This document shows positions 1 through 64,000 of a stretch of 64,000 nt of DNA, one piece after another. Numbering within the stretch: the stretch's first letter is position 1; every line of letters begins with the position of its first letter. The DNA lies in NCBI GenBank assembly GCA_031761405.1, contig JASEVX010000011.1, positions 65,885,217 through 65,949,216 of the forward strand, in the 5' to 3' direction. The notes below the pieces were generated by a model, which saw only the letters and a program-made list of their open reading frames with translations, did no database searches and was not told the origin of the DNA. The DNA comes from Serripes groenlandicus. Lineage: Eukaryota > Mollusca > Bivalvia > Cardiida > Cardiidae. Position numbers and translations under genes: made by a program.

Positions 1-112
1 GGACAAGGCACATTTCCTTGCCCAGGATAATAAATAGGTGAACTGTCGCCTTGATATAAATTAAATAATGCTGAAAACGGATGGCGTAAAACTGCAATAA
101 AACAAAGTTTGA
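1..112 (+). repeat. SINE 3' tail fragment
   Basis: The text resembles the 3' body shared by the tRNA-derived SINEs elsewhere in the window: an AACTGTCGCC..TGATATAA stretch followed by a 'GGCGTAAAACTGCAATAAAAC' type end. The tRNA-like head is off the window or lost. Assignment is by similarity to the copies near 53.2 kb and 61.6 kb. Confidence 0.4.
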
Positions 113-147
113 CTTACACAATCATATTAACAAATAACAGTCAACTG

Positions 148-357
148 TTAACCATTTCCCACACATCGGCAGCAGACGACTTTGAAAACATAGTGACAAA
201 AACCTGATCGATCTTTATAAAAGATAGCTTAATTGTTAAATAAAGTTGAAAACATTGTGAAAATCATCATGAGCAATTTCACCTTCGGCCACAATTTTTC
301 TCGAAAGTCGTCTGCTGCTTTTGCGTCAAAATGCGTCTGCAGGTGGACAAGGGTTAA
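148..357. mobile_element. TTAA foldback MITE, full-length copy
   Basis: It starts TTAACCATTTCCCACAC and ends GGACAAGGGTTAA, so both ends carry TTAA next to an inverted CCCTTTCCC-type terminus. Inside are the inverted AGCAGACGACTTT and AAAGTCGTCTGCTGC blocks. This family is the commonest dispersed repeat in the window; the ends resemble the TTAA-CCC termini of the piggyBac superfamily (inference). Confidence 0.7.
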
Positions 358-442
358 GTGGTTCGGGTCTCAGAATACCCGCCTCGAGATTAGCCGGGCC
401 CCGAAACTATAAAACTCTGAAAACGTTCTCTGTGCTCAGAAA

Positions 443-520
443 TTAGCTCAATGCTCCAAATATGACATCTGATTGGTTAATTCGAGAATGAATTTTTGTG
501 TGACCAATCAGATACTTGAG
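443..520. repeat. Imperfect hairpin before the 13-bp array
   Basis: ATCTGATTGGT at 467-477 is perfectly inverted at 503-513, and the flanks (CTC.A / TTGAG) extend the pairing imperfectly. It directly abuts the 13-bp minisatellite. No function can be assigned. Confidence 0.55.
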
Positions 521-978
521 CACACATTCTGAGTACACATTTTGAGTACACATTTTGAGTACACATTCTGAGTACACATTTTGAGAAAACATTCTGAGTA
601 CACATTTTAAGTACACATTTTGAGTACATATTTTCAGTTTTGAGTACACATTCTGAGTACACATTTTGAGTACACATTTTGAGTACACATTCTGAGTACA
701 CATTTTGGGTACACATTCTGAGTACACATTTTGAGTTCACATTTTGAGTACACATTCTGAGTACACTTTTTGAGTTCATATTTTGAGTACACATTCTGAG
801 TACACATTCTGAGAACTCATTTTGAGTTCACATTTTGAGTACACATTCTGAGTTCACATTTTGAGTTCACATTTTGAGTACACATTCTGAGTTCACATTC
901 TGAGTACACATTTTGAGTTCCCATTCTGAGTACACATTCTGAGTAAACATTCTGAGTACACATTCTGAGTACACATTT
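519..978. repeat. 13-bp minisatellite, about 35 copies
   Basis: Units are GAGTACACATTCT and GAGTACACATTTT with GAGTTCACATTTT variants. Because 13 is not a multiple of 3, all frames cycle through the same 13-residue peptide, giving spurious open frames of about 100 codons on the minus strand. These are not genes. Confidence 0.9.
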
Positions 979-1076
979 ATAATTTGTTAACCTGCTGGAC
1001 TCGATCGTTGATCCGGCAATACCAAATAGTTTGCAATTGGTAAATACAGTTGCTTCCATTCGTAGCGGCCGTATCT

Positions 1077-2403
1077 CCTTTGTTAGTGTTATTCCTGATG
1101 TGATTGTAGTCATGATAGGCTGATAGTTCTTTGTTAGTATTATACCTGATGTAATTGTAGTCATGATGGGCTGAGAGTTCTTTGTTAGTATTATAACTGA
1201 TGTAATTGTAGTCACGATGGGCTGATAGTTCTTTGTTAGAATTATACCTGATGTAATTGTAGTCATGATAGGTTGACAGTACTTTGTTAGTATTGTACCT
1301 GCTGTAATTGTAGTCATGATGGGCCGACAGTTCTTTGTTAGTGTTATACTTGATGTGATTGTAGTCATGATGGACTGACAGTTCTTTGTTAGTGTTATAC
1401 TTGATGTAATTGTAGTCATGATGGGCTGACAGTTCTTTGTTAGTATTATACCTGATGTGATTGTAGTCATGATGCGCTGACAGTTCTTTGTTAGTGTTAT
1501 TCTTGATGTGATTGTAGTCATGATGGACTGACAGTTCTTTGTTAGTGTTATACTTGATGTGATTGTAGTCATGATGGACTGACAGTTCTTTGTTAGTATT
1601 ATACTTGATGTGAATGTAGTCATGAAGGGCTGACAGTTCTTTGTTAGTGTTATACTTGATGTGATTGTAGTCATGATGGGCTGAGAGTTCTTTGTTGGTG
1701 TTATACTTAATGTGATTGTAGTCATGATGGGCTGACAGTTCTTTGTTAGTGTTATACTTGATGTTATTGTAGTCATGAAGGGCTGACAGTTCTTTGTTAG
1801 TGTTATACTTGATGTGATTGTAGTCATGATGAGCTGAGAGTTCTTAATTAGTGTTATACTTGATGTGATTGTAGTCATGATGGGCTGACAGTTCTTTGTT
1901 AGTATTATACTTGATGTGATTGTAGTCATGATGGGCTGACAGTTCTTTGTTAGTATTATGCCTGCTGTAATTTTAGTCATGATGGGCTGACAGTTCTTTG
2001 TTAGTATTATACCTGATGTAATTGTAGTCATGATGGACTGACAGTTCTTTGTTAGTATTATACCTGATGCAATTGTAGTCATGATGGGCTGACAGTTCTG
2101 TGTTAGTATTATACCTGATGTAATTGTAGTCTTGATGGGCTGACAGTTCTTTTTTAGTATTATACCTGATGCAATCGTAGTCTTGATGGGCTGACAGTTC
2201 CTTGTTAGTATTATACCTGATGTAATTGTAGTCATGATGGACTGACAGTTCTTTGTTAGTATTATACCTGATGTGATTGTAGTCATGATGGGCTGACAGT
2301 TTATTTTAGTGTTATACCTGATGCAATCGTAGTCTTGATGGGCTGACAGTTCTTTGTTAGTATTATACCTGATGTAATTGTAGTCTTGATGGGCTGACAG
2401 TTC
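1077..2403. repeat. 51-bp minisatellite, about 26 copies
   Basis: The unit contains CTGACAGTTCTTTGTTAGTA and TGTAATTGTAGTCATGATGG. A 51-bp period is 17 codons, so one minus-strand frame stays open for about 530 codons; the resulting low-complexity peptide has no domain. Two more copies of the same unit lie inverted at 17,705-17,808, at the edge of a broken integrase gene. Confidence 0.92.
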
Positions 2404-2435
2404 AAACATTCAATGCCGATATGTAACTGAAATAC

Positions 2436-2670
2436 AGTTCAACACTTTTCAACATATAGACGCTTTCTGATGCCTCTGCAGCAGACGACCTTTGAAATGA
2501 TTGTGGAAAAAGGAGAAATTGCTCATAAAGAGCAATTTCTTCATTTGCCCCAATGATTTCAACTCTTTTCAATTATCATGATAGCATTTATAGAGATTCT
2601 ACATGTTTTGGACTTGACAATTTCATAGTCGTCTGCTGCAGATTTATTGTTTGTGGAAAACGGGGGTTAT
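2436..2670. mobile_element. TTAA foldback MITE copy
   Basis: It carries CTCTGCAGCAGACGACCTTT, the central palindrome GAAATTGCTCATAAAGAGCAATTTC and the inverted arm AGTCGTCTGCTGCAG. Both termini are diverged from the TTAACCCTTTCCC consensus. Confidence 0.65.
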
Positions 2671-2740
2671 ATTCACATAGAACAAAATTCAAGCATAATT
2701 CCTAGTTCTTACTATAGCGTTGCTGTAACTACTTTATAAT

Positions 2741-3594
2741 ACGGATAGGAACGAATATTCGAATATTCGAAAAAAGGACGAATATTCGTTTTCAGTTACG
2801 ATTTTTTTTTTAAGAAATAAAAAAAAAGTGACCAACAATTATTAGTACAATTTTAGAATGGCGGACATTTGCCACTCCGGACATTCTCCCCTTCCTTAAA
2901 AAGTTTGATCGATATGTTTTAACAAACACACATGTATAAAGAGTGACAGTCTGTATATCATTACAAAAGTGAAAGTCAAGTTTCGTAAAAACCTCCCAGC
3001 TTAACCAAAATCTAGTCGATGTTTACATCATAGACAGCTATTGCAACAATTGCATAAATCATATTTAACGTAGCAGTACGTCTCAAAAGTATGCAGCTTT
3101 CCTCTTTACATCTTTAAAATCGAATTCACATCAGGGAACAAATTGAATCGTCCGCAATTTTGTTTTCTTCCAACTCCCTTTGCTTTGTGTATGAATAAAA
3201 TATATCATTACTTCGTTAATTATTTGATTCGGTTAAATATTAAATTCGGTAACCAAGCGACACCTGAATGAATATACGGATCAGAAAACGTTGCAATTCT
3301 GTTTATCGTTTCTGTTATAATCATTGAGTGGATATATTTCTTGATTTAACTCAACTTGAAATTCAAATTGTTTAGAAAAAAAAGAGTGTAAGAACAGTTG
3401 AAAACATGCAATATATACGTAAACAATAGCTTATACTTATACTTGGAAAATCGCCATTATTTGAAAAAGGAAATGGAAGAATACCAGCATTCAAATAAAC
3501 CTGAAATCGGATACCGATTTTTGATTCGAAAAACGAATATTCGAATAATTAAACGAATATTCGAATATCGTTTTCAGTATTCGTTCCCATCCCT
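2741..3594. mobile_element. Non-autonomous DNA transposon, 854 bp
   Basis: The left end (ACGGATAGGAACGAATATTC) and the right end (TTCGTTCCCATCCCT) are inverted matches, each followed inward by GAATATTCGAATATTCG-type palindromes. The 10-bp ACTTTATAAT directly repeats at 2731-2740 and 3595-3604, so it is a probable target duplication of 8-10 bp. That size and the CAGGGATGGGAACGA-like terminus point to a hAT-type element (inference). No transposase is encoded; the 70-codon frame inside looks accidental. Confidence 0.7.
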
Positions 3595-3603
3595 ACTTTA
3601 TAA

Positions 3604-3850
3604 TCATTGATTGAGTGGTAAAGATAAAAGCGTTTGCCACGTTGGCAGGAGACCCGCTTTCGATGCTTGCTAAGGGCATACCAAACACTTGGCAGCAATG
3701 GCTTCTTTCCTTGGTGGTACAGTGTGTTGGGACAGTGTAGCGATTCATTCACTGGTGCCATGATCAACGTTACTGTAGTACAACAGGAAACCGCATGCAC
3801 ATTTGCGAGTCCGAACGGCGTAAAACCCAATTCAAACAAACAATACAACT
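3604..3850 (+). repeat. SINE-like fragment
   Basis: It contains GGGCATACCAAACACTTGG followed by CAATGGCT. The same body motif occurs after the tRNA-like heads at about 59.15 kb and 61.08 kb. The head is degenerate. Assignment rests on comparison within the window only. Confidence 0.4.
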
Positions 3851-3876
3851 TTGACAATTTTTTATTTCTCCTTTAC

Positions 3877-6800
3877 CTCTCAACAAACTACAAAACCCTT
3901 CAGGGATATCCCCACACTGTTCTCTCAACAAACTACAAAACCCTTCAGGGATATCTTCCAGACTGTTCTCTCAACAAACTACAAAACCCTTCAGGGATAT
4001 CCCCAGACTGTTCTCTCAACAAACTATAAAACCCTTCAGGGATATCCCCAGACTGTTCTCTCAACAAACTACAAAAACCTTCAGGGATATCCCCAGACTG
4101 TTCTCTCAACAAACTACAAAACCCTTCAGGGATATCCCCACACTGTTCTCTCAACAAACTACAAAACCCTTCAGGGATATCCCCAGACTGTTCTCTCAAC
4201 AAACTACAAAACCCTTCAGGGATATCCCCCAGACTGTTCTCTCAACAAACTACAAAAACCCTTCAGGGATATCCCCACACTGTTCTCTCAACAAACTACA
4301 AAACCCTTCAGGGATATCCCCAGACTGTTCTCTCAACAAACTACAAAACCCTTCAGGGATATCCCCACACTGTTCTCTCAACAAACTACAAAACCCTTCA
4401 GGGATATCCCCAGACTCTTCTCTCAACAAACTACAAAACCCTTCAGGGATATCCCCAGACTGTTCTCTCAACAAACTACAAAACCCTTCAGGGATATCCC
4501 CCAGACTGTTCTCTCAACAAACTACAAAACCCTTCAGGGATATCCCCACACTGTTCTCTCAACAAACTACAAAACCCTTCAGGGATATCCCCACACTGTT
4601 CTCTCAACAAACTACAAAACCCTTCAGGGATATCCCCCACACTGTTCTCTCAACAAACTACAAAACCCTTCAGGGATATCCCCACACTGTTCTCTCAACA
4701 AACTACAAAACCCTTCAGGGATATCCCCAGACTGTTCTCTCAACAAACTACAAAACCCTTCAGGGATATCCCCACACTGTTCTCTCAACAAACTACAAAA
4801 CCCTTCAGGGATATCCCCAGACTGTTCTCTCAACAAACTACAAAACCCTTCAGGGATATCCTCCAGACTGTTCTCTCAACAAACTACAAAACCCTTCAGG
4901 GATATCCCCAGACTGTTCTCTCAACAAACTACAAAACCCTTCAGGGATATCCCCAGACTGTTCTCTCAACAAACTACAAAACCCTTCAGGGATATCCCCA
5001 GACTGTTCTCTCAACAAACTACAAAACCCTTCAGGGATATCCCCACACTGTTCTCTCAACAAACTATAAAACCCTTCAGGGATATCCCCACACTGTTCTC
5101 TCAACAAACTACAAAACCCTTCAGGGATATCCCCACACTGTTCTCTCAACAAACTACAAAACCCTTCAGGGATATCCCCAGACTGTTCTCTCAACAAACT
5201 ATAAAACCCTTCAGGGATATCCCCACACTGTTCTCTCAACAAACTATAAAACCCTTCAGGGATATCCCCACACTGTTCTCTCAACAAACTACAAAACCCT
5301 TCAGGGATATCCCCCAGACTGTTCTCTCAACAAACTACAAAACCCTTTAGGGATATCCCCAGACCTATCTCTCAACAAACTACAAAACCCTTCAGGGATA
5401 TCCCCACACTGTTCTCTCAACAAACTACAAAACCCTTCAGGGATATCCCCAGACTGTTCTCTCAACAAACTATAAAACCCTTCAGGGATATCCCCACACT
5501 GTTCTCTCAACAAACTACAAAACCCTTCAGGGATATCCCCCAGACTGTTCTCTCAACAAACTACAAAACCCTTTAGGGATATCCCCAGACTGTTCTCTCA
5601 ACAAACTACAAAACCCTTCAGGGATATCCCCACACTGTTCTCTCAACAAACAACAAAACCCTTCAGGGATATCCCCAGACTGTTCTCTCAACAAACTACA
5701 AAACCCTTCAGGGATATCCCCCAGACTGTTCTCTCAACAAACTACAAAACCCTTCAGGGATATCCCCAGACTGTTCTTTCAACAAACTATAAAACCCTTC
5801 AGGGATATCCCCAGACTGTTCTCTCAACAAACTACAAAACCCTTCAGGGATATCCGCAGACTCTTCTCTCAACAAACTACAAAACCCTTCAGGGATATCC
5901 CCACACTGTTCTCTCAACAAACTACAAAACCCTTCAGTGATATCCCCAGACTGTTCTCTCAACAAACTACAAAACCCTTCAGGGATATCCCCCAGACTGT
6001 TCTCTCAACAAACTACAAAACCCTTCAGGGATATCCCCACACTGTTCTCTCAACAAACTACAAAACCCTTCAGGGATATCCCCACACTGTTCTCTCAACA
6101 AACTACAAAACCCTTCAGGGATATCCCCAGACTGTTCTCTCAACAAACTACAAAACCCTTCAGGGATATCCCCACACTGTTCTCTCAACAAACTACAAAA
6201 CCCTTCAGGGATATCCCCAGACTGTTCTCTCAACAAACTACAAAACCCTTCAGGGATATCCCCAGACTCTTCTCTCAACAAACTACAAAACGCTTCAGGG
6301 ATATCCCCAGACTGTTCTCTCAACAAACTACAAAACCCTTCAGGGATATCCCCCAGACTGTTCTCTCAACAAACTACAAAACCCTTCAGGGATATCCCCA
6401 GACTCTTCTCTCAACAAACTATAAAACCCTTCAGGGATATACCCAGACTGTTCTCTCAACAAACTATAAAACCCTTCAGGGATATCCCCAGACTGTTCTC
6501 TCAACAAACTATAAAACCCTTCAGGGATATCCCCCAGACTGTTCTCTCAACAAACTACAAAACCCTTCAGGGATATCCCCAGACTGTTCTCTCAACAAAC
6601 TACAAAACCCTTCAGGGATATCCCCAGACTGTTCTCTCAACAAACTACAAAACCCTTCAGGGATATCCCCAGACTCTTCTCGCAACAAACTATAAAACCC
6701 TTCAGGGATATCCCCAGACTGTTCTCTCAACAAACTATAAAACCCTTCAGGGATATCCCCAGACTGTTCTCTCAACAAACTACAAAACCCTTCAGGGATA

Positions 6801-8083
6801 TCCCCCAGACTGTTCTCTCAACAAACTACAAAACCCTTCAGGGATATCCCCAGACTGTTCTCTCAACAAACTACAAAACCCTTCAGGGATATCCCCAGAC
6901 TGTTCTCTCAACAAACTACAAAACCCTTCAGGGATATCCACATACTCTTCTCTCAACAAACTATAAAACCCTTCAGGGATATCCCCAGACTGTTCTCTCA
7001 ACAAACTACAAAACCCTTCAGGGATATCCCCAGACTGTTCTCTCAACAAACTATAAAACCCTTCAGGGATATCCCCAGACTGTTCTCTCAACAAACTACA
7101 AAACCCTTCAGGGATATCCCCAGACTGTTCTCTCAACAAACTACAAAACCCTTCAGGGATATCCCCAGACTGTTCTCTCAACAAACTACAAAACCCTTCA
7201 GGGATATCCACATACTCTTCTCTCAACAAACTATAAAACCCTTCAGGGATATCCCCAGACTGTTCTCTCAACAAACTATAAAACCCTTCAGGGATATCCC
7301 CCAGACTGTTCTCTCAACAAACTATAAAACCCTTCAGGGATATCCCCAGACTGTTCTCTCAACAAACTACAAAACCCTTCAGGGATATCCCCAGACTGTT
7401 CTCTCAACAAACTACAAAACCCTTCAGGGATATCCCCCAGACTGTTCTCTCAACAAACTACAAAACCCTTCAGGGATATCCCCAGACTGTTCTCTCAACA
7501 AACTATAAAACCCTTCAGGGATATCCCCAGACTGTTCTCTCAACAAACTACAAAACCCTTCAGGGATATCCCCAGACTGTTCTCTCAACAAACTACAAAA
7601 CCCTTTAGGGATATCCCCAGACTGTTCTCTCAACAAACTATAAAACCCTTCAGGGATATCCGCAGACTCTTCTCTCAACAAACTACAAAACCCTTCAGGG
7701 ATATCCCCAGACTGTTCTCTCAACAAACTACAAAACCCTTCATGGATATCCCCAGACTCTTCTCTCAACAAACTACAAAACCCTTCAGGGATATCCCCAG
7801 ACTCTTCTCTCAACAAACTACAAAACCCTTCAGGGATATCCCCAGACTCTTCTCTCAACAAACTACAAAACCCTTTAGGGAAATCCCCACACTGTTCTCT
7901 CAACAAACTACAAAACCTTTCAGGGATATCCCCAGACTCTTCTCTCAACAAACTACAAAACCCTTCAGGGATATCCCCAGACTCTTCTCTCAACAAACTA
8001 CAAAACCCTTCAGGGATATCCCCAGACTGTTCTCTCAACAAACTACAAAACCCTTCAGGGATATCCCCGGACTCTTCTCTCAT
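3877..8083. repeat. 45-bp minisatellite, about 93 copies
   Basis: The core of each unit is CAACAAACTACAAAACCCTT then CAGGGATATCCCCAGACTG then TTCTCT. Every unit holds the 10-bp palindrome GGGATATCCC. Most units are 45 bp (15 codons); occasional 46-bp units with CCCCC (for example near 4226, 4499, 5310, 6350 and 7287) shift the frame, so long frames open and close in blocks on both strands. Variants (CCACACTG, CCAGACTG, CCAGACTC) recur in mixed order. The repetitive peptides have no signal or domain, and I do not treat them as genes. Confidence 0.95.
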
Positions 8084-8392
8084 AAAACTAGACAGCAGAC
8101 AGTTGACACTTTGGGCACTTAAATATTTTTGCCTGCAATGATGTCGTCTGCTACACTTTTGCAAAACAATTGTTTTGGCTGAAATAGAATCTGAATATCA
8201 AACAGTTTTAATCAACCCCTCAGGCCTCATGTGTTGTGGGGTTTGATCTGGATCCAAATTGTTTGTAAAGTTAGTCAACGATAGTTTAAATAAGCCGCTA
8301 GCGTGCACATAATTAAACGTGTTTACTTTGTAATTCAATTTTCTGAACATTAAAAAACTATTCTTTGTATATAGTGAAACAGGAACCTTAGC
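8084..8392. other. Non-coding spacer
   Basis: It opens with a short block holding GTCGTCTGCTACAC that resembles one arm of the foldback MITE. The rest is AT-rich with no convincing gene or element. Confidence 0.4.
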
Positions 8393-8588
8393 ATGTTGTG
8401 CCATCTGTAACAGCCGTGTTTTGAAAATATTCTGGCGAAAGGAGAAGTTGCTCATAATGATCAATTACTATTTCTGCCACAATGTTTTGCTCAAAGACTA
8501 TTATGTAATTTATGGAGCATTTCCTTTAAATTGCCTACATGTTTTCAAAATCGTCTTTTGGATATTTCTGTATGCGGAAAAGGGTCAA
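8393..8588. mobile_element. Diverged TTAA foldback MITE copy
   Basis: The central GGAGAAGTTGCTCATAATGA block, GCCACAATGTTTT and the terminal GCGGAAAAGGGTCAA are recognisable. The left terminus is eroded. Confidence 0.55.
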
Positions 8589-8970
8589 CTGACGATCATT
8601 CTTCGTAATAAGAAGTGTTTTTTCCAGCCTTCATTTCATTTAGGTTCTTTACAGTTTAATTGAGTACCTTTGCAACGTATGTATAAATGAGTAGCTAGCA
8701 AGGTAGACCTCGATTTGATTTTACATATGCGCAGCTTTATATTAATCTAGTATGTTCGCAAAAGATTGGCCAAGGTCGCATATAGAAGGAAGGGTTACTG
8801 TTAGCGTCAGCAATTCGAATTTGAAATAAAGGAATACATTTGTGTTGTACGTCTCAAAAGTATAACCGATTGTCGTTTCGGTGGTTTTACCTAAAGGATA
8901 TATCTCTCCAACTGTTTATATACTTTAAAGAGAGACGTCTTGCTATTGAAGAAAGGTACCACTCTATTTT
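8589..8970. other. Non-coding, nothing recognised
   Basis: AT-rich text without a coding frame, tandem structure or an inverted repeat I could identify. Confidence 0.4.
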
Positions 8971-9556
8971 AGTGAGATATCTACCTATTTAAGACAAACA
9001 TCTACTCATTTTTAAAGAGATATCTACCTGTTTAAGAGAGATATCCACCTATTTTAGAGAGATATCTACATATTTAAGAGAGATAGTTACCTATTTTAGA
9101 GAGATATCTACCTATTTAAGAGAGATATTCATCTATTTTAGAGAGGTATCCACCTATTTTAGAGATATATATATCTAGTTTAGAGAGATATCTACCTATT
9201 TAAGAGAGCTATATACCTATGTTAGAGAGATATATATCTAGTTTAGAGAGATATCCACCTATTTAAGAGAGATATATACTTATTTTAGAGAGATATCTAC
9301 CTAGTTTAGAGAGATATCTACGTATTTAAAAGAGATATCAATCTATTTTATATAGATATCCACCTATTTTAGAGCAATCTACCTATTTGAGAGAGATATC
9401 CACCTATTGGAGAGATATATCTACCTATTTTAGAGAGATATCTACGTATTTGAAAGAGATATCAATCTATTTTAGATAGATATCCACCTATTTTAGAGCG
9501 ATATCTACCTATTTTAGAGAGATATCTACCTATTTCAGAGAGATATCTACCTATTT
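8971..9556. repeat. 21-bp minisatellite, about 28 copies
   Basis: The repeating phrase is AGAGAGATATCTACCTATTTT, with copies of 19-23 bp and frequent substitutions. Each unit keeps GATATC. It is more diverged than the 45-bp array, which suggests greater age. Confidence 0.85.
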
Positions 9557-9639
9557 TAGATATAAACGACTTTCCATAATACATAGACAATGGAGAGTGA
9601 AACAAGAGTTTTTAACACTTAAAAGCTGAATGTTTAAAC

Positions 9640-9790
9640 TTTAATTCTCTAGTTTTTATTTGTACTTGAAAAAGACCATATCCAGTTCTGGAAATATCAC
9701 GAGAACAATTTTGCGTTTGGCAGCCAACAGTATAGATCCTTCTGTCGGTGCGTAAGGCCTGGCTCTATACTGGTGCCATAGGACTAACGA
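9640..9790. repeat. Dispersed repeat with GTATAGA..CC motif
   Basis: It shares CCAGTTCTGGAAATATCA and the pair AACAGTATAGATC / GGCTCTATACT with blocks at about 13.55-13.68 kb and 60.36-60.44 kb. Probably one old non-autonomous family; the ends are not resolved. Confidence 0.4.
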
Positions 9791-9828
9791 TAGCGCTACC
9801 AGAAGACAAAGGTTTAATTATAGGTGTT

Positions 9829-9908
9829 CATTAAACTTTTGAAAACACTGTGAGAAAGGGAAAAATATGCTCATAATGAGCAGATGTGTTGTATGTGGGA
9901 AAGGGTTA
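9829..9908. mobile_element. Truncated TTAA foldback MITE
   Basis: TTTTGAAAACACTGTGAGAA, then ATGCTCATAATGAGCA, then an abrupt jump to the right terminus TGTATGTGGGAAAGGGTTAA. Most of the right half is deleted. Confidence 0.6.
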
Positions 9909-10018
9909 AGTTTCATAACATAAGAAAAGGCCATGCCGTGCACATTCTCTGCACCAAGAGCTATACGGAATATTGACTTGCATACATGTACTATGTCAAA
10001 TGAGTGCCCTCTCTAAAT

Positions 10019-10082
10019 AAAGCCTTTATTATTATCATTATTATTATTATTATTATTGACGCCGCGTGGAAGCGCGGCGTCA
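10019..10082. repeat. ATT microsatellite followed by GC hairpin
   Basis: An (ATT)n run is followed at once by GACGCCGCG-TGGAAG-CGCGGCGTC, a perfect 9-bp-arm hairpin in otherwise AT-rich text. No CTRR motif follows it, so a Helitron 3' end is not supported. Confidence 0.6.
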
Positions 10083-11569
10083 CTATGGGATAGGTTTTAA
10101 TTTTGTACCATGGGGTGACGTAATCGAAAAGGGAGAAACCAATGTTATTATTGTTAAAAAAACCTCTGTTGATTGTTTGAAAAAAACAACCTTTATGAAT
10201 CAATAAATTGTATAAAATGATTTAAGACACAAACAGATACAAAATACTGAAAATAGGCATGTCTTCTACGGTTATTACAAATTTTTAGACACATCTAATG
10301 GGTATTTAATAACTTTCCCCTAACTTTCTAGGCTACGTTCTGTTTATAGTTTGGTTTACGACCCGATTCATCAAAGCTCCAAAAAAAAGTTTCAGGCAAT
10401 TTTGGTCATTCTTATTGAATAGACGACAAGGTGTCATCGGTTCCCATAGAGTAATTAAGTTGTCTCTGCTTCCTTCCGTTATGAATACTTCGCTGCTTTC
10501 ACGAATTCATCCGATTTCTAAAATTCATTGGATTCGTACCCGGTTTTTCATGTTTCGTTCGAGATGAACGATTCGTACCAACTGGTTTTCGCTCTTTGCT
10601 CTTGGGGAACTGACTTGACCATTATCTTTTGTTTATTTTTCAGTTTTCTACTGGCATATTCAAAACAATTAAAGTGACATTACAAACAAACAAAACAGAC
10701 TTAATAGTTCTTGCTATATGTTGACTATACATGTGAACTTTCATAATGCTCAATCTTGATTATAAATATCTTCTTTTAATTTTTAATTACTTCGTATGTT
10801 TTGTTTATATACTCCCGCTTTTGCTATCATACTTCTGCTAAACTTGAAGGAGAATAGACCCCCCCCCCCCCCCCCCCCCCCCCTTTTTCCTCCCAAAGCT
10901 TGTGTCACACTTAATTTATAACTAGAGGCAATAAACCTTAATATATGTTAATATTTAAGCACGTATGTTTGTTTTTTATCTAATGGATCTAGTTAGAGGA
11001 TTTAAAACAGTTTATTGGTAAAAAAAAAAAAACACTTGAGAAACTTCAGCTTGTATGACACATTATAGTTGCAGTGAATTTTAAGCAAAACGGAAACCAA
11101 ATGGTTTCAGGACTAAACTTGTCATTTCACGACTAAACTTCACATGCTGAATATCACATATATCGTAGCATATAAAACGTTTAATCTCTACGTCAATATT
11201 GACCCTTTCTGCTCTTGGTAACCTTTTTATATAGGCTATGGTAGCCAGGTGTGCAATATAGGCACATCTTGGCCTTCTTGTTGAACATAAAGGGACATTT
11301 GGCCTTCTTGTTCGAAATAATTACATCCTGTCTGCTTGCACAGGTTATTTAAATGTACTGTACTGCATCTGCGTCCTTTAAGTCATGCTTCAAAATCATG
11401 CGCGGCGTCTTTGATGCTTTGCATCAAAATTCTTCTTGTTCCAACATTTGTAACGCGTTCTTATTTAATGAAATATTGTGTTCGTTATTTCAAAATGGGG
11501 CGTATGATACACCCTTTCTATCATACAGCAGCCGAGTTTGAAAAACTCTGGACACAAGTATGGAAAATC
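10083..11569. other. Non-coding; 25-bp poly-C run
   Basis: No gene found. Positions 10,859-10,883 are a pure run of 25 C, and there is a short A run near 11,021. Small open frames near 11.34-11.73 kb have no recognisable protein character. Confidence 0.5.
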
Positions 11570-11722
11570 TGCAGAAATGCAGATATCAGTTTTGTACATA
11601 TTTGAAAACATTGTAACAAAGGGAGGAATTTCTCAATACAAACACTTTCTTTTTTGTCACATCTTTTTTAAAAGTTGTTTGCTGAAGATGCGTAAAAGGC
11701 GTCTGCATGTGGGAAAGGGTTA
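11570..11722. mobile_element. 5'-truncated TTAA foldback MITE
   Basis: The right half is clear: TTGAAAACATTGTAACAAAG, then AAAAGTTGTTTGCTGAAGATG, then CGTCTGCATGTGGGAAAGGG. The left terminus is absent. Confidence 0.6.
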
Positions 11723-11894
11723 TACAGAATGACGCATGCACATGTTTACGCCTAAAATGCAGAAGCAGCCAATGCGATGCTGCGTGAGGGCTTGAATGAC
11801 ATCTGTTCTTATCTCAAACGTTATTAGGCAATTAAAAGTAGAAGCTTGTGTATGACAATGGTTCGTTAACATCTTAAATGGAATACCAAAATCA

Positions 11895-12123
11895 TAAACC
11901 CTTTCCAACGTACAGACACTTTCTGACGCCTCTGCAACAGCTGACTTTTGAAAACCTTGTGGCAAAAGGACAAATTGCTCAAAATTAGCAATTTCACCTT
12001 TTGTCACAGTGTTTTCAACTCTATTCAATAATTACACTTTCATTTAAAGAGATTGTCCATTTTTTAGCCCAGACGTTTTCAAAGTCGACTGTTGCAGATT
12101 TGTAATATGTTTGAAAGGGTTAA
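11895..12123. mobile_element. TTAA foldback MITE, nearly complete
   Basis: It starts TAAACCCTTTCC and ends TTGAAAGGGTTAA. It contains CTCTGCAACAGCTGACTTTT, the AAATTGCTCAAAATTAGCAATTT palindrome and GTTTTCAAAGTCGACTGTTG. A good copy for building the family consensus. Confidence 0.7.
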
Positions 12124-12244
12124 TTAATAATTCATATATAAATGACAGGAGCTAAATACGGTTCCGTAATCGGCCGCTGTGGCCAGAGACTATCTCGGGA
12201 TTGTTTTATGCTAATACTAAACTTTGACTTGTTTTTGTTTGTTT

Positions 12245-12345
12245 GAATTGTGTTTTACGGCGCGTTCAAAAGTATTTCAGTATATCACGGCGTTTCCGGT
12301 GTAATTTACCAGTACTACCGGTATTATATATCCTGACAACGATGC
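12245..12345 (-). repeat. SINE tail fragment, minus strand
   Basis: Reading the minus strand, the order TGATATACTGAAATACTTTT then GCGCCGTAAAACAC matches the 3' tail of the window's tRNA-derived SINEs. Confidence 0.4.
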
Positions 12346-12556
12346 GTCAGTGTTAATGCTCTCCACGCAACCATGGGCACCAAAGAGGGAAGCCATTACT
12401 ACCATTTTTAAAGTACTTAGAATAGTCCTACATAGGGGAGCTTCATCACTAATACCAGATCACTGCTTTAAGTTGTATCCCATTCTTCTGTGTTTACTTC
12501 TTTAATTGATCACGTACAAGCGCTTAAAGCATTCGGTCCACTGCACACGAAAATAG

Positions 12557-12641
12557 CATTCAGCACTCCTCAGCAGATTTCGAGACTCTACATCTACAAG
12601 ATAGATGTAGGGTACAGAAATCTGCAGAGGAGTGCCGAATG
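12557..12641. repeat. 85-bp snapback hairpin
   Basis: CATTCAGCACTCCTCAGCAG is inverted as CTGCAGAGGAGTGCCGAATG. The next blocks AGATTTC / GAAATCT and CTACATCT / AGATGTAG are also paired, leaving a very small loop. The arms differ at only a few positions. It may be a foldback MITE or a failed-replication snapback. Confidence 0.75.
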
Positions 12642-12863
12642 ACGAAAATAGGTTGGCACAATACGTGAATATTCGTATATCCAAGTCCAGCTATGTACAC
12701 CAACCCAAGAGAATTAACGAATCCAGTGGACCGATTAGTGTATGCGCTTGTCCGTGGTCAATTTATAGTCACGATACCTATTCGTTTGATTTGTACAGGT
12801 TTAATCCCGGGATTTAACGAGATCCCTTTTTGTCCCTACTCGGCTCGTTTGCTTTGGTTTCGC

Positions 12864-13054
12864 ATAACCCTTTCCCATACTCTGCAGAAGACAACTTTGA
12901 AATTATCTAGGCTAAATTATGAACATTCTGTATAAATGAAAGTATAGTTATTTAATAAAGTTAAAAGCATGGTGGCAAAAGGAGAAATATAATTCTCAAT
13001 ATTGTTGTCTGCTGCAAACGTGTCAAAATGCGTCTGCATGTGGGAAACGGTTAA
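12864..13054. mobile_element. TTAA foldback MITE copy
   Basis: Begins ATAACCCTTTCCC and ends TGTGGGAAACGGTTAA. The inner arms CTGCAGAAGACAACTTTGAA and TTGTCTGCTGC are present, and the central palindrome is partly deleted. Confidence 0.65.
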
Positions 13055-13384
13055 TCTCATAAACATATATACAGTTGTCATCTTATAAGAGAAGGAATAT
13101 TACCGACCTTCGAGATATTTGAGAGCAGCGAAGTGTCAGATCAGCCTTCGCCTCCGTACAGTGTGATAGGGTTATTCACTAGTCGTTATCTGTCCATGGA
13201 AATGTCCAGGAAGACTGATATGAAACAGGATGACAAAGCAAGTGCAGAGAAACCTCCCGAAATGGCACCTCTGTGGAGTGAAAACCTCTTTACAACGACA
13301 TATTAATATTTTGCCTAATTTAACGAAAACCAAATAGACAATACTCGTTTTATCCAAAGACATGTTATTTTTGGGATTGAGACG
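13055..13384. other. Non-coding, nothing recognised
   Basis: A 63-codon minus-strand frame spans part of this stretch but shows no motif or compositional bias supporting a gene. Confidence 0.4.
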
Positions 13385-13457
13385 GAAACATTGTGGGAAA
13401 AGGAGAAATTACTCGTAACGAGCAATTTCTCTTTTTTGTTCACAATGTTTCCCAACG
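13385..13457. mobile_element. TTAA foldback MITE core fragment
   Basis: Only the central part survives: AACATTGTGGGAAAAGGAG, an AAATTACTCGTAACGAGCAATTT-type palindrome and CACAATGTTT. Confidence 0.5.
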
Positions 13458-13931
13458 GTACCTGCTTTCAGATACATTAAACTATGTGTATATTAGAAGA
13501 ATGCTTTCACATTTAAAGAGCAAAACGACTGCATTGTTTTGCCAGTTTTGCATTTGGAAGATTCCACAGCCAATTCTAGGAATATCAAGATAACAATGTT
13601 GATTTGAACAGTAAAGAGCTTTCTAGTCAGACGGCGCGGGTGCGCCGGCCGACCTGGCTCTATACTCATGACACATGCTTCACAAAATCTGTTCCAGCAG
13701 TTAAAGGATTATACATACAGAGTTATATACATTTTTGTGAAAAAAAGCGAATTGCTTGTAACTTGTAACTTGTAATTTGTCCTTCCCTTATGATCATTTC
13801 AAAAGTCATCTAACCGACGTCGAGTCGAGGACTATCAATCAAGGGGTGGTAAGTTCGAATTAAGTCTCGCTTAGCCAACATATCTTTCGATGTTTAATAA
13901 AAGTCATTGTGAATAGCGTCATTCGTCTTCC
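13458..13931. other. Old dispersed repeat and tRNA-like trace
   Basis: 13.55-13.68 kb repeats the family seen at 9.64 kb (GGCTCTATACT end, GC-rich CGGCGCGGGTGCGCCGGCCG palindrome). Near 13,850 a GGTAAGTTCGAATT box recalls a decayed SINE B box. No gene. Confidence 0.35.
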
Positions 13932-14092
13932 TTAACCCTTTCCCACCTGCATACATATTTTGACGCATGTGCAGCAGACGACGTCTGAAAACATCGTGGA
14001 AAAAGGAGAAATTGATTTTAATGAGCAATTGATCCATTTGCCATAATGTTTTCAATTATATTCAATTAATAGATATTTTTGCCTAAACATAA
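13932..14092. mobile_element. 3'-truncated TTAA foldback MITE
   Basis: The left end TTAACCCTTTCCCACCTGC is well preserved, followed by GTGCAGCAGACGACGTCTGA and the central palindrome. The right arm is missing after TTTTTGCCTAAACAT. Confidence 0.65.
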
Positions 14093-14518
14093 AAAACTGA
14101 AATACTATAAAAACTCGTTACACCCGAACCAATATCAAACACGTTTAATGCCGACTGCATCACGAAAATAGATAAAATCGAAAAAGTTAACGTGCTGCCA
14201 GCAAGGGGCTAACTGCAGATCACACATTACATTTGGACATATATTCACAAATTACAATACAGTACTTTGATATTTCCGTATAATGAATAATGTTGCAGTT
14301 GAACCCACCATATTGTATACACAGAACATACTTTTTCTGAATGACGGTATTTCACAAAGAGGTCGTGGAACACATAGCATGTCATATCAAAGTCAGAAAT
14401 AGGTATCTGCATAATAATGATAACTATATTTAGGGTTCAATTTTAAATATCAATTAAAAAAACATCTGTATCTACATTGTCTGGTTATTAAAACAAACAA
14501 AATGTGGTATCCGTGTTT
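14093..14518. other. Non-coding, nothing recognised
   Basis: AT-rich text with no supported gene or repeat. Confidence 0.4.
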
Positions 14519-14725
14519 TGCCCTGTTCTGGCGATTCTGCAACAGACAACTTTCGAAAATATTGTGGCAATAGGAGAAATTGCCCATGATGAGCAATTCC
14601 CCCTTTTGCCACAATGTTTTCAATTCTAATTTTATAATTCAACTCTCACTTATGGAGATACTTTAACATATTTGACCAAATGTTTCAAAGCCGTCTGCTG
14701 CAAATTTGTTGTTTGTGGGAAGTGT
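14519..14725. mobile_element. TTAA foldback MITE copy
   Basis: CTGCAACAGACAACTTTCGA, AAATTGCCCATGATGAGCAATT and AAAGCCGTCTGCTGCAAATT are in the family order. The right end TTTGTGGGAAG abuts the LINE fragment, so one of the two was cut by the other's insertion or by deletion. Confidence 0.6.
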
Positions 14726-14739
14726 GCCAACATATAGGC

Positions 14740-15790
14740 GTCACTTCTTCATTGAGGAGATTCTTGCCCTTTTGTTTGCAGACGACGTTTCTTGTTTATC
14801 CGACACTGTATTTCGCTTACAGCAACAGTTAAATACTATCCAAAGATATTGTCAAACAGTAGGAATGAAACTAAATTTAGACAAAACTAAAATAATGGTT
14901 TTCCGAAATGGTGGTATTATAAAGAAAAACGAGAAATGGTTTTATAACGGAAAAGAAATTAAAACTGTCTCCTGCTATAAATACTTAGGTTCACACTTTA
15001 CATCGCGTTTATGTTGGACACAAAGTAAAATTAATCAATCAACACAAGCAAAAAAAGCATGCTTTTGAATTTTAAGATCACAAAGAAAATTTTGTTATTT
15101 TAGTCCACAAGATGCTTTCAAATTATTTGAATCGATGATTAAACCAATTCTCTGTTTCGCGTCAAATATATGGGGCGAAGAATATAGCCATACTATTGAG
15201 AAAGTTCATATCAACTTCTGTAAACGCATTAGTTATCTAAATCAGAATACTGCCGATTGCTTTGCTTTCAGTGAATGTGGTAGATATCCTCTTGCTGTAT
15301 CATATATGTCACAATATATTACATTCTGGCTTAAGCTGACGGAAATGTCAAATACAAGATACCCAAAGCAATGTTATTATCTGCTCAGACGACTCGATGA
15401 AATTGGCAGAAATACATGGGCGACTAAAATAAAACATTTATTACATGAAAATGGTTTTGGGTTTGTGTGGATATCTGATGGAGAAGAAAAAATAGGTGAT
15501 TCATCAAAAGCAAATTATCATAAATACTTTAAATCACTACTAAATACGGAAAGATATTTATCACTTGATATGTCGTTTAATAATCGCCGTATATTATCAA
15601 ATTTCAGATGCTCAAGCCATTGTTTAATAATATTGAAAAAGGTAGACATAAAAACATTGATCATAACTTACGTTTTTGTGATTTGTGCCTTAAACGAAAT
15701 ATACATGTGGTGGAAGATGAGTTCCATTTCTTGATGGTATGTCTTGCTTATGTTGAGCTCAGGACTTTATACTTCCACGAGAAATAGAAA
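14740..15790 (+). pseudogene. LINE reverse transcriptase 3' fragment, broken
   Basis: Remnant of a non-LTR retrotransposon ORF2. The frame contains the catalytic FADD box (14,775-14,786) followed by a typical LNLDKTK block and a KYLGSHF block, the usual C-terminal order of the RT palm and thumb. Everything upstream of FADD, including the endonuclease, is missing. A TGA at 15,066-15,068 interrupts the frame, which continues in phase from 15,069. Near 15,640 a frameshift is needed to reach a CxxC...EDEFHFLMVC block typical of the zinc-knuckle tail of several LINE clades. It cannot make active enzyme. It is a different, older lineage than the copy at 56.7-58.9 kb, judging by the divergent text. 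Confidence 0.8.
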
Positions 15791-16368
15791 TCATCATATC
15801 CAACAAAAGAATTATTCAATGAAATAATGGCTAATCCCAGATCGATGTGCATAAAATCTCTTGCGAAATATAAGTTAAGTTATATGGAAAATAATATAAG
15901 CTAAGCCATACGTTTTCAATTAATGTATTATTAAATAAAACATTATTCGTATATGTATTGTATAACTTGTGTATAATTGGTATGAACTCTCTATATAAAA
16001 AATAGTACGCGAGATAAGAATTATGGCATAACATAATCTAACTAAGCATAGTAAATAATAATACAAATGTTTCAGAATATCTGCAGAATGCAGTTCTGAA
16101 AGCAGTCCTTTACATTTCTGACTTAAACTTGAAAGGGATTTTACACATCTCAGAGTATACATATCTTAACATTCATGCGTCGTCTGCTGTAGAAAGAGTC
16201 TTAGTATTTGTGATATAGGTTTTGGGTCTGATAGGCAACAGATTTATAAAACATGTGTTTAATGTGTGACCAATGACTTTTTACATTGTAAACAGAGTTA
16301 AACCATACCATTAAAAAAATAAATAAAAAAAATGCACTGAGACAGGGCTGGTGACCATATGAGCTAAA
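15791..16368. other. Non-coding flank of Polinton-like element
   Basis: AT-rich. An isolated GTCGTCTGCTGTAG near 16,180 may be one MITE arm. No terminal inverted repeat of the neighbouring Polinton-like element is visible here, which fits truncation at this side. Confidence 0.4.
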
Positions 16369-16914
16369 TTAATATATATATTTAGCGCATGAAGTTGGTC
16401 CAGAAACGATACACGTAAACGGATGTTGAAATATAAATTGCTGCTGCTTAAAAGTCATTTCATGCTGCTGCTGTTGCTTACAGGACATTTCATGCTGCTG
16501 CTGCTGCTGCTTGAAGGGCATTTCCTGCTGTTGCTGCTGCTGCTTAACGGACATTTCCTGCTGCTGCTGCTGCTTAAAGCACATTTCCTGCTGCTGCTGC
16601 TGCTTTAACGACATTTCCTGCTGCTTCTGCTGCTGCTGCTGCTGCTGCTGCCTAAAGGGCATATCTTGCTGCTGCTGCTTAAAGGACATTTCCTGCTGCT
16701 GCTGCTTAAAGGACATTTCTTGCTGCTGCTGCTGCTGCTGTTGATTGAATATCATTTTCTGCTGCTGTTCATGTTTGAAGGTCATATCATCCTGTCGGTA
16801 CTTCAGCCGCTGTTGAGTTTCGTTCGATACTTCAGGGTGTTTTGTTTTAACATGTCTATTTAAGTCTTGTGCCCAAGCATAGTCTCTGTTGCAAAACCGA
16901 CACTGGTGTTTCAT
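16369..16914 (-). pseudogene. C2H2/polyQ protein truncated in ATPase P-loop
   Basis: The 181-codon frame starts at the ATG at 16,912-16,914. Residues 5-26 form one C2H2 zinc finger (C-x2-C-x12-H-x4-H). Residues about 48-160 are glutamine runs separated by short EMSFK-like spacers. At the end HPFTCIVSGPTSC leads into what should be a Walker A loop (GPTxxGK[ST]); here it reads CAK and then runs into TATATA and a stop. The expected role is the Polinton DNA-packaging ATPase with an N-terminal zinc finger. The loss of the whole nucleotide-binding fold means no ATPase activity. The zinc finger/polyQ segment is open and might still be translated. Confidence 0.7.
16437..16745. repeat. Interrupted CAG/CTG trinucleotide tracts
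   Basis: Runs of 3-8 CTG (CAG on the minus strand) alternate with 12-18-bp spacers meaning EMSFK or similar. They encode the polyQ blocks of the overlapping minus-strand frame. The plus-strand poly-Leu and poly-Cys frames are shadows. Confidence 0.9.
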
Positions 16915-16975
16915 ATTTGATGTGCACTTCTCAACGTCTTTTTGTCAACTTACTATCATTGTATGAGATATCTGT

Positions 16976-17704
16976 TTATATATTTTCAACATCATTGGCT
17001 TTAATCCAGCTGTTAAATGTCTTCGGGTATCCGAGCCACTTCACAAACACCTCGCGTAGACCGTTTCTTCGTCGACGTTTTAACACTTTTTCTACCTTGA
17101 AAAGACCATCTCTGCTCTTATGAACTCTTTGTAATTCGCTTGAATAAAACGTGCCTTTTATTGGATCTCCATCGTAATCCACAATGCTATATATTGGAAT
17201 GCCTTGTTTAAGATATCGACGTTAAATTGTGAATACTTCTTCTGTCCATTTCTGTTGGTAATCTCGTTGAAAATTTCGTCTATTACTAGAAATGCGTACC
17301 TTGTCACCTATTTTTAACTTGAATGTTTTGACTATTTTCTTATCTTTCTTTGCTACTTTCTTTTTCATAGAGTCCACATACATATGCTTCCACATCACAG
17401 CCTTATTTGCTATGTTGATACTCTTTGGTGACTTCCCACTTAATGCGCTATGAGACCTCGAATTGTAATTGTTAACGATGTCTTGTAATGCATTCAAGTA
17501 ATGGTATGTCCGCTGATGTGTAAAGTATCTGTACATCATTACTTTTAACGTGCGGATGACCCTCTCCGCATAATTTGCATGCGTGATGTTGTGTGTGACG
17601 TAATGTTCCACTTCTTCTTTGTCGAGAAAAGTTCTGACCCATCTGTTTTTCCATTCACTGCCAGGATCAGACCGGATTTCTTTAGGTTTCCGACTCGCTT
17701 TAAA
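16976..17704 (-). pseudogene. Polinton integrase with chromodomain, broken
   Basis: C-terminal part of a retroviral-type (DDE) integrase. Reading on the minus strand from 17,704, a SDPGSEW block carries the second catalytic aspartate and NYAERVIRTLK carries the catalytic glutamate about 34 residues later. The first aspartate and zinc-binding region are missing. After an SH3-like region (KIGDKVRIS, 17.3 kb) a TAA at 17,222-17,224 stops the frame. The same phase continues as GIPIYS...DYDGDPIKGTFY, then a chromodomain-like tail with FVKWLGYP and W..A.DVEN. The gene thus has a 5' truncation where the 51-bp minisatellite begins and one nonsense mutation. Family role: inserting element DNA into host chromosomes, with the chromodomain reading histone marks. 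Confidence 0.85.
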
Positions 17705-17808
17705 TCGCCCATCATGACTACAATTACATCAGGTATAATACTAACAAAGAACTGTCAGCCCATCATGACTACAATTACATCAGGTATAACACTAACAAAG
17801 AACTGTCA
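17705..17808. repeat. Two inverted copies of the 51-bp unit
   Basis: CATCATGACTACAATTACAT and CAGGTATAATACTAACAAAG then AACTGTCAGCC occur twice in a row. This is the reverse complement of the unit that makes the 1.08-2.40 kb array. It begins exactly where integrase similarity ends. Confidence 0.9.
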
Positions 17809-18117
17809 TAGATTATTCACTTTCTTGCTTCGAAATGTGGTTTGATTGTTAATGTGTACACCTCACTGTGTCAGTAATAGTCTGTCTATATGCGACAAGC
17901 ATGACATTTGGATATAAACAAGATTTTATAGATTTTCCAAGAAATCAGGATAGATAAGATAACCTTTACAGCATTTATCAAGAACTTTAACTCTTAACTT
18001 TATTATAGAGGTGGCTACTGTTCAGAGATTTATTCCCTATGATACATTTCCATGCTGGTGATTCACTCACTTATTTTATGACAATTGAAAAGAAATAAAG
18101 AATAAATGCAAGCGTAA
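17809..18117. other. No gene recognised
   Basis: AT-rich. A short + strand frame near 18,010-18,100 following a TTATTATAG acceptor-like sequence could be a further exon of the neighbouring + strand gene, but nothing confirms it. Confidence 0.35.
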
Positions 18118-18351
18118 GTCCTAAATATATTTGGGAAAAACAATGAAGTTTGCTTCACGTTATTTAATGATGCAGTATATATAAATCTTATGGATGCTAA
18201 AACTTGCTTTGTGATGGATATTTTTGATTTCTCTAGAATGAAATCAATTTCATTTAATGTTCGGGAAGTTAATGAACTTCGCGCATTACTCTCTTGCTGT
18301 AACTATAAAGATAATAATACATATAGTTTTCGTTGTTTCCATAAATCATAA
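18118..18351 (+). CDS. Putative exon or small ORF, 77 codons, unknown
   Basis: Open from 18,118 (after a TAA) to TAA 18,349-18,351; the first ATG is at 18,190. The codons before that ATG (FTLFNDAVYINL) look as protein-like as those after it, so an upstream exon is likely. The arrangement VYINL ... MKSISFNVREVNELRALL distantly recalls the strand-helix pattern of PC4-type single-strand DNA-binding domains, but this is a guess by eye. It is on the opposite strand to the Polinton genes around it. I do not recognise the product. Confidence 0.35.
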   Translation, partial: VLNIFGKNNEVCFTLFNDAVYINLMDAKTCFVMDIFDFSRMKSISFNVREVNELRALLSCCNYKDNNTYSFRCFHKS

Positions 18352-18608
18352 TTTTAAATAGTATAATCAAATTTTAATAAGTAATCTATTTTTTTTTCAT
18401 TCCTTCGGGTTTCTCCTCTCTTTTATTTCTTTTTAATTCGATTGTCATATAAATATTGGATATATAAAAATAGTAAAAGTTCTTCTTTAGATATATATTA
18501 GATCCAATATGTATCTAAGAACTTTGCTGACATTTTTATTTCATAAATATATGTTTAACACTTTGGTAATATTTTGTATATAATAACAATGATATTAATT
18601 GTCTTCAG

Positions 18609-19156
18609 ATCTCACCAATTAGATCATTTGGTCAATCCCATACCCAGCTGTTCTCCCCAGATCAATTACAGCTAGTAAGTAATTTTCATTAATTAATTCT
18701 TTAATATATAAATGATGTTGAAAACCTCTTCTCTATTTATCACAATGTTCTCAATGTTTATCAACTATAAATATATCATGAATCAAGTTCTTCCCATCTA
18801 TGAATATTCATTATATTGTATATAAGAATAATTTAATATATACATCCAGAAATGTATATATATATAATTATACTTAATTTCTTATATTTTATAGAACGTC
18901 AACGATTTTGTGGGAGACGAAGAAGTTTTCTTCGCTATCCCGGTGAGTTATTCTCGTTTCTATATCTTTGTAATGACAATATTGGAATATCATATATCAC
19001 CGCTTGATATATTTATGTTTTCTAAGTGAATATCGCTCCTTTTCCTAATATGTTTATGCAACAGCAAGATATAGTAGTGATGTTTTTGTTTTTTTATTAT
19101 TATTGTTTCAGGTGAATACAACAACACCAGCAAAAGATGTAACAACGGATAATTGA
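18609..19156 (+). CDS. Three short phase-0 exons of an unknown gene
   Basis: Three segments bounded by consensus splice signals: 18,609-18,674 (TTCAG before, GTAAGT after), 18,895-18,942 (TTTATAG before, GTGAGT after) and 19,112-19,156 (TTTCAG before, ending in TGA). Lengths are 66, 48 and 45 bp, so all junctions are phase 0 and the joined frame of 52 codons has no internal stop. The peptide is polar and hydrophilic with FVGDEEVFF in the middle. The first segment has no start codon in this frame, so the 5' end lies upstream. It resembles no family I know. It could be a spliced gene of the Polinton-like element or a host gene 3' end. Confidence 0.5.
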
Positions 19157-19211
19157 TTTTATTTCAATTCATTTTTAATTCATATTTAAACATAGTAAAG
19201 AACAATCAATT

Positions 19212-19945
19212 TCAAGCTTGTTTTATTTTATAATGACCATAAGCCAGCGAACTAATTCCATATTCTAACAGATATCTCTTATCATCAAAACTACATAATG
19301 AAATCTTATTAATACTCTCACAATATATTTGATGATCATGACTTCGCAATAAATTCATTGTTGCCATCGTTGACGATTCATCAAACAATGTGTTTTTATA
19401 ATCTTCTTATGTTAATTCGTTTTTAACTATGACTTTTGCCACACCCTTTGCACGTTTATCTTCTTTACCTTCACAGGAATAAGCATACATTTTCGATCTC
19501 AAACCACAATATTCTTTTATCAATTTTGCACTTGTCTCGCTTTTCATTTTACCCATAACCTTTTTATTGATATCACTTTGAAGGTAATGATTTTTTGGGA
19601 AGTCTGACGTATCAAATAAATGAGAGTGAGAAAACATATCTTGGAAAACATCTGCAGTATTACAACTAAATAGAAAAGAATCTGTATCTGTCATTTGAAG
19701 TTGTACACTATTCCCATAGATTTTCTTAAATTCATACATTGTATGTTTTGATAAGTCTAGAACCGTCATGCCGATATAGATAGGTTTGTTCATTTTCACT
19801 TTGTGGCGAGAGAGCTCTATACCGGCAAGATCTTCTGAAAATATCCTATGACTCTTGTAAGTGGGTTTCGCAGAGAGTTTCTTCAACCTTTTCTCTGTAT
19901 GACAAAGTTCTACAGTTATGTGCTTCCGAAGGTTTTCCATGAAAT
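19212..19945 (-). pseudogene. Polinton DNA polymerase B C-terminus, nonsense
   Basis: The minus-strand frame (ATG at 19,940, open a little upstream) carries a HTEKRLKKL.AKP block, IFSEDLAGIE, NKPIYIG and the polymerase motif C TDTDS about 88 residues in, with the two metal-binding aspartates intact. A TAA at 19,407-19,409 ends the 177-codon frame. The same phase continues for another 64 codons to TGA at 19,212, with a conserved-looking SFDDKRYLLEYG...AYGHY tail. The exonuclease, TPR and motif A/B regions are absent: similarity stops at about 19,945, just before a dispersed repeat. Family role: replicating the element from a protein primer. This copy is dead. Confidence 0.85.
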
Positions 19946-19974
19946 ATAGTAGGAATGATATAAGACGATTTATT

Positions 19975-20190
19975 AAACAAGAGGGCCATGATGGCTCTGG
20001 AATCGCTCACCTTTTTTTTCACTTTAGCTATATAAGGCCCGCCCCCTGGCGGCCATAGTTTCTGACCAATCAACTGGGCTTAAAGGAATCTGATAGAGGG
20101 TCACCCTAGGAACATTTCTACAAAATTATTTGAAAATCGGCCTGACACTTTTGGAGGAGAAGATATAAAAATATAACACTATCATTCAAC
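19975..20190 (-). repeat. Mollusc-type dispersed repeat
   Basis: It starts AAGAGGGCCATGATGGCTCT and runs through CTGATAGAGGGTCACCCTAG to GAGGAGAAGAT. From memory this phrase set is widespread in bivalve sequences; that is recollection, not a search. It sits exactly between the cut polymerase gene and the next element gene, so it may mark the insertion or rearrangement that removed the polymerase N-terminus. Confidence 0.5.
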
Positions 20191-20283
20191 GTCTGGTGTG
20201 GAAATGAATTGAAACGTCTTGAATACAAATTTAAGTATTCATATGCAAATTTTAAGTGTGATATCCAATCAGTTTTTCTAAAC

Positions 20284-20493
20284 TTACTCATAATCAAATA
20301 TGATATTCAATCCATTTTTGTTTTTTTCAGGGATAGCTTCCACTTTTTGTTTTATATTGTTATTTATTCCAGAAATGGTAGATTCCTTCACAGTATCACT
20401 TGTTTTGTTGAGTATATTTCTAGAATGTTGATTATCCTCTTGTAATAAATGATCATATTTCATTTTCGGAATTAACACTAGTTCTTGAGCCAT
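20284..20493 (-). CDS. Small conserved-type Polinton-like protein, 69 aa
   Basis: ATG at 20,491-20,493, stop at 20,284-20,286. The N-terminus AQELVLIPKMKYDHLL has the look of a conserved start seen in invertebrate Polinton-like elements (recollection). The rest is hydrophilic and lysine/asparagine-rich. At 69 aa it may be a shortened version. I cannot assign a function; a minor virion or DNA-binding protein is possible. It lies in the same orientation as the polymerase and the next gene upstream. Confidence 0.45.
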   Translation of the reverse strand: MAQELVLIPKMKYDHLLQEDNQHSRNILNKTSDTVKESTISGINNNIKQKVEAIPEKNKNGLNIIFDYE

Positions 20494-20845
20494 AATACAC
20501 ACGGTTTAATAAGCTGAATAATTTGTCTTAAATGTTTTAATAATAATTGTTTACGTGCTGAGAAAGTAACGATCTTTGATACTAGTTTTCGAATGACGTT
20601 TCGAAATTGTTTCAGCTTGTTTTTAATATTCTCAGATAAATTCCATGATAGAAACTTTATGATTATTCAACTTTTGAGAGATAATTAATATAAATATGAA
20701 AACATGGAATGAGACGAAGTTTGATACAATATATAACAGTTTAAAAAGTGGGGATTAAACGCATTTAATACAAATAGGATTTAAAAGAAACGACAAAACA
20801 TAGTAACGTGAAATAGGTTTATACATTTAGAAGATAAAAGTAAGT
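20494..20845. other. Intergenic stretch in the Polinton-like element
   Basis: AT-rich with no supported frame. It should hold the promoter of the gene ending at 20,284 and the 3' end of the gene starting at 21,439. Confidence 0.4.
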
Positions 20846-21439
20846 TTAAAAATCAATAATTACAATCATTTTTATATATAAAATTATCAAGAGAATTTCT
20901 AATCTGTCTTCTAAGCGCATAATTGTCAAAACCATTCTGTTCATTTTTCTTCGCCATTGGTCTGTTTTCATAATCGCTAGAAAGTCCTTACTCGAAATCA
21001 CCATTTTACGTATTTCTATAACTCCAGGAGAAATGTTTGAAATCTTCATTATATCTCCCCACGAATTTAGGATATCGTCTTCATTAACTTCTTTAAGCAT
21101 AGTGTCAAAGTAGAAATCAATATAATATTCTTCATCGTCTTCTTCTTCAGAGTCCATGATACAATCATGTTGTGTCTGTGATGGATGATCTATAGAACAG
21201 CCATAACAATGTTTCTTCCTAGCTAAACGTTTCACCCCTAATAAGGCTTTAGCATACACAAAGTCAAAGTATGATCTCATCAACATTACTACGGCACCAT
21301 TTTTAATTGAATGATCAACTGGAACATCCAATAATTGTTGTTCTGTCTCATCATAGTGTGTTATTAAGGAATCCGAAATGTTATTATCATTATAAACGCC
21401 GTCTATAAACACATTTTCGTTGGAAGTGTCTGCCATCAT
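20846..21439 (-). CDS. Unknown Polinton-like protein with C-H-C cluster
   Basis: 197 codons from the tandem ATG ATG at 21,434-21,439 (an in-frame TTG lies further upstream but is unlikely). The N-terminal 50 residues are acidic and polar. A middle block reads RLARKKHCYGCSIDHPSQTQ then HDCIM, giving a C-x2-C-x2-D-H-P...H-D-C cluster that could bind zinc; the acidic run SEEEDDEE follows. I recall similar HPSQ..HDC blocks in small proteins of invertebrate Polinton-like elements, function unknown. The last 34 codons look less protein-like than the overlapping frame ending at the neighbouring TGA, so a late frameshift is likely. It is preceded on its strand by TATATATAGAGC, a plausible TATA box. 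Confidence 0.55.
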   Translation of the reverse strand: MMADTSNENVFIDGVYNDNNISDSLITHYDETEQQLLDVPVDHSIKNGAVVMLMRSYFDFVYAKALLGVKRLARKKHCYGCSIDHPSQTQHDCIMDSEEEDDEEYYIDFYFDTMLKEVNEDDILNSWGDIMKISNISPGVIEIRKMVISSKDFLAIMKTDQWRRKMNRMVLTIMRLEDRLEILLIILYIKMIVIIDF

Positions 21440-21533
21440 GCAATCTGTGAGAGTGTCAGACAATTAATGTTGTTATAGCTCTATATATAATGAATATGTA
21501 AATGATATTGTAATTAACGGTTTTTTTGAAAAT

Positions 21534-21989
21534 TTAAATATTTTTCAGTTCTTCCGCCAAAGAAAACTTTGAATGATCAAATATGTCTGAGGAACTCCAA
21601 GAACTCAATGAATTGTAGTTAGAATGATCAACTGTATCCCAAGAACTCCAAGAACTCCATGAACGATTGTATTTTGAATGGCTGTCAACATTTTGATTTG
21701 TTTCTGTATTTGTTTGACCTATCATCTTCATGAATAAACAGTTTGGAGATAATTCTCTGTGTTCTATTAAAGGATCAAATTTCTTCTCCCATTTATGTAA
21801 TCTCAACCCACACGAGAAACACTCTACAATATCACTTCTTCCAGAATAAAAAAAAAAACCTGTTAATGTCAGTTGAAATTTATCAGGTTTAATTTGAGAA
21901 GACCATGAATCATAGGTTTTTAGTCTTTCCATATAAAACTTAAAGTCCGGTGAACTAAAATCTAATCCAGAAGATTTACACTCTGCCAT
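21534..21989 (-). CDS. BIR-domain (IAP-like) protein, 151 aa
   Basis: The start is the ATG at 21,987-21,989; a GTG three codons earlier is not credible in a eukaryote. Residues about 18-90 form one BIR repeat: ERLKTYDSW, then TGFFFYSGRSDIVECFSC, then W...DPLIEH and NC. The zinc ligands are C57, C60, H77 and C84 with the exact C-x2-C-x16-H-x6-C spacing of BIR domains. The tail is a Ser/Trp-rich imperfect duplication (WSSW, DHS) with no RING finger. BIR proteins inhibit caspases or act in mitosis; single-BIR genes without RING are known in several insect and mollusc DNA viruses. Only 5 bases separate it from the upstream gene's stop, so it belongs to the element's gene cluster. Probably a captured anti-apoptotic gene (inference). 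Confidence 0.8.
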   Translation of the reverse strand: MAECKSSGLDFSSPDFKFYMERLKTYDSWSSQIKPDKFQLTLTGFFFYSGRSDIVECFSCGLRLHKWEKKFDPLIEHRELSPNCLFMKMIGQTNTETNQNVDSHSKYNRSWSSWSSWDTVDHSNYNSLSSWSSSDIFDHSKFSLAEELKNI

Positions 21990-21994
21990 TCTTG

Positions 21995-22273
21995 TCACTT
22001 CGGTTTTCCGTCTAAAAATGAATGAAGAAGTTGAATGCTTTCTTTTAAATCACATAGATTTGAAATCATAGAATATGGAAGTGATATAGTTTGAGTACCT
22101 TTCCTCAAAGTGAATGCAATTTTATGTCGTCTTTTAACAATAATCAAGGAAAATATATCGTCTAGCACACAAGTAATGGTTTTTGAGATAGGTGACCAAC
22201 TAACATGATTGAAACCTTGTTCTCTTAAAAAAGTCAGTGAATCATCTGTAAATTGTATCTGCGCTTGAGCCAT
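21995..22273 (-). CDS. Small unknown protein, 92 aa, first of cluster
   Basis: ATG at 22,271-22,273, TGA at 21,995-21,997. It is preceded by a TATATATATATA tract only a few bases upstream on its strand and followed after 5 bases by the BIR gene. The protein alternates beta-like segments (TITCVLDDIFSLIIV, KIAFTLRKG) with a final helix-like part (LKESIQLLHSFL). A PC4-like or other small nucleic-acid-binding fold is conceivable but unproven. I do not recognise the family. Intact, no internal stop. Confidence 0.55.
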   Translation of the reverse strand: MAQAQIQFTDDSLTFLREQGFNHVSWSPISKTITCVLDDIFSLIIVKRRHKIAFTLRKGTQTISLPYSMISNLCDLKESIQLLHSFLDGKPK

Positions 22274-22300
22274 GATATATATATATATAGAGTTAAAATC
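22274..22300 (-). promoter_or_regulatory. TATA tract upstream of the 92-aa/BIR cluster
   Basis: CTCTATATATATATATATC lies immediately 5' of the ATG on the minus strand. The gene starting at 21,439 has a similar TATATATAGAGC. Position so close to the ATG would make a very short leader; simple microsatellite origin is equally possible. Confidence 0.35.
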
Positions 22301-22559
22301 TAAAAAGTTAGTTGTAGTATTTTTTCCACGGTTTGCGTTAAAGGATGAAAGAACTCGTTCACAACCCTCCGCCGAAGAATATCCAATATCTTGACAGCTT
22401 TTAATTTTTTATAATAAATGGTTGTTATGATAATCATCTATATATAGCTTGAAAGTTAATATAGAAGTGTCATTATTCATTTATATGTGATGTGTAACAA
22501 GATATGATAGTCTAATCAATCCTTTCCCTCATATCCTATAAAAACATAGAAGATTCGCT

Positions 22560-22675
22560 GATCGACTATCTTGTGGCGACCATCTTGGAGAGGGCATTTT
22601 GAATCAGCCATCTTGGAACGGCCATTTTGAATCGGCCATCTTGTGACGGCCATTTTGAATCGGCCATCTTGAAAT
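22560..22675. repeat. 28-bp repeats, GGCCATTTTGAATC
   Basis: Three to four imperfect copies of a phrase holding GGCCATTTTGAATCGGCC and ATCTTG. It lies outside the last Polinton-like gene, so it may be part of that element's terminal repeat. No matching inverted copy is found on the other side. Confidence 0.6.
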
Positions 22676-22680
22676 CACCA

Positions 22681-23175
22681 AAGCAGGTCAAAGGGAAGTA
22701 AATCATTTTCCATAGGCGACCATTATAGCGTTATGGGTTATGGTTCGTTACTAGCAAATGAATTAACACATATACGTATATCAAACTAAAGTTCATTATT
22801 AGAACTACCAAAAAAGCAAAACAAACCCACATGTTCACCGTTTTTTGACAGAGCTAGGAGGTCAAATCAAAGGTGACCCTTATCCCGCACTGAATTTTAC
22901 TTTCAATTTCAGAAAATACAGCATGTTCTGAAAATGGCTATTAGAGTGTCAACATAGCTAATACGAAATGAATAGGTTACGATAATTTGTCCGTCCAGTA
23001 AGACCGGAAGCAAAATGGCCGAACAAAAGTGCTATGGGGTTGAGATTTGATATGTGAAACAGTAAGATTGTACTGAATTCTCGTTGTTTTGATCTCGTAT
23101 GATGTGTTCGTACAGGTAACCTATAGGCGTGCTTCGCTCGAGTCTTCAGCTCGAGCTTTCACACGTATAACTGTC
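22681..23175. other. Non-coding, nothing recognised
   Basis: No supported gene or repeat between the Polinton-like element and the MITE cluster. Confidence 0.4.
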
Positions 23176-23336
23176 ATTAACCATTTCCTTCATACAGACG
23201 CTTTCTTACTCCTCTACAGTAGAATACTTTTACAACAATATTTTCAACTCTATTTAATAAATAAACTTTCATCTATGGAGAATCTCACGTTTTTGTCAAT
23301 ATGTTTTCAAAGTTGTCTTCTGTAGATTTGATGATG
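23176..23336. mobile_element. Diverged TTAA foldback MITE
   Basis: TTAACCATTTCCTTCATACA at the left and GTTTTCAAAGTTGTCTTCTG at the right frame a copy that has lost its central palindrome and right TTAA. Confidence 0.5.
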
Positions 23337-23404
23337 GTCTGACCAACCTTACTGGTACACAACTTACAGTGCGAAATGGAGCCAAGGTATTTTGACCCTT
23401 TTAT

Positions 23405-23614
23405 TTAACCCTTTATAACATACAGACAATTTTTGAATCCTCTGTAGCTGACGATTTTGAAAAGGAGAAATTGATCATGATGAGAAATTTCTTCTTTTGC
23501 CACAATGTTTTTAACTCTATTTAATTGTTATACTTTTATTTTAAGAGAGTCGTCATATTTTTGAAAAATGTATCAAAGTCTGTTGCATATTTGTTGTATG
23601 TGGGAAAGGGTTAA
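23405..23614. mobile_element. TTAA foldback MITE with both TTAA ends
   Basis: TTAACCCTTTATAACATACA ... TTGTATGTGGGAAAGGGTTAA. The left TTAA is at 23,405 and the right at 23,611. The central arms are present but shortened. Confidence 0.7.
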
Positions 23615-23825
23615 GAATGTCATACAGATTATTTAAAGGTCAGGTCATAACAAAGCGCTGGTAATAGATTCTCTTCTTGTCACACAAGACAGTAATGTAC
23701 CCATCTGTAGGATGAAACATATTTGTGTCCTTTTGTCCGTCCTTGCTTCCACCTGACTTTGCCAGAAAGAAAACATTTGAAGGAAAGAACAGCAAAAATG
23801 AAAGGTTCATTTATTGACAGGAAAG

Positions 23826-24022
23826 TTAATATTTTCCACATGCAACAAATCTGCAGCAGATGACTTTGAAAACATACGGACAAGAAAGTTAAAATCTGTG
23901 TAAATGATAGTATAATCATTAAATAGTGTTGAAAACATTGAGGCAAATCGAAAAATTTATCCTTTTGCCACAATGTTTCAAAAATTGTCTGCTGCAGATG
24001 TATGACAAAGGGAGAATATTAA
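23826..24022. mobile_element. TTAA foldback MITE sharing TTAA with next copy
   Basis: It begins TTAATATTTTCCACATGC and ends AAAGGGAGAATATTAA. Its right TTAA (24,019-24,022) is also the left TTAA of the following copy, so two family members lie end to end. Confidence 0.6.
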
Positions 24023-24223
24023 CCCTTTCCCAATTGTAGAAGCATTTGACACATCTACATGGGACGACTTTTGAAAACATTGCGACAAAAGAATAAATTT
24101 CATAATAAGCGTTTCCAACACTTTATAGAAAGTATACTTTTATTGGTAGAGATTTTCCAAAATTTTGCCTAAATATTTTCAAAGTTATCTGCTGCAGATG
24201 TGTCGTATGTGGGTAAGGGTTAA
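24019..24223. mobile_element. TTAA foldback MITE, well-preserved ends
   Basis: TTAACCCTTTCCCAATTG at the left and CGTATGTGGGTAAGGGTTAA at the right are a clear inverted pair with TTAA at both ends. The arms ACGACTTTTGAAAACATTG and TATTTTCAAAGTTATCTGC are inverted. Confidence 0.75.
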
Positions 24224-24348
24224 TGTGAAAATATGTCGTTTGATTAGAAAATATTTGAATTGTTTAGACTAAAGTTTTGTTGTTATCAACACCTGCTTTT
24301 CAGACTATGTTTTCAAATTTCATCTGTCGTACAAAATTTGATGGTTAC

Positions 24349-24403
24349 GTGCAAAACGGTTGTAACTACATCTTAAACAAGATGTAGTTACAGTCGTTTA
24401 GCA
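24349..24403. repeat. Near-perfect hairpin with 4-base loop
   Basis: TGTAACTACATCTT (24,361-24,374), loop AAAC, then AAGATGTAGTTACA (24,379-24,392). Pairing continues imperfectly through GCAAAACGGT / AGTCGTTTAGC. It lies between two MITE copies and is unrelated to them in sequence. Confidence 0.75.
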
Positions 24404-24464
24404 TGAAAACCTCGAAATGTCAATAATGGTCTGTGTCCTTCATCAAACAGTAAATCTAGTGAAT

Positions 24465-24640
24465 GATTTGCAGCAGACGGCTTTTTGAATACATAGTGAA
24501 CGAGCAATTTCTCCTTTTGCCACAATATTTTCCATTTTAATTATAGGTTTTCCATTCAATTATAGAGATTTTGTATTTTTTGACAAATTATGTTAAAAGT
24601 CGTCTGCTGCATAATTGTCGTATGAGGGAAATACTTAAGG
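24465..24640. mobile_element. TTAA foldback MITE, left end lost
   Basis: It contains GCAGCAGACGGCTTTTTGAA, GAGCAATTTCTCCTTTTGCC and AAAGTCGTCTGCTGC. The left terminus is missing and the right one eroded (GAGGGAAATACTTAA). Confidence 0.55.
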
Positions 24641-24710
24641 TTTATGCTCATCAGCTTGTAAGCTCATTATACTCTTGTGTAAAAGCTTGAGCTCATAAGC
24701 TTGCACATTC
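24641..24710. repeat. Short AGCTT-rich repeat cluster
   Basis: Several AGCTTGTAAGCTCAT / AGCTTGAGCTCATAAGCTT phrases, related to the larger array at 25.09 kb. Confidence 0.5.
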
Positions 24711-24758
24711 ATATCAAAAAGCACATGAGATGCTTGTAATTAACAGGCTATTTTAGTA

Positions 24759-25042
24759 TCAACCCTTTCCCTAATACAGACGCTTTCTAATACTCATCTA
24801 CAAAGATTGTCTATAGTTTTGCCTTTCAAAAAAATGTGTGAGTCCCGTTTTAAAACATATGCAGAAGATGTTTTATGAATACCTATTTACACATGGAGAA
24901 ATTGCTCATAATGAGCAAATTCTCCTTTCGCTGCAAGGTGTTCAACTTTTTTCAAAAATAAAACTTTCAATTTGATCATATTTTTGCAGGAAAATATTTA
25001 AATTTGTCTGCTACAGATAAGTTGTATGTGCGAAAGGGTTAA
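24759..25042. mobile_element. TTAA foldback MITE, longer variant
   Basis: Left TCAACCCTTTCCCTAATACA and right GTATGTGCGAAAGGGTTAA are inverted. The central GGAGAAATTGCTCATAATGA palindrome is perfect. At 284 bp it is about 60-80 bp longer than other copies, with extra sequence in the left arm. Confidence 0.65.
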
Positions 25043-25089
25043 GCTCTTAAAGTTCCACTCTGAAACTAATACATTAGTCAATTATGAAC

Positions 25090-25445
25090 CTACTATAAAT
25101 TCGAAATAAGCTCATAATATGTTTGAAAATAAGCTTGTATAAGCTTTATGAATTTGAAAATAAGTTCATAATGTATTTGAAAATAAGCTTGTATAAGCTT
25201 GTATGAACTTGAAAATAAGTTCATGATGTATTTGAAAATAAGCTTGTATAAGCTTGTATGAATTTAAAAATAAGCTTGTATTGGCTTGTGCACATTTGAA
25301 AAATAAGCTTGTATTAGCTTGTGCACATACAAATGTATGCAAAATAAGCTTGTATAAGCTTTTGCACATATGAAAAATAAGCTTGAATAAGCATGTTTAA
25401 GTTGAAAATAAGCTTGTAAAAGCTTGTGTGAATTTGAAAAATAAA
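25090..25445. repeat. AAGCTTGTATAAGCTTGTA tandem array
   Basis: Repeated phrases GAAAATAAGCTTGTATAAGC and GAAAATAAGTTCATAATGTA in a loose 33-55-bp register. It produces minus-strand open frames of 67-93 codons that are not genes. Confidence 0.8.
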
Positions 25446-25519
25446 CTTCGATATCATACAATTCTAATGAATATATAAATGAATTATGTTGATCTGAACA
25501 AGGAGGCCAGTCCAAAATG

Positions 25520-25632
25520 TAATCCTTTCTCAACCGTAGACGCATGTTGACGCATCTTCAGCAGACGGCATCTGAAAAAAATTTGGCAAAATGAGAAATG
25601 TCTTCTTTTGCCACAATGTTTTCAACTGTATT
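25520..25632. mobile_element. Left half of a TTAA foldback MITE
   Basis: AATCCTTTCTCAACCGTAGA, CTTCAGCAGACGGCATCTGA, then CACAATGTTTTCAACTGTATTC. It is cut off where a second copy begins at 25,633. Confidence 0.55.
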
Positions 25633-25862
25633 CTCAACCCTTATCCTCATAAAGACGCTTTCTGACGCCTCTGCAGCAGACGGCTTTTTGTAAACATGGC
25701 GACAATAAAAGAAACTGCTCAAAATAATTAATTGCTCCTTTTGTAACCATGTTTTCAACTCTATTCAATCATTGTAATTTCATTTGAAGGTAGTTTTCAT
25801 ATTTTTTCGGTATGTTTTCAAAGTTGTCTGCTGCAGATTTACTGTATGTGAGAAATGGTTAA
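25633..25862. mobile_element. TTAA foldback MITE abutting a truncated copy
   Basis: CTCAACCCTTATCCTCATAA ... CTGTATGTGAGAAATGGTTAA, with CTGCAGCAGACGGC and GTTGTCTGCTGCAG arms. It follows directly on the left half of another copy, consistent with insertion or recombination between copies. Confidence 0.65.
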
Positions 25863-26090
25863 ATTAAACCTTCATTCATAATTCATAAGCATATCTTTCC
25901 CCAGACGATTTTAATGCTACAGATTTGTTGTATTTTGGAAAGGTTATAAATAAAACATGGAAATGATCTTGTATAGATAAACATTTTGAAATAGGACATT
26001 CATAATTATAAACATGGAAAAAGGGTCCTGCACATTTTTTACAATTGATTTGTTACAGTCTTTGAAATCTTAATTCATTAAAACATATTC

Positions 26091-26350
26091 TTAACCCTTT
26101 CCCACATACAACAAATCTGCAGCAGACGACATTGAAATTATCTAGGAAAAAACACAGAAAATCACTCAAAATGTAGATATAACACAGAAAATCACTCAAA
26201 ATGTAGGTATAACACTGACAAAAGGTTGAAAACGTTATGGCAAAAGGAGAAGTTATTCATTTTGAGCAATTACTCTTTTTGTCAGAATGTTTTCAAAAGT
26301 CGTCTGCTGCAGAAGCGTTAGAAAGCGTCTATATGTGGGAAAGAGTTTAA
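26091..26350. mobile_element. TTAA foldback MITE with internal duplication
   Basis: TTAACCCTTTCCCACATACA at the left and ATGTGGGAAAGAGTTTAA at the right. Inside, AACACAGAAAATCACTCAAA then ATGTAG.TAT occurs twice in tandem, so this copy is longer than its relatives. Confidence 0.7.
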
Positions 26351-26385
26351 ACAAAGGTACACATTTGAACATCAGGTCATATGAA

Positions 26386-26584
26386 TCCTGCCCCACTTGC
26401 AGAAGTATTTTGACGCCGCTGCAGCAGGCAACTTTTGATAAATTTGTGGCAAAAGTGAAATTATTCATAGAGCGTAGTTTCACTTTTTGCTTCAATGGTT
26501 TCAACTCTGTACAACAATAAAGTATTTATTGATAGAGATTTTTGAAATTTTTGCTGCAGATGTGTTTTATGTGAGAAATGGTCA
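26386..26584. mobile_element. TTAA foldback MITE, eroded ends
   Basis: GCTGCAGCAGGCAACTTTTG and TTTGCTGCAGATGTGTTTTA arms with a GTGAAATTATTCATAGAGCG centre. Confidence 0.55.
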
Positions 26585-26815
26585 ACTTGTAAATAAACTT
26601 GCCAAAATGTCCATAAAAAATGTAAAATATACAGTAACTGTTAACTACAAAACTATTCATAAATTAATGTTTTCAAGTTTGCAAAAGCAGCCATGCAAGT
26701 TTCCTTTTTTTCTTTTTTCACAATATTTTTAAAAATGTGTCAAATGGATGTATCGGACCAAAAAATATTAATATAAAACTGACAATTGGTCTGCCAGGGT
26801 GTTAAATATGTTCAT

Positions 26816-27030
26816 TAATTCTTTACCACATACAGACGCCTTTTGACGCAATAGCAGCAGACAGCTTTTTGAAAACATAGTGACAAAAGAAGATTTTGTT
26901 CAAAACGAGCAATTTCTGCGTTTGCCACAATGTATCCACTTTTAGTCATAGGTTATCCAGTCAATTATAGAGATTTTCTTTTTTTGACAAAATATGTTCA
27001 AAGTCGTCTGCTGCAGAATTGTCGTATAAA
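26816..27030. mobile_element. TTAA foldback MITE copy
   Basis: TTAATTCTTTACCACATACA at the left, AGCAGCAGACAGCTTTTTGA and AAAGTCGTCTGCTGCAGAAT as arms, right end decayed. Confidence 0.6.
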
Positions 27031-27256
27031 ATATATCATTTTTTACAAACGCGGCCCTTCTTCTTGTATACTTTAGTCATGTAAATATTACGGACACCGG
27101 TTAATCAATCAACCGAAAGTACAAACCACTTCTAATTGTTGATCTGGATTTCATATTTTCATAGGTAATATTAATCTTCACTTATCAAGCGTAGTGTCGT
27201 TTATCATTGTTATTCGTTTTAAACCAGCTGTTGATTTTGCTTGCCTTTAAAAGTGT

Positions 27257-27262
<6 letters not shown>

Positions 27263-27288
<26 letters not shown>

Positions 27289-27563
27289 GGTTTAACGCCG
27301 TTTTCAACAATTTTTCAGTTATATCACGGCGGCCAGTTCACCTACTCATGCATTTCCTGGTTTTCTCACACCAATACTCCACACAACAATCTTCCCAAGC
27401 AACTGGCTGCTTTTCCACATAGACTTAGCCCATTGGTGGAAGACGAATGACGCATGTCGCATTGACTTTTGTCAATCGTCGGAAAGAAAGTTGGCCGAGC
27501 CGGGATTCGAACTCACAACCCCTGGATTGACAGCCCGCGTCGCTGAGCTACCGGGGCTCGGCT
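27263..27563 (-). mobile_element. tRNA-derived SINE, near full length
   Basis: Read on the minus strand: a tRNA-like head with an A box in GGTAGCTCAGCGACG and a B box GAGTTCGAATCCC, then a body (ATGGGCTAAGTCTATGTGG, GAAAAGCAGCCAGTTGC), then GTGATATAACTGAAAAATTG and a (CAAT)n tail seen as GATTGATTGATT at 27,263. This is the best SINE copy in the window; its body recurs at 58.9, 60.8 and 61.5 kb. Confidence 0.8.
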
Positions 27564-27689
27564 TAAAAGTGTATGAAAGTCTGCACCAAACATGGATGTT
27601 TACGCCTTATTGTTGAATTATTTTGTTATTTCTTTCAAAGTAAAACTACTTGTTTTCTTACGTGAGACAAGACATTTTGATGAATAAGT

Positions 27690-27780
27690 GACCACATTTT
27701 GATTTCTTACGCGAGTACTCGATCGGAAGTGTATACGAGTACCCGAGTACTAATATCGATACTCGTTCCAATCCCTAGTT
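27690..27780. repeat. Solo end of a DNA transposon family
   Basis: GAGTACCCGAGTACTAATAT then CGATACTCGTTCCAATCCCTAG. The terminus is of the same style as the right end of the element at 2741-3594 (TTCGTTCCCATCCCT). No matching opposite end is nearby. Confidence 0.5.
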
Positions 27781-27783
27781 TTT

Positions 27784-27803
27784 ATGACAGACGAGGAATT
27801 ATT
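27784..27803 (+). pseudogene. Left piece of interrupted TRIM/NHL-like frame
   Basis: ATG ACA GAC GAG GAA TTA TT: six codons plus two bases, cut by the 23.6-kb element. It joins in phase to the C at 51,450. The last nine bases (27,795-27,803) are the left target duplication. Confidence 0.6.
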
Positions 27804-29435
27804 AGGTGTGTGAAGTTAGCACGTAAGTCGTAGCTCGTAGGTCTACAGTCAAATATACATTAAGATAATGTTGACCTGGCGCGTAGGTCGTAGGTCGTCA
27901 CTCAAATTTATTTTCAGAAAGTGTTGACCTGGCGCGTAGGTCGTAGGTGTACAGTCAGATTCACATCAATATAGTGTTGACCTAGCGCGTCGGTCGTAGG
28001 TCGACAGTCACATTTATTTTCAGAAAGTGTTGACCTGGCGTGTAGGTCGTAGGTCGACAGTCAAACTCATGTTCAGAAAGTGTTGACCTGGCGCGTAAGT
28101 CGTATGTCGACAGTCAAACTGATGTTCAGAAAGTGTTGAACTGGCTCGTAGGTCGTCGGTCGACAGTCACATTTATTTTCAGAAAGTGTCGACCTAATGC
28201 GTAGGTCGTCGGTCATTAAGATAGTGTTGACCTGGCGCGTAGGTCGTGGGTCGACAGTCAGAATCACATTAATATAGTGTTGACCTGGCACTTAGGTCGT
28301 AGGTCGACACTTACATTTATTTTCAGAAAGTGTCGACCTGGCGCGTAGGTCGTAAGTCGATAGTCAGAATCACATTAAGATAGTGTTGACCTGGCGCGTA
28401 GGTCGTAGGTCGACAGTCAAACTTATGTTCAGAAAGTTTTGACCTGGCGCGTAGGTCGTAGGTCGACACTCACATTTATTTTCAGAAAGTGTCGACCTGG
28501 CGCGTAGGTCGTAAGTCGATAGTCAATATCACATTAAGATAGTGTTGACCTGGCGCGTAGGTCGGAGGTCGACAGTCAACATGATGTTCAGAAAGTGTTG
28601 ACCTGGCGCTTAGGTCATAGTTCGACACTCAAATTTATTTTCAGAAAGTGTCGACCTGGCGCGTAGGTCGCAGGTCGACAGTCAGATGCACATTAAGAAT
28701 GTTGACCTGGCGCGTAGGTCGTAGGTCGACATTCAGATTCACATTAAGATAGTGTTGACCTGGCACGTAGGTCGTAGGTCGACAGTCAAACTTATGTTCA
28801 GAAAGTGTTGACCTGGCGCGTAGTTCGTAGGTCGACACTCAAATTTATTTTCAGAAAGTGTCAACCTGGCGCGTAGGTCGTAGGTCGACAGTCAGATTCA
28901 CATTAAGATAGTGTTGACCTGGCGCGTAGGTCGTAGGTCGATAGTCAAACTGATGTTCAGAAAGTGTTGACCTTGCGATTAGGTCGTAGGTCGACACTCA
29001 CATTTATTTTCAGAAGGTGTCGACCTGGCGTGTAGGTCGTAGGTCGACAGTCAGATTAACATTAAGATAGTGTTGACCTGGCATGTAGGTCGTAGGTCGA
29101 CAGTCAAACTTATGTTCAGAAAGTGTTGACATGGCGCGTAGGTCGTAGGTCGACAGTCAAATTTACATTAAGATAGTGTTGACCTGGCGCGTAGGTCGTA
29201 GGTCGACAGTCAAATTAACATCAAGATAGTGTTGACCTGGCACGTAGGTCGTAGGTCGACAGTCAAATTTACATTAAGATAGTGTTGACCTGGCGCGTAG
29301 GTCGTAGGTCGACATTCAAATTTAAATTAAGATAGTGTTGACCTGGCGCGTAGGTCGTAGGTCGACAGTCAAACTGATGTTCAGAAAGTGTTGACCTGGC
29401 GCGTAGGTCGTAGGTCGACAGTCAAACTTATGTTC
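27804..29435 (+). repeat. Left terminal array, 53-bp units, about 30 copies
   Basis: Core phrase GTGTTGACCTGGCGCGTAGG then TCGTAGGTCGACAGTC. Three linker types alternate between cores: AAACTTATGTTCAGAAA, ACATTTATTTTCAGAAA (followed by GTGTCGACC) and AGATTCACATTAAGATA. The order of linker types suggests higher-order units. Inverted counterpart at 50.13-51.44 kb. Confidence 0.92.
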
Positions 29436-29935
29436 ATAAAGACTCGGATAGAAATCCGACTTGAGGCCGTCGTTGCACTCCCATGAGAAAAGAAAAGTGT
29501 TCCACTCCATTGTGAATTTTCTTTTTGTTCCACTCCCGTGACAAGGCCTGTAGGACAGAGTGCTGCCCGTAATACACGCGTGAAACTCGGGTAATAATCC
29601 GACATAAGGCCGTCAGGTCCCATGCGAAAAACAAAAAAAAAAAGTGTTCCACTCCATTGTGAATAATTATTTTGTTCCACTCCCGTGCCAAGGGCCTGTA
29701 GGACAGAGTGCTGCCCGTCATTTACGCGACAGACTCGGGTAGAAATCCGACTTAAGGCCGTCAGCTCTCGTGCGAAAAAAAAAGAAAGTGTTCCACTCCA
29801 TTGTGAAATTGTTTCTTGTTCCACTTCCGTGCCAAGGGCCTGTAGGACAGAGTGCCTCCCGTCATTTGCGCGACAGACTCGGGTAGAAATCCAGCCCAGC
29901 GCACATTTACCAAGTCATACGCAGAGTGCTGCCTA
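29436..29935 (+). repeat. Left subterminal module, about 3 copies
   Basis: Repeated block of about 120 bp: CTCGGGTAGAAATCCGACTT, AAGGCCGTC, GTGTTCCACTCCATTGTGAA, TTGTTCCACTCCCGTG, CAAGGGCCTGTAGGACAGAG. One copy of the block recurs on the right side at about 50.03-50.13 kb in the same orientation, not inverted. Confidence 0.8.
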
Positions 29936-31271
29936 GAAACGAGGCGATCACTTCGCCGTACGCGCGGGTAAACGGCGGGAGTTACAACCACTCTCTTAAG
30001 GTGACGCACAACCTGGAAAAGCCTTGGTGTAGCTGATGAGACGCGGAGCATTCACTGTCCGAAGGGGGCAGGGTAGGGTGTAGCGCATTTAGGCAAGGGC
30101 AATGAAGTAGAGACTTGTAGGCCCTGTAAGGTTGTGGCAGGAGCTGGCAGGAGCTGGCAAGGTCCGGGACCACTTGTAAGATTAGATATGTCAACATGAT
30201 GTAGAACCAGCTATTTTATTGCAGAGACACAAGGAGTAAAAGCAAACTGTTGTGGCCCTCAGAACGCTTACATTTAAGAGCGAATTCTGAAAAGGAACAA
30301 TTCCTAAGGAGTTATACCTCCAAAACACTGTGAGAGTAGGAGTACGGCAGTCATACTACTCATTAGAAGATGCAGGGGTGTATTAGAATGTAAAATGTTC
30401 ACAACCTGAGGCGTCCTTAACGCCAAATGGCAATAAGGTCTTCAAAGATGAAGAGAGAGCATCGGCTCAACGGCCACCCAGGCGAGGAAAGGAACCAGGG
30501 AGAGTCAATGTCAAAGTAAATCAAAGCGCCAATGGCACTGTAGTGGCGATCGTATGGAAAATCCTGCAAAGTAACAAGCAGTATATCGGTGTAGGGCTTG
30601 CGATGACTCTGGTGCGGGTATATTTGAGAATGTATCAACCCTGCATCTTTTGACAGTAGAATAATGTTAGTTTGCCAGAATGTTGTCTTGGTGATTATTT
30701 AGTTACGTTCTGAAATTGGTCATGATGTGTTCAAAATTAGGCCATTCCAAAGTTATGAAAAATCTAGTTGGTATTCGATAGACTACCGTTTTAGCTCATT
30801 AGAATGACTATTTGTAATCTAAATTGTTTGGGTAATCACATGTTTATCACCAGGTCGTTAGGCCATATTAAGATAAAATATATTTTACACTTTAGAAATG
30901 ACTAAAGAAAGGAGAGAAAACAGTATCCATTAGTTTGGTGTTTGTTTCAATTATGTCCGATATTAAACAGGTCTGTTCAATTTAGTCCCTTCACATTGCA
31001 TGATTGAGGGTTGTCACAGTGTATTTATATGTCTCTGAGGTTGTTAAACTGCTTCGAATAATGTGAGTGCAAAAACAAACACAAAACATGCTCCAAAAGC
31101 ACAATTTCACTATTTGCCAAACTGTTTAATTTATGAAAATATAGGCATATATTATAATGCTAGATCTTCAAACTCAATTAGGCTACACTGTCAGCATTGA
31201 TTGCTAATTGACTCTAGAACGTGCAGACGTGTATACATAACGTGTGTACACACTGCCATCGTGTGTCCTTT
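29936..31271. other. Left interior flank of the giant element
   Basis: It opens with one CACTTCGCCG..CGCGCGGGTA block related to the 109-bp repeats at 49.65 kb. 30,369-30,649 is bounded by an inverted GATGCAGGG pair and is open on both strands for about 75-85 codons; no family is recognised. The rest shows no gene. The last bases before the tandem array are GTGTGTCCTTT. Confidence 0.4.
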
Positions 31272-31917
31272 GGTGGCAGGGGACACATTCGTATTTGGCC
31301 CCTGTCGATATTTCATATATTTGGAGTGTTTGAAAATGAATTGATTTTTTAACTATATAACAACATTTGGCATTGATTTCTTTATTGACATCTATCAATT
31401 GATGCATACAAAATGTGGAGAAAATACGAAAATGTGTATATGCTAGCTCATATCATGTTGAATAGCTTTTCAAGGGGAGGTCATTCTCAACATAATTTCC
31501 GAAGCTGTTGTGGAATGAAAATTCAGGTATTTCAAATAAGATTTTCTACTAGAAGAATACTGATGACATGGTATTTTGTATACATTTCCTGGTTATGCAT
31601 TGCTTGATTATTAAGTACGTGTGCTTCAATTTTCTCCTGCATGTTTCCAGAAAGTAAGGACATGATTAGAAAATATGCCGAAATAGTGTCATTTTAGCCC
31701 GTATTTTGGGTAGGTGGGCTAGAATACACAGGGTCTGGGAAAAAAATCAGTACTGTTGAGTTGCTAAAATGTTACCTGATTTTGAAATACTGTTATATGC
31801 CATATATTGAGATATAGTTTTAACATTATGATGGATGTTGTCTCTGAGAATTTCTCAAATAACATTTATCGGTGCGGACCTGCTGAAATGTTGCAAATTT
31901 AGGGGTCCCCTGCCACC
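31272..31917. mobile_element. L element, copy 1 (outer left)
   Basis: It starts GGTGGCAGGGGAC and ends GTCCCCTGCCACC, perfect 13-bp inverted termini. The inner side is followed by TTAA (31,918-31,921). The outer side is CCTTT rather than TTAA. Small open frames inside (62-67 codons) are not convincing genes. Confidence 0.8.
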
Positions 31918-32302
31918 TTAAGGGGAAAATTCTCAACTTTGAAATGCCTGGAAGATAAACTTTTCATGTTTTAACATGTTTCTTTATTTATATGGCAAAC
32001 AACATGTACAAACTGAGCTACCTGTGCATTGAATTTGCACCTGATATACACAAATAGGCAAGGGAGGTAGTAATATAATAAAAAAGCTGAAAATTACGGT
32101 AAAGAGTAATTCATACTTCATTGGTTTTTTTTTCATAAAATAACAATGTTTTGGTATACAACAAACTTATTTACAACATTTTCCACAAACATTTATCAAA
32201 ATATTCATTTAATGGATCCATTGTGTTAAAAGTCGGTTATGTTTATGCTTAATTATCGTGAAATACATCAATATTTTGTTTCTTTCTCTTATTTCAAGTA
32301 TA

Positions 32303-32680
32303 ATGGCTGCAATTTTCAAAACTTATGATATTACAAATGAAGAAAGAGGCTTCTTAAGCTCTGCTATCAATAAACGAACTAAGTTCGTGGAAAACTGCAA
32401 AATTTGGACAGGTCTGTGCACCTCAGATGGATACGGTTTACTCCGAATACAGTTTCGGGGTAAACGTATCAAAGTGAAAGTACACCGAATGGTATTCTTT
32501 CTGTCAAATTCACATGGGCTTACTCCACGGATGCATGTGTCCCATATTTGCCATAATAGGTTATGTCTGTCCCTTAATCACCTTTCATACGAGCCACAGC
32601 GTGTAAATAATAGCCGGTTGAGGTGTAAAAATGAAAGCGAATGTTGCGGCCATTATGCATTTGCTAGGTGCCTACTGTAA
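32303..32680 (+). CDS. His-Cys-box (I-PpoI-like) endonuclease, unit 1
   Basis: 125 aa from ATG 32,303 (an in-frame GTG lies upstream; TTATTTCAAG just before the ATG could be a splice acceptor). C32 and W35 open the domain, then GYGLL, then the H61-R62 pair. The catalytic part is SHICHNRLC...NHL...VNNSR: H81, C83, C88, H93 and N102 have exactly the spacing of I-PpoI H98, C100, C105, H110 and N119, i.e. general-base histidine, three zinc ligands and Mg-binding asparagine. A second zinc site C108, C115, H117 and C123 follows (the last ligand is shifted by two). Family role: site-specific DNA cleavage. It is convergent with the transposase gene, 186 bp apart. All key residues are intact, so the enzyme may be active. 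Confidence 0.8.
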   Translation: MAAIFKTYDITNEERGFLSSAINKRTKFVENCKIWTGLCTSDGYGLLRIQFRGKRIKVKVHRMVFFLSNSHGLTPRMHVSHICHNRLCLSLNHLSYEPQRVNNSRLRCKNESECCGHYAFARCLL

Positions 32681-32782
32681 GGTATGATAACACTGTTCGG
32701 TATAGTTCTGGTTCTCTTCAAACTGTTACGCTACATTTTTGCTTCCGTTCGTTTTCCTTTTCTGAAATTCAACACTTTGCGT

Positions 32783-32844
32783 GAACAGTGTAGACTGAGA
32801 TCAGCATGTGCGGATGTACATGCTGATCTTTGCCTACACTGTTC
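32783..32844. repeat. 62-bp hairpin between convergent genes, unit 1
   Basis: GAACAGTGTAG ... CTACACTGTTC (11 bp) encloses GATCAGCATGT ... ACATGCTGATC (11 bp), with short unpaired spacers. It lies between the 3' ends of the endonuclease and transposase genes. It could act as a shared 3' end or transcription barrier, or be a tiny MITE; a decayed relative appears near 55.55-55.65 kb. Confidence 0.8.
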
Positions 32845-32866
32845 AAAAATGCCAACTGTATAATTA

Positions 32867-34807
32867 TTACCCTAAATTAATACCATAAGAGTGATCTGCA
32901 CTTGCAACAGTTGTTGATTTGTATAGAGATTGTTTGAAAAGTTCTCTATTTGCAATTCGACGTCGTTTCGAGTATCTCGTACTTTTGTATTGAAAGGATC
33001 GTTTTCGGTTTGCATGGTACATTGAGATTTTCTCACAGTTTTTAGCATATTTGTAAATTGGATCATTCACACCTACTTCTAAGCCAACATGTTGTGCGAT
33101 AAGAAGCAGAGATATCCCTCTGCCTATGCTTGCGCCAAGCGAAGCAGCATGACACAGGCCCGGGAAATTTCTGCTCCATACCGTACTTTTTGGTGCAATT
33201 GAAAACAGTCTTGAGTGTAAATTTTCACACTTGTTTGTGTTGAATAAATTTTCAGTCTCTTTCAGCTGTTTCGCACCACAGTATTGTGAAATGACTTTAG
33301 AAATTATTTCTCTGTCTTTCGTTGACAGTTTCATGTACTGGCCATATGGTAGATATGTCATTTTGTAAGTTTTAAGGTGAGAAATGCATACTGCTGACAC
33401 CTTTCTGCAATTAGAATGGTTTCCGTGGAAACAGTCCAGTACGTTTGTTATGGCGTTTTCCGCACGGCTGTGATAATGGTCCCTGGATTTGGCGGTGACC
33501 CTCAAGCGGCTTAGTTCCATACGTATCCTATCTCGCAGTCTGGAAGCAAGAATTCTTGTATACTCCTTTCTGTTCTTTCCTGGAGGGGCTTTGATATTGG
33601 CTGCCCTGAGATGTTTGTGGAAGTTGCGCATGTTGTGGATGAAGCATTTGTAGTGATTTATATGCTTCTGGCGGTTGCTGTTAAGAGTCCGCATGGCTTT
33701 TGCGAGTGATTGGCTGCCATCAGTTGTAATGGACTGTACATTGAGAATGTTTTTGCTCTCTATATTTTTAATGGTTGCTTTAAGGAATGAGGTTTCAGCC
33801 TCATTTATGGTGTGATCACTACTGTAATTCTTCTTACATTTTCTACTCAAATGGTTACACAATTTTAAAGGACACAACTTGTTTCCAATTTGAATGTCTA
33901 CCGGCAACTGTTTTAAAGTTGTTTTTTCCACTGTAGGTGCAAAACACTGAGTGGCAGTTATACCGCCTGCCTGTGGCCGACTGGTGTAGGACACATCATA
34001 TTCCAAGTGAGTTCCATCTGTTCTTCCTGCAAGATTCTCAACTTGTTTGACATAGTTCTGATTCTTCTCTAACTGGAGCGTATTAATTTTTTCAACTTCA
34101 TCTGTGAGGGAGTTGAACTTTCTTTGCAGTCCTCGCTTGTCTGGTGCTTGAATATTTAAGCAGGCTAGCATAAGCTGAACGTCACTTATCCCCAATTTTG
34201 AACCGAGGACTGGCAGAACAAGGCAGTTGTTCAGGATCCCTGTGGTTTGTCCCTGTTTCTTAACACTATGAAACAGTGGCAGTTCAGTCGAAACAAAGTT
34301 GCAATTCTGGCATTTCAATTGTAGTGTTATGCAAAGGCCTTTCCGGTCAAGCACACTCAGTTTCAGAATTGCGTTGTCACAGTTATGTCCGTTAAGGCTA
34401 TTAAATGCATTTTCAAGCATTTGCAGATTGACAATGGCATTTTCATTTCTGACTGATGTACTGTCACTGACTTTTGATGAAAAATTTGTATTCTCTACAG
34501 TTGATGTTGATGTTGATGGTCTCAGCTTAAATGGTACAGTTGGTCCAGACTTTAAACCACTAGCATGAAGTACGTCTTGTGCAACTGATGTGTGAAGTCT
34601 CCTTAGTGAAGAAGTTACATCCTCAGCCTCAGTCGGTATATGTGAATATTCATCAGAAGGTCCAGGAATACTGTCAGATTCAGCACAAGTGTCACTAAAA
34701 CTACTCCACCTTTTCAAAGCATAGGTATTTCCCTTTTTAAAATATGTATATTTCCTCTTTTTATTAAGCCTGTAGCTGTGTTTATAATTCCTTTTAATAT
34801 CTCTCAT
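32867..34807 (-). CDS. Mutator-like DDE transposase, 646 aa, unit 1
   Basis: Start is ATG 34,805-34,807. The N-terminal 130 residues are basic then Ser/Thr-rich and probably disordered (DNA binding or nuclear import). C166/C169 form a CxxC in a small beta-rich region. The catalytic core has D271 in LEYDVSYTSRPQAGG, D363 in SITTDGSQSLAKAM and E528 in NTNKCENLHSR, the D-D-E arrangement of the Mutator-like transposase domain found in many invertebrate elements. A C/H cluster (CFHGNHSNC, 459-467) sits between D363 and E528, followed by the conserved-looking SRNFPGLCHAASLGAS block. The C-terminus is Lys/Arg-rich (SKRRRI), a likely nuclear localisation signal. No stop or frameshift. Role: cutting and joining transposon ends. 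Which ends it uses, L or the giant termini, is open. Confidence 0.75.
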   Translation of the reverse strand: MRDIKRNYKHSYRLNKKRKYTYFKKGNTYALKRWSSFSDTCAESDSIPGPSDEYSHIPTEAEDVTSSLRRLHTSVAQDVLHASGLKSGPTVPFKLRPSTSTSTVENTNFSSKVSDSTSVRNENAIVNLQMLENAFNSLNGHNCDNAILKLSVLDRKGLCITLQLKCQNCNFVSTELPLFHSVKKQGQTTGILNNCLVLPVLGSKLGISDVQLMLACLNIQAPDKRGLQRKFNSLTDEVEKINTLQLEKNQNYVKQVENLAGRTDGTHLEYDVSYTSRPQAGGITATQCFAPTVEKTTLKQLPVDIQIGNKLCPLKLCNHLSRKCKKNYSSDHTINEAETSFLKATIKNIESKNILNVQSITTDGSQSLAKAMRTLNSNRQKHINHYKCFIHNMRNFHKHLRAANIKAPPGKNRKEYTRILASRLRDRIRMELSRLRVTAKSRDHYHSRAENAITNVLDCFHGNHSNCRKVSAVCISHLKTYKMTYLPYGQYMKLSTKDREIISKVISQYCGAKQLKETENLFNTNKCENLHSRLFSIAPKSTVWSRNFPGLCHAASLGASIGRGISLLLIAQHVGLEVGVNDPIYKYAKNCEKISMYHANRKRSFQYKSTRYSKRRRIANRELFKQSLYKSTTVASADHSYGINLG

Positions 34808-35513
34808 GTTCACTAGTTGTAAGCAATACTAATTCTAGAAAACAATGGGTTGGACTGCATGTTTTATCATGAAATGGATTCTTATCAGGGATGTAGGGTC
34901 ATATTTCAGGTGTCTGGGTATTTGTGTTTGCAACTAAAACTATTTGGATACAGCTAGTTTGTGTGAGTAAGGCTTTGGGGTTTACCTCCCTTACATCTAC
35001 AGACTGAAAAGAGTGATGCTTGTGACAGGTATTTTGCTGTAGTTCCATTTCTGGGATATATTTTGAATTGAGATAACAATGGGATTTTTACTGTTATTAT
35101 GTCATACAGTAGTTGTTGAGACCAGTTTCTATTAATGCTTAAACTTCTAAGATAAGTACTTAAATGATATAAACTTTAAGCAAATTTATGATATTGATAA
35201 TTTCTAAGGTTTCAAATCTGGTTTCCTAAGTAAATTGAAGAAATTAAAGCATATTTAGGTCTAATATGGTTATAAATATTGACAACATGCATTGCATTCA
35301 TAAGAAAACTAGGGTTTTACATGCTGGATATTTTCATGCATTTTGGCTATATTTGGATTATTTCCCTTGTATTGGGTTACTTTTAGAAAAGGGTCATATT
35401 GCTAAAAGAAACACAGTTTTCTTTCTTTTTTTTTCTTTATTGTGTGTAAAATACATTAAATTATAAAATCACAGATGCACTAGTTATAGTTAAGCTGAAA
35501 ATAAAAACTTTAA
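34808..35513. other. Upstream region of transposase, unit 1
   Basis: About 700 bp of AT-rich non-coding DNA between the transposase start and the next L element, ending in TTAA (35,510-35,513). It should contain the transposase promoter; no TATA box stands out. Identical regions exist in units 2-4. Confidence 0.5.
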
Positions 35514-36159
35514 GGTGGCAGGGGACACATTCGTATTTGGCCCCTGTCGATATTTCATATATTTGGAGTGTTTGAAAATGAATTGATTTTTTAACTATAT
35601 AACAACATTTGGCATTGATTTCTTTATTGACATCTATCAATTGATGCATACAAAATGTGGAGAAAATACGAAAATGTGTATATGCTAGCTCATATCATGT
35701 TGAATAGCTTTTCAAGGGGAGGTCATTCTCAACATAATTTCCGAAGCTGTTGTGGAATGAAAATTCAGGTATTTCAAATAAGATTTTCTACTAGAAGAAT
35801 ACTGATGACATGGTATTTTGTATACATTTCCTGGTTATGCATTGCTTGATTATTAAGTACGTGTGCTTCAATTTTCTCCTGCATGTTTCCAGAAAGTAAG
35901 GACATGATTAGAAAATATGCCGAAATAGTGTCATTTTAGCCCGTATTTTGGGTAGGTGGGCTAGAATACACAGGGTCTGGGAAAAAAATCAGTACTGTTG
36001 AGTTGCTAAAATGTTACCTGATTTTGAAATACTGTTATATGCCATATATTGAGATATAGTTTTAACATTATGATGGATGTTGTCTCTGAGAATTTCTCAA
36101 ATAACATTTATCGGTGCGGACCTGCTGAAATGTTGCAAATTTAGGGGTCCCCTGCCACC
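35514..36159. mobile_element. L element, copy 2 (TTAA on both sides)
   Basis: TTAA-GGTGGCAGGGGAC ... GTCCCCTGCCACC-TTAA. A TTAA duplication and a GG-rich terminus are features of the Kolobok superfamily (established for that group); the assignment here is inference from ends only. Confidence 0.85.
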
Positions 36160-36544
36160 TTAAGGGGAAAATTCTCAACTTTGAAATGCCTGGAAGATAA
36201 ACTTTTCATGTTTTAACATGTTTCTTTATTTATATGGCAAACAACATGTACAAACTGAGCTACCTGTGCATTGAATTTGCACCTGATATACACAAATAGG
36301 CAAGGGAGGTAGTAATATAATAAAAAAGCTGAAAATTACGGTAAAGAGTAATTCATACTTCATTGGTTTTTTTTTCATAAAATAACAATGTTTTGGTATA
36401 CAACAAACTTATTTACAACATTTTCCACAAACATTTATCAAAATATTCATTTAATGGATCCATTGTGTTAAAAGTCGGTTATGTTTATGCTTAATTATCG
36501 TGAAATACATCAATATTTTGTTTCTTTCTCTTATTTCAAGTATA

Positions 36545-36922
36545 ATGGCTGCAATTTTCAAAACTTATGATATTACAAATGAAGAAAGAGGCTTCTTAAG
36601 CTCTGCTATCAATAAACGAACTAAGTTCGTGGAAAACTGCAAAATTTGGACAGGTCTGTGCACCTCAGATGGATACGGTTTACTCCGAATACAGTTTCGG
36701 GGTAAACGTATCAAAGTGAAAGTACACCGAATGGTATTCTTTCTGTCAAATTCACATGGGCTTACTCCACGGATGCATGTGTCCCATATTTGCCATAATA
36801 GGTTATGTCTGTCCCTTAATCACCTTTCATACGAGCCACAGCGTGTAAATAATAGCCGGTTGAGGTGTAAAAATGAAAGCGAATGTTGCGGCCATTATGC
36901 ATTTGCTAGGTGCCTACTGTAA
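36545..36922 (+). CDS. His-Cys-box endonuclease, unit 2
   Basis: Same 125-aa product as the gene at 32,303, residue for residue. All zinc and catalytic positions (H81, N102 and the two Cys/His sets) are present. Convergent with the transposase copy ending at 37,109. Confidence 0.8.
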   Translation: MAAIFKTYDITNEERGFLSSAINKRTKFVENCKIWTGLCTSDGYGLLRIQFRGKRIKVKVHRMVFFLSNSHGLTPRMHVSHICHNRLCLSLNHLSYEPQRVNNSRLRCKNESECCGHYAFARCLL

Positions 36923-37024
36923 GGTATGATAACACTGTTCGGTATAGTTCTGGTTCTCTTCAAACTGTTACGCTACATTTTTGCTTCCGTTCGTTTTCCT
37001 TTTCTGAAATTCAACACTTTGCGT

Positions 37025-37086
37025 GAACAGTGTAGACTGAGATCAGCATGTGCGGATGTACATGCTGATCTTTGCCTACACTGTTC
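37025..37086. repeat. Convergent-gene hairpin, unit 2
   Basis: Identical to the 62-bp hairpin at 32,783. Confidence 0.8.
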
Positions 37087-37108
37087 AAAAATGCCAACTG
37101 TATAATTA

Positions 37109-39049
37109 TTACCCTAAATTAATACCATAAGAGTGATCTGCACTTGCAACAGTTGTTGATTTGTATAGAGATTGTTTGAAAAGTTCTCTATTTGCAATTC
37201 GACGTCGTTTCGAGTATCTCGTACTTTTGTATTGAAAGGATCGTTTTCGGTTTGCATGGTACATTGAGATTTTCTCACAGTTTTTAGCATATTTGTAAAT
37301 TGGATCATTCACACCTACTTCTAAGCCAACATGTTGTGCGATAAGAAGCAGAGATATCCCTCTGCCTATGCTTGCGCCAAGCGAAGCAGCATGACACAGG
37401 CCCGGGAAATTTCTGCTCCATACCGTACTTTTTGGTGCAATTGAAAACAGTCTTGAGTGTAAATTTTCACACTTGTTTGTGTTGAATAAATTTTCAGTCT
37501 CTTTCAGCTGTTTCGCACCACAGTATTGTGAAATGACTTTAGAAATTATTTCTCTGTCTTTCGTTGACAGTTTCATGTACTGGCCATATGGTAGATATGT
37601 CATTTTGTAAGTTTTAAGGTGAGAAATGCATACTGCTGACACCTTTCTGCAATTAGAATGGTTTCCGTGGAAACAGTCCAGTACGTTTGTTATGGCGTTT
37701 TCCGCACGGCTGTGATAATGGTCCCTGGATTTGGCGGTGACCCTCAAGCGGCTTAGTTCCATACGTATCCTATCTCGCAGTCTGGAAGCAAGAATTCTTG
37801 TATACTCCTTTCTGTTCTTTCCTGGAGGGGCTTTGATATTGGCTGCCCTGAGATGTTTGTGGAAGTTGCGCATGTTGTGGATGAAGCATTTGTAGTGATT
37901 TATATGCTTCTGGCGGTTGCTGTTAAGAGTCCGCATGGCTTTTGCGAGTGATTGGCTGCCATCAGTTGTAATGGACTGTACATTGAGAATGTTTTTGCTC
38001 TCTATATTTTTAATGGTTGCTTTAAGGAATGAGGTTTCAGCCTCATTTATGGTGTGATCACTACTGTAATTCTTCTTACATTTTCTACTCAAATGGTTAC
38101 ACAATTTTAAAGGACACAACTTGTTTCCAATTTGAATGTCTACCGGCAACTGTTTTAAAGTTGTTTTTTCCACTGTAGGTGCAAAACACTGAGTGGCAGT
38201 TATACCGCCTGCCTGTGGCCGACTGGTGTAGGACACATCATATTCCAAGTGAGTTCCATCTGTTCTTCCTGCAAGATTCTCAACTTGTTTGACATAGTTC
38301 TGATTCTTCTCTAACTGGAGCGTATTAATTTTTTCAACTTCATCTGTGAGGGAGTTGAACTTTCTTTGCAGTCCTCGCTTGTCTGGTGCTTGAATATTTA
38401 AGCAGGCTAGCATAAGCTGAACGTCACTTATCCCCAATTTTGAACCGAGGACTGGCAGAACAAGGCAGTTGTTCAGGATCCCTGTGGTTTGTCCCTGTTT
38501 CTTAACACTATGAAACAGTGGCAGTTCAGTCGAAACAAAGTTGCAATTCTGGCATTTCAATTGTAGTGTTATGCAAAGGCCTTTCCGGTCAAGCACACTC
38601 AGTTTCAGAATTGCGTTGTCACAGTTATGTCCGTTAAGGCTATTAAATGCATTTTCAAGCATTTGCAGATTGACAATGGCATTTTCATTTCTGACTGATG
38701 TACTGTCACTGACTTTTGATGAAAAATTTGTATTCTCTACAGTTGATGTTGATGTTGATGGTCTCAGCTTAAATGGTACAGTTGGTCCAGACTTTAAACC
38801 ACTAGCATGAAGTACGTCTTGTGCAACTGATGTGTGAAGTCTCCTTAGTGAAGAAGTTACATCCTCAGCCTCAGTCGGTATATGTGAATATTCATCAGAA
38901 GGTCCAGGAATACTGTCAGATTCAGCACAAGTGTCACTAAAACTACTCCACCTTTTCAAAGCATAGGTATTTCCCTTTTTAAAATATGTATATTTCCTCT
39001 TTTTATTAAGCCTGTAGCTGTGTTTATAATTCCTTTTAATATCTCTCAT
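37109..39049 (-). CDS. Mutator-like DDE transposase, unit 2
   Basis: Identical 646-aa product (ATG at 39,047-39,049), with D271, D363 and E528 intact. The one base change seen in this unit (39,499) lies upstream of the gene and does not touch the protein. Confidence 0.75.
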   Translation of the reverse strand: MRDIKRNYKHSYRLNKKRKYTYFKKGNTYALKRWSSFSDTCAESDSIPGPSDEYSHIPTEAEDVTSSLRRLHTSVAQDVLHASGLKSGPTVPFKLRPSTSTSTVENTNFSSKVSDSTSVRNENAIVNLQMLENAFNSLNGHNCDNAILKLSVLDRKGLCITLQLKCQNCNFVSTELPLFHSVKKQGQTTGILNNCLVLPVLGSKLGISDVQLMLACLNIQAPDKRGLQRKFNSLTDEVEKINTLQLEKNQNYVKQVENLAGRTDGTHLEYDVSYTSRPQAGGITATQCFAPTVEKTTLKQLPVDIQIGNKLCPLKLCNHLSRKCKKNYSSDHTINEAETSFLKATIKNIESKNILNVQSITTDGSQSLAKAMRTLNSNRQKHINHYKCFIHNMRNFHKHLRAANIKAPPGKNRKEYTRILASRLRDRIRMELSRLRVTAKSRDHYHSRAENAITNVLDCFHGNHSNCRKVSAVCISHLKTYKMTYLPYGQYMKLSTKDREIISKVISQYCGAKQLKETENLFNTNKCENLHSRLFSIAPKSTVWSRNFPGLCHAASLGASIGRGISLLLIAQHVGLEVGVNDPIYKYAKNCEKISMYHANRKRSFQYKSTRYSKRRRIANRELFKQSLYKSTTVASADHSYGINLG

Positions 39050-39755
39050 GTTCACTAGTTGTAAGCAATACTAATTCTAGAAAACAATGGGTTGGACTGC
39101 ATGTTTTATCATGAAATGGATTCTTATCAGGGATGTAGGGTCATATTTCAGGTGTCTGGGTATTTGTGTTTGCAACTAAAACTATTTGGATACAGCTAGT
39201 TTGTGTGAGTAAGGCTTTGGGGTTTACCTCCCTTACATCTACAGACTGAAAAGAGTGATGCTTGTGACAGGTATTTTGCTGTAGTTCCATTTCTGGGATA
39301 TATTTTGAATTGAGATAACAATGGGATTTTTACTGTTATTATGTCATACAGTAGTTGTTGAGACCAGTTTCTATTAATGCTTAAACTTCTAAGATAAGTA
39401 CTTAAATGATATAAACTTTAAGCAAATTTATGATATTGATAATTTCTAAGGTTTCAAATCTGGTTTCCTAAGTAAATTGAAGAAATTAAAGCATATTTGG
39501 GTCTAATATGGTTATAAATATTGACAACATGCATTGCATTCATAAGAAAACTAGGGTTTTACATGCTGGATATTTTCATGCATTTTGGCTATATTTGGAT
39601 TATTTCCCTTGTATTGGGTTACTTTTAGAAAAGGGTCATATTGCTAAAAGAAACACAGTTTTCTTTCTTTTTTTTTCTTTATTGTGTGTAAAATACATTA
39701 AATTATAAAATCACAGATGCACTAGTTATAGTTAAGCTGAAAATAAAAACTTTAA

Positions 39756-40401
39756 GGTGGCAGGGGACACATTCGTATTTGGCCCCTGTCGATATTTCAT
39801 ATATTTGGAGTGTTTGAAAATGAATTGATTTTTTAACTATATAACAACATTTGGCATTGATTTCTTTATTGACATCTATCAATTGATGCATACAAAATGT
39901 GGAGAAAATACGAAAATGTGTATATGCTAGCTCATATCATGTTGAATAGCTTTTCAAGGGGAGGTCATTCTCAACATAATTTCCGAAGCTGTTGTGGAAT
40001 GAAAATTCAGGTATTTCAAATAAGATTTTCTACTAGAAGAATACTGATGACATGGTATTTTGTATACATTTCCTGGTTATGCATTGCTTGATTATTAAGT
40101 ACGTGTGCTTCAATTTTCTCCTGCATGTTTCCAGAAAGTAAGGACATGATTAGAAAATATGCCGAAATAGTGTCATTTTAGCCCGTATTTTGGGTAGGTG
40201 GGCTAGAATACACAGGGTCTGGGAAAAAAATCAGTACTGTTGAGTTGCTAAAATGTTACCTGATTTTGAAATACTGTTATATGCCATATATTGAGATATA
40301 GTTTTAACATTATGATGGATGTTGTCTCTGAGAATTTCTCAAATAACATTTATCGGTGCGGACCTGCTGAAATGTTGCAAATTTAGGGGTCCCCTGCCAC
40401 C
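39756..40401. mobile_element. L element, copy 3
   Basis: Same 13-bp inverted termini and TTAA on both sides as copy 2. Confidence 0.85.
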
Positions 40402-40786
40402 TTAAGGGGAAAATTCTCAACTTTGAAATGCCTGGAAGATAAACTTTTCATGTTTTAACATGTTTCTTTATTTATATGGCAAACAACATGTACAAACTGA
40501 GCTACCTGTGCATTGAATTTGCACCTGATATACACAAATAGGCAAGGGAGGTAGTAATATAATAAAAAAGCTGAAAATTACGGTAAAGAGTAATTCATAC
40601 TTCATTGGTTTTTTTTTCATAAAATAACAATGTTTTGGTATACAACAAACTTATTTACAACATTTTCCACAAACATTTATCAAAATATTCATTTAATGGA
40701 TCCATTGTGTTAAAAGTCGGTTATGTTTATGCTTAATTATCGTGAAATACATCAATATTTTGTTTCTTTCTCTTATTTCAAGTATA

Positions 40787-41164
40787 ATGGCTGCAATTTT
40801 CAAAACTTATGATATTACAAATGAAGAAAGAGGCTTCTTAAGCTCTGCTATCAATAAACGAACTAAGTTCGTGGAAAACTGCAAAATTTGGACAGGTCTG
40901 TGCACCTCAGATGGATACGGTTTACTCCGAATACAGTTTCGGGGTAAACGTATCAAAGTGAAAGTACACCGAATGGTATTCTTTCTGTCAAATTCACATG
41001 GGCTTACTCCACGGATGCATGTGTCCCATATTTGCCATAATAGGTTATGTCTGTCCCTTAATCACCTTTCATACGAGCCACAGCGTGTAAATAATAGCCG
41101 GTTGAGGTGTAAAAATGAAAGCGAATGTTGCGGCCATTATGCATTTGCTAGGTGCCTACTGTAA
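40787..41164 (+). CDS. His-Cys-box endonuclease, unit 3
   Basis: Identical to the unit 1 product; intact. Confidence 0.8.
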   Translation: MAAIFKTYDITNEERGFLSSAINKRTKFVENCKIWTGLCTSDGYGLLRIQFRGKRIKVKVHRMVFFLSNSHGLTPRMHVSHICHNRLCLSLNHLSYEPQRVNNSRLRCKNESECCGHYAFARCLL

Positions 41165-41266
41165 GGTATGATAACACTGTTCGGTATAGTTCTGGTTCTC
41201 TTCAAACTGTTACGCTACATTTTTGCTTCCGTTCGTTTTCCTTTTCTGAAATTCAACACTTTGCGT

Positions 41267-41328
41267 GAACAGTGTAGACTGAGATCAGCATGTGCGGATG
41301 TACATGCTGATCTTTGCCTACACTGTTC
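41267..41328. repeat. Convergent-gene hairpin, unit 3
   Basis: Identical to the hairpin at 32,783. Confidence 0.8.
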
Positions 41329-41350
41329 AAAAATGCCAACTGTATAATTA

Positions 41351-43291
41351 TTACCCTAAATTAATACCATAAGAGTGATCTGCACTTGCAACAGTTGTTG
41401 ATTTGTATAGAGATTGTTTGAAAAGTTCTCTATTTGCAATTCGACGTCGTTTCGAGTATCTCGTACTTTTGTATTGAAAGGATCGTTTTCGGTTTGCATG
41501 GTACATTGAGATTTTCTCACAGTTTTTAGCATATTTGTAAATTGGATCATTCACACCTACTTCTAAGCCAACATGTTGTGCGATAAGAAGCAGAGATATC
41601 CCTCTGCCTATGCTTGCGCCAAGCGAAGCAGCATGACACAGGCCCGGGAAATTTCTGCTCCATACCGTACTTTTTGGTGCAATTGAAAACAGTCTTGAGT
41701 GTAAATTTTCACACTTGTTTGTGTTGAATAAATTTTCAGTCTCTTTCAGCTGTTTCGCACCACAGTATTGTGAAATGACTTTAGAAATTATTTCTCTGTC
41801 TTTCGTTGACAGTTTCATGTACTGGCCATATGGTAGATATGTCATTTTGTAAGTTTTAAGGTGAGAAATGCATACTGCTGACACCTTTCTGCAATTAGAA
41901 TGGTTTCCGTGGAAACAGTCCAGTACGTTTGTTATGGCGTTTTCCGCACGGCTGTGATAATGGTCCCTGGATTTGGCGGTGACCCTCAAGCGGCTTAGTT
42001 CCATACGTATCCTATCTCGCAGTCTGGAAGCAAGAATTCTTGTATACTCCTTTCTGTTCTTTCCTGGAGGGGCTTTGATATTGGCTGCCCTGAGATGTTT
42101 GTGGAAGTTGCGCATGTTGTGGATGAAGCATTTGTAGTGATTTATATGCTTCTGGCGGTTGCTGTTAAGAGTCCGCATGGCTTTTGCGAGTGATTGGCTG
42201 CCATCAGTTGTAATGGACTGTACATTGAGAATGTTTTTGCTCTCTATATTTTTAATGGTTGCTTTAAGGAATGAGGTTTCAGCCTCATTTATGGTGTGAT
42301 CACTACTGTAATTCTTCTTACATTTTCTACTCAAATGGTTACACAATTTTAAAGGACACAACTTGTTTCCAATTTGAATGTCTACCGGCAACTGTTTTAA
42401 AGTTGTTTTTTCCACTGTAGGTGCAAAACACTGAGTGGCAGTTATACCGCCTGCCTGTGGCCGACTGGTGTAGGACACATCATATTCCAAGTGAGTTCCA
42501 TCTGTTCTTCCTGCAAGATTCTCAACTTGTTTGACATAGTTCTGATTCTTCTCTAACTGGAGCGTATTAATTTTTTCAACTTCATCTGTGAGGGAGTTGA
42601 ACTTTCTTTGCAGTCCTCGCTTGTCTGGTGCTTGAATATTTAAGCAGGCTAGCATAAGCTGAACGTCACTTATCCCCAATTTTGAACCGAGGACTGGCAG
42701 AACAAGGCAGTTGTTCAGGATCCCTGTGGTTTGTCCCTGTTTCTTAACACTATGAAACAGTGGCAGTTCAGTCGAAACAAAGTTGCAATTCTGGCATTTC
42801 AATTGTAGTGTTATGCAAAGGCCTTTCCGGTCAAGCACACTCAGTTTCAGAATTGCGTTGTCACAGTTATGTCCGTTAAGGCTATTAAATGCATTTTCAA
42901 GCATTTGCAGATTGACAATGGCATTTTCATTTCTGACTGATGTACTGTCACTGACTTTTGATGAAAAATTTGTATTCTCTACAGTTGATGTTGATGTTGA
43001 TGGTCTCAGCTTAAATGGTACAGTTGGTCCAGACTTTAAACCACTAGCATGAAGTACGTCTTGTGCAACTGATGTGTGAAGTCTCCTTAGTGAAGAAGTT
43101 ACATCCTCAGCCTCAGTCGGTATATGTGAATATTCATCAGAAGGTCCAGGAATACTGTCAGATTCAGCACAAGTGTCACTAAAACTACTCCACCTTTTCA
43201 AAGCATAGGTATTTCCCTTTTTAAAATATGTATATTTCCTCTTTTTATTAAGCCTGTAGCTGTGTTTATAATTCCTTTTAATATCTCTCAT
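41351..43291 (-). CDS. Mutator-like DDE transposase, unit 3
   Basis: Identical 646-aa product, ATG at 43,289-43,291; catalytic residues intact. Confidence 0.75.
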   Translation of the reverse strand: MRDIKRNYKHSYRLNKKRKYTYFKKGNTYALKRWSSFSDTCAESDSIPGPSDEYSHIPTEAEDVTSSLRRLHTSVAQDVLHASGLKSGPTVPFKLRPSTSTSTVENTNFSSKVSDSTSVRNENAIVNLQMLENAFNSLNGHNCDNAILKLSVLDRKGLCITLQLKCQNCNFVSTELPLFHSVKKQGQTTGILNNCLVLPVLGSKLGISDVQLMLACLNIQAPDKRGLQRKFNSLTDEVEKINTLQLEKNQNYVKQVENLAGRTDGTHLEYDVSYTSRPQAGGITATQCFAPTVEKTTLKQLPVDIQIGNKLCPLKLCNHLSRKCKKNYSSDHTINEAETSFLKATIKNIESKNILNVQSITTDGSQSLAKAMRTLNSNRQKHINHYKCFIHNMRNFHKHLRAANIKAPPGKNRKEYTRILASRLRDRIRMELSRLRVTAKSRDHYHSRAENAITNVLDCFHGNHSNCRKVSAVCISHLKTYKMTYLPYGQYMKLSTKDREIISKVISQYCGAKQLKETENLFNTNKCENLHSRLFSIAPKSTVWSRNFPGLCHAASLGASIGRGISLLLIAQHVGLEVGVNDPIYKYAKNCEKISMYHANRKRSFQYKSTRYSKRRRIANRELFKQSLYKSTTVASADHSYGINLG

Positions 43292-43997
43292 GTTCACTAG
43301 TTGTAAGCAATACTAATTCTAGAAAACAATGGGTTGGACTGCATGTTTTATCATGAAATGGATTCTTATCAGGGATGTAGGGTCATATTTCAGGTGTCTG
43401 GGTATTTGTGTTTGCAACTAAAACTATTTGGATACAGCTAGTTTGTGTGAGTAAGGCTTTGGGGTTTACCTCCCTTACATCTACAGACTGAAAAGAGTGA
43501 TGCTTGTGACAGGTATTTTGCTGTAGTTCCATTTCTGGGATATATTTTGAATTGAGATAACAATGGGATTTTTACTGTTATTATGTCATACAGTAGTTGT
43601 TGAGACCAGTTTCTATTAATGCTTAAACTTCTAAGATAAGTACTTAAATGATATAAACTTTAAGCAAATTTATGATATTGATAATTTCTAAGGTTTCAAA
43701 TCTGGTTTCCTAAGTAAATTGAAGAAATTAAAGCATATTTAGGTCTAATATGGTTATAAATATTGACAACATGCATTGCATTCATAAGAAAACTAGGGTT
43801 TTACATGCTGGATATTTTCATGCATTTTGGCTATATTTGGATTATTTCCCTTGTATTGGGTTACTTTTAGAAAAGGGTCATATTGCTAAAAGAAACACAG
43901 TTTTCTTTCTTTTTTTTTCTTTATTGTGTGTAAAATACATTAAATTATAAAATCACAGATGCACTAGTTATAGTTAAGCTGAAAATAAAAACTTTAA

Positions 43998-44643
43998 GGT
44001 GGCAGGGGACACATTCGTATTTGGCCCCTGTCGATATTTCATATATTTGGAGTGTTTGAAAATGAATTGATTTTTTAACTATATAACAACATTTGGCATT
44101 GATTTCTTTATTGACATCTATCAATTGATGCATACAAAATGTGGAGAAAATACGAAAATGTGTATATGCTAGCTCATATCATGTTGAATAGCTTTTCAAG
44201 GGGAGGTCATTCTCAACATAATTTCCGAAGCTGTTGTGGAATGAAAATTCAGGTATTTCAAATAAGATTTTCTACTAGAAGAATACTGATGACATGGTAT
44301 TTTGTATACATTTCCTGGTTATGCATTGCTTGATTATTAAGTACGTGTGCTTCAATTTTCTCCTGCATGTTTCCAGAAAGTAAGGACATGATTAGAAAAT
44401 ATGCCGAAATAGTGTCATTTTAGCCCGTATTTTGGGTAGGTGGGCTAGAATACACAGGGTCTGGGAAAAAAATCAGTACTGTTGAGTTGCTAAAATGTTA
44501 CCTGATTTTGAAATACTGTTATATGCCATATATTGAGATATAGTTTTAACATTATGATGGATGTTGTCTCTGAGAATTTCTCAAATAACATTTATCGGTG
44601 CGGACCTGCTGAAATGTTGCAAATTTAGGGGTCCCCTGCCACC
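43998..44643. mobile_element. L element, copy 4
   Basis: Same termini, TTAA on both sides. Confidence 0.85.
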
Positions 44644-45028
44644 TTAAGGGGAAAATTCTCAACTTTGAAATGCCTGGAAGATAAACTTTTCATGTTTTAA
44701 CATGTTTCTTTATTTATATGGCAAACAACATGTACAAACTGAGCTACCTGTGCATTGAATTTGCACCTGATATACACAAATAGGCAAGGGAGGTAGTAAT
44801 ATAATAAAAAAGCTGAAAATTACGGTAAAGAGTAATTCATACTTCATTGGTTTTTTTTTCATAAAATAACAATGTTTTGGTATACAACAAACTTATTTAC
44901 AACATTTTCCACAAACATTTATCAAAATATTCATTTAATGGATCCATTGTGTTAAAAGTCGGTTATGTTTATGCTTAATTATCGTGAAATACATCAATAT
45001 TTTGTTTCTTTCTCTTATTTCAAGTATA

Positions 45029-45406
45029 ATGGCTGCAATTTTCAAAACTTATGATATTACAAATGAAGAAAGAGGCTTCTTAAGCTCTGCTATCAATAAA
45101 CGAACTAAGTTCGTGGAAAACTGCAAAATTTGGACAGGTCTGTGCACCTCAGATGGATACGGTTTACTCCGAATACAGTTTCGGGGTAAACGTATCAAAG
45201 TGAAAGTACACCGAATGGTATTCTTTCTGTCAAATTCACATGGGCTTACTCCACGGATGCATGTGTCCCATATTTGCCATAATAGGTTATGTCTGTCCCT
45301 TAATCACCTTTCATACGAGCCACAGCGTGTAAATAATAGCCGGTTGAGGTGTAAAAATGAAAGCGAATGTTGCGGCCATTATGCATTTGCTAGGTGCCTA
45401 CTGTAA
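45029..45406 (+). CDS. His-Cys-box endonuclease, unit 4
   Basis: Identical to the unit 1 product; intact. Confidence 0.8.
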   Translation: MAAIFKTYDITNEERGFLSSAINKRTKFVENCKIWTGLCTSDGYGLLRIQFRGKRIKVKVHRMVFFLSNSHGLTPRMHVSHICHNRLCLSLNHLSYEPQRVNNSRLRCKNESECCGHYAFARCLL

Positions 45407-45508
45407 GGTATGATAACACTGTTCGGTATAGTTCTGGTTCTCTTCAAACTGTTACGCTACATTTTTGCTTCCGTTCGTTTTCCTTTTCTGAAATTCAACA
45501 CTTTGCGT

Positions 45509-45570
45509 GAACAGTGTAGACTGAGATCAGCATGTGCGGATGTACATGCTGATCTTTGCCTACACTGTTC
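45509..45570. repeat. Convergent-gene hairpin, unit 4
   Basis: Identical to the hairpin at 32,783. Confidence 0.8.
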
Positions 45571-45592
45571 AAAAATGCCAACTGTATAATTA

Positions 45593-47533
45593 TTACCCTA
45601 AATTAATACCATAAGAGTGATCTGCACTTGCAACAGTTGTTGATTTGTATAGAGATTGTTTGAAAAGTTCTCTATTTGCAATTCGACGTCGTTTCGAGTA
45701 TCTCGTACTTTTGTATTGAAAGGATCGTTTTCGGTTTGCATGGTACATTGAGATTTTCTCACAGTTTTTAGCATATTTGTAAATTGGATCATTCACACCT
45801 ACTTCTAAGCCAACATGTTGTGCGATAAGAAGCAGAGATATCCCTCTGCCTATGCTTGCGCCAAGCGAAGCAGCATGACACAGGCCCGGGAAATTTCTGC
45901 TCCATACCGTACTTTTTGGTGCAATTGAAAACAGTCTTGAGTGTAAATTTTCACACTTGTTTGTGTTGAATAAATTTTCAGTCTCTTTCAGCTGTTTCGC
46001 ACCACAGTATTGTGAAATGACTTTAGAAATTATTTCTCTGTCTTTCGTTGACAGTTTCATGTACTGGCCATATGGTAGATATGTCATTTTGTAAGTTTTA
46101 AGGTGAGAAATGCATACTGCTGACACCTTTCTGCAATTAGAATGGTTTCCGTGGAAACAGTCCAGTACGTTTGTTATGGCGTTTTCCGCACGGCTGTGAT
46201 AATGGTCCCTGGATTTGGCGGTGACCCTCAAGCGGCTTAGTTCCATACGTATCCTATCTCGCAGTCTGGAAGCAAGAATTCTTGTATACTCCTTTCTGTT
46301 CTTTCCTGGAGGGGCTTTGATATTGGCTGCCCTGAGATGTTTGTGGAAGTTGCGCATGTTGTGGATGAAGCATTTGTAGTGATTTATATGCTTCTGGCGG
46401 TTGCTGTTAAGAGTCCGCATGGCTTTTGCGAGTGATTGGCTGCCATCAGTTGTAATGGACTGTACATTGAGAATGTTTTTGCTCTCTATATTTTTAATGG
46501 TTGCTTTAAGGAATGAGGTTTCAGCCTCATTTATGGTGTGATCACTACTGTAATTCTTCTTACATTTTCTACTCAAATGGTTACACAATTTTAAAGGACA
46601 CAACTTGTTTCCAATTTGAATGTCTACCGGCAACTGTTTTAAAGTTGTTTTTTCCACTGTAGGTGCAAAACACTGAGTGGCAGTTATACCGCCTGCCTGT
46701 GGCCGACTGGTGTAGGACACATCATATTCCAAGTGAGTTCCATCTGTTCTTCCTGCAAGATTCTCAACTTGTTTGACATAGTTCTGATTCTTCTCTAACT
46801 GGAGCGTATTAATTTTTTCAACTTCATCTGTGAGGGAGTTGAACTTTCTTTGCAGTCCTCGCTTGTCTGGTGCTTGAATATTTAAGCAGGCTAGCATAAG
46901 CTGAACGTCACTTATCCCCAATTTTGAACCGAGGACTGGCAGAACAAGGCAGTTGTTCAGGATCCCTGTGGTTTGTCCCTGTTTCTTAACACTATGAAAC
47001 AGTGGCAGTTCAGTCGAAACAAAGTTGCAATTCTGGCATTTCAATTGTAGTGTTATGCAAAGGCCTTTCCGGTCAAGCACACTCAGTTTCAGAATTGCGT
47101 TGTCACAGTTATGTCCGTTAAGGCTATTAAATGCATTTTCAAGCATTTGCAGATTGACAATGGCATTTTCATTTCTGACTGATGTACTGTCACTGACTTT
47201 TGATGAAAAATTTGTATTCTCTACAGTTGATGTTGATGTTGATGGTCTCAGCTTAAATGGTACAGTTGGTCCAGACTTTAAACCACTAGCATGAAGTACG
47301 TCTTGTGCAACTGATGTGTGAAGTCTCCTTAGTGAAGAAGTTACATCCTCAGCCTCAGTCGGTATATGTGAATATTCATCAGAAGGTCCAGGAATACTGT
47401 CAGATTCAGCACAAGTGTCACTAAAACTACTCCACCTTTTCAAAGCATAGGTATTTCCCTTTTTAAAATATGTATATTTCCTCTTTTTATTAAGCCTGTA
47501 GCTGTGTTTATAATTCCTTTTAATATCTCTCAT
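45593..47533 (-). CDS. Mutator-like DDE transposase, unit 4
   Basis: Identical 646-aa product, ATG at 47,531-47,533; catalytic residues intact. Last coding copy of the array. Confidence 0.75.
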   Translation of the reverse strand: MRDIKRNYKHSYRLNKKRKYTYFKKGNTYALKRWSSFSDTCAESDSIPGPSDEYSHIPTEAEDVTSSLRRLHTSVAQDVLHASGLKSGPTVPFKLRPSTSTSTVENTNFSSKVSDSTSVRNENAIVNLQMLENAFNSLNGHNCDNAILKLSVLDRKGLCITLQLKCQNCNFVSTELPLFHSVKKQGQTTGILNNCLVLPVLGSKLGISDVQLMLACLNIQAPDKRGLQRKFNSLTDEVEKINTLQLEKNQNYVKQVENLAGRTDGTHLEYDVSYTSRPQAGGITATQCFAPTVEKTTLKQLPVDIQIGNKLCPLKLCNHLSRKCKKNYSSDHTINEAETSFLKATIKNIESKNILNVQSITTDGSQSLAKAMRTLNSNRQKHINHYKCFIHNMRNFHKHLRAANIKAPPGKNRKEYTRILASRLRDRIRMELSRLRVTAKSRDHYHSRAENAITNVLDCFHGNHSNCRKVSAVCISHLKTYKMTYLPYGQYMKLSTKDREIISKVISQYCGAKQLKETENLFNTNKCENLHSRLFSIAPKSTVWSRNFPGLCHAASLGASIGRGISLLLIAQHVGLEVGVNDPIYKYAKNCEKISMYHANRKRSFQYKSTRYSKRRRIANRELFKQSLYKSTTVASADHSYGINLG

Positions 47534-48239
47534 GTTCACTAGTTGTAAGCAATACTAATTCTAGAAAACAATGGGTTGGACTGCATGTTTTATCATGAAA
47601 TGGATTCTTATCAGGGATGTAGGGTCATATTTCAGGTGTCTGGGTATTTGTGTTTGCAACTAAAACTATTTGGATACAGCTAGTTTGTGTGAGTAAGGCT
47701 TTGGGGTTTACCTCCCTTACATCTACAGACTGAAAAGAGTGATGCTTGTGACAGGTATTTTGCTGTAGTTCCATTTCTGGGATATATTTTGAATTGAGAT
47801 AACAATGGGATTTTTACTGTTATTATGTCATACAGTAGTTGTTGAGACCAGTTTCTATTAATGCTTAAACTTCTAAGATAAGTACTTAAATGATATAAAC
47901 TTTAAGCAAATTTATGATATTGATAATTTCTAAGGTTTCAAATCTGGTTTCCTAAGTAAATTGAAGAAATTAAAGCATATTTAGGTCTAATATGGTTATA
48001 AATATTGACAACATGCATTGCATTCATAAGAAAACTAGGGTTTTACATGCTGGATATTTTCATGCATTTTGGCTATATTTGGATTATTTCCCTTGTATTG
48101 GGTTACTTTTAGAAAAGGGTCATATTGCTAAAAGAAACACAGTTTTCTTTCTTTTTTTTTCTTTATTGTGTGTAAAATACATTAAATTATAAAATCACAG
48201 ATGCACTAGTTATAGTTAAGCTGAAAATAAAAACTTTAA

Positions 48240-48885
48240 GGTGGCAGGGGACACATTCGTATTTGGCCCCTGTCGATATTTCATATATTTGGAGTGTTTG
48301 AAAATGAATTGATTTTTTAACTATATAACAACATTTGGCATTGATTTCTTTATTGACATCTATCAATTGATGCATACAAAATGTGGAGAAAATACGAAAA
48401 TGTGTATATGCTAGCTCATATCATGTTGAATAGCTTTTCAAGGGGAGGTCATTCTCAACATAATTTCCGAAGCTGTTGTGGAATGAAAATTCAGGTATTT
48501 CAAATAAGATTTTCTACTAGAAGAATACTGATGACATGGTATTTTGTATACATTTCCTGGTTATGCATTGCTTGATTATTAAGTACGTGTGCTTCAATTT
48601 TCTCCTGCATGTTTCCAGAAAGTAAGGACATGATTAGAAAATATGCCGAAATAGTGTCATTTTAGCCCGTATTTTGGGTAGGTGGGCTAGAATACACAGG
48701 GTCTGGGAAAAAAATCAGTACTGTTGAGTTGCTAAAATGTTACCTGATTTTGAAATACTGTTATATGCCATATATTGAGATATAGTTTTAACATTATGAT
48801 GGATGTTGTCTCTGAGAATTTCTCAAATAACATTTATCGGTGCGGACCTGCTGAAATGTTGCAAATTTAGGGGTCCCCTGCCACC
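48240..48885. mobile_element. L element, copy 5 (outer right)
   Basis: TTAA on the inner (left) side, 13-bp inverted termini intact. The outer side reads TAAACC, not TTAA. Together with the CCTTT left of copy 1, the two flanks rejoin to a sequence with a TTAA core. Confidence 0.8.
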
Positions 48886-49650
48886 TAAACCTTTGTAAAC
48901 CAGTCTTATTATCTAGACGCTTTCATATATTTAAACAAGTACAAAATAAAGCGTTTATAATATTGAGATTTACAAGCTTTTCTGGTTTTTGGTCTCGCGA
49001 GCTATTTATAGAACCTTTTGGAATTTCCAGATTTGAGTATCACCAGAGTTGTCGTTATTTGCAAGGCAGAACGCGCAATGATATTTATTATCTGCCAAAT
49101 CATGACGAAGATAATCAGAGTACAACCAACTCCTGCCGAATCAGGTTAAAGGTCAAAAGGTTACGGTTGACTACAGTAAAAATAAAACGAGGCACAGGAG
49201 TATCATGATACTCTGCATAGCGTACCCAAGACGCCCGATGATATTTATTATCTGCCCAAACATGAAGAAAGATAATATGTAAATAGTTTAACTCTATTTA
49301 GATATTTTCTCGATAAATCTCAAATATTAGTACCAATCCGGTATCAAAGTAGCACTAACATTATCATTATTAATCGTGTGCCTGCATCACTGATGGAACT
49401 ATATATATATATATGGGGTTTAACGGAAGTGAGTAAATTGCCTTTGCAGAAATATCCAACCGATTGTTCAAATACGACTATATAATTTTTTTTTCGTTGT
49501 TGTTGTTTTGGTAGCACTGTGGCGATTGTCAACCAATCGCCACAAAAATGTCTCTAGTAGGGGAAATCTTAGGCAACGTAACTGGACTAACTAGCCTACA
49601 CGGGACTATATAATTTCGTGAAATGATCATAGGCTCAAAAATCTTCTACT
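48886..49650. other. Right interior flank of the giant element
   Basis: No gene recognised. A phrase GATATTTATTATCTGCC with AAGATAAT downstream occurs twice (about 49,077 and 49,239), and a short (AT)n run lies at about 49,400. Confidence 0.4.
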
Positions 49651-50030
49651 AGCACTTTGCCGTCAGCGCGGGTAGACGACGGGACGTGCCTTGTATTATA
49701 TGCGGGCCCGGCTCACATTTCCCCTACTAGCAGCGGAGTGCTCACTTAACACAAGGCCTAGCACTTGGCCGTTAGCGCGGGTAGACGGCGGGACCTGCCT
49801 TATATCATATGCGGCCCCGGCTCATATTTTCCCTACCAGCGGTGGAATGCTAGCGCAAAACAAGGCCAGCACTTCGCCGTCAGCGCGGGTTGACTGCTGG
49901 ACCTGCATTATAGCACACGCGGCCCCGGCTCACATTTACCATACTATCAGAGAAGTGCTCGCCTGAAAAACAAGGCCAGCACTTCGCCGTCAGCGCGGGT
50001 AGACGGCGGGACCTACCGTATAGGGTATGT
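49651..50030 (+). repeat. 109-bp subterminal repeats, about 3.5 copies
   Basis: AGCACTT.GCCGTCAGCGCGGGTAGACGGCGGGACC begins at 49,651, 49,760, 49,868 and 49,978; between them GCGGCCCCGGCTCACATTT and GGAGTGCTCGC recur. GC-rich compared with its surroundings. One related copy lies at 29.9 kb in the same orientation. Confidence 0.85.
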
Positions 50031-50128
50031 GTCCCACTCCTGTAAGAATTTATTTTTGTTCCACTCCCGTGATAAGGGCCTGTAAACACGCGGCAGACTC
50101 GGATAGAAATCCGCTTTAAGGCCAGTTT
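50031..50128 (+). repeat. Right subterminal module, single copy
   Basis: GTTCCACTCCCGTGATAAGG, GCCTGTAAACACGCGGCAGA, CTCGGATAGAAATCCGCTTT, AAGGCC: the same block and orientation as the left modules at 29.44-29.93 kb. Confidence 0.8.
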
Positions 50129-51440
50129 AAGATCTGACCTACGCGCCAGATCAACACTTTCTGAACATCAGTTTGACTGTCGACCTACGACCTACGCGCC
50201 AGGTCAACACTATCTTAATGTAAATTTGACTGTCGACCTACGACCTACGCGCCAGGTCAACACTTTCTGAACATAAGTTTGTGTATCGACCTATGACCTA
50301 CGCGCAATGTCGACACTATCTTAATGTAAATTTGACTGTCGACCTACGACCTACGCGCCAGGTGAACACTTTCTGAACATAAGTTTGTGTATCGACCTAC
50401 GACCTACGCGCCAGGTCGACACTTTCTGAAAATAAATTTGAGTGTCGACCTACGACCTACGCGCCAGGTCAACACTACCTTAATGTCAGTTTGACTGTCG
50501 ACCTACGACCTACGAGCCAGGTCGACACTTTCTGAATATAAGTTTGACTGTCGACCTACGACCTACGCGCCAGGTCAACACTATCTTAATGTGATTCTGA
50601 CTGTCGACTTACGACCTACGCGCCAGGTCGATACTTTCTGAAAAAAAATGTGAGTGTCGACTTACAACCTACTCGCAAGTTCAACACTTTCTGAATATCA
50701 GTTTGACTGTCGACCTACGACCTACGCCCCAGGTCAAATCTATCTTAATGTGATTCTGACTGTCGACTTACGACCTACGCGCCAGGTAGGCACTTTCTGG
50801 AAATAAATGTGAGTGTCGACCTACGACCTACGCGCCAGGTCAACACTATCTCAATGAAAATATGACTATCTACCTACGACCTACGCGCCATGTCAACACT
50901 TTCTGAACATAAGTTTGACTGTCGAGCTACGACCTACGCGCCAGGTCAACACTTTCTGAACATAAGTTTGACTGTCGAGCTACGACCTACGCGCCAGGTC
51001 AACACTTTCTGAACATAAGTGTGACTGTCGAGCTACGACCTACGCGCCAGGTCAACACTTTCTGAACATAAGTTTGACTGTCGAGCTACGACCTACGCGC
51101 CAGGTCAACACTTTCTGAACATAAGTTTGACTGTCGAGCTACGACCTACGCGCCAGGTCAACACTTTCTGAACATAAGTTTGACTGTCGAGCTACGACCT
51201 ACGCGCCAGGTCAACACTTTCTGAACATAAGTTTGAGTGTCGACCTACGACCTACGTGCCAGGTCGACACTTTCTGAAAATAAATTTGAGTGTCGACCTA
51301 CGACCTACGCGCCAGGTTGACGCTATCTTAATGTGTTTCTGACTGTCGACTTACGACCTACGCGCCAGGTCAACACTTTCTGAAAATAAATTTGAGTGTC
51401 GACCTACGACCTACGACCTACGTGCTAACTTCACACACCT
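50129..51440 (-). repeat. Right terminal array, 53-bp units, about 24 copies
   Basis: Reverse orientation of the left array: GTCGACCTACGACCTACGCG then CCAGGTCAACACTTTCTGAA. About 50,925-51,230 is a run of near-identical units with the private variant GTCGAGCTACGACC, a recent local expansion. The last unit leads into TACGTGCTAACTTCACACACCT, the inverted terminus. Confidence 0.92.
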
Positions 51441-52005
51441 GAAATTATTCATTTGTGACAGTAGCAATTATGATGTCAAATTATATGCACGTGACTTTAA
51501 ACTGAAGATCGAACTGAAGTTTGAGTCCTGCGTATTTGATGCAGCGGTTCTGTCTAACACCGAGGTCATTGTGAATGAACCAGATTCAAAGAGTCTTCAA
51601 TTCTTAGTTGTGTCTAATGGAATTGAGAAGGGTATATCAATTTTTATCGGAATGAACTGTTGGGGAATTGACTGTACAAACCATGAACTATATGTAAGTT
51701 GTCACGACAACTATTGAAAGGAAGGAGTGATAAAGGTGCTGACGATGGATGGTGTTGCAGTGAACACCTTTACCATTAGTTGGGAATATCCTGACTACCT
51801 TGCCGTGGATAATTCCTCAAATATAATTATTATAAGCTCATTTGACAATTGTGTAATGTGTATAGATAACACTGGTAATACACAGTATATATTTTCTGAC
51901 AGTTACCTTAAGCAGAGCCGTTGTTTGTCGCTTGACTCGAGCTTCATGGTTTCTGGGGATGTACATGTGACGAGCCCCTTGCTAAGAAACATCGAGTTAT
52001 ATTAG
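51441..52005 (+). pseudogene. TRIM/NHL-like propeller fragment, interrupted
   Basis: After the target duplication the frame reads TTC ATT TGT GAC, joining in phase to the piece at 27,784. It runs about 185 codons to TAG 52,003, with one internal TGA at 51,715-51,717. The repeating LFICDSSNYDVKLY, CWGIDCTNHELYVSCH and DYLAVDNSSNIIIIS blocks are the blade pattern of NHL-type beta-propellers of the TRIM family expanded in bivalves. RING, B-box and coiled-coil parts are not present nearby. It was probably already a fragment or lone exon when the giant element inserted; the stop may predate or postdate that. Confidence 0.65.
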
Positions 52006-53170
52006 TCTCAAATCATATGCATGTAAATTGGGAAAACCAAAACAAGATATGGGACAGCAGACGTATAGAAAGCCTGTAAGGTGGCTTTTCTGTAAAAATG
52101 GTCTATTTAAAGAGTGTATACGAGATATAGCATGTGTTCCAGTCAAGGGCCTTCTGATGAAGCAATATTTCCCCAACAAGGACAATCGACAGAGAGAAAC
52201 TATCTATCAAATCACATTGTATAAAACCCTTACACTCATGTTTCAATACAAATGTAACAGAACCATTTATACACGTTCCTTTTTTTTTTATCTCCAAAAA
52301 CAGACTTGTTCAACTTGTTTTCAAATTATCAATTCAACCAATTAATCAACCCTTACCCCGATATACGCATTTGAACGCCCTCAGTCTCACCAGAGTCTAC
52401 ACATTCCTCCTACGATAAGACGAGACATTGATACATTACCTGAAGAAGAACTAGAAATGTAGACGCACTCATATCATCATCCCGTCCATTTAACGTGTTG
52501 GTAATACGAAGTACACTTATACCTTTTTTATATGTGACGAATCTACATTGGTTATGCTAATAAACAATCATTAAAGTGGACGAAGGGCATAAGCTGAAGA
52601 GCATGTGTGTTTATTCAAATATTGTCCATACCTATATACAGTCAAATCTGAACGCCTATACATATTCAACTGTTCTTGTCTGGTATTAATGTGTGCATAC
52701 ATATCAATCGCCCTGTCTGTCCTCCCATTTGCATGTTTCCTATTCAACACTCACTCACATACCCGCCCATTAATATCGTGATGAGTAAGAGATCAGAATG
52801 TTGTCTATAAATTTCAACATGGACTATTTTTGGTGTAGTAACATTGGTTATTATGAAAGATTGACGATGTGCTCTTATTTTGTTTTAATTTTTTTTAAGT
52901 AATAATTATTTAGTTAGGTTTGTACAATTACAAGTATGATTTCAATTGACATTTAGATACTCAATTTCCTCAAAATGGTGTATTGGTTTTTAAGCACTAC
53001 TATGCTTTTATTGGAAATAAATAGAGTTTTAATAAACTACTTGACCGTAAAGCATAACACTTAAAATGAGGCATTCGTAGCAACCTTTTTCATAGCCTCA
53101 CATTCTAAGTTAGCCGACATCTGGCGAAGATGTATTCCAAAACATCATCATCTTCATTCTTCACATTTTA
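52006..53170. other. Non-coding, nothing recognised
   Basis: AT-rich. A plus-strand frame of 105 codons at 52,028-52,345 has no recognisable character. Confidence 0.4.
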
Positions 53171-53380
53171 ACCATATATATGGGAATCAGCCATGGCCGA
53201 GTAAATAGCGTTGGGTTGTCCCGGGTTCGACGCCCAGCTGCGGGTGTCATGATGGCGTGCCCTTGGATAATGCTCATATTTTAGTCTGGTATGTTTATCA
53301 AAGGACCAGGAAGTATTGAACTGTCGCCGTGATATAACTGAAACAATGTTTCTTAAAGAAATACAACAAATGCAACCGTC
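53171..53380 (+). mobile_element. tRNA-derived SINE, diverged
   Basis: CAGCCATGGCCGAGTAAATA (A-box region), CCGGGTTCGACGCCC (B box), then TATTGAACTGTCGCCGTGAT and ATAACTGAAACAATG as the family tail. Confidence 0.6.
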
Positions 53381-53904
53381 TATCAATCTCTCAAGACAAG
53401 TTACGGGGTTGATTTTCAGTCAATCACATACATAAACTGTTGGAATACGCATGTCTGACCGAATGTAACACCAATACTTTAGAGAGTCTGAACCGAAATG
53501 CGACTTTATATTCGATTGGTCCGATTTTTCTATTCTAGTTAAACAAAATATTGTAGAGAGTTATTAAATGTATGTATATACGGAGTTTGAATTCATAACG
53601 GGCTATTGCAAATATCAAAACACGACATTTGATGATAACAAAATAATGACATTTGAAAGTATCAATTCCTGGCGCTTCAAAATAAAATATTCATATGCAT
53701 ATGACCATTTTCTACAATTTCAACATTCTGCATTTTTTTCCGAGAACAGGAGAGACCTTCGGGGTTTCACAATACGTGAAAATCCAGATCAGCCTGTGCC
53801 TTCGCATAGTGTGGTCTGGATCTTCTATCTCGCTCCACAATTATCACGGAAACATCTGGGAGATGGTTACAAACAAATTACGACAATACGAGTATGTACA
53901 TGTA

Positions 53905-53945
53905 CAGTACAGCTCAAGGGGGTTTTCCCAAAAACCCTCACCCCC
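53905..53945 (+). repeat. Left 41-bp inverted repeat
   Basis: CAGTACAGCTC then AAGGGGGTTTTCCC then AAAAACCCTCACCCCC. GC-rich text with CGGCGTTAA / TTAACCCGGCG pairing continues to about 54,020 but does not match the right side beyond one further base. Confidence 0.85.
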
Positions 53946-53972
53946 GGGTTGAGGGGGGTATCGATAAAATGA

Positions 53973-55950
53973 TAAACCGCCGGCGTTAAGTCGCTCCCTC
54001 GGCTTAACCCGGCGTTTTACAGGTATTTCAGAGATATGCCTGCTTGAGGTGGATTGCAGGGTTCCCCCCGCAGAAAATGTTAAATGGGAGTGGCCTATAT
54101 TTCTTTCCCGAAGCCCCCGCAGAAAAATGCGAGTGGGTGTGTTTTAATTTGTTTTCCGATTATACATTATGTTAACTATTCTATATTATTTACTCTGCTT
54201 CCCAAATAGTAAATTTTGCAGGCATATGCATCACGAGCGATTGTTTACTTTTCAAAATAATCGCTCGCCAGATTGATTATTCTGCATGGCGAGTCTTAAT
54301 AAAAAAAATCAATATATTGCAATTTAATTTCAATAATAGTTACGTTCTTTCTCAAGCTCCTCGAGATTAAATGTTTTAGATGACGTTCCCTCTTTTCATT
54401 GGCTTTTAAATTGTGTTACTATATTTCATTTACTATATTTCATATTGTAACCCATTTCCATTATTCCGAACCAGAAGTCTGTAAACGCATCTACAGGAGT
54501 CGATTTATGATGTAATTACGGACGGAAGAGAGAACACTGAAAAGGGAGCGACTTCTACGTCTCTTAAAATATGACCCCCTACTCAAATCTACATGTATAC
54601 TGCTAATTTTCAGGTCATTACATGTTTCCTCGGATATTAGCAAACCAATGGCTAAATCAAATAATGACAATTGAGTCAGATCAGATAAATCACTGTTACT
54701 AAATGTACCATGTACACTGTAGACCTGGATTTGTATGCGCATATATGTGCAAACTTGACTCATCATGTATATATACGAGTATGTTTTATATGCTGAAACT
54801 AAGACCAAAACAAAGAAACACTGGAACAGTCGCTAAAATACCTTACTTGAATACTTTGAACATCGAGTTGTCTGAGCTCTATTGCGATGAAATCTGCATG
54901 TGCATATTGCAAACATTTATAATCAAATGCATTGTTCTACAGCATAATTGAGAAATAAAGCCTTACCTTTGAGAATGATAATCCTATTTTTACATTCACA
55001 AACTATTAAGATCAACACGAGTATGATAAATCCATTAACAAATTTATATTCATTTACCAAATCAAACAAAAATCACTTTTTATACGACACTACATTGAAG
55101 ACAAATGAATCGCAAATTTATCAGATTTCGTTTCAATATAAATATTAATGTTTGCGTGTAAAGGGTGTAGCACTTTATAAAGCACGTGACAGATGAAAAA
55201 CGTGTGATATATTTTGTGTTGGTTGTCAGGCTGATTGAAAGACGGTGACGTGCATATAGATCACAGGGCATTCTTTTTATTGACCCGACTAACCAGCTGG
55301 TAATCTGACAGTTTGTTTCGTCGTTTAAATAACATCGTTTTTTGGCAAGCAAATTTCATACATATATACATACATTTTATAAGATTCGGCTTAAAACTTG
55401 CATTTTGCTATTTTCAATAGAAATATGTAAAAGAAATTTATCTATGTCCCCTAAAAAACACAAAAGATATTAGAGCAATGTAAAACGACAACAAAGTATA
55501 TATGATCAAAGGTAATATAATTTGTTTTTAGCGTAGGCAGTGAAGTGTAGATCGAAACCACTATGCGTATTCACGCAGGCAAATCTAGGAATTCCTTCGA
55601 ACTATGTACAACAACATTGGATAGCATGAATGTGCGTGCTGATCTCTATATATACATTTAGCAAATGCCATAACGTTGGGTGCCCTTAATCATGATTGTT
55701 TGCAGTGTCGAGATATGTGAATTGGCCGCAGTAATTTTACTGAACAATTGTTGAAAACGACGTTTTATCCCAATTAATCAACATTGAGCATTGTTAAAAG
55801 CATATGATGAAATGCTCATTTTAAAAATAAACGGAAACTTTTATGAAATCATTTAATTCGGAGTAGAGATTTCAAATATATTCCAATAGTCTGCATGTTT
55901 AAACTAATTGTATCGGAGCAAAATATAGGTCCTGTTTCTGGTCTATATTT
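53973..55950. other. Non-coding; decayed repeats
   Basis: GC-rich to about 54,150, then AT-rich. 55.54-55.67 kb contains AGTGTAGATCGAAACCACTA and GTGCGTGCTGATCTC, a decayed relative of the 62-bp hairpin inside the giant element. No gene. Confidence 0.4.
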
Positions 55951-55959
55951 ATTTACGTT

Positions 55960-56110
55960 TACCAATATATGCCTGTATCATAAGCCTCGAACATATATAG
56001 GACCTGTCCCGAAGAAAGCTAAGAAACACATGAGTATCTGAACTGGCCGCCGTGATATGACTGAATAGTGTACACACGGCGTTAAGCTTTTCTTACTGTA
56101 ATGCGATTAA
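55960..56110 (+). repeat. SINE 3' part
   Basis: CACATGAGTATCTGAACTGG, CCGCCGTGATATGACTGAAT, then CGGCGTTAAGC: body and tail of the SINE family without its tRNA head. Confidence 0.5.
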
Positions 56111-56539
56111 TTAAATCCTGCGCAGGCAAGAACAAATAAAACATGCACAAAATAACCGCTGCACACTAGTTCAGAGCGAGTGTATGAGAAAAGGAACAAG
56201 CTATTTTAAGTGTATGTTCAGATTGTCTTGTGAACCTGGTCAGTTTAATCAGAATCTATAAAAGTTGACAGTTTCGTCTAACAATCTTGTAAGTTATATA
56301 TGAGCTGTGTGCATCCCTGTTCTGGATCTAAACTTTGCACAAAAGCCAACTTTTAACTTTAGTAGTGTCTAGTGACTTTGGGTATTGTTGATTTGACATC
56401 AAAGTTATTTTTGCATTAAAAAAGGAATCAACTTTTCTGTTAATGTTGTGTTTTTGCCATTTATGACTGTATAACAGGTTGCAACAGGTTGCTGGTGTAC
56501 ATACACTATACTGTTCGAATTGGCATCAATATCCCCTAA

Positions 56540-56606
<67 letters not shown>
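56540..56606. repeat. (ATT)n microsatellite
   Basis: About 22 uninterrupted ATT units just upstream of the LINE copy. Confidence 0.95.
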
Positions 56607-56629
56607 AAGTTGTCCTGTTTGATGAATTG

Positions 56630-56683
56630 CAGCTTTATAGTTAATATCAGAAATAATATATAAAGATATTAACTATAAAGCTG
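56630..56683. repeat. Inverted repeat at LINE 5' junction
   Basis: CAGCTTTATAGTTAATATC (56,630-56,648) is the exact complement of GATATTAACTATAAAGCTG (56,665-56,683), which is the first part of the LINE reading frame. The 16-base loop is AT-rich. Confidence 0.85.
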
Positions 56684-58875
56684 AAAATGTCATAAGCGGG
56701 TTTGAAAAATACTTTACTGATATATTTGATACACACGCGTTAAATCCCAAAAGTAAACTTGAAATAGAAGTCGATAAAACGCTGGAAAATTATGCTAGAC
56801 TAAATCCTACTACAATAACGCTCTCACAAACAGTAGAACGCGAGTTCACATGTGACGAGGTTAAAAAGGCTTTAGTTGACCTTAAACGTGGGAAAAGTCC
56901 ATCTCATGACAACATCACTAATGAACATATTATATATGGTAAAACACCAATAGTGCATGCCTTGGTAGAGCTCTTTAACTCTATTCTACGCTTTGAAAGT
57001 ACACCCGACTCCTGGCGTAATAGTTACATAGTACCGATCTACAAAGGCTCCGGAAAGCCAAAAAATGACCCTACTAGCTATAGGCCAATTTCATTGATAC
57101 CGTCATTCTGCAAAATCTTTGAGAAGATATTGGTAGATAGAATGCATTCTTTATTATTATGTAATAAAACCATATTTCCATCTCCACAGCAACAAGGGTT
57201 TCAAAAAGGGCTAAGTTGTATTACAGCCGCGTTTTGTCTACAGGAAACTATTAACGAACTCGCCGATCTACATAGTAAAGCATTCGTGGCTTTCATTGAC
57301 TTTAAATGTGCCTTTGATAGCGTATGGCACAATGCGCTATTTTATAAACTCCATAATCTAGGAATAGTTGGAAAAGTATGGAGGATAATAAGGAATTCCT
57401 ATACAAACTTGAATTGCTTTGTCATGGCAAATGGCAATAAATCACTCCCAGTCCCGGTAAAACGAGGCGTACGTCAGGGAGGGGTCGCTTCCACATTTTA
57501 TTATCTTATCTTTATAAATGACTTACTTAAAGAACTTGAAAATTCAGAGTATAGCCTACGTCTCTATTCGCCAATCCATGCTAACTGTGGGAATCCTGCG
57601 TTTGCTGATGATTTATCTGTAATTGCATTAACGCCTATGTATCTGCAAAATTTGCTTGACATTGTGTACAGGTATTCCTTTAGATGGAAATTCGAAGTAA
57701 ATTGCAAGAAATCCAATGTCGTTGTATTTAACGATAACAAAAAGAAAAATGCCTCTGTCAAGTTTTTACTGGGAGAATCCTACATTCACGAAATTGACAG
57801 TGTTGTACATCTCGGAATTCGACAGGATGGATCTCTAAAATTAACAAATCGCATTTCAGAACGCTGTCAGAAAGCAAAAAATGCCTTTTATGCAATGGCT
57901 GATCTTGGTATGAGACCTAATGCATTAAATCCATTAACTTCTGTTAAGCTGTATAGCACAATCATTATCCCTATAGCCTTGTATGGGTGTGAGCTATGGA
58001 GTAATATAACAAGTTGCGACGTACTCAAGCTCAACCGTTTGCAACATTTTATTGTAAAAACTATTCAGGGATTTAATATCAGAACAAGGTCTGATATGTG
58101 CGAATCAATGCTTGGAATTAAGCGAATCACATCATTGATTGACAAAAAGAAGTTAATATTCCTGCACAAAATATTGAGCCTTGAGAATAGCTCTCTTTGC
58201 AAAAAGATTTTCATGAGAAAATTTATGCAATTCGTATATAACCCGACAAAATCAATACGTGGTTACATTCCAGATATATGTTCATTGTTGAATAAATACA
58301 ACTTGAATTTTCTTATGAATATGTATGTAAATGACGGTTGCTTCCTGCCACATAAACCAGTATGGAAGCAATGTATAAATAATGCTGTTGACCAGTTGGA
58401 AACTAATGAGTGGTTAATGAGGATGCAATCGACTGATTTCGTCAGGTTCAGTCGATTGCATACATCAATCACAGCCTGCAACCTGTATAATCTCTATGGT
58501 ACAAGAATAGCTGCACATAAAATAGCCTTTATGGCTAAATTGTGGGTGACTGTTGCTTCAGAAAAACCTTCGTCATGTGATCTGTGTGGCCGTATACATT
58601 TAGATGTTATCAAACATAGAATAACAGAATGTAGCGCAACATATGATAAGAAACGATTATTTCTTAGTGGCATATACACCAATATTGGCCATGAAGTATA
58701 TACTGAGCTAATGCTTGCAACCAGTGAAACGTTTTTGATAATGGTTTTAGGTGCAAGCCCTACATCAGTCACCACTGATTCAGAGTATTACTTTCTCGTG
58801 GAACGGCTCGTATATATGCTGCTGTATCATCATTGGTGCATTTCATTAAACGTACGAGTGATTAACTGGTTTTAG
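56665..58875 (+). CDS. LINE ORF2 reverse transcriptase, 5'-truncated
   Basis: One frame stays open for 736 codons from 56,665 to TAG 58,873, longer than any ATG start would suggest, so this is the 3' portion of ORF2 cut at its 5' end. RT motifs are in order: SYRPISLIPSFCKIFEKIL (motif 2 region), FQKGLSC, D212 in AFIDFKCAFDSVWH (motif A), GVRQGGVAS (motif B) and FADD with D315/D316 (motif C). A cysteine/histidine cluster near the end (CDLCGRIH...H..TEC) matches the usual LINE zinc-knuckle tail. The apurinic endonuclease and ORF1 are missing. The absence of stops in 736 codons indicates a young copy. Role: target-primed reverse transcription. Probably a Jockey/CR1/RTE-X-like clade; not resolved. 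Confidence 0.85.
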   Translation, partial: DINYKAENVISGFEKYFTDIFDTHALNPKSKLEIEVDKTLENYARLNPTTITLSQTVEREFTCDEVKKALVDLKRGKSPSHDNITNEHIIYGKTPIVHALVELFNSILRFESTPDSWRNSYIVPIYKGSGKPKNDPTSYRPISLIPSFCKIFEKILVDRMHSLLLCNKTIFPSPQQQGFQKGLSCITAAFCLQETINELADLHSKAFVAFIDFKCAFDSVWHNALFYKLHNLGIVGKVWRIIRNSYTNLNCFVMANGNKSLPVPVKRGVRQGGVASTFYYLIFINDLLKELENSEYSLRLYSPIHANCGNPAFADDLSVIALTPMYLQNLLDIVYRYSFRWKFEVNCKKSNVVVFNDNKKKNASVKFLLGESYIHEIDSVVHLGIRQDGSLKLTNRISERCQKAKNAFYAMADLGMRPNALNPLTSVKLYSTIIIPIALYGCELWSNITSCDVLKLNRLQHFIVKTIQGFNIRTRSDMCESMLGIKRITSLIDKKKLIFLHKILSLENSSLCKKIFMRKFMQFVYNPTKSIRGYIPDICSLLNKYNLNFLMNMYVNDGCFLPHKPVWKQCINNAVDQLETNEWLMRMQSTDFVRFSRLHTSITACNLYNLYGTRIAAHKIAFMAKLWVTVASEKPSSCDLCGRIHLDVIKHRITECSATYDKKRLFLSGIYTNIGHEVYTELMLATSETFLIMVLGASPTSVTTDSEYYFLVERLVYMLLYHHWCISLNVRVINWF

Positions 58876-58894
58876 TTTAACGTAGTCTGTAACA

Positions 58895-59075
58895 TGTGTT
58901 CAGTTACATTGAACACCATGGTGACATTGTGATTCATGGCTTTCTCGCACCAGTACTCCTCACTACATTATTCCCAGGCAACCGGCTACCTTCCTTTGTA
59001 AATAGACAATTAAAGCTAATGGGTGGAAGACGAATGCTGCTAGTCACAATGTTTAAATTTGACCCATTGATAGAT
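58895..59075 (-). mobile_element. SINE body, minus strand
   Basis: Matches the minus-strand SINE at 27.3 kb through CTCGCACCAGTACTCCTCAC, CCCAGGCAACCGGCTACCTT and TAATGGGTGGAAGACGAATG. It begins about 20 bp after the LINE stop codon. Confidence 0.6.
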
Positions 59076-59109
59076 ATCCATCGACGTTACGGACTGAATA
59101 ATGTGCAGC

Positions 59110-59335
59110 AGATCGCCTCGGGTGCTAAAGGTCGCGTGTTCGATCCACGGTCGGGTCATACCGAATACTTTAAAAATGGTAGTAATGGCTGCTCTCATTT
59201 GCGCTCATGGTCGCGGGGTTAGCATTACGACTGACTGGCTGATGTCAGGATAATATAATCAGTAGTACTGGTAACTGACCCAGGAAACGCCGTGATATAA
59301 GTGAAACATTGTAAAGCACAAAACAATTAAATGAA
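59110..59335 (+). mobile_element. tRNA-derived SINE, plus strand
   Basis: B box GTGTTCGATCCACGG, then GGGTCATACCGAATACTTTA and ATGGCTGC, then CGCCGTGATATAAGTGAAAC and AACAATTAAATG. A different head from the SINE on the other strand just upstream, same tail. Confidence 0.6.
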
Positions 59336-59589
59336 ACCACGTTGTATTTTAGAAATAAATAAAATGAGTCAACCTTAGTTTGAAGCAGCTATCAGCCGTA
59401 TTGTGCTTTCTGGGTCCAATCTCCACAACCTTACTTAGCGCTACGTAAAAATTAAAAGGCATATTTTATCATTTTTGTATCACTAATTGTAAAATTGAAT
59501 GTTGGAATGTATCTAAATAAATGACAAAGATGACATAAATAGTAACCTTGCTGACTAACAATACTTGTTAAGAAATGCAATCTTCAGAT
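59336..59589. other. Non-coding, nothing recognised
   Basis: AT-rich; no gene. Confidence 0.4.
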
Positions 59590-60060
59590 AGTTTAGCTTG
59601 TCCGTTTTTCGAAGAAAAAAAGTTAGGATATTGTGATACCCTTGGCGGTGGCGGCGTCGTCGGCTGCGTCGTCACGCAACGTTAACATAACCTCATAACT
59701 CAAGAACCGTTCCAAATTTCCAAATGAAACTGTGTACACGTGTTCTTAGGAACAATACGCATGTCGATAACAAGTCAAAAAACTCTGATTATTATTCAGT
59801 AATGTCCAATTTTTGAACGCGCTCTTGTTATCATATATATTTGTTGTAAAAGGTAGCTTTTGTTTGGCTGTAACGACAGATACATTCATCCCTCGCAATC
59901 ATGATTGGCTTGTGCCCAAACGTTTGTACTTAATATACAGGACAAGCATTCTTATTTGGGGATTTATAGTTGCTAACGTATTGTTATAAGATTATAAGTT
60001 ATGTTTAATGACGTATAATGACCGAATCGCTAGCCGTGGTATATAGGATCTCATCGATGT
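59590..60060. repeat. Mollusc-type dispersed repeat (GGCGGTGGCGGCGTCGTC)
   Basis: CGAAGAAAAAAAGTTAGGAT, then GGCGGTGGCGGCGTCGTCGG, then AACTCAAGAACCGTTCCAAA. I recall this arrangement as a common bivalve repeat; its borders are not determined here. Confidence 0.45.
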
Positions 60061-60384
60061 AAAGGGTTGACTGCAGTAGGCTGTTTATACGTTCACGACT
60101 CATTGCCTGAAACCGAACTTGAACATTAAAACAAGTGATGCAAATATTAAATTATTGCATTATCGCAATATCTTGAATTTGATGTGCCATCAGACCATTA
60201 CAGATGTAATTAAAGTAATTAAAACTGTAATTAGATTGATATCAAATATTGTGACACATTGCTTGAAATATTGATATTATAGTATTTAACCCCCTTCCAT
60301 AACTGATCGTTTAAATATGGACTTGTCTAGTTTTGCAAAAAGTTAAATCAATATCTAGAAAAATTTGGATGAAATAAAATATCC
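60061..60384. other. Non-coding, nothing recognised
   Basis: AT-rich; no gene or clear repeat. Confidence 0.4.
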
Positions 60385-60445
60385 AGTTGAACAGCTAACA
60401 GTATAGAGCCAGGTCAGAAGATGCAGATCCGCCGGCTTTCATGAA
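60385..60445. repeat. GTATAGAGCC dispersed repeat
   Basis: CAGCTAACAGTATAGAGCCA then GGTCAGAAG, matching the blocks at 9.7 kb and 13.6 kb. Confidence 0.4.
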
Positions 60446-60627
60446 AACACGCCTCATTTATAGGTAATATTTTGTACCTGTGCATAGTGGACTTCATGGA
60501 AAAAGCTGGTGTATCTTAAAATTGCCATCTGATACGTCGACTATCGTAAACAGATCCAAGTTACATCATAAACCGGTGCGTGATCGCCCCGCCCCGCTCA
60601 ATGAATATGTATACTTGATATACATGT

Positions 60628-61066
60628 ATGCAGCAGACGACATATAAAATATCTACGCAAAACTTCGTGATATTACAATAAATAGAAGCTTAATTATTGA
60701 GCCCCGATAACTCAGTCGGTAGCGACACAGGCTGTACATCCAAGGGTTATGAGTTCGAATACCAGCTCCGCCAACATTTTCGAAGTTTGACGAAACGTCA
60801 CTCGTGTTTCATCAATGGGCTAACAGTCAATTTGGAAAAGCAGCCAGCTACTTTTGATGTATGTTGTAAGTAGAACTGGTAGCTTAAGTACGTGAACCGG
60901 CACGCGTGATATACTGAACAATATTTGAAAACCGCGTTAAGCCCTAATGATTGAATCAATATTGAATAAAGTTGAAACATGAGAAATTTTACATTTTGTC
61001 ACAATGTTTTCATAAGTCATCTGCTGTAGAGGCGTCGACAGCATCTGTATGTGGTAAAAGGGCAAA
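60628..61066. mobile_element. TTAA foldback MITE split by a SINE
   Basis: The left arm (TGCAGCAGACGACATATAAA, 60,628-60,700) and right arm (ATTTTGTCACAATGTTTTCA, AAGTCATCTGCTGTAGAG, 60,956-61,066) belong to one copy. The tRNA-derived SINE at 60,702-60,955 lies between them, so it inserted into the MITE and is younger than it. Confidence 0.6.
60702..60955 (+). mobile_element. tRNA-derived SINE inside a MITE
   Basis: The head GAGCCCCGATAACTCAGTCG (A box) and GAGTTCGAATACCAGC (B box) are 73 bp in tRNA-like order. Then ATGGGCTAACAGTCAATTTG, GAAAAGCAGCCAGCTAC, GTGATATACTGAACAATATT and a GCGTTAAGCCCTAATGATTG tail. The head alone could be taken for a tRNA gene, but the attached body shows it is a SINE. 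Confidence 0.75.
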
Positions 61067-61069
61067 ATA

Positions 61070-61235
61070 GTTTCCCGGCATACCAAACACTTTAAAATAC
61101 GTATTAATGGGTGCCATCCTACGCGCTAATAGATTCGGTAAAATATATGTTATCGTGTCAGGGTAAATAAAATCGTGAATATTGGTAACTTAACAATACA
61201 ATACCATGATCTAACTGAAATACAGTTGAAAGTCA
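61070..61235 (+). repeat. Degenerate SINE body
   Basis: CCCGGCATACCAAACACTTT, then GGGTGCCATCC, then CATGATCTAACTGAAATACA. The head is missing. Confidence 0.45.
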
Positions 61236-61499
61236 TCTACAGAAAGTCTGGGTAAAGGGTTGACATGTGTTGTAATAAACAGCCACGTTATCTTAATCCG
61301 TATTAAAGAGTGGTATATCTCAAAATTAGGTTGGTTAATCAGCGTGACAATATTATATGTATAAAGATAATTCCTGAAAAACAAGCGCATTTTTATTAAC
61401 TGTGCATCATTAAACATCGTGTAAAAGAGTGACTTAAAATAAATGATTTTTAAAATAACTGCCGTTCTGAACTATATTTACATTTCATTTTCAATTCAT

Positions 61500-61695
61500 A
61501 GATGGCGTCATTCGTCTTCCACCAATGGGCTTAGTCTATGTGGAAAAGCAGCCAGTTGCTTGGGAAGATTATTGTGTGGAGTACTGGTGTGAGAAACCCA
61601 GGAAATGCATGAGTAGGAGAACTGGCCGTGATATAACTGAGAAATTGTTAAAAATGGCGTTAAACCCCAATCAATCAATCAATCAATCAATCAAT
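61500..61695 (+). mobile_element. SINE, 5'-truncated, with (CAAT)n tail
   Basis: CACCAATGGGCTTAGTCTAT, GGAAAAGCAGCCAGTTGCTT, AACTGGCCGTGATATAACTG, GGCGTTAAACCCCAATCAAT, then repeated CAAT. The best-preserved 3' end of the family; ATTCATAGAT occurs on both sides (about 61,494 and 61,694), a likely target duplication. Confidence 0.7.
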
Positions 61696-61699
61696 TCAT

Positions 61700-62205
61700 A
61701 GATCACTGTCCTGTACAATGGTCACATCATGGTCCTAGCTACTTAACTGTTTACAACCTATTTAAAAAGGCTAATACAAAACAGAATGTGACTTCGGAAG
61801 CTAGGGGATGATTCCATCGGCATAGGGAATGTTGGACTAACCTTAACACGACTTTTTTTCCGGAGTTATTCGGTCCGGGAAATATAAGATGGGGGAGTAG
61901 TTGGTTCGGTGGTGGAGTGAAGATTAAGGAGGAACTAGACTCGGTAAGGAAAACATCATCAGAAGATATGTCAAAGCCTTTTACTCCGCTGCAGGTAAAA
62001 CATTTGTTTGAGAAGACACCATCGTGAGCCGCACAAACGAGGGACTAAGACGAAAAGATGACAAAGAAGGTTCTTTTAAGAAAAGACCAGAGGGGGAAAA
62101 ACAAGTGAAATTTCACTCTTTAGCACTATGTACTATTGAATCAAGTGGCAGACGGGAACATAAGGGTCAGAAAGAGCATTGTGGCAAATGGATACAGGGC
62201 TGAAA
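61700..62205. other. Non-coding, nothing recognised
   Basis: Less AT-rich than its surroundings but without a convincing open frame or repeat. Confidence 0.35.
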
Positions 62206-62212
62206 ATAATGA

Positions 62213-62266
62213 TTGACAAAGTGTTTTAAAAGTCGTCTGCTTGGTGTTTGTCGGAAAGGGGTTAAC
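62213..62266. mobile_element. Right arm of a TTAA foldback MITE
   Basis: AAAGTCGTCTGCTTGGTG then TCGGAAAGGGGTTAAC. Confidence 0.5.
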
Positions 62267-62320
62267 TTGATAAGATCATTACACGATCAGCTAACAAGCG
62301 CTCATCTTTTTATTTTTTCT

Positions 62321-62470
62321 TTAACCCCCCTTTCCAACATATGATAAATCCGCAGTAGACGACATTCAAAACGTCTACATATAATACAGAAACATATATC
62401 AAAAACTTAAAGATCTATTATGGACTAGAGATGAAAACATTTGACAAATGGAGAACTTGCTCAAGACGGG
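62321..62470. mobile_element. Left part of a TTAA foldback MITE
   Basis: TTAACCCCCCTTTCCAACAT, CCGCAGTAGACGACATTCAA, ATTTGACAAATGGAGAACTT then GCTCAAGACG; the right arm is absent. Confidence 0.55.
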
Positions 62471-62740
62471 TTTTGTTAATACATGTTTCACGTCACGCCA
62501 AAACCGACCTTCGGATATATTGACATAAATAGAATTTACAATAAAAAACGTACGTTTATAGTTAGTGTTTGGTCATAACCGTTCTTGTGAGGCTTGTAAG
62601 CCTAGATGCATGTAGTAAGACGGTTACATCATGATCTTATTGCGCGTATGCGAATGGTGATATTTTTTTTCTGAATTACATTACATGCACATCCTTTACA
62701 ACTAAGTTGTATTATGCCACTGAGAGGAAGGCTATCTTAT

Positions 62741-62940
62741 TAACCATTTTCCACATGCAACACATCAGCAGTAGCCAATTTGAAAACTTGTAGGTAAACA
62801 TTTGGAAACTCTATAAACGGAAGTACACTTATTATTGAATAAGGTTGAAACCATTGAGACAGTTTTGTATTATGTCACAATGTTTCCAAATTCTTCTTTT
62901 GTAGCTGCGTCAGAAAGCGTCTGCAAGTGGAAAAGGGAAA
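62741..62940. mobile_element. TTAA foldback MITE, diverged
   Basis: TTAACCATTTTCCACATGCA ... CTGCAAGTGGAAAAGGGAAA with ATCAGCAGTAGCCAATTTGA inside. The right TTAA is gone. Confidence 0.55.
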
Positions 62941-63440
62941 ACATATAGACGACAACATAATTGAACTTCATCATCTTTCCAGTCAATATTGTGTATAAGT
63001 TTCCATATTCGAAACCGTACCAAATGCGAGTATTGTGAATTAAACATTTCGATTCTCATTAACAAGCGTCCAGTTGTCATTTTATTTCTTGTCTAACTTA
63101 TCGGCCAGAAAACAGATCCGGCAATCAAAGATTCGCCTATATTAATAGGGGAGGACACCGGGTGGTAGAATTGATTTGTGAATTTATGATACATGAATGC
63201 TTCATAAAGCCGACAGCATAAGTGATTAACCATAACATAACAATACCAAACAACTCAGATTGTCGACATGTTTTTAACACCTATTAATTGAAAGTAATAA
63301 TTGACGTTCACTTGCTTTGATCGCATTACAGATGGGTTAATACATGTCGCGTCTGGGTTACTGAATAGGATATCCTTCTTGATTTAAAAACATTTTAGTC
63401 CAATAGTGTGATGTTGTATATTAACTACCGTTTGAAAAAT
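62941..63440. other. Non-coding, nothing recognised
   Basis: AT-rich; no gene. Confidence 0.4.
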
Positions 63441-63450
63441 GATGAAATTC

Positions 63451-63680
63451 CGCGGTACTGCGGGGTTATTGTAGGGGAAACCCCGCATACAGATGAGCGG
63501 GAACGCCGGGGGCTGCCTTAATCACAGCTGTCAATCATCGTGACGTCATAAATCGTTATCGGATTTCCCTCCGCGGGCTTAATAGTTGAATGATCAAACC
63601 CCGCGGGACCGCCGGGTTATTGTAGGGGAAACCCTGCGTACAGGTGAGCGGGAACGCGGTGGGCTGTCTTATCAGCCCGC
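63451..63680. repeat. GC-rich direct repeat inside right inverted end
   Basis: A block GGGGTTATTGTAGGGGAAAC, CC.GC.TACAG.TGAGCGGGAACGC occurs at about 63,460 and again at about 63,613, separated by about 153 bp. It adjoins the right 41-bp inverted repeat and stands out by composition. Confidence 0.75.
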
Positions 63681-63721
63681 GGGGGTGAGGGTTTTTGGGA
63701 AAACCCCCTTGAGCTGTACTG
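63681..63721 (-). repeat. Right 41-bp inverted repeat
   Basis: Exact complement of 53,905-53,945; followed by TA. Confidence 0.85.
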
Positions 63722-64000
63722 TAACTTGATGGCAACTGTCTTGGTACCTGTAGGCAGGAGGATGCTCAATAAGAAAGGCACCCACAGTATGACACTAGCT
63801 TGAACCGTAAGAACCGGCTAAATGGGTCTGAAAGATTTGAGCTAAATGCAATTATTGAGCTGTAGTAGGTGAGATGGTATTGGTTTCATACTAAACATAT
63901 TTTCATCTCAATGTTGATAAAAGGTGTGGAACCAACGTCATTTTTTCCTGTCCGCTGCGATATGACCTAAGCTATTGAAAGCGTCATAAACTAAAAACAA

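What the first reader, a model, noticed from the sequence alone, without database searches (positions are those of the whole stretch)
31272..48885. Four-fold tandem nuclease/transposase cassette, a candidate new mobile system
A 4,242-bp unit with a convergent His-Cys-box endonuclease and Mutator-like DDE transposase is repeated four times at exact period. Both genes keep all key residues in every copy. A DNA-cutting homing-type nuclease paired with a DDE transposase in an animal element is unusual. Possible roles for the nuclease are opening a target, driving copy-number increase of the cassette by break-induced recombination between units, or cutting replication intermediates.
Basis: partly seen in the sequence, partly recalled or inferred. 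Interest (0 to 1): 0.92.

Follow-up and report, generated by a model that had tools for sequence, protein, structure and literature searches.

The report
Tandem array of a nuclease-carrying transposon
This is four head-to-tail copies of a published kind of animal jumping gene (KolobokP) that encodes a transposase and a predicted DNA-cutting enzyme; the cutting enzyme likely helps the copies multiply side by side, so it is another example of a known system rather than a new one.

The parts
31272..31917 (+). LTDR copy 1 (646 bp), ends GGTGGCAGGGGAC...GTCCCCTGCCACC; left flank CCTTT
35514..36159 (+). LTDR copy 2, flanked by TTAA on both sides
39756..40401 (+). LTDR copy 3
   Evidence: units identical here; TTAA at both ends
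43998..44643 (+). LTDR copy 4
48240..48885 (+). LTDR copy 5, closes the array; right flank TAAACC
31918..35513 (+). INT copy 1 (3,596 bp, begins and ends with TTAA)
36160..39755 (+). INT copy 2 (carries the one differing base of the array)
40402..43997 (+). INT copy 3
44644..48239 (+). INT copy 4
32303..32680 (+). His-Me (His-Cys box) nuclease, 125 aa; repeated at 36545-36922, 40787-41164, 45029-45406
32867..34807 (-). Kolobok DDD/E transposase, 646 aa; D271 D363 E528 (assigned by position), CFIH 388-391, two Cys/His clusters; repeated at 37109-39049, 41351-43291, 45593-47533
32782..32845 (.). hairpin-forming inverted repeat between the two convergent stop codons
   Evidence: INT 864-927 matches the interiors of other copies inverted; sequence
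27804..51440 (.). host of the array: foldback element with 53-bp-repeat inverted arms and a 9-bp near-duplication GGAATTATT / GAAATTATT at its ends (context, not part of KolobokP)

Best explanation
This is a multimer, (LTDR-INT)4-LTDR, of a KolobokP-type Kolobok DNA transposon that grew from a single founder unit, likely by unequal recombination between its 646-bp direct repeats, which its own I-PpoI-like nuclease is predicted to provoke by cutting element DNA. The transposase is predicted to act on the short inverted ends that bound each LTDR, so it could move a whole LTDR-INT-LTDR unit or a lone LTDR; INT-INT junctions sharing a single TTAA in a sister array (C1518) show that LTDRs are lost precisely. 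Shown here: the architecture, the ends, intact genes, the predicted fold's match to I-PpoI, the founder signature, and other arrays, monomers and solo LTDRs in the same genome. Inferred: that the proteins are made and active, that the nuclease cuts within the element, and that its cut starts the multiplication.
Against: No cut site has been shown. Several arrays carry nuclease frames with stops: C14 (3 units), C1330 (8), C954 (4), C680 (9), C1010 (5), C757 (6) (the last three by six-frame matches only, where an intron or frame edge could mimic a stop), so in those any nuclease action must come from other copies or is not needed. The C1518 array has units as different from each other (7-8 substitutions) as from other loci. 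The outer flanks of the window array (TTT / TAA) do not match, unlike 10 of 17 two-ended insertions with identical 3-4-bp flanks.
Confidence: 0.6

Rival explanations
1. A circular LTDR-INT intermediate, made by recombination or by the transposase, integrates into an LTDR and so adds units; the nuclease, if it acts, opens the circle or the target LTDR.
For: Proposed as an alternative in PMC9587614. The mixed C1518 array, whose units differ by 7-8 substitutions, fits integration of circles from different copies better than in-place duplication.
Against: The window and C446 arrays carry array-private substitutions in every unit, which needs the circle to come from the same locus. The pattern search for two abutted ends did not complete, so such junctions were not tested.
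Confidence: 0.25
2. Passive unequal crossing-over between long direct repeats, with no role for the nuclease.
For: 646-bp identical direct repeats should be enough for unequal exchange; runs of 3, 4 and 8 nucleases of a derivative with stopped nucleases exist (C14, C954, C1330).
Against: An open nuclease frame in all sixteen full-length matches of 98-100% identity, and its active site kept in 88 aligned sequences, suggest that it does something useful to the element.
Confidence: 0.3
3. Assembly artefact: one unit was duplicated by the assembler.
For: The units are almost identical, so copy number is hard to assemble.
Against: One unit carries a private base; arrays of this and other families lie on many contigs with differing unit lengths and LTDR-less steps; multimers are published.
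Confidence: 0.07
4. One reading: a new, unrelated nuclease/Mutator-type system.
For: Pfam calls the transposase 'Mutator-like'.
Against: The features tested fit KolobokP, apart from this array's own outer flanks (membership table); the paper describes this gene pair and architecture.
Confidence: 0.02

Closest known systems
KolobokP (Kolobok superfamily; Kojima & Bao 2022, PMC9587614)
   Same: LTDR-INT-LTDR layout, LTDR in the ~660-bp class, own short TIRs with 5'-RR/YY-3', DDD/E transposase with a convergent I-PpoI-like nuclease, solo LTDRs, (LTDR-INT)n-LTDR multimers, LTDR-less INT-INT joints.
   Different: No structural difference found. Whether this exact family is among the 228 published ones could not be checked (supplements not readable here).
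I-PpoI, His-Cys box homing endonuclease of a Physarum group I intron
   Different: Encoded by a transposon, shorter (125 against 162-163 aa), no intron; target unknown.
Mutator (MuDR) transposons
   Same: Pfam family name PF20700 'Mutator'; both superfamilies share the C/DxxH signature (PMC9587614).
   Different: 3-4-bp AT-rich target duplications rather than 9-11 bp (the latter recalled), long direct repeats, nuclease partner.
Bacterial composite / IS26-type pseudo-composite transposons
   Same: Works like: a central region between two copies of a mobile end module.
   Different: Here no gene was found in the ends; both genes lie in the centre (comparison made in PMC9587614).

Membership tests
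KolobokP | Internal region between two long terminal direct repeats | tested here: met
   Five 646-bp LTDRs around four INTs; monomers on C1301, C2, C125
KolobokP | LTDR length near 450 or 660 bp | tested here: met
   646 bp
KolobokP | LTDR has its own 11-18-bp TIR, termini 5'-RR and YY-3' | tested here: met
   13-bp GGTGGCAGGGGAC / GTCCCCTGCCACC
KolobokP | 3-5-bp target duplications, family level | tested here: met
   10 of 17 two-ended insertions with identical 3-4-bp flanks (TAA, TTA, TTAA, TTT, AAA), one more with 7 bp; 6 without, the window among them; 6 of 23 insertions truncated and not counted
KolobokP | Target duplication at this very array | tested here: inconclusive
   Left flank TTT, right flank TAA; empty-site search not answered
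KolobokP | DDD/E transposase with C/DxxH motif and zinc fingers after the first D and between second D and E | tested here: met
   D271, C312/C317/H319/C324, D363, C388xxH391, C459/H464/C467/C474 invariant in 16 aligned sequences; E528 in the 13 rows that reach it. Catalytic roles assigned by position
KolobokP | Convergent His-Me finger nuclease of the I-PpoI group | tested here: met
KolobokP | Transposase falls inside the KolobokP clade of a Kolobok tree | not tested
   Reference Kolobok sequences were not at hand
His-Cys box endonuclease | Catalytic His and Asn and two Cys/His zinc clusters | tested here: met
   H81, N102, C32, C83, C88 in 88 of 88 rows; H93 in 87 of 88; C108, C114, H117, C123 in 87 of 87, one row gapped there. 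Roles by alignment with I-PpoI and partly recalled
His-Cys box endonuclease | Site-specific double-strand cutting | not testable with these tools
   -
Mutator (MuDR) | 9-11-bp target duplication (recalled) | tested here: not met
   3-4 bp where found in this family, 7 bp once

The most novel reading that the evidence does not exclude
The transposon end is itself the homing site: the nuclease still reads an I-PpoI-like half-site, TTAA-GGTGGC, so that each LTDR boundary (and above all two abutted ends, GCCACC-TTAA-GGTGGC, a perfect palindrome) is a built-in cut site that drives array growth, while the one-base change from TTAAGGTAGC spares the host's ribosomal DNA. The element would be an intron-homing enzyme turned into a copy-number engine for a DNA transposon.
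Probability: 0.15. Interest if true: 0.7.

Novelty: new member of a known kind. Interest (0 to 1): 0.35.

Why it matters
It settles that a striking-looking cassette belongs to a published lineage and gives a clean case for testing that lineage's open question, how its multimers form. Arrays with private founder substitutions next to a mixed array, and runs of up to 13 nucleases in one genome, allow recombination models to be compared. If the end sequence proves to be the cut site, it would show how a homing enzyme was recruited to multiply a DNA transposon.

Tried and rejected
Rejected: a new system (published); independent successive insertions as the origin of the window array (array-private substitutions shared by its four units); true Mutator membership (3-4-bp duplications). 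The PDB sequence hits to TAL effectors are sums of tiny repeat matches, with no stretch passing alone, and were discarded. A first structure model from 4 sequences was useless (pLDDT 37) and was replaced by one from 88 sequences picked by hand from the 120 listed (274 matched), mostly leaving out shorter or lower-coverage rows.

Led nowhere: relatives in viral contigs and in bacterial and archaeal genomes, none confirmed. The test of other families' ends failed for lack of letters; a pattern for I-PpoI-like ends with TTAA on ~450-bp LTDRs gave 0 matches in the genome, control 0, which speaks against such ends being general; a pattern is limited to 600 bases and so cannot span the 646-bp LTDR, hence no positive control. 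The genome-wide transposase search, the search for abutted ends and the empty-site search did not complete. A paper on I-PpoI's target contacts was not held.

Full report
What is there. A self-comparison of the window finds a strict 4,242-bp period from 31272, four units long, with a fifth copy of the unit's first part at the end. Across the four units there is one differing base, in unit 2. Reading the junctions shows why the array ends part-way through a fifth unit: the first 646 bp of the unit is a module of its own, with ends GGTGGCAGGGGAC...GTCCCCTGCCACC, and inside the array it is flanked by TTAA (eight inner ends confirmed). The remaining 3,596 bp begins and ends with TTAA and holds two convergent genes. 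The array is (LTDR-INT)4-LTDR.

What it is. A paper search led to Kojima and Bao 2022 (PMC9587614), of which I read parts 1-5 of 6. It describes KolobokP: LTDR-INT-LTDR, LTDRs near 450 or 660 bp with 11-18-bp TIRs, a DDD/E transposase, a convergent I-PpoI-like nuclease, solo LTDRs, (LTDR-INT)n-LTDR multimers, and INT-INT joints with a short deletion that leaves one copy of the flanking tetranucleotide. The features tested here fit, except that this array's two outer flanks (TTT, TAA) are not a clean duplication; the tree position was not tested. It is the only paper of the held library with the word KolobokP.

Other copies in the same genome. The window lies in a 1.76-Gb genome. Forty LTDR matches were scored of 346 candidates; those outside the window were fetched, and the 40 fall into 23 insertions: multimers at the window (n=4), C446 (n=3), C14 (n=3, a non-autonomous derivative) and C1518 (LTDR-INT-INT-LTDR-INT-INT-LTDR, one INT internally deleted); monomers on C1301, C2, C125, C1074, C58 and C963; seven solo LTDRs; six truncated. 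Ten of the 17 two-ended insertions have identical 3-4-bp flanks, one has 7 bp, six do not, the window among the six. At the C1518 INT-INT joints the interiors share a single TTAA, i.e. the LTDR left precisely. A nuclease search scored 150 of 413 candidates. Related families form long runs: 13 nucleases on C1074 spaced 4,175 (7 times) or 3,703-3,713 bp (5 times); 9 on C680 (five steps of about 4,157, three of about 3,501, alternating after the first step); 8 on C1330 (2,913 six times, 2,256 once); 4 on C954 at about 2,262. The differences (462, 656, 657 bp) are the size of an LTDR plus a few bases, so the short steps are read, without letters, as lost LTDRs. The alternation on C680 suggests that a two-unit block with one LTDR already lost was itself multiplied (inference). 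Of these runs only C1074 (and C1, 37% identical) have nuclease matches without stops; C1330, C954, C14, C680, C1010 and C757 have one or more stops in the matched frame.

How it multiplied. The four window interiors share three substitutions absent from the nine other interiors compared (C1301, three of C1518, three of C446, C2, C125), two of them adjacent, and differ among themselves by 0-1, against 6-13 to the others except C125 (37-38). C446 behaves alike: three private substitutions and a 6-bp deletion in all three units, 0-1 differences within. C1518 does not: its three full units differ by 7-8. So the window and C446 arrays grew from one founder each; C1518 was put together from different copies or is older. 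Founder growth speaks against independent successive insertions; it does not separate unequal crossing-over from re-integration of a circle made at the same locus. The nuclease frame is open in all sixteen full-length matches of 98-100% identity and stopped in the non-autonomous derivative, which nevertheless forms arrays: the nuclease may act in trans or may not be needed.

A lead on the cut site. The I-PpoI site is CTCTCTTAAGGTAGC (PMC6294500, one passage seen), and I-PpoI leaves TTAA 3' overhangs (PMC9587614). In the 4,242-bp unit the two best matches to the half-site TTAAGGTAGC (9 of 10) are the two LTDR ends with their TTAA, and the LTDR-INT joint ties with one other place as best match to the full site (11 of 15); the other I-PpoI half, TTAAGAGAG, has no good match (7 of 9 at best). 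Of 1,076 TTAA occurrences in the window, both strands counted, 13 are followed by at least 5 of the 6 bases GGTAGC; eight are the array's own LTDR ends, leaving 5 of 1,068, about 0.5%, as background. Two LTDR ends joined through TTAA would form a perfect palindrome. The paper says that abutted TIRs could be a symmetric target but its main text holds no 'GGT' (0 occurrences), so it prints no such end there; its supplements were not readable here. R48 and Q50 of this nuclease align with R61 and Q63 of I-PpoI, two residues said to help position DNA there (PMC11325842, passages seen); but Q50 varies among relatives. That ribosomal DNA of the host holds TTAAGGTAGC is recalled, not tested. Against the lead: the match is one coincidence, since both ends share one TIR; the pattern for such ends on ~450-bp LTDRs has no match in the genome; the letters needed to test other families could not be had.

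Verdict. A real and well-preserved array, correctly spotted, belonging to a published lineage. In the one paper found, the mechanism of multiplication is a proposal awaiting experiment, and it stays open here; recombination between LTDRs, with a likely push from the nuclease, fits best.

Noticed in passing
27804-51440: The array sits inside a ~23.6-kb foldback element (about 6 kb without the array): inverted arms of a 53-bp tandem repeat, ends AGGTGTGTGAAGTTAGCACGT, 9-bp near-duplication GGAATTATT/GAAATTATT. Outside the array, the only ORF of 100 aa or more listed within it lies in its tandem repeats (29381-29824).
   Followed up: partly
31112-31271: This interior stretch of the foldback element has 1,132 first-look candidates in the genome; the 40 scored are all 100% identical over 160 bp: apparently a very abundant, young element.
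   Followed up: partly
G000 C1074:114053634-114101717, C680:208362-239931, C1330, C757, C1010, C1:210203533-210224716: Long arrays of other KolobokP-like nucleases, up to 13 in a run, with regular shorter steps read as lost LTDRs; C680, C1330, C757 and C1010 matches contain stops.
   Followed up: partly
L019, L020, L021, L018, L024: A non-autonomous derivative (LTDR about 90-95% identical, shortened interior, stopped nuclease and transposase) that still forms monomers and a trimer.
   Followed up: partly
32782-32845: A hairpin-forming inverted repeat between the two convergent stop codons; C2 and C125 copies carry about 300 extra bp at this spot.
   Followed up: no
L010 9566-9569; L026 and L029 LTDR joints: Some LTDR-INT joints carry TTAATTAA instead of TTAA, perhaps an excision or re-insertion footprint.
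   Followed up: no
1078-2403 and 17707-17808: A 51-bp tandem repeat (26 copies) with two inverted copies 15 kb away, another possible foldback pair.
   Followed up: no
3877-8090: A 93-copy array of a 45-bp repeat with strong strand skew.
   Followed up: no
27260-27453 and 61505-61695: A 194-bp inverted repeat pair, 94% identical, 34 kb apart.
   Followed up: no
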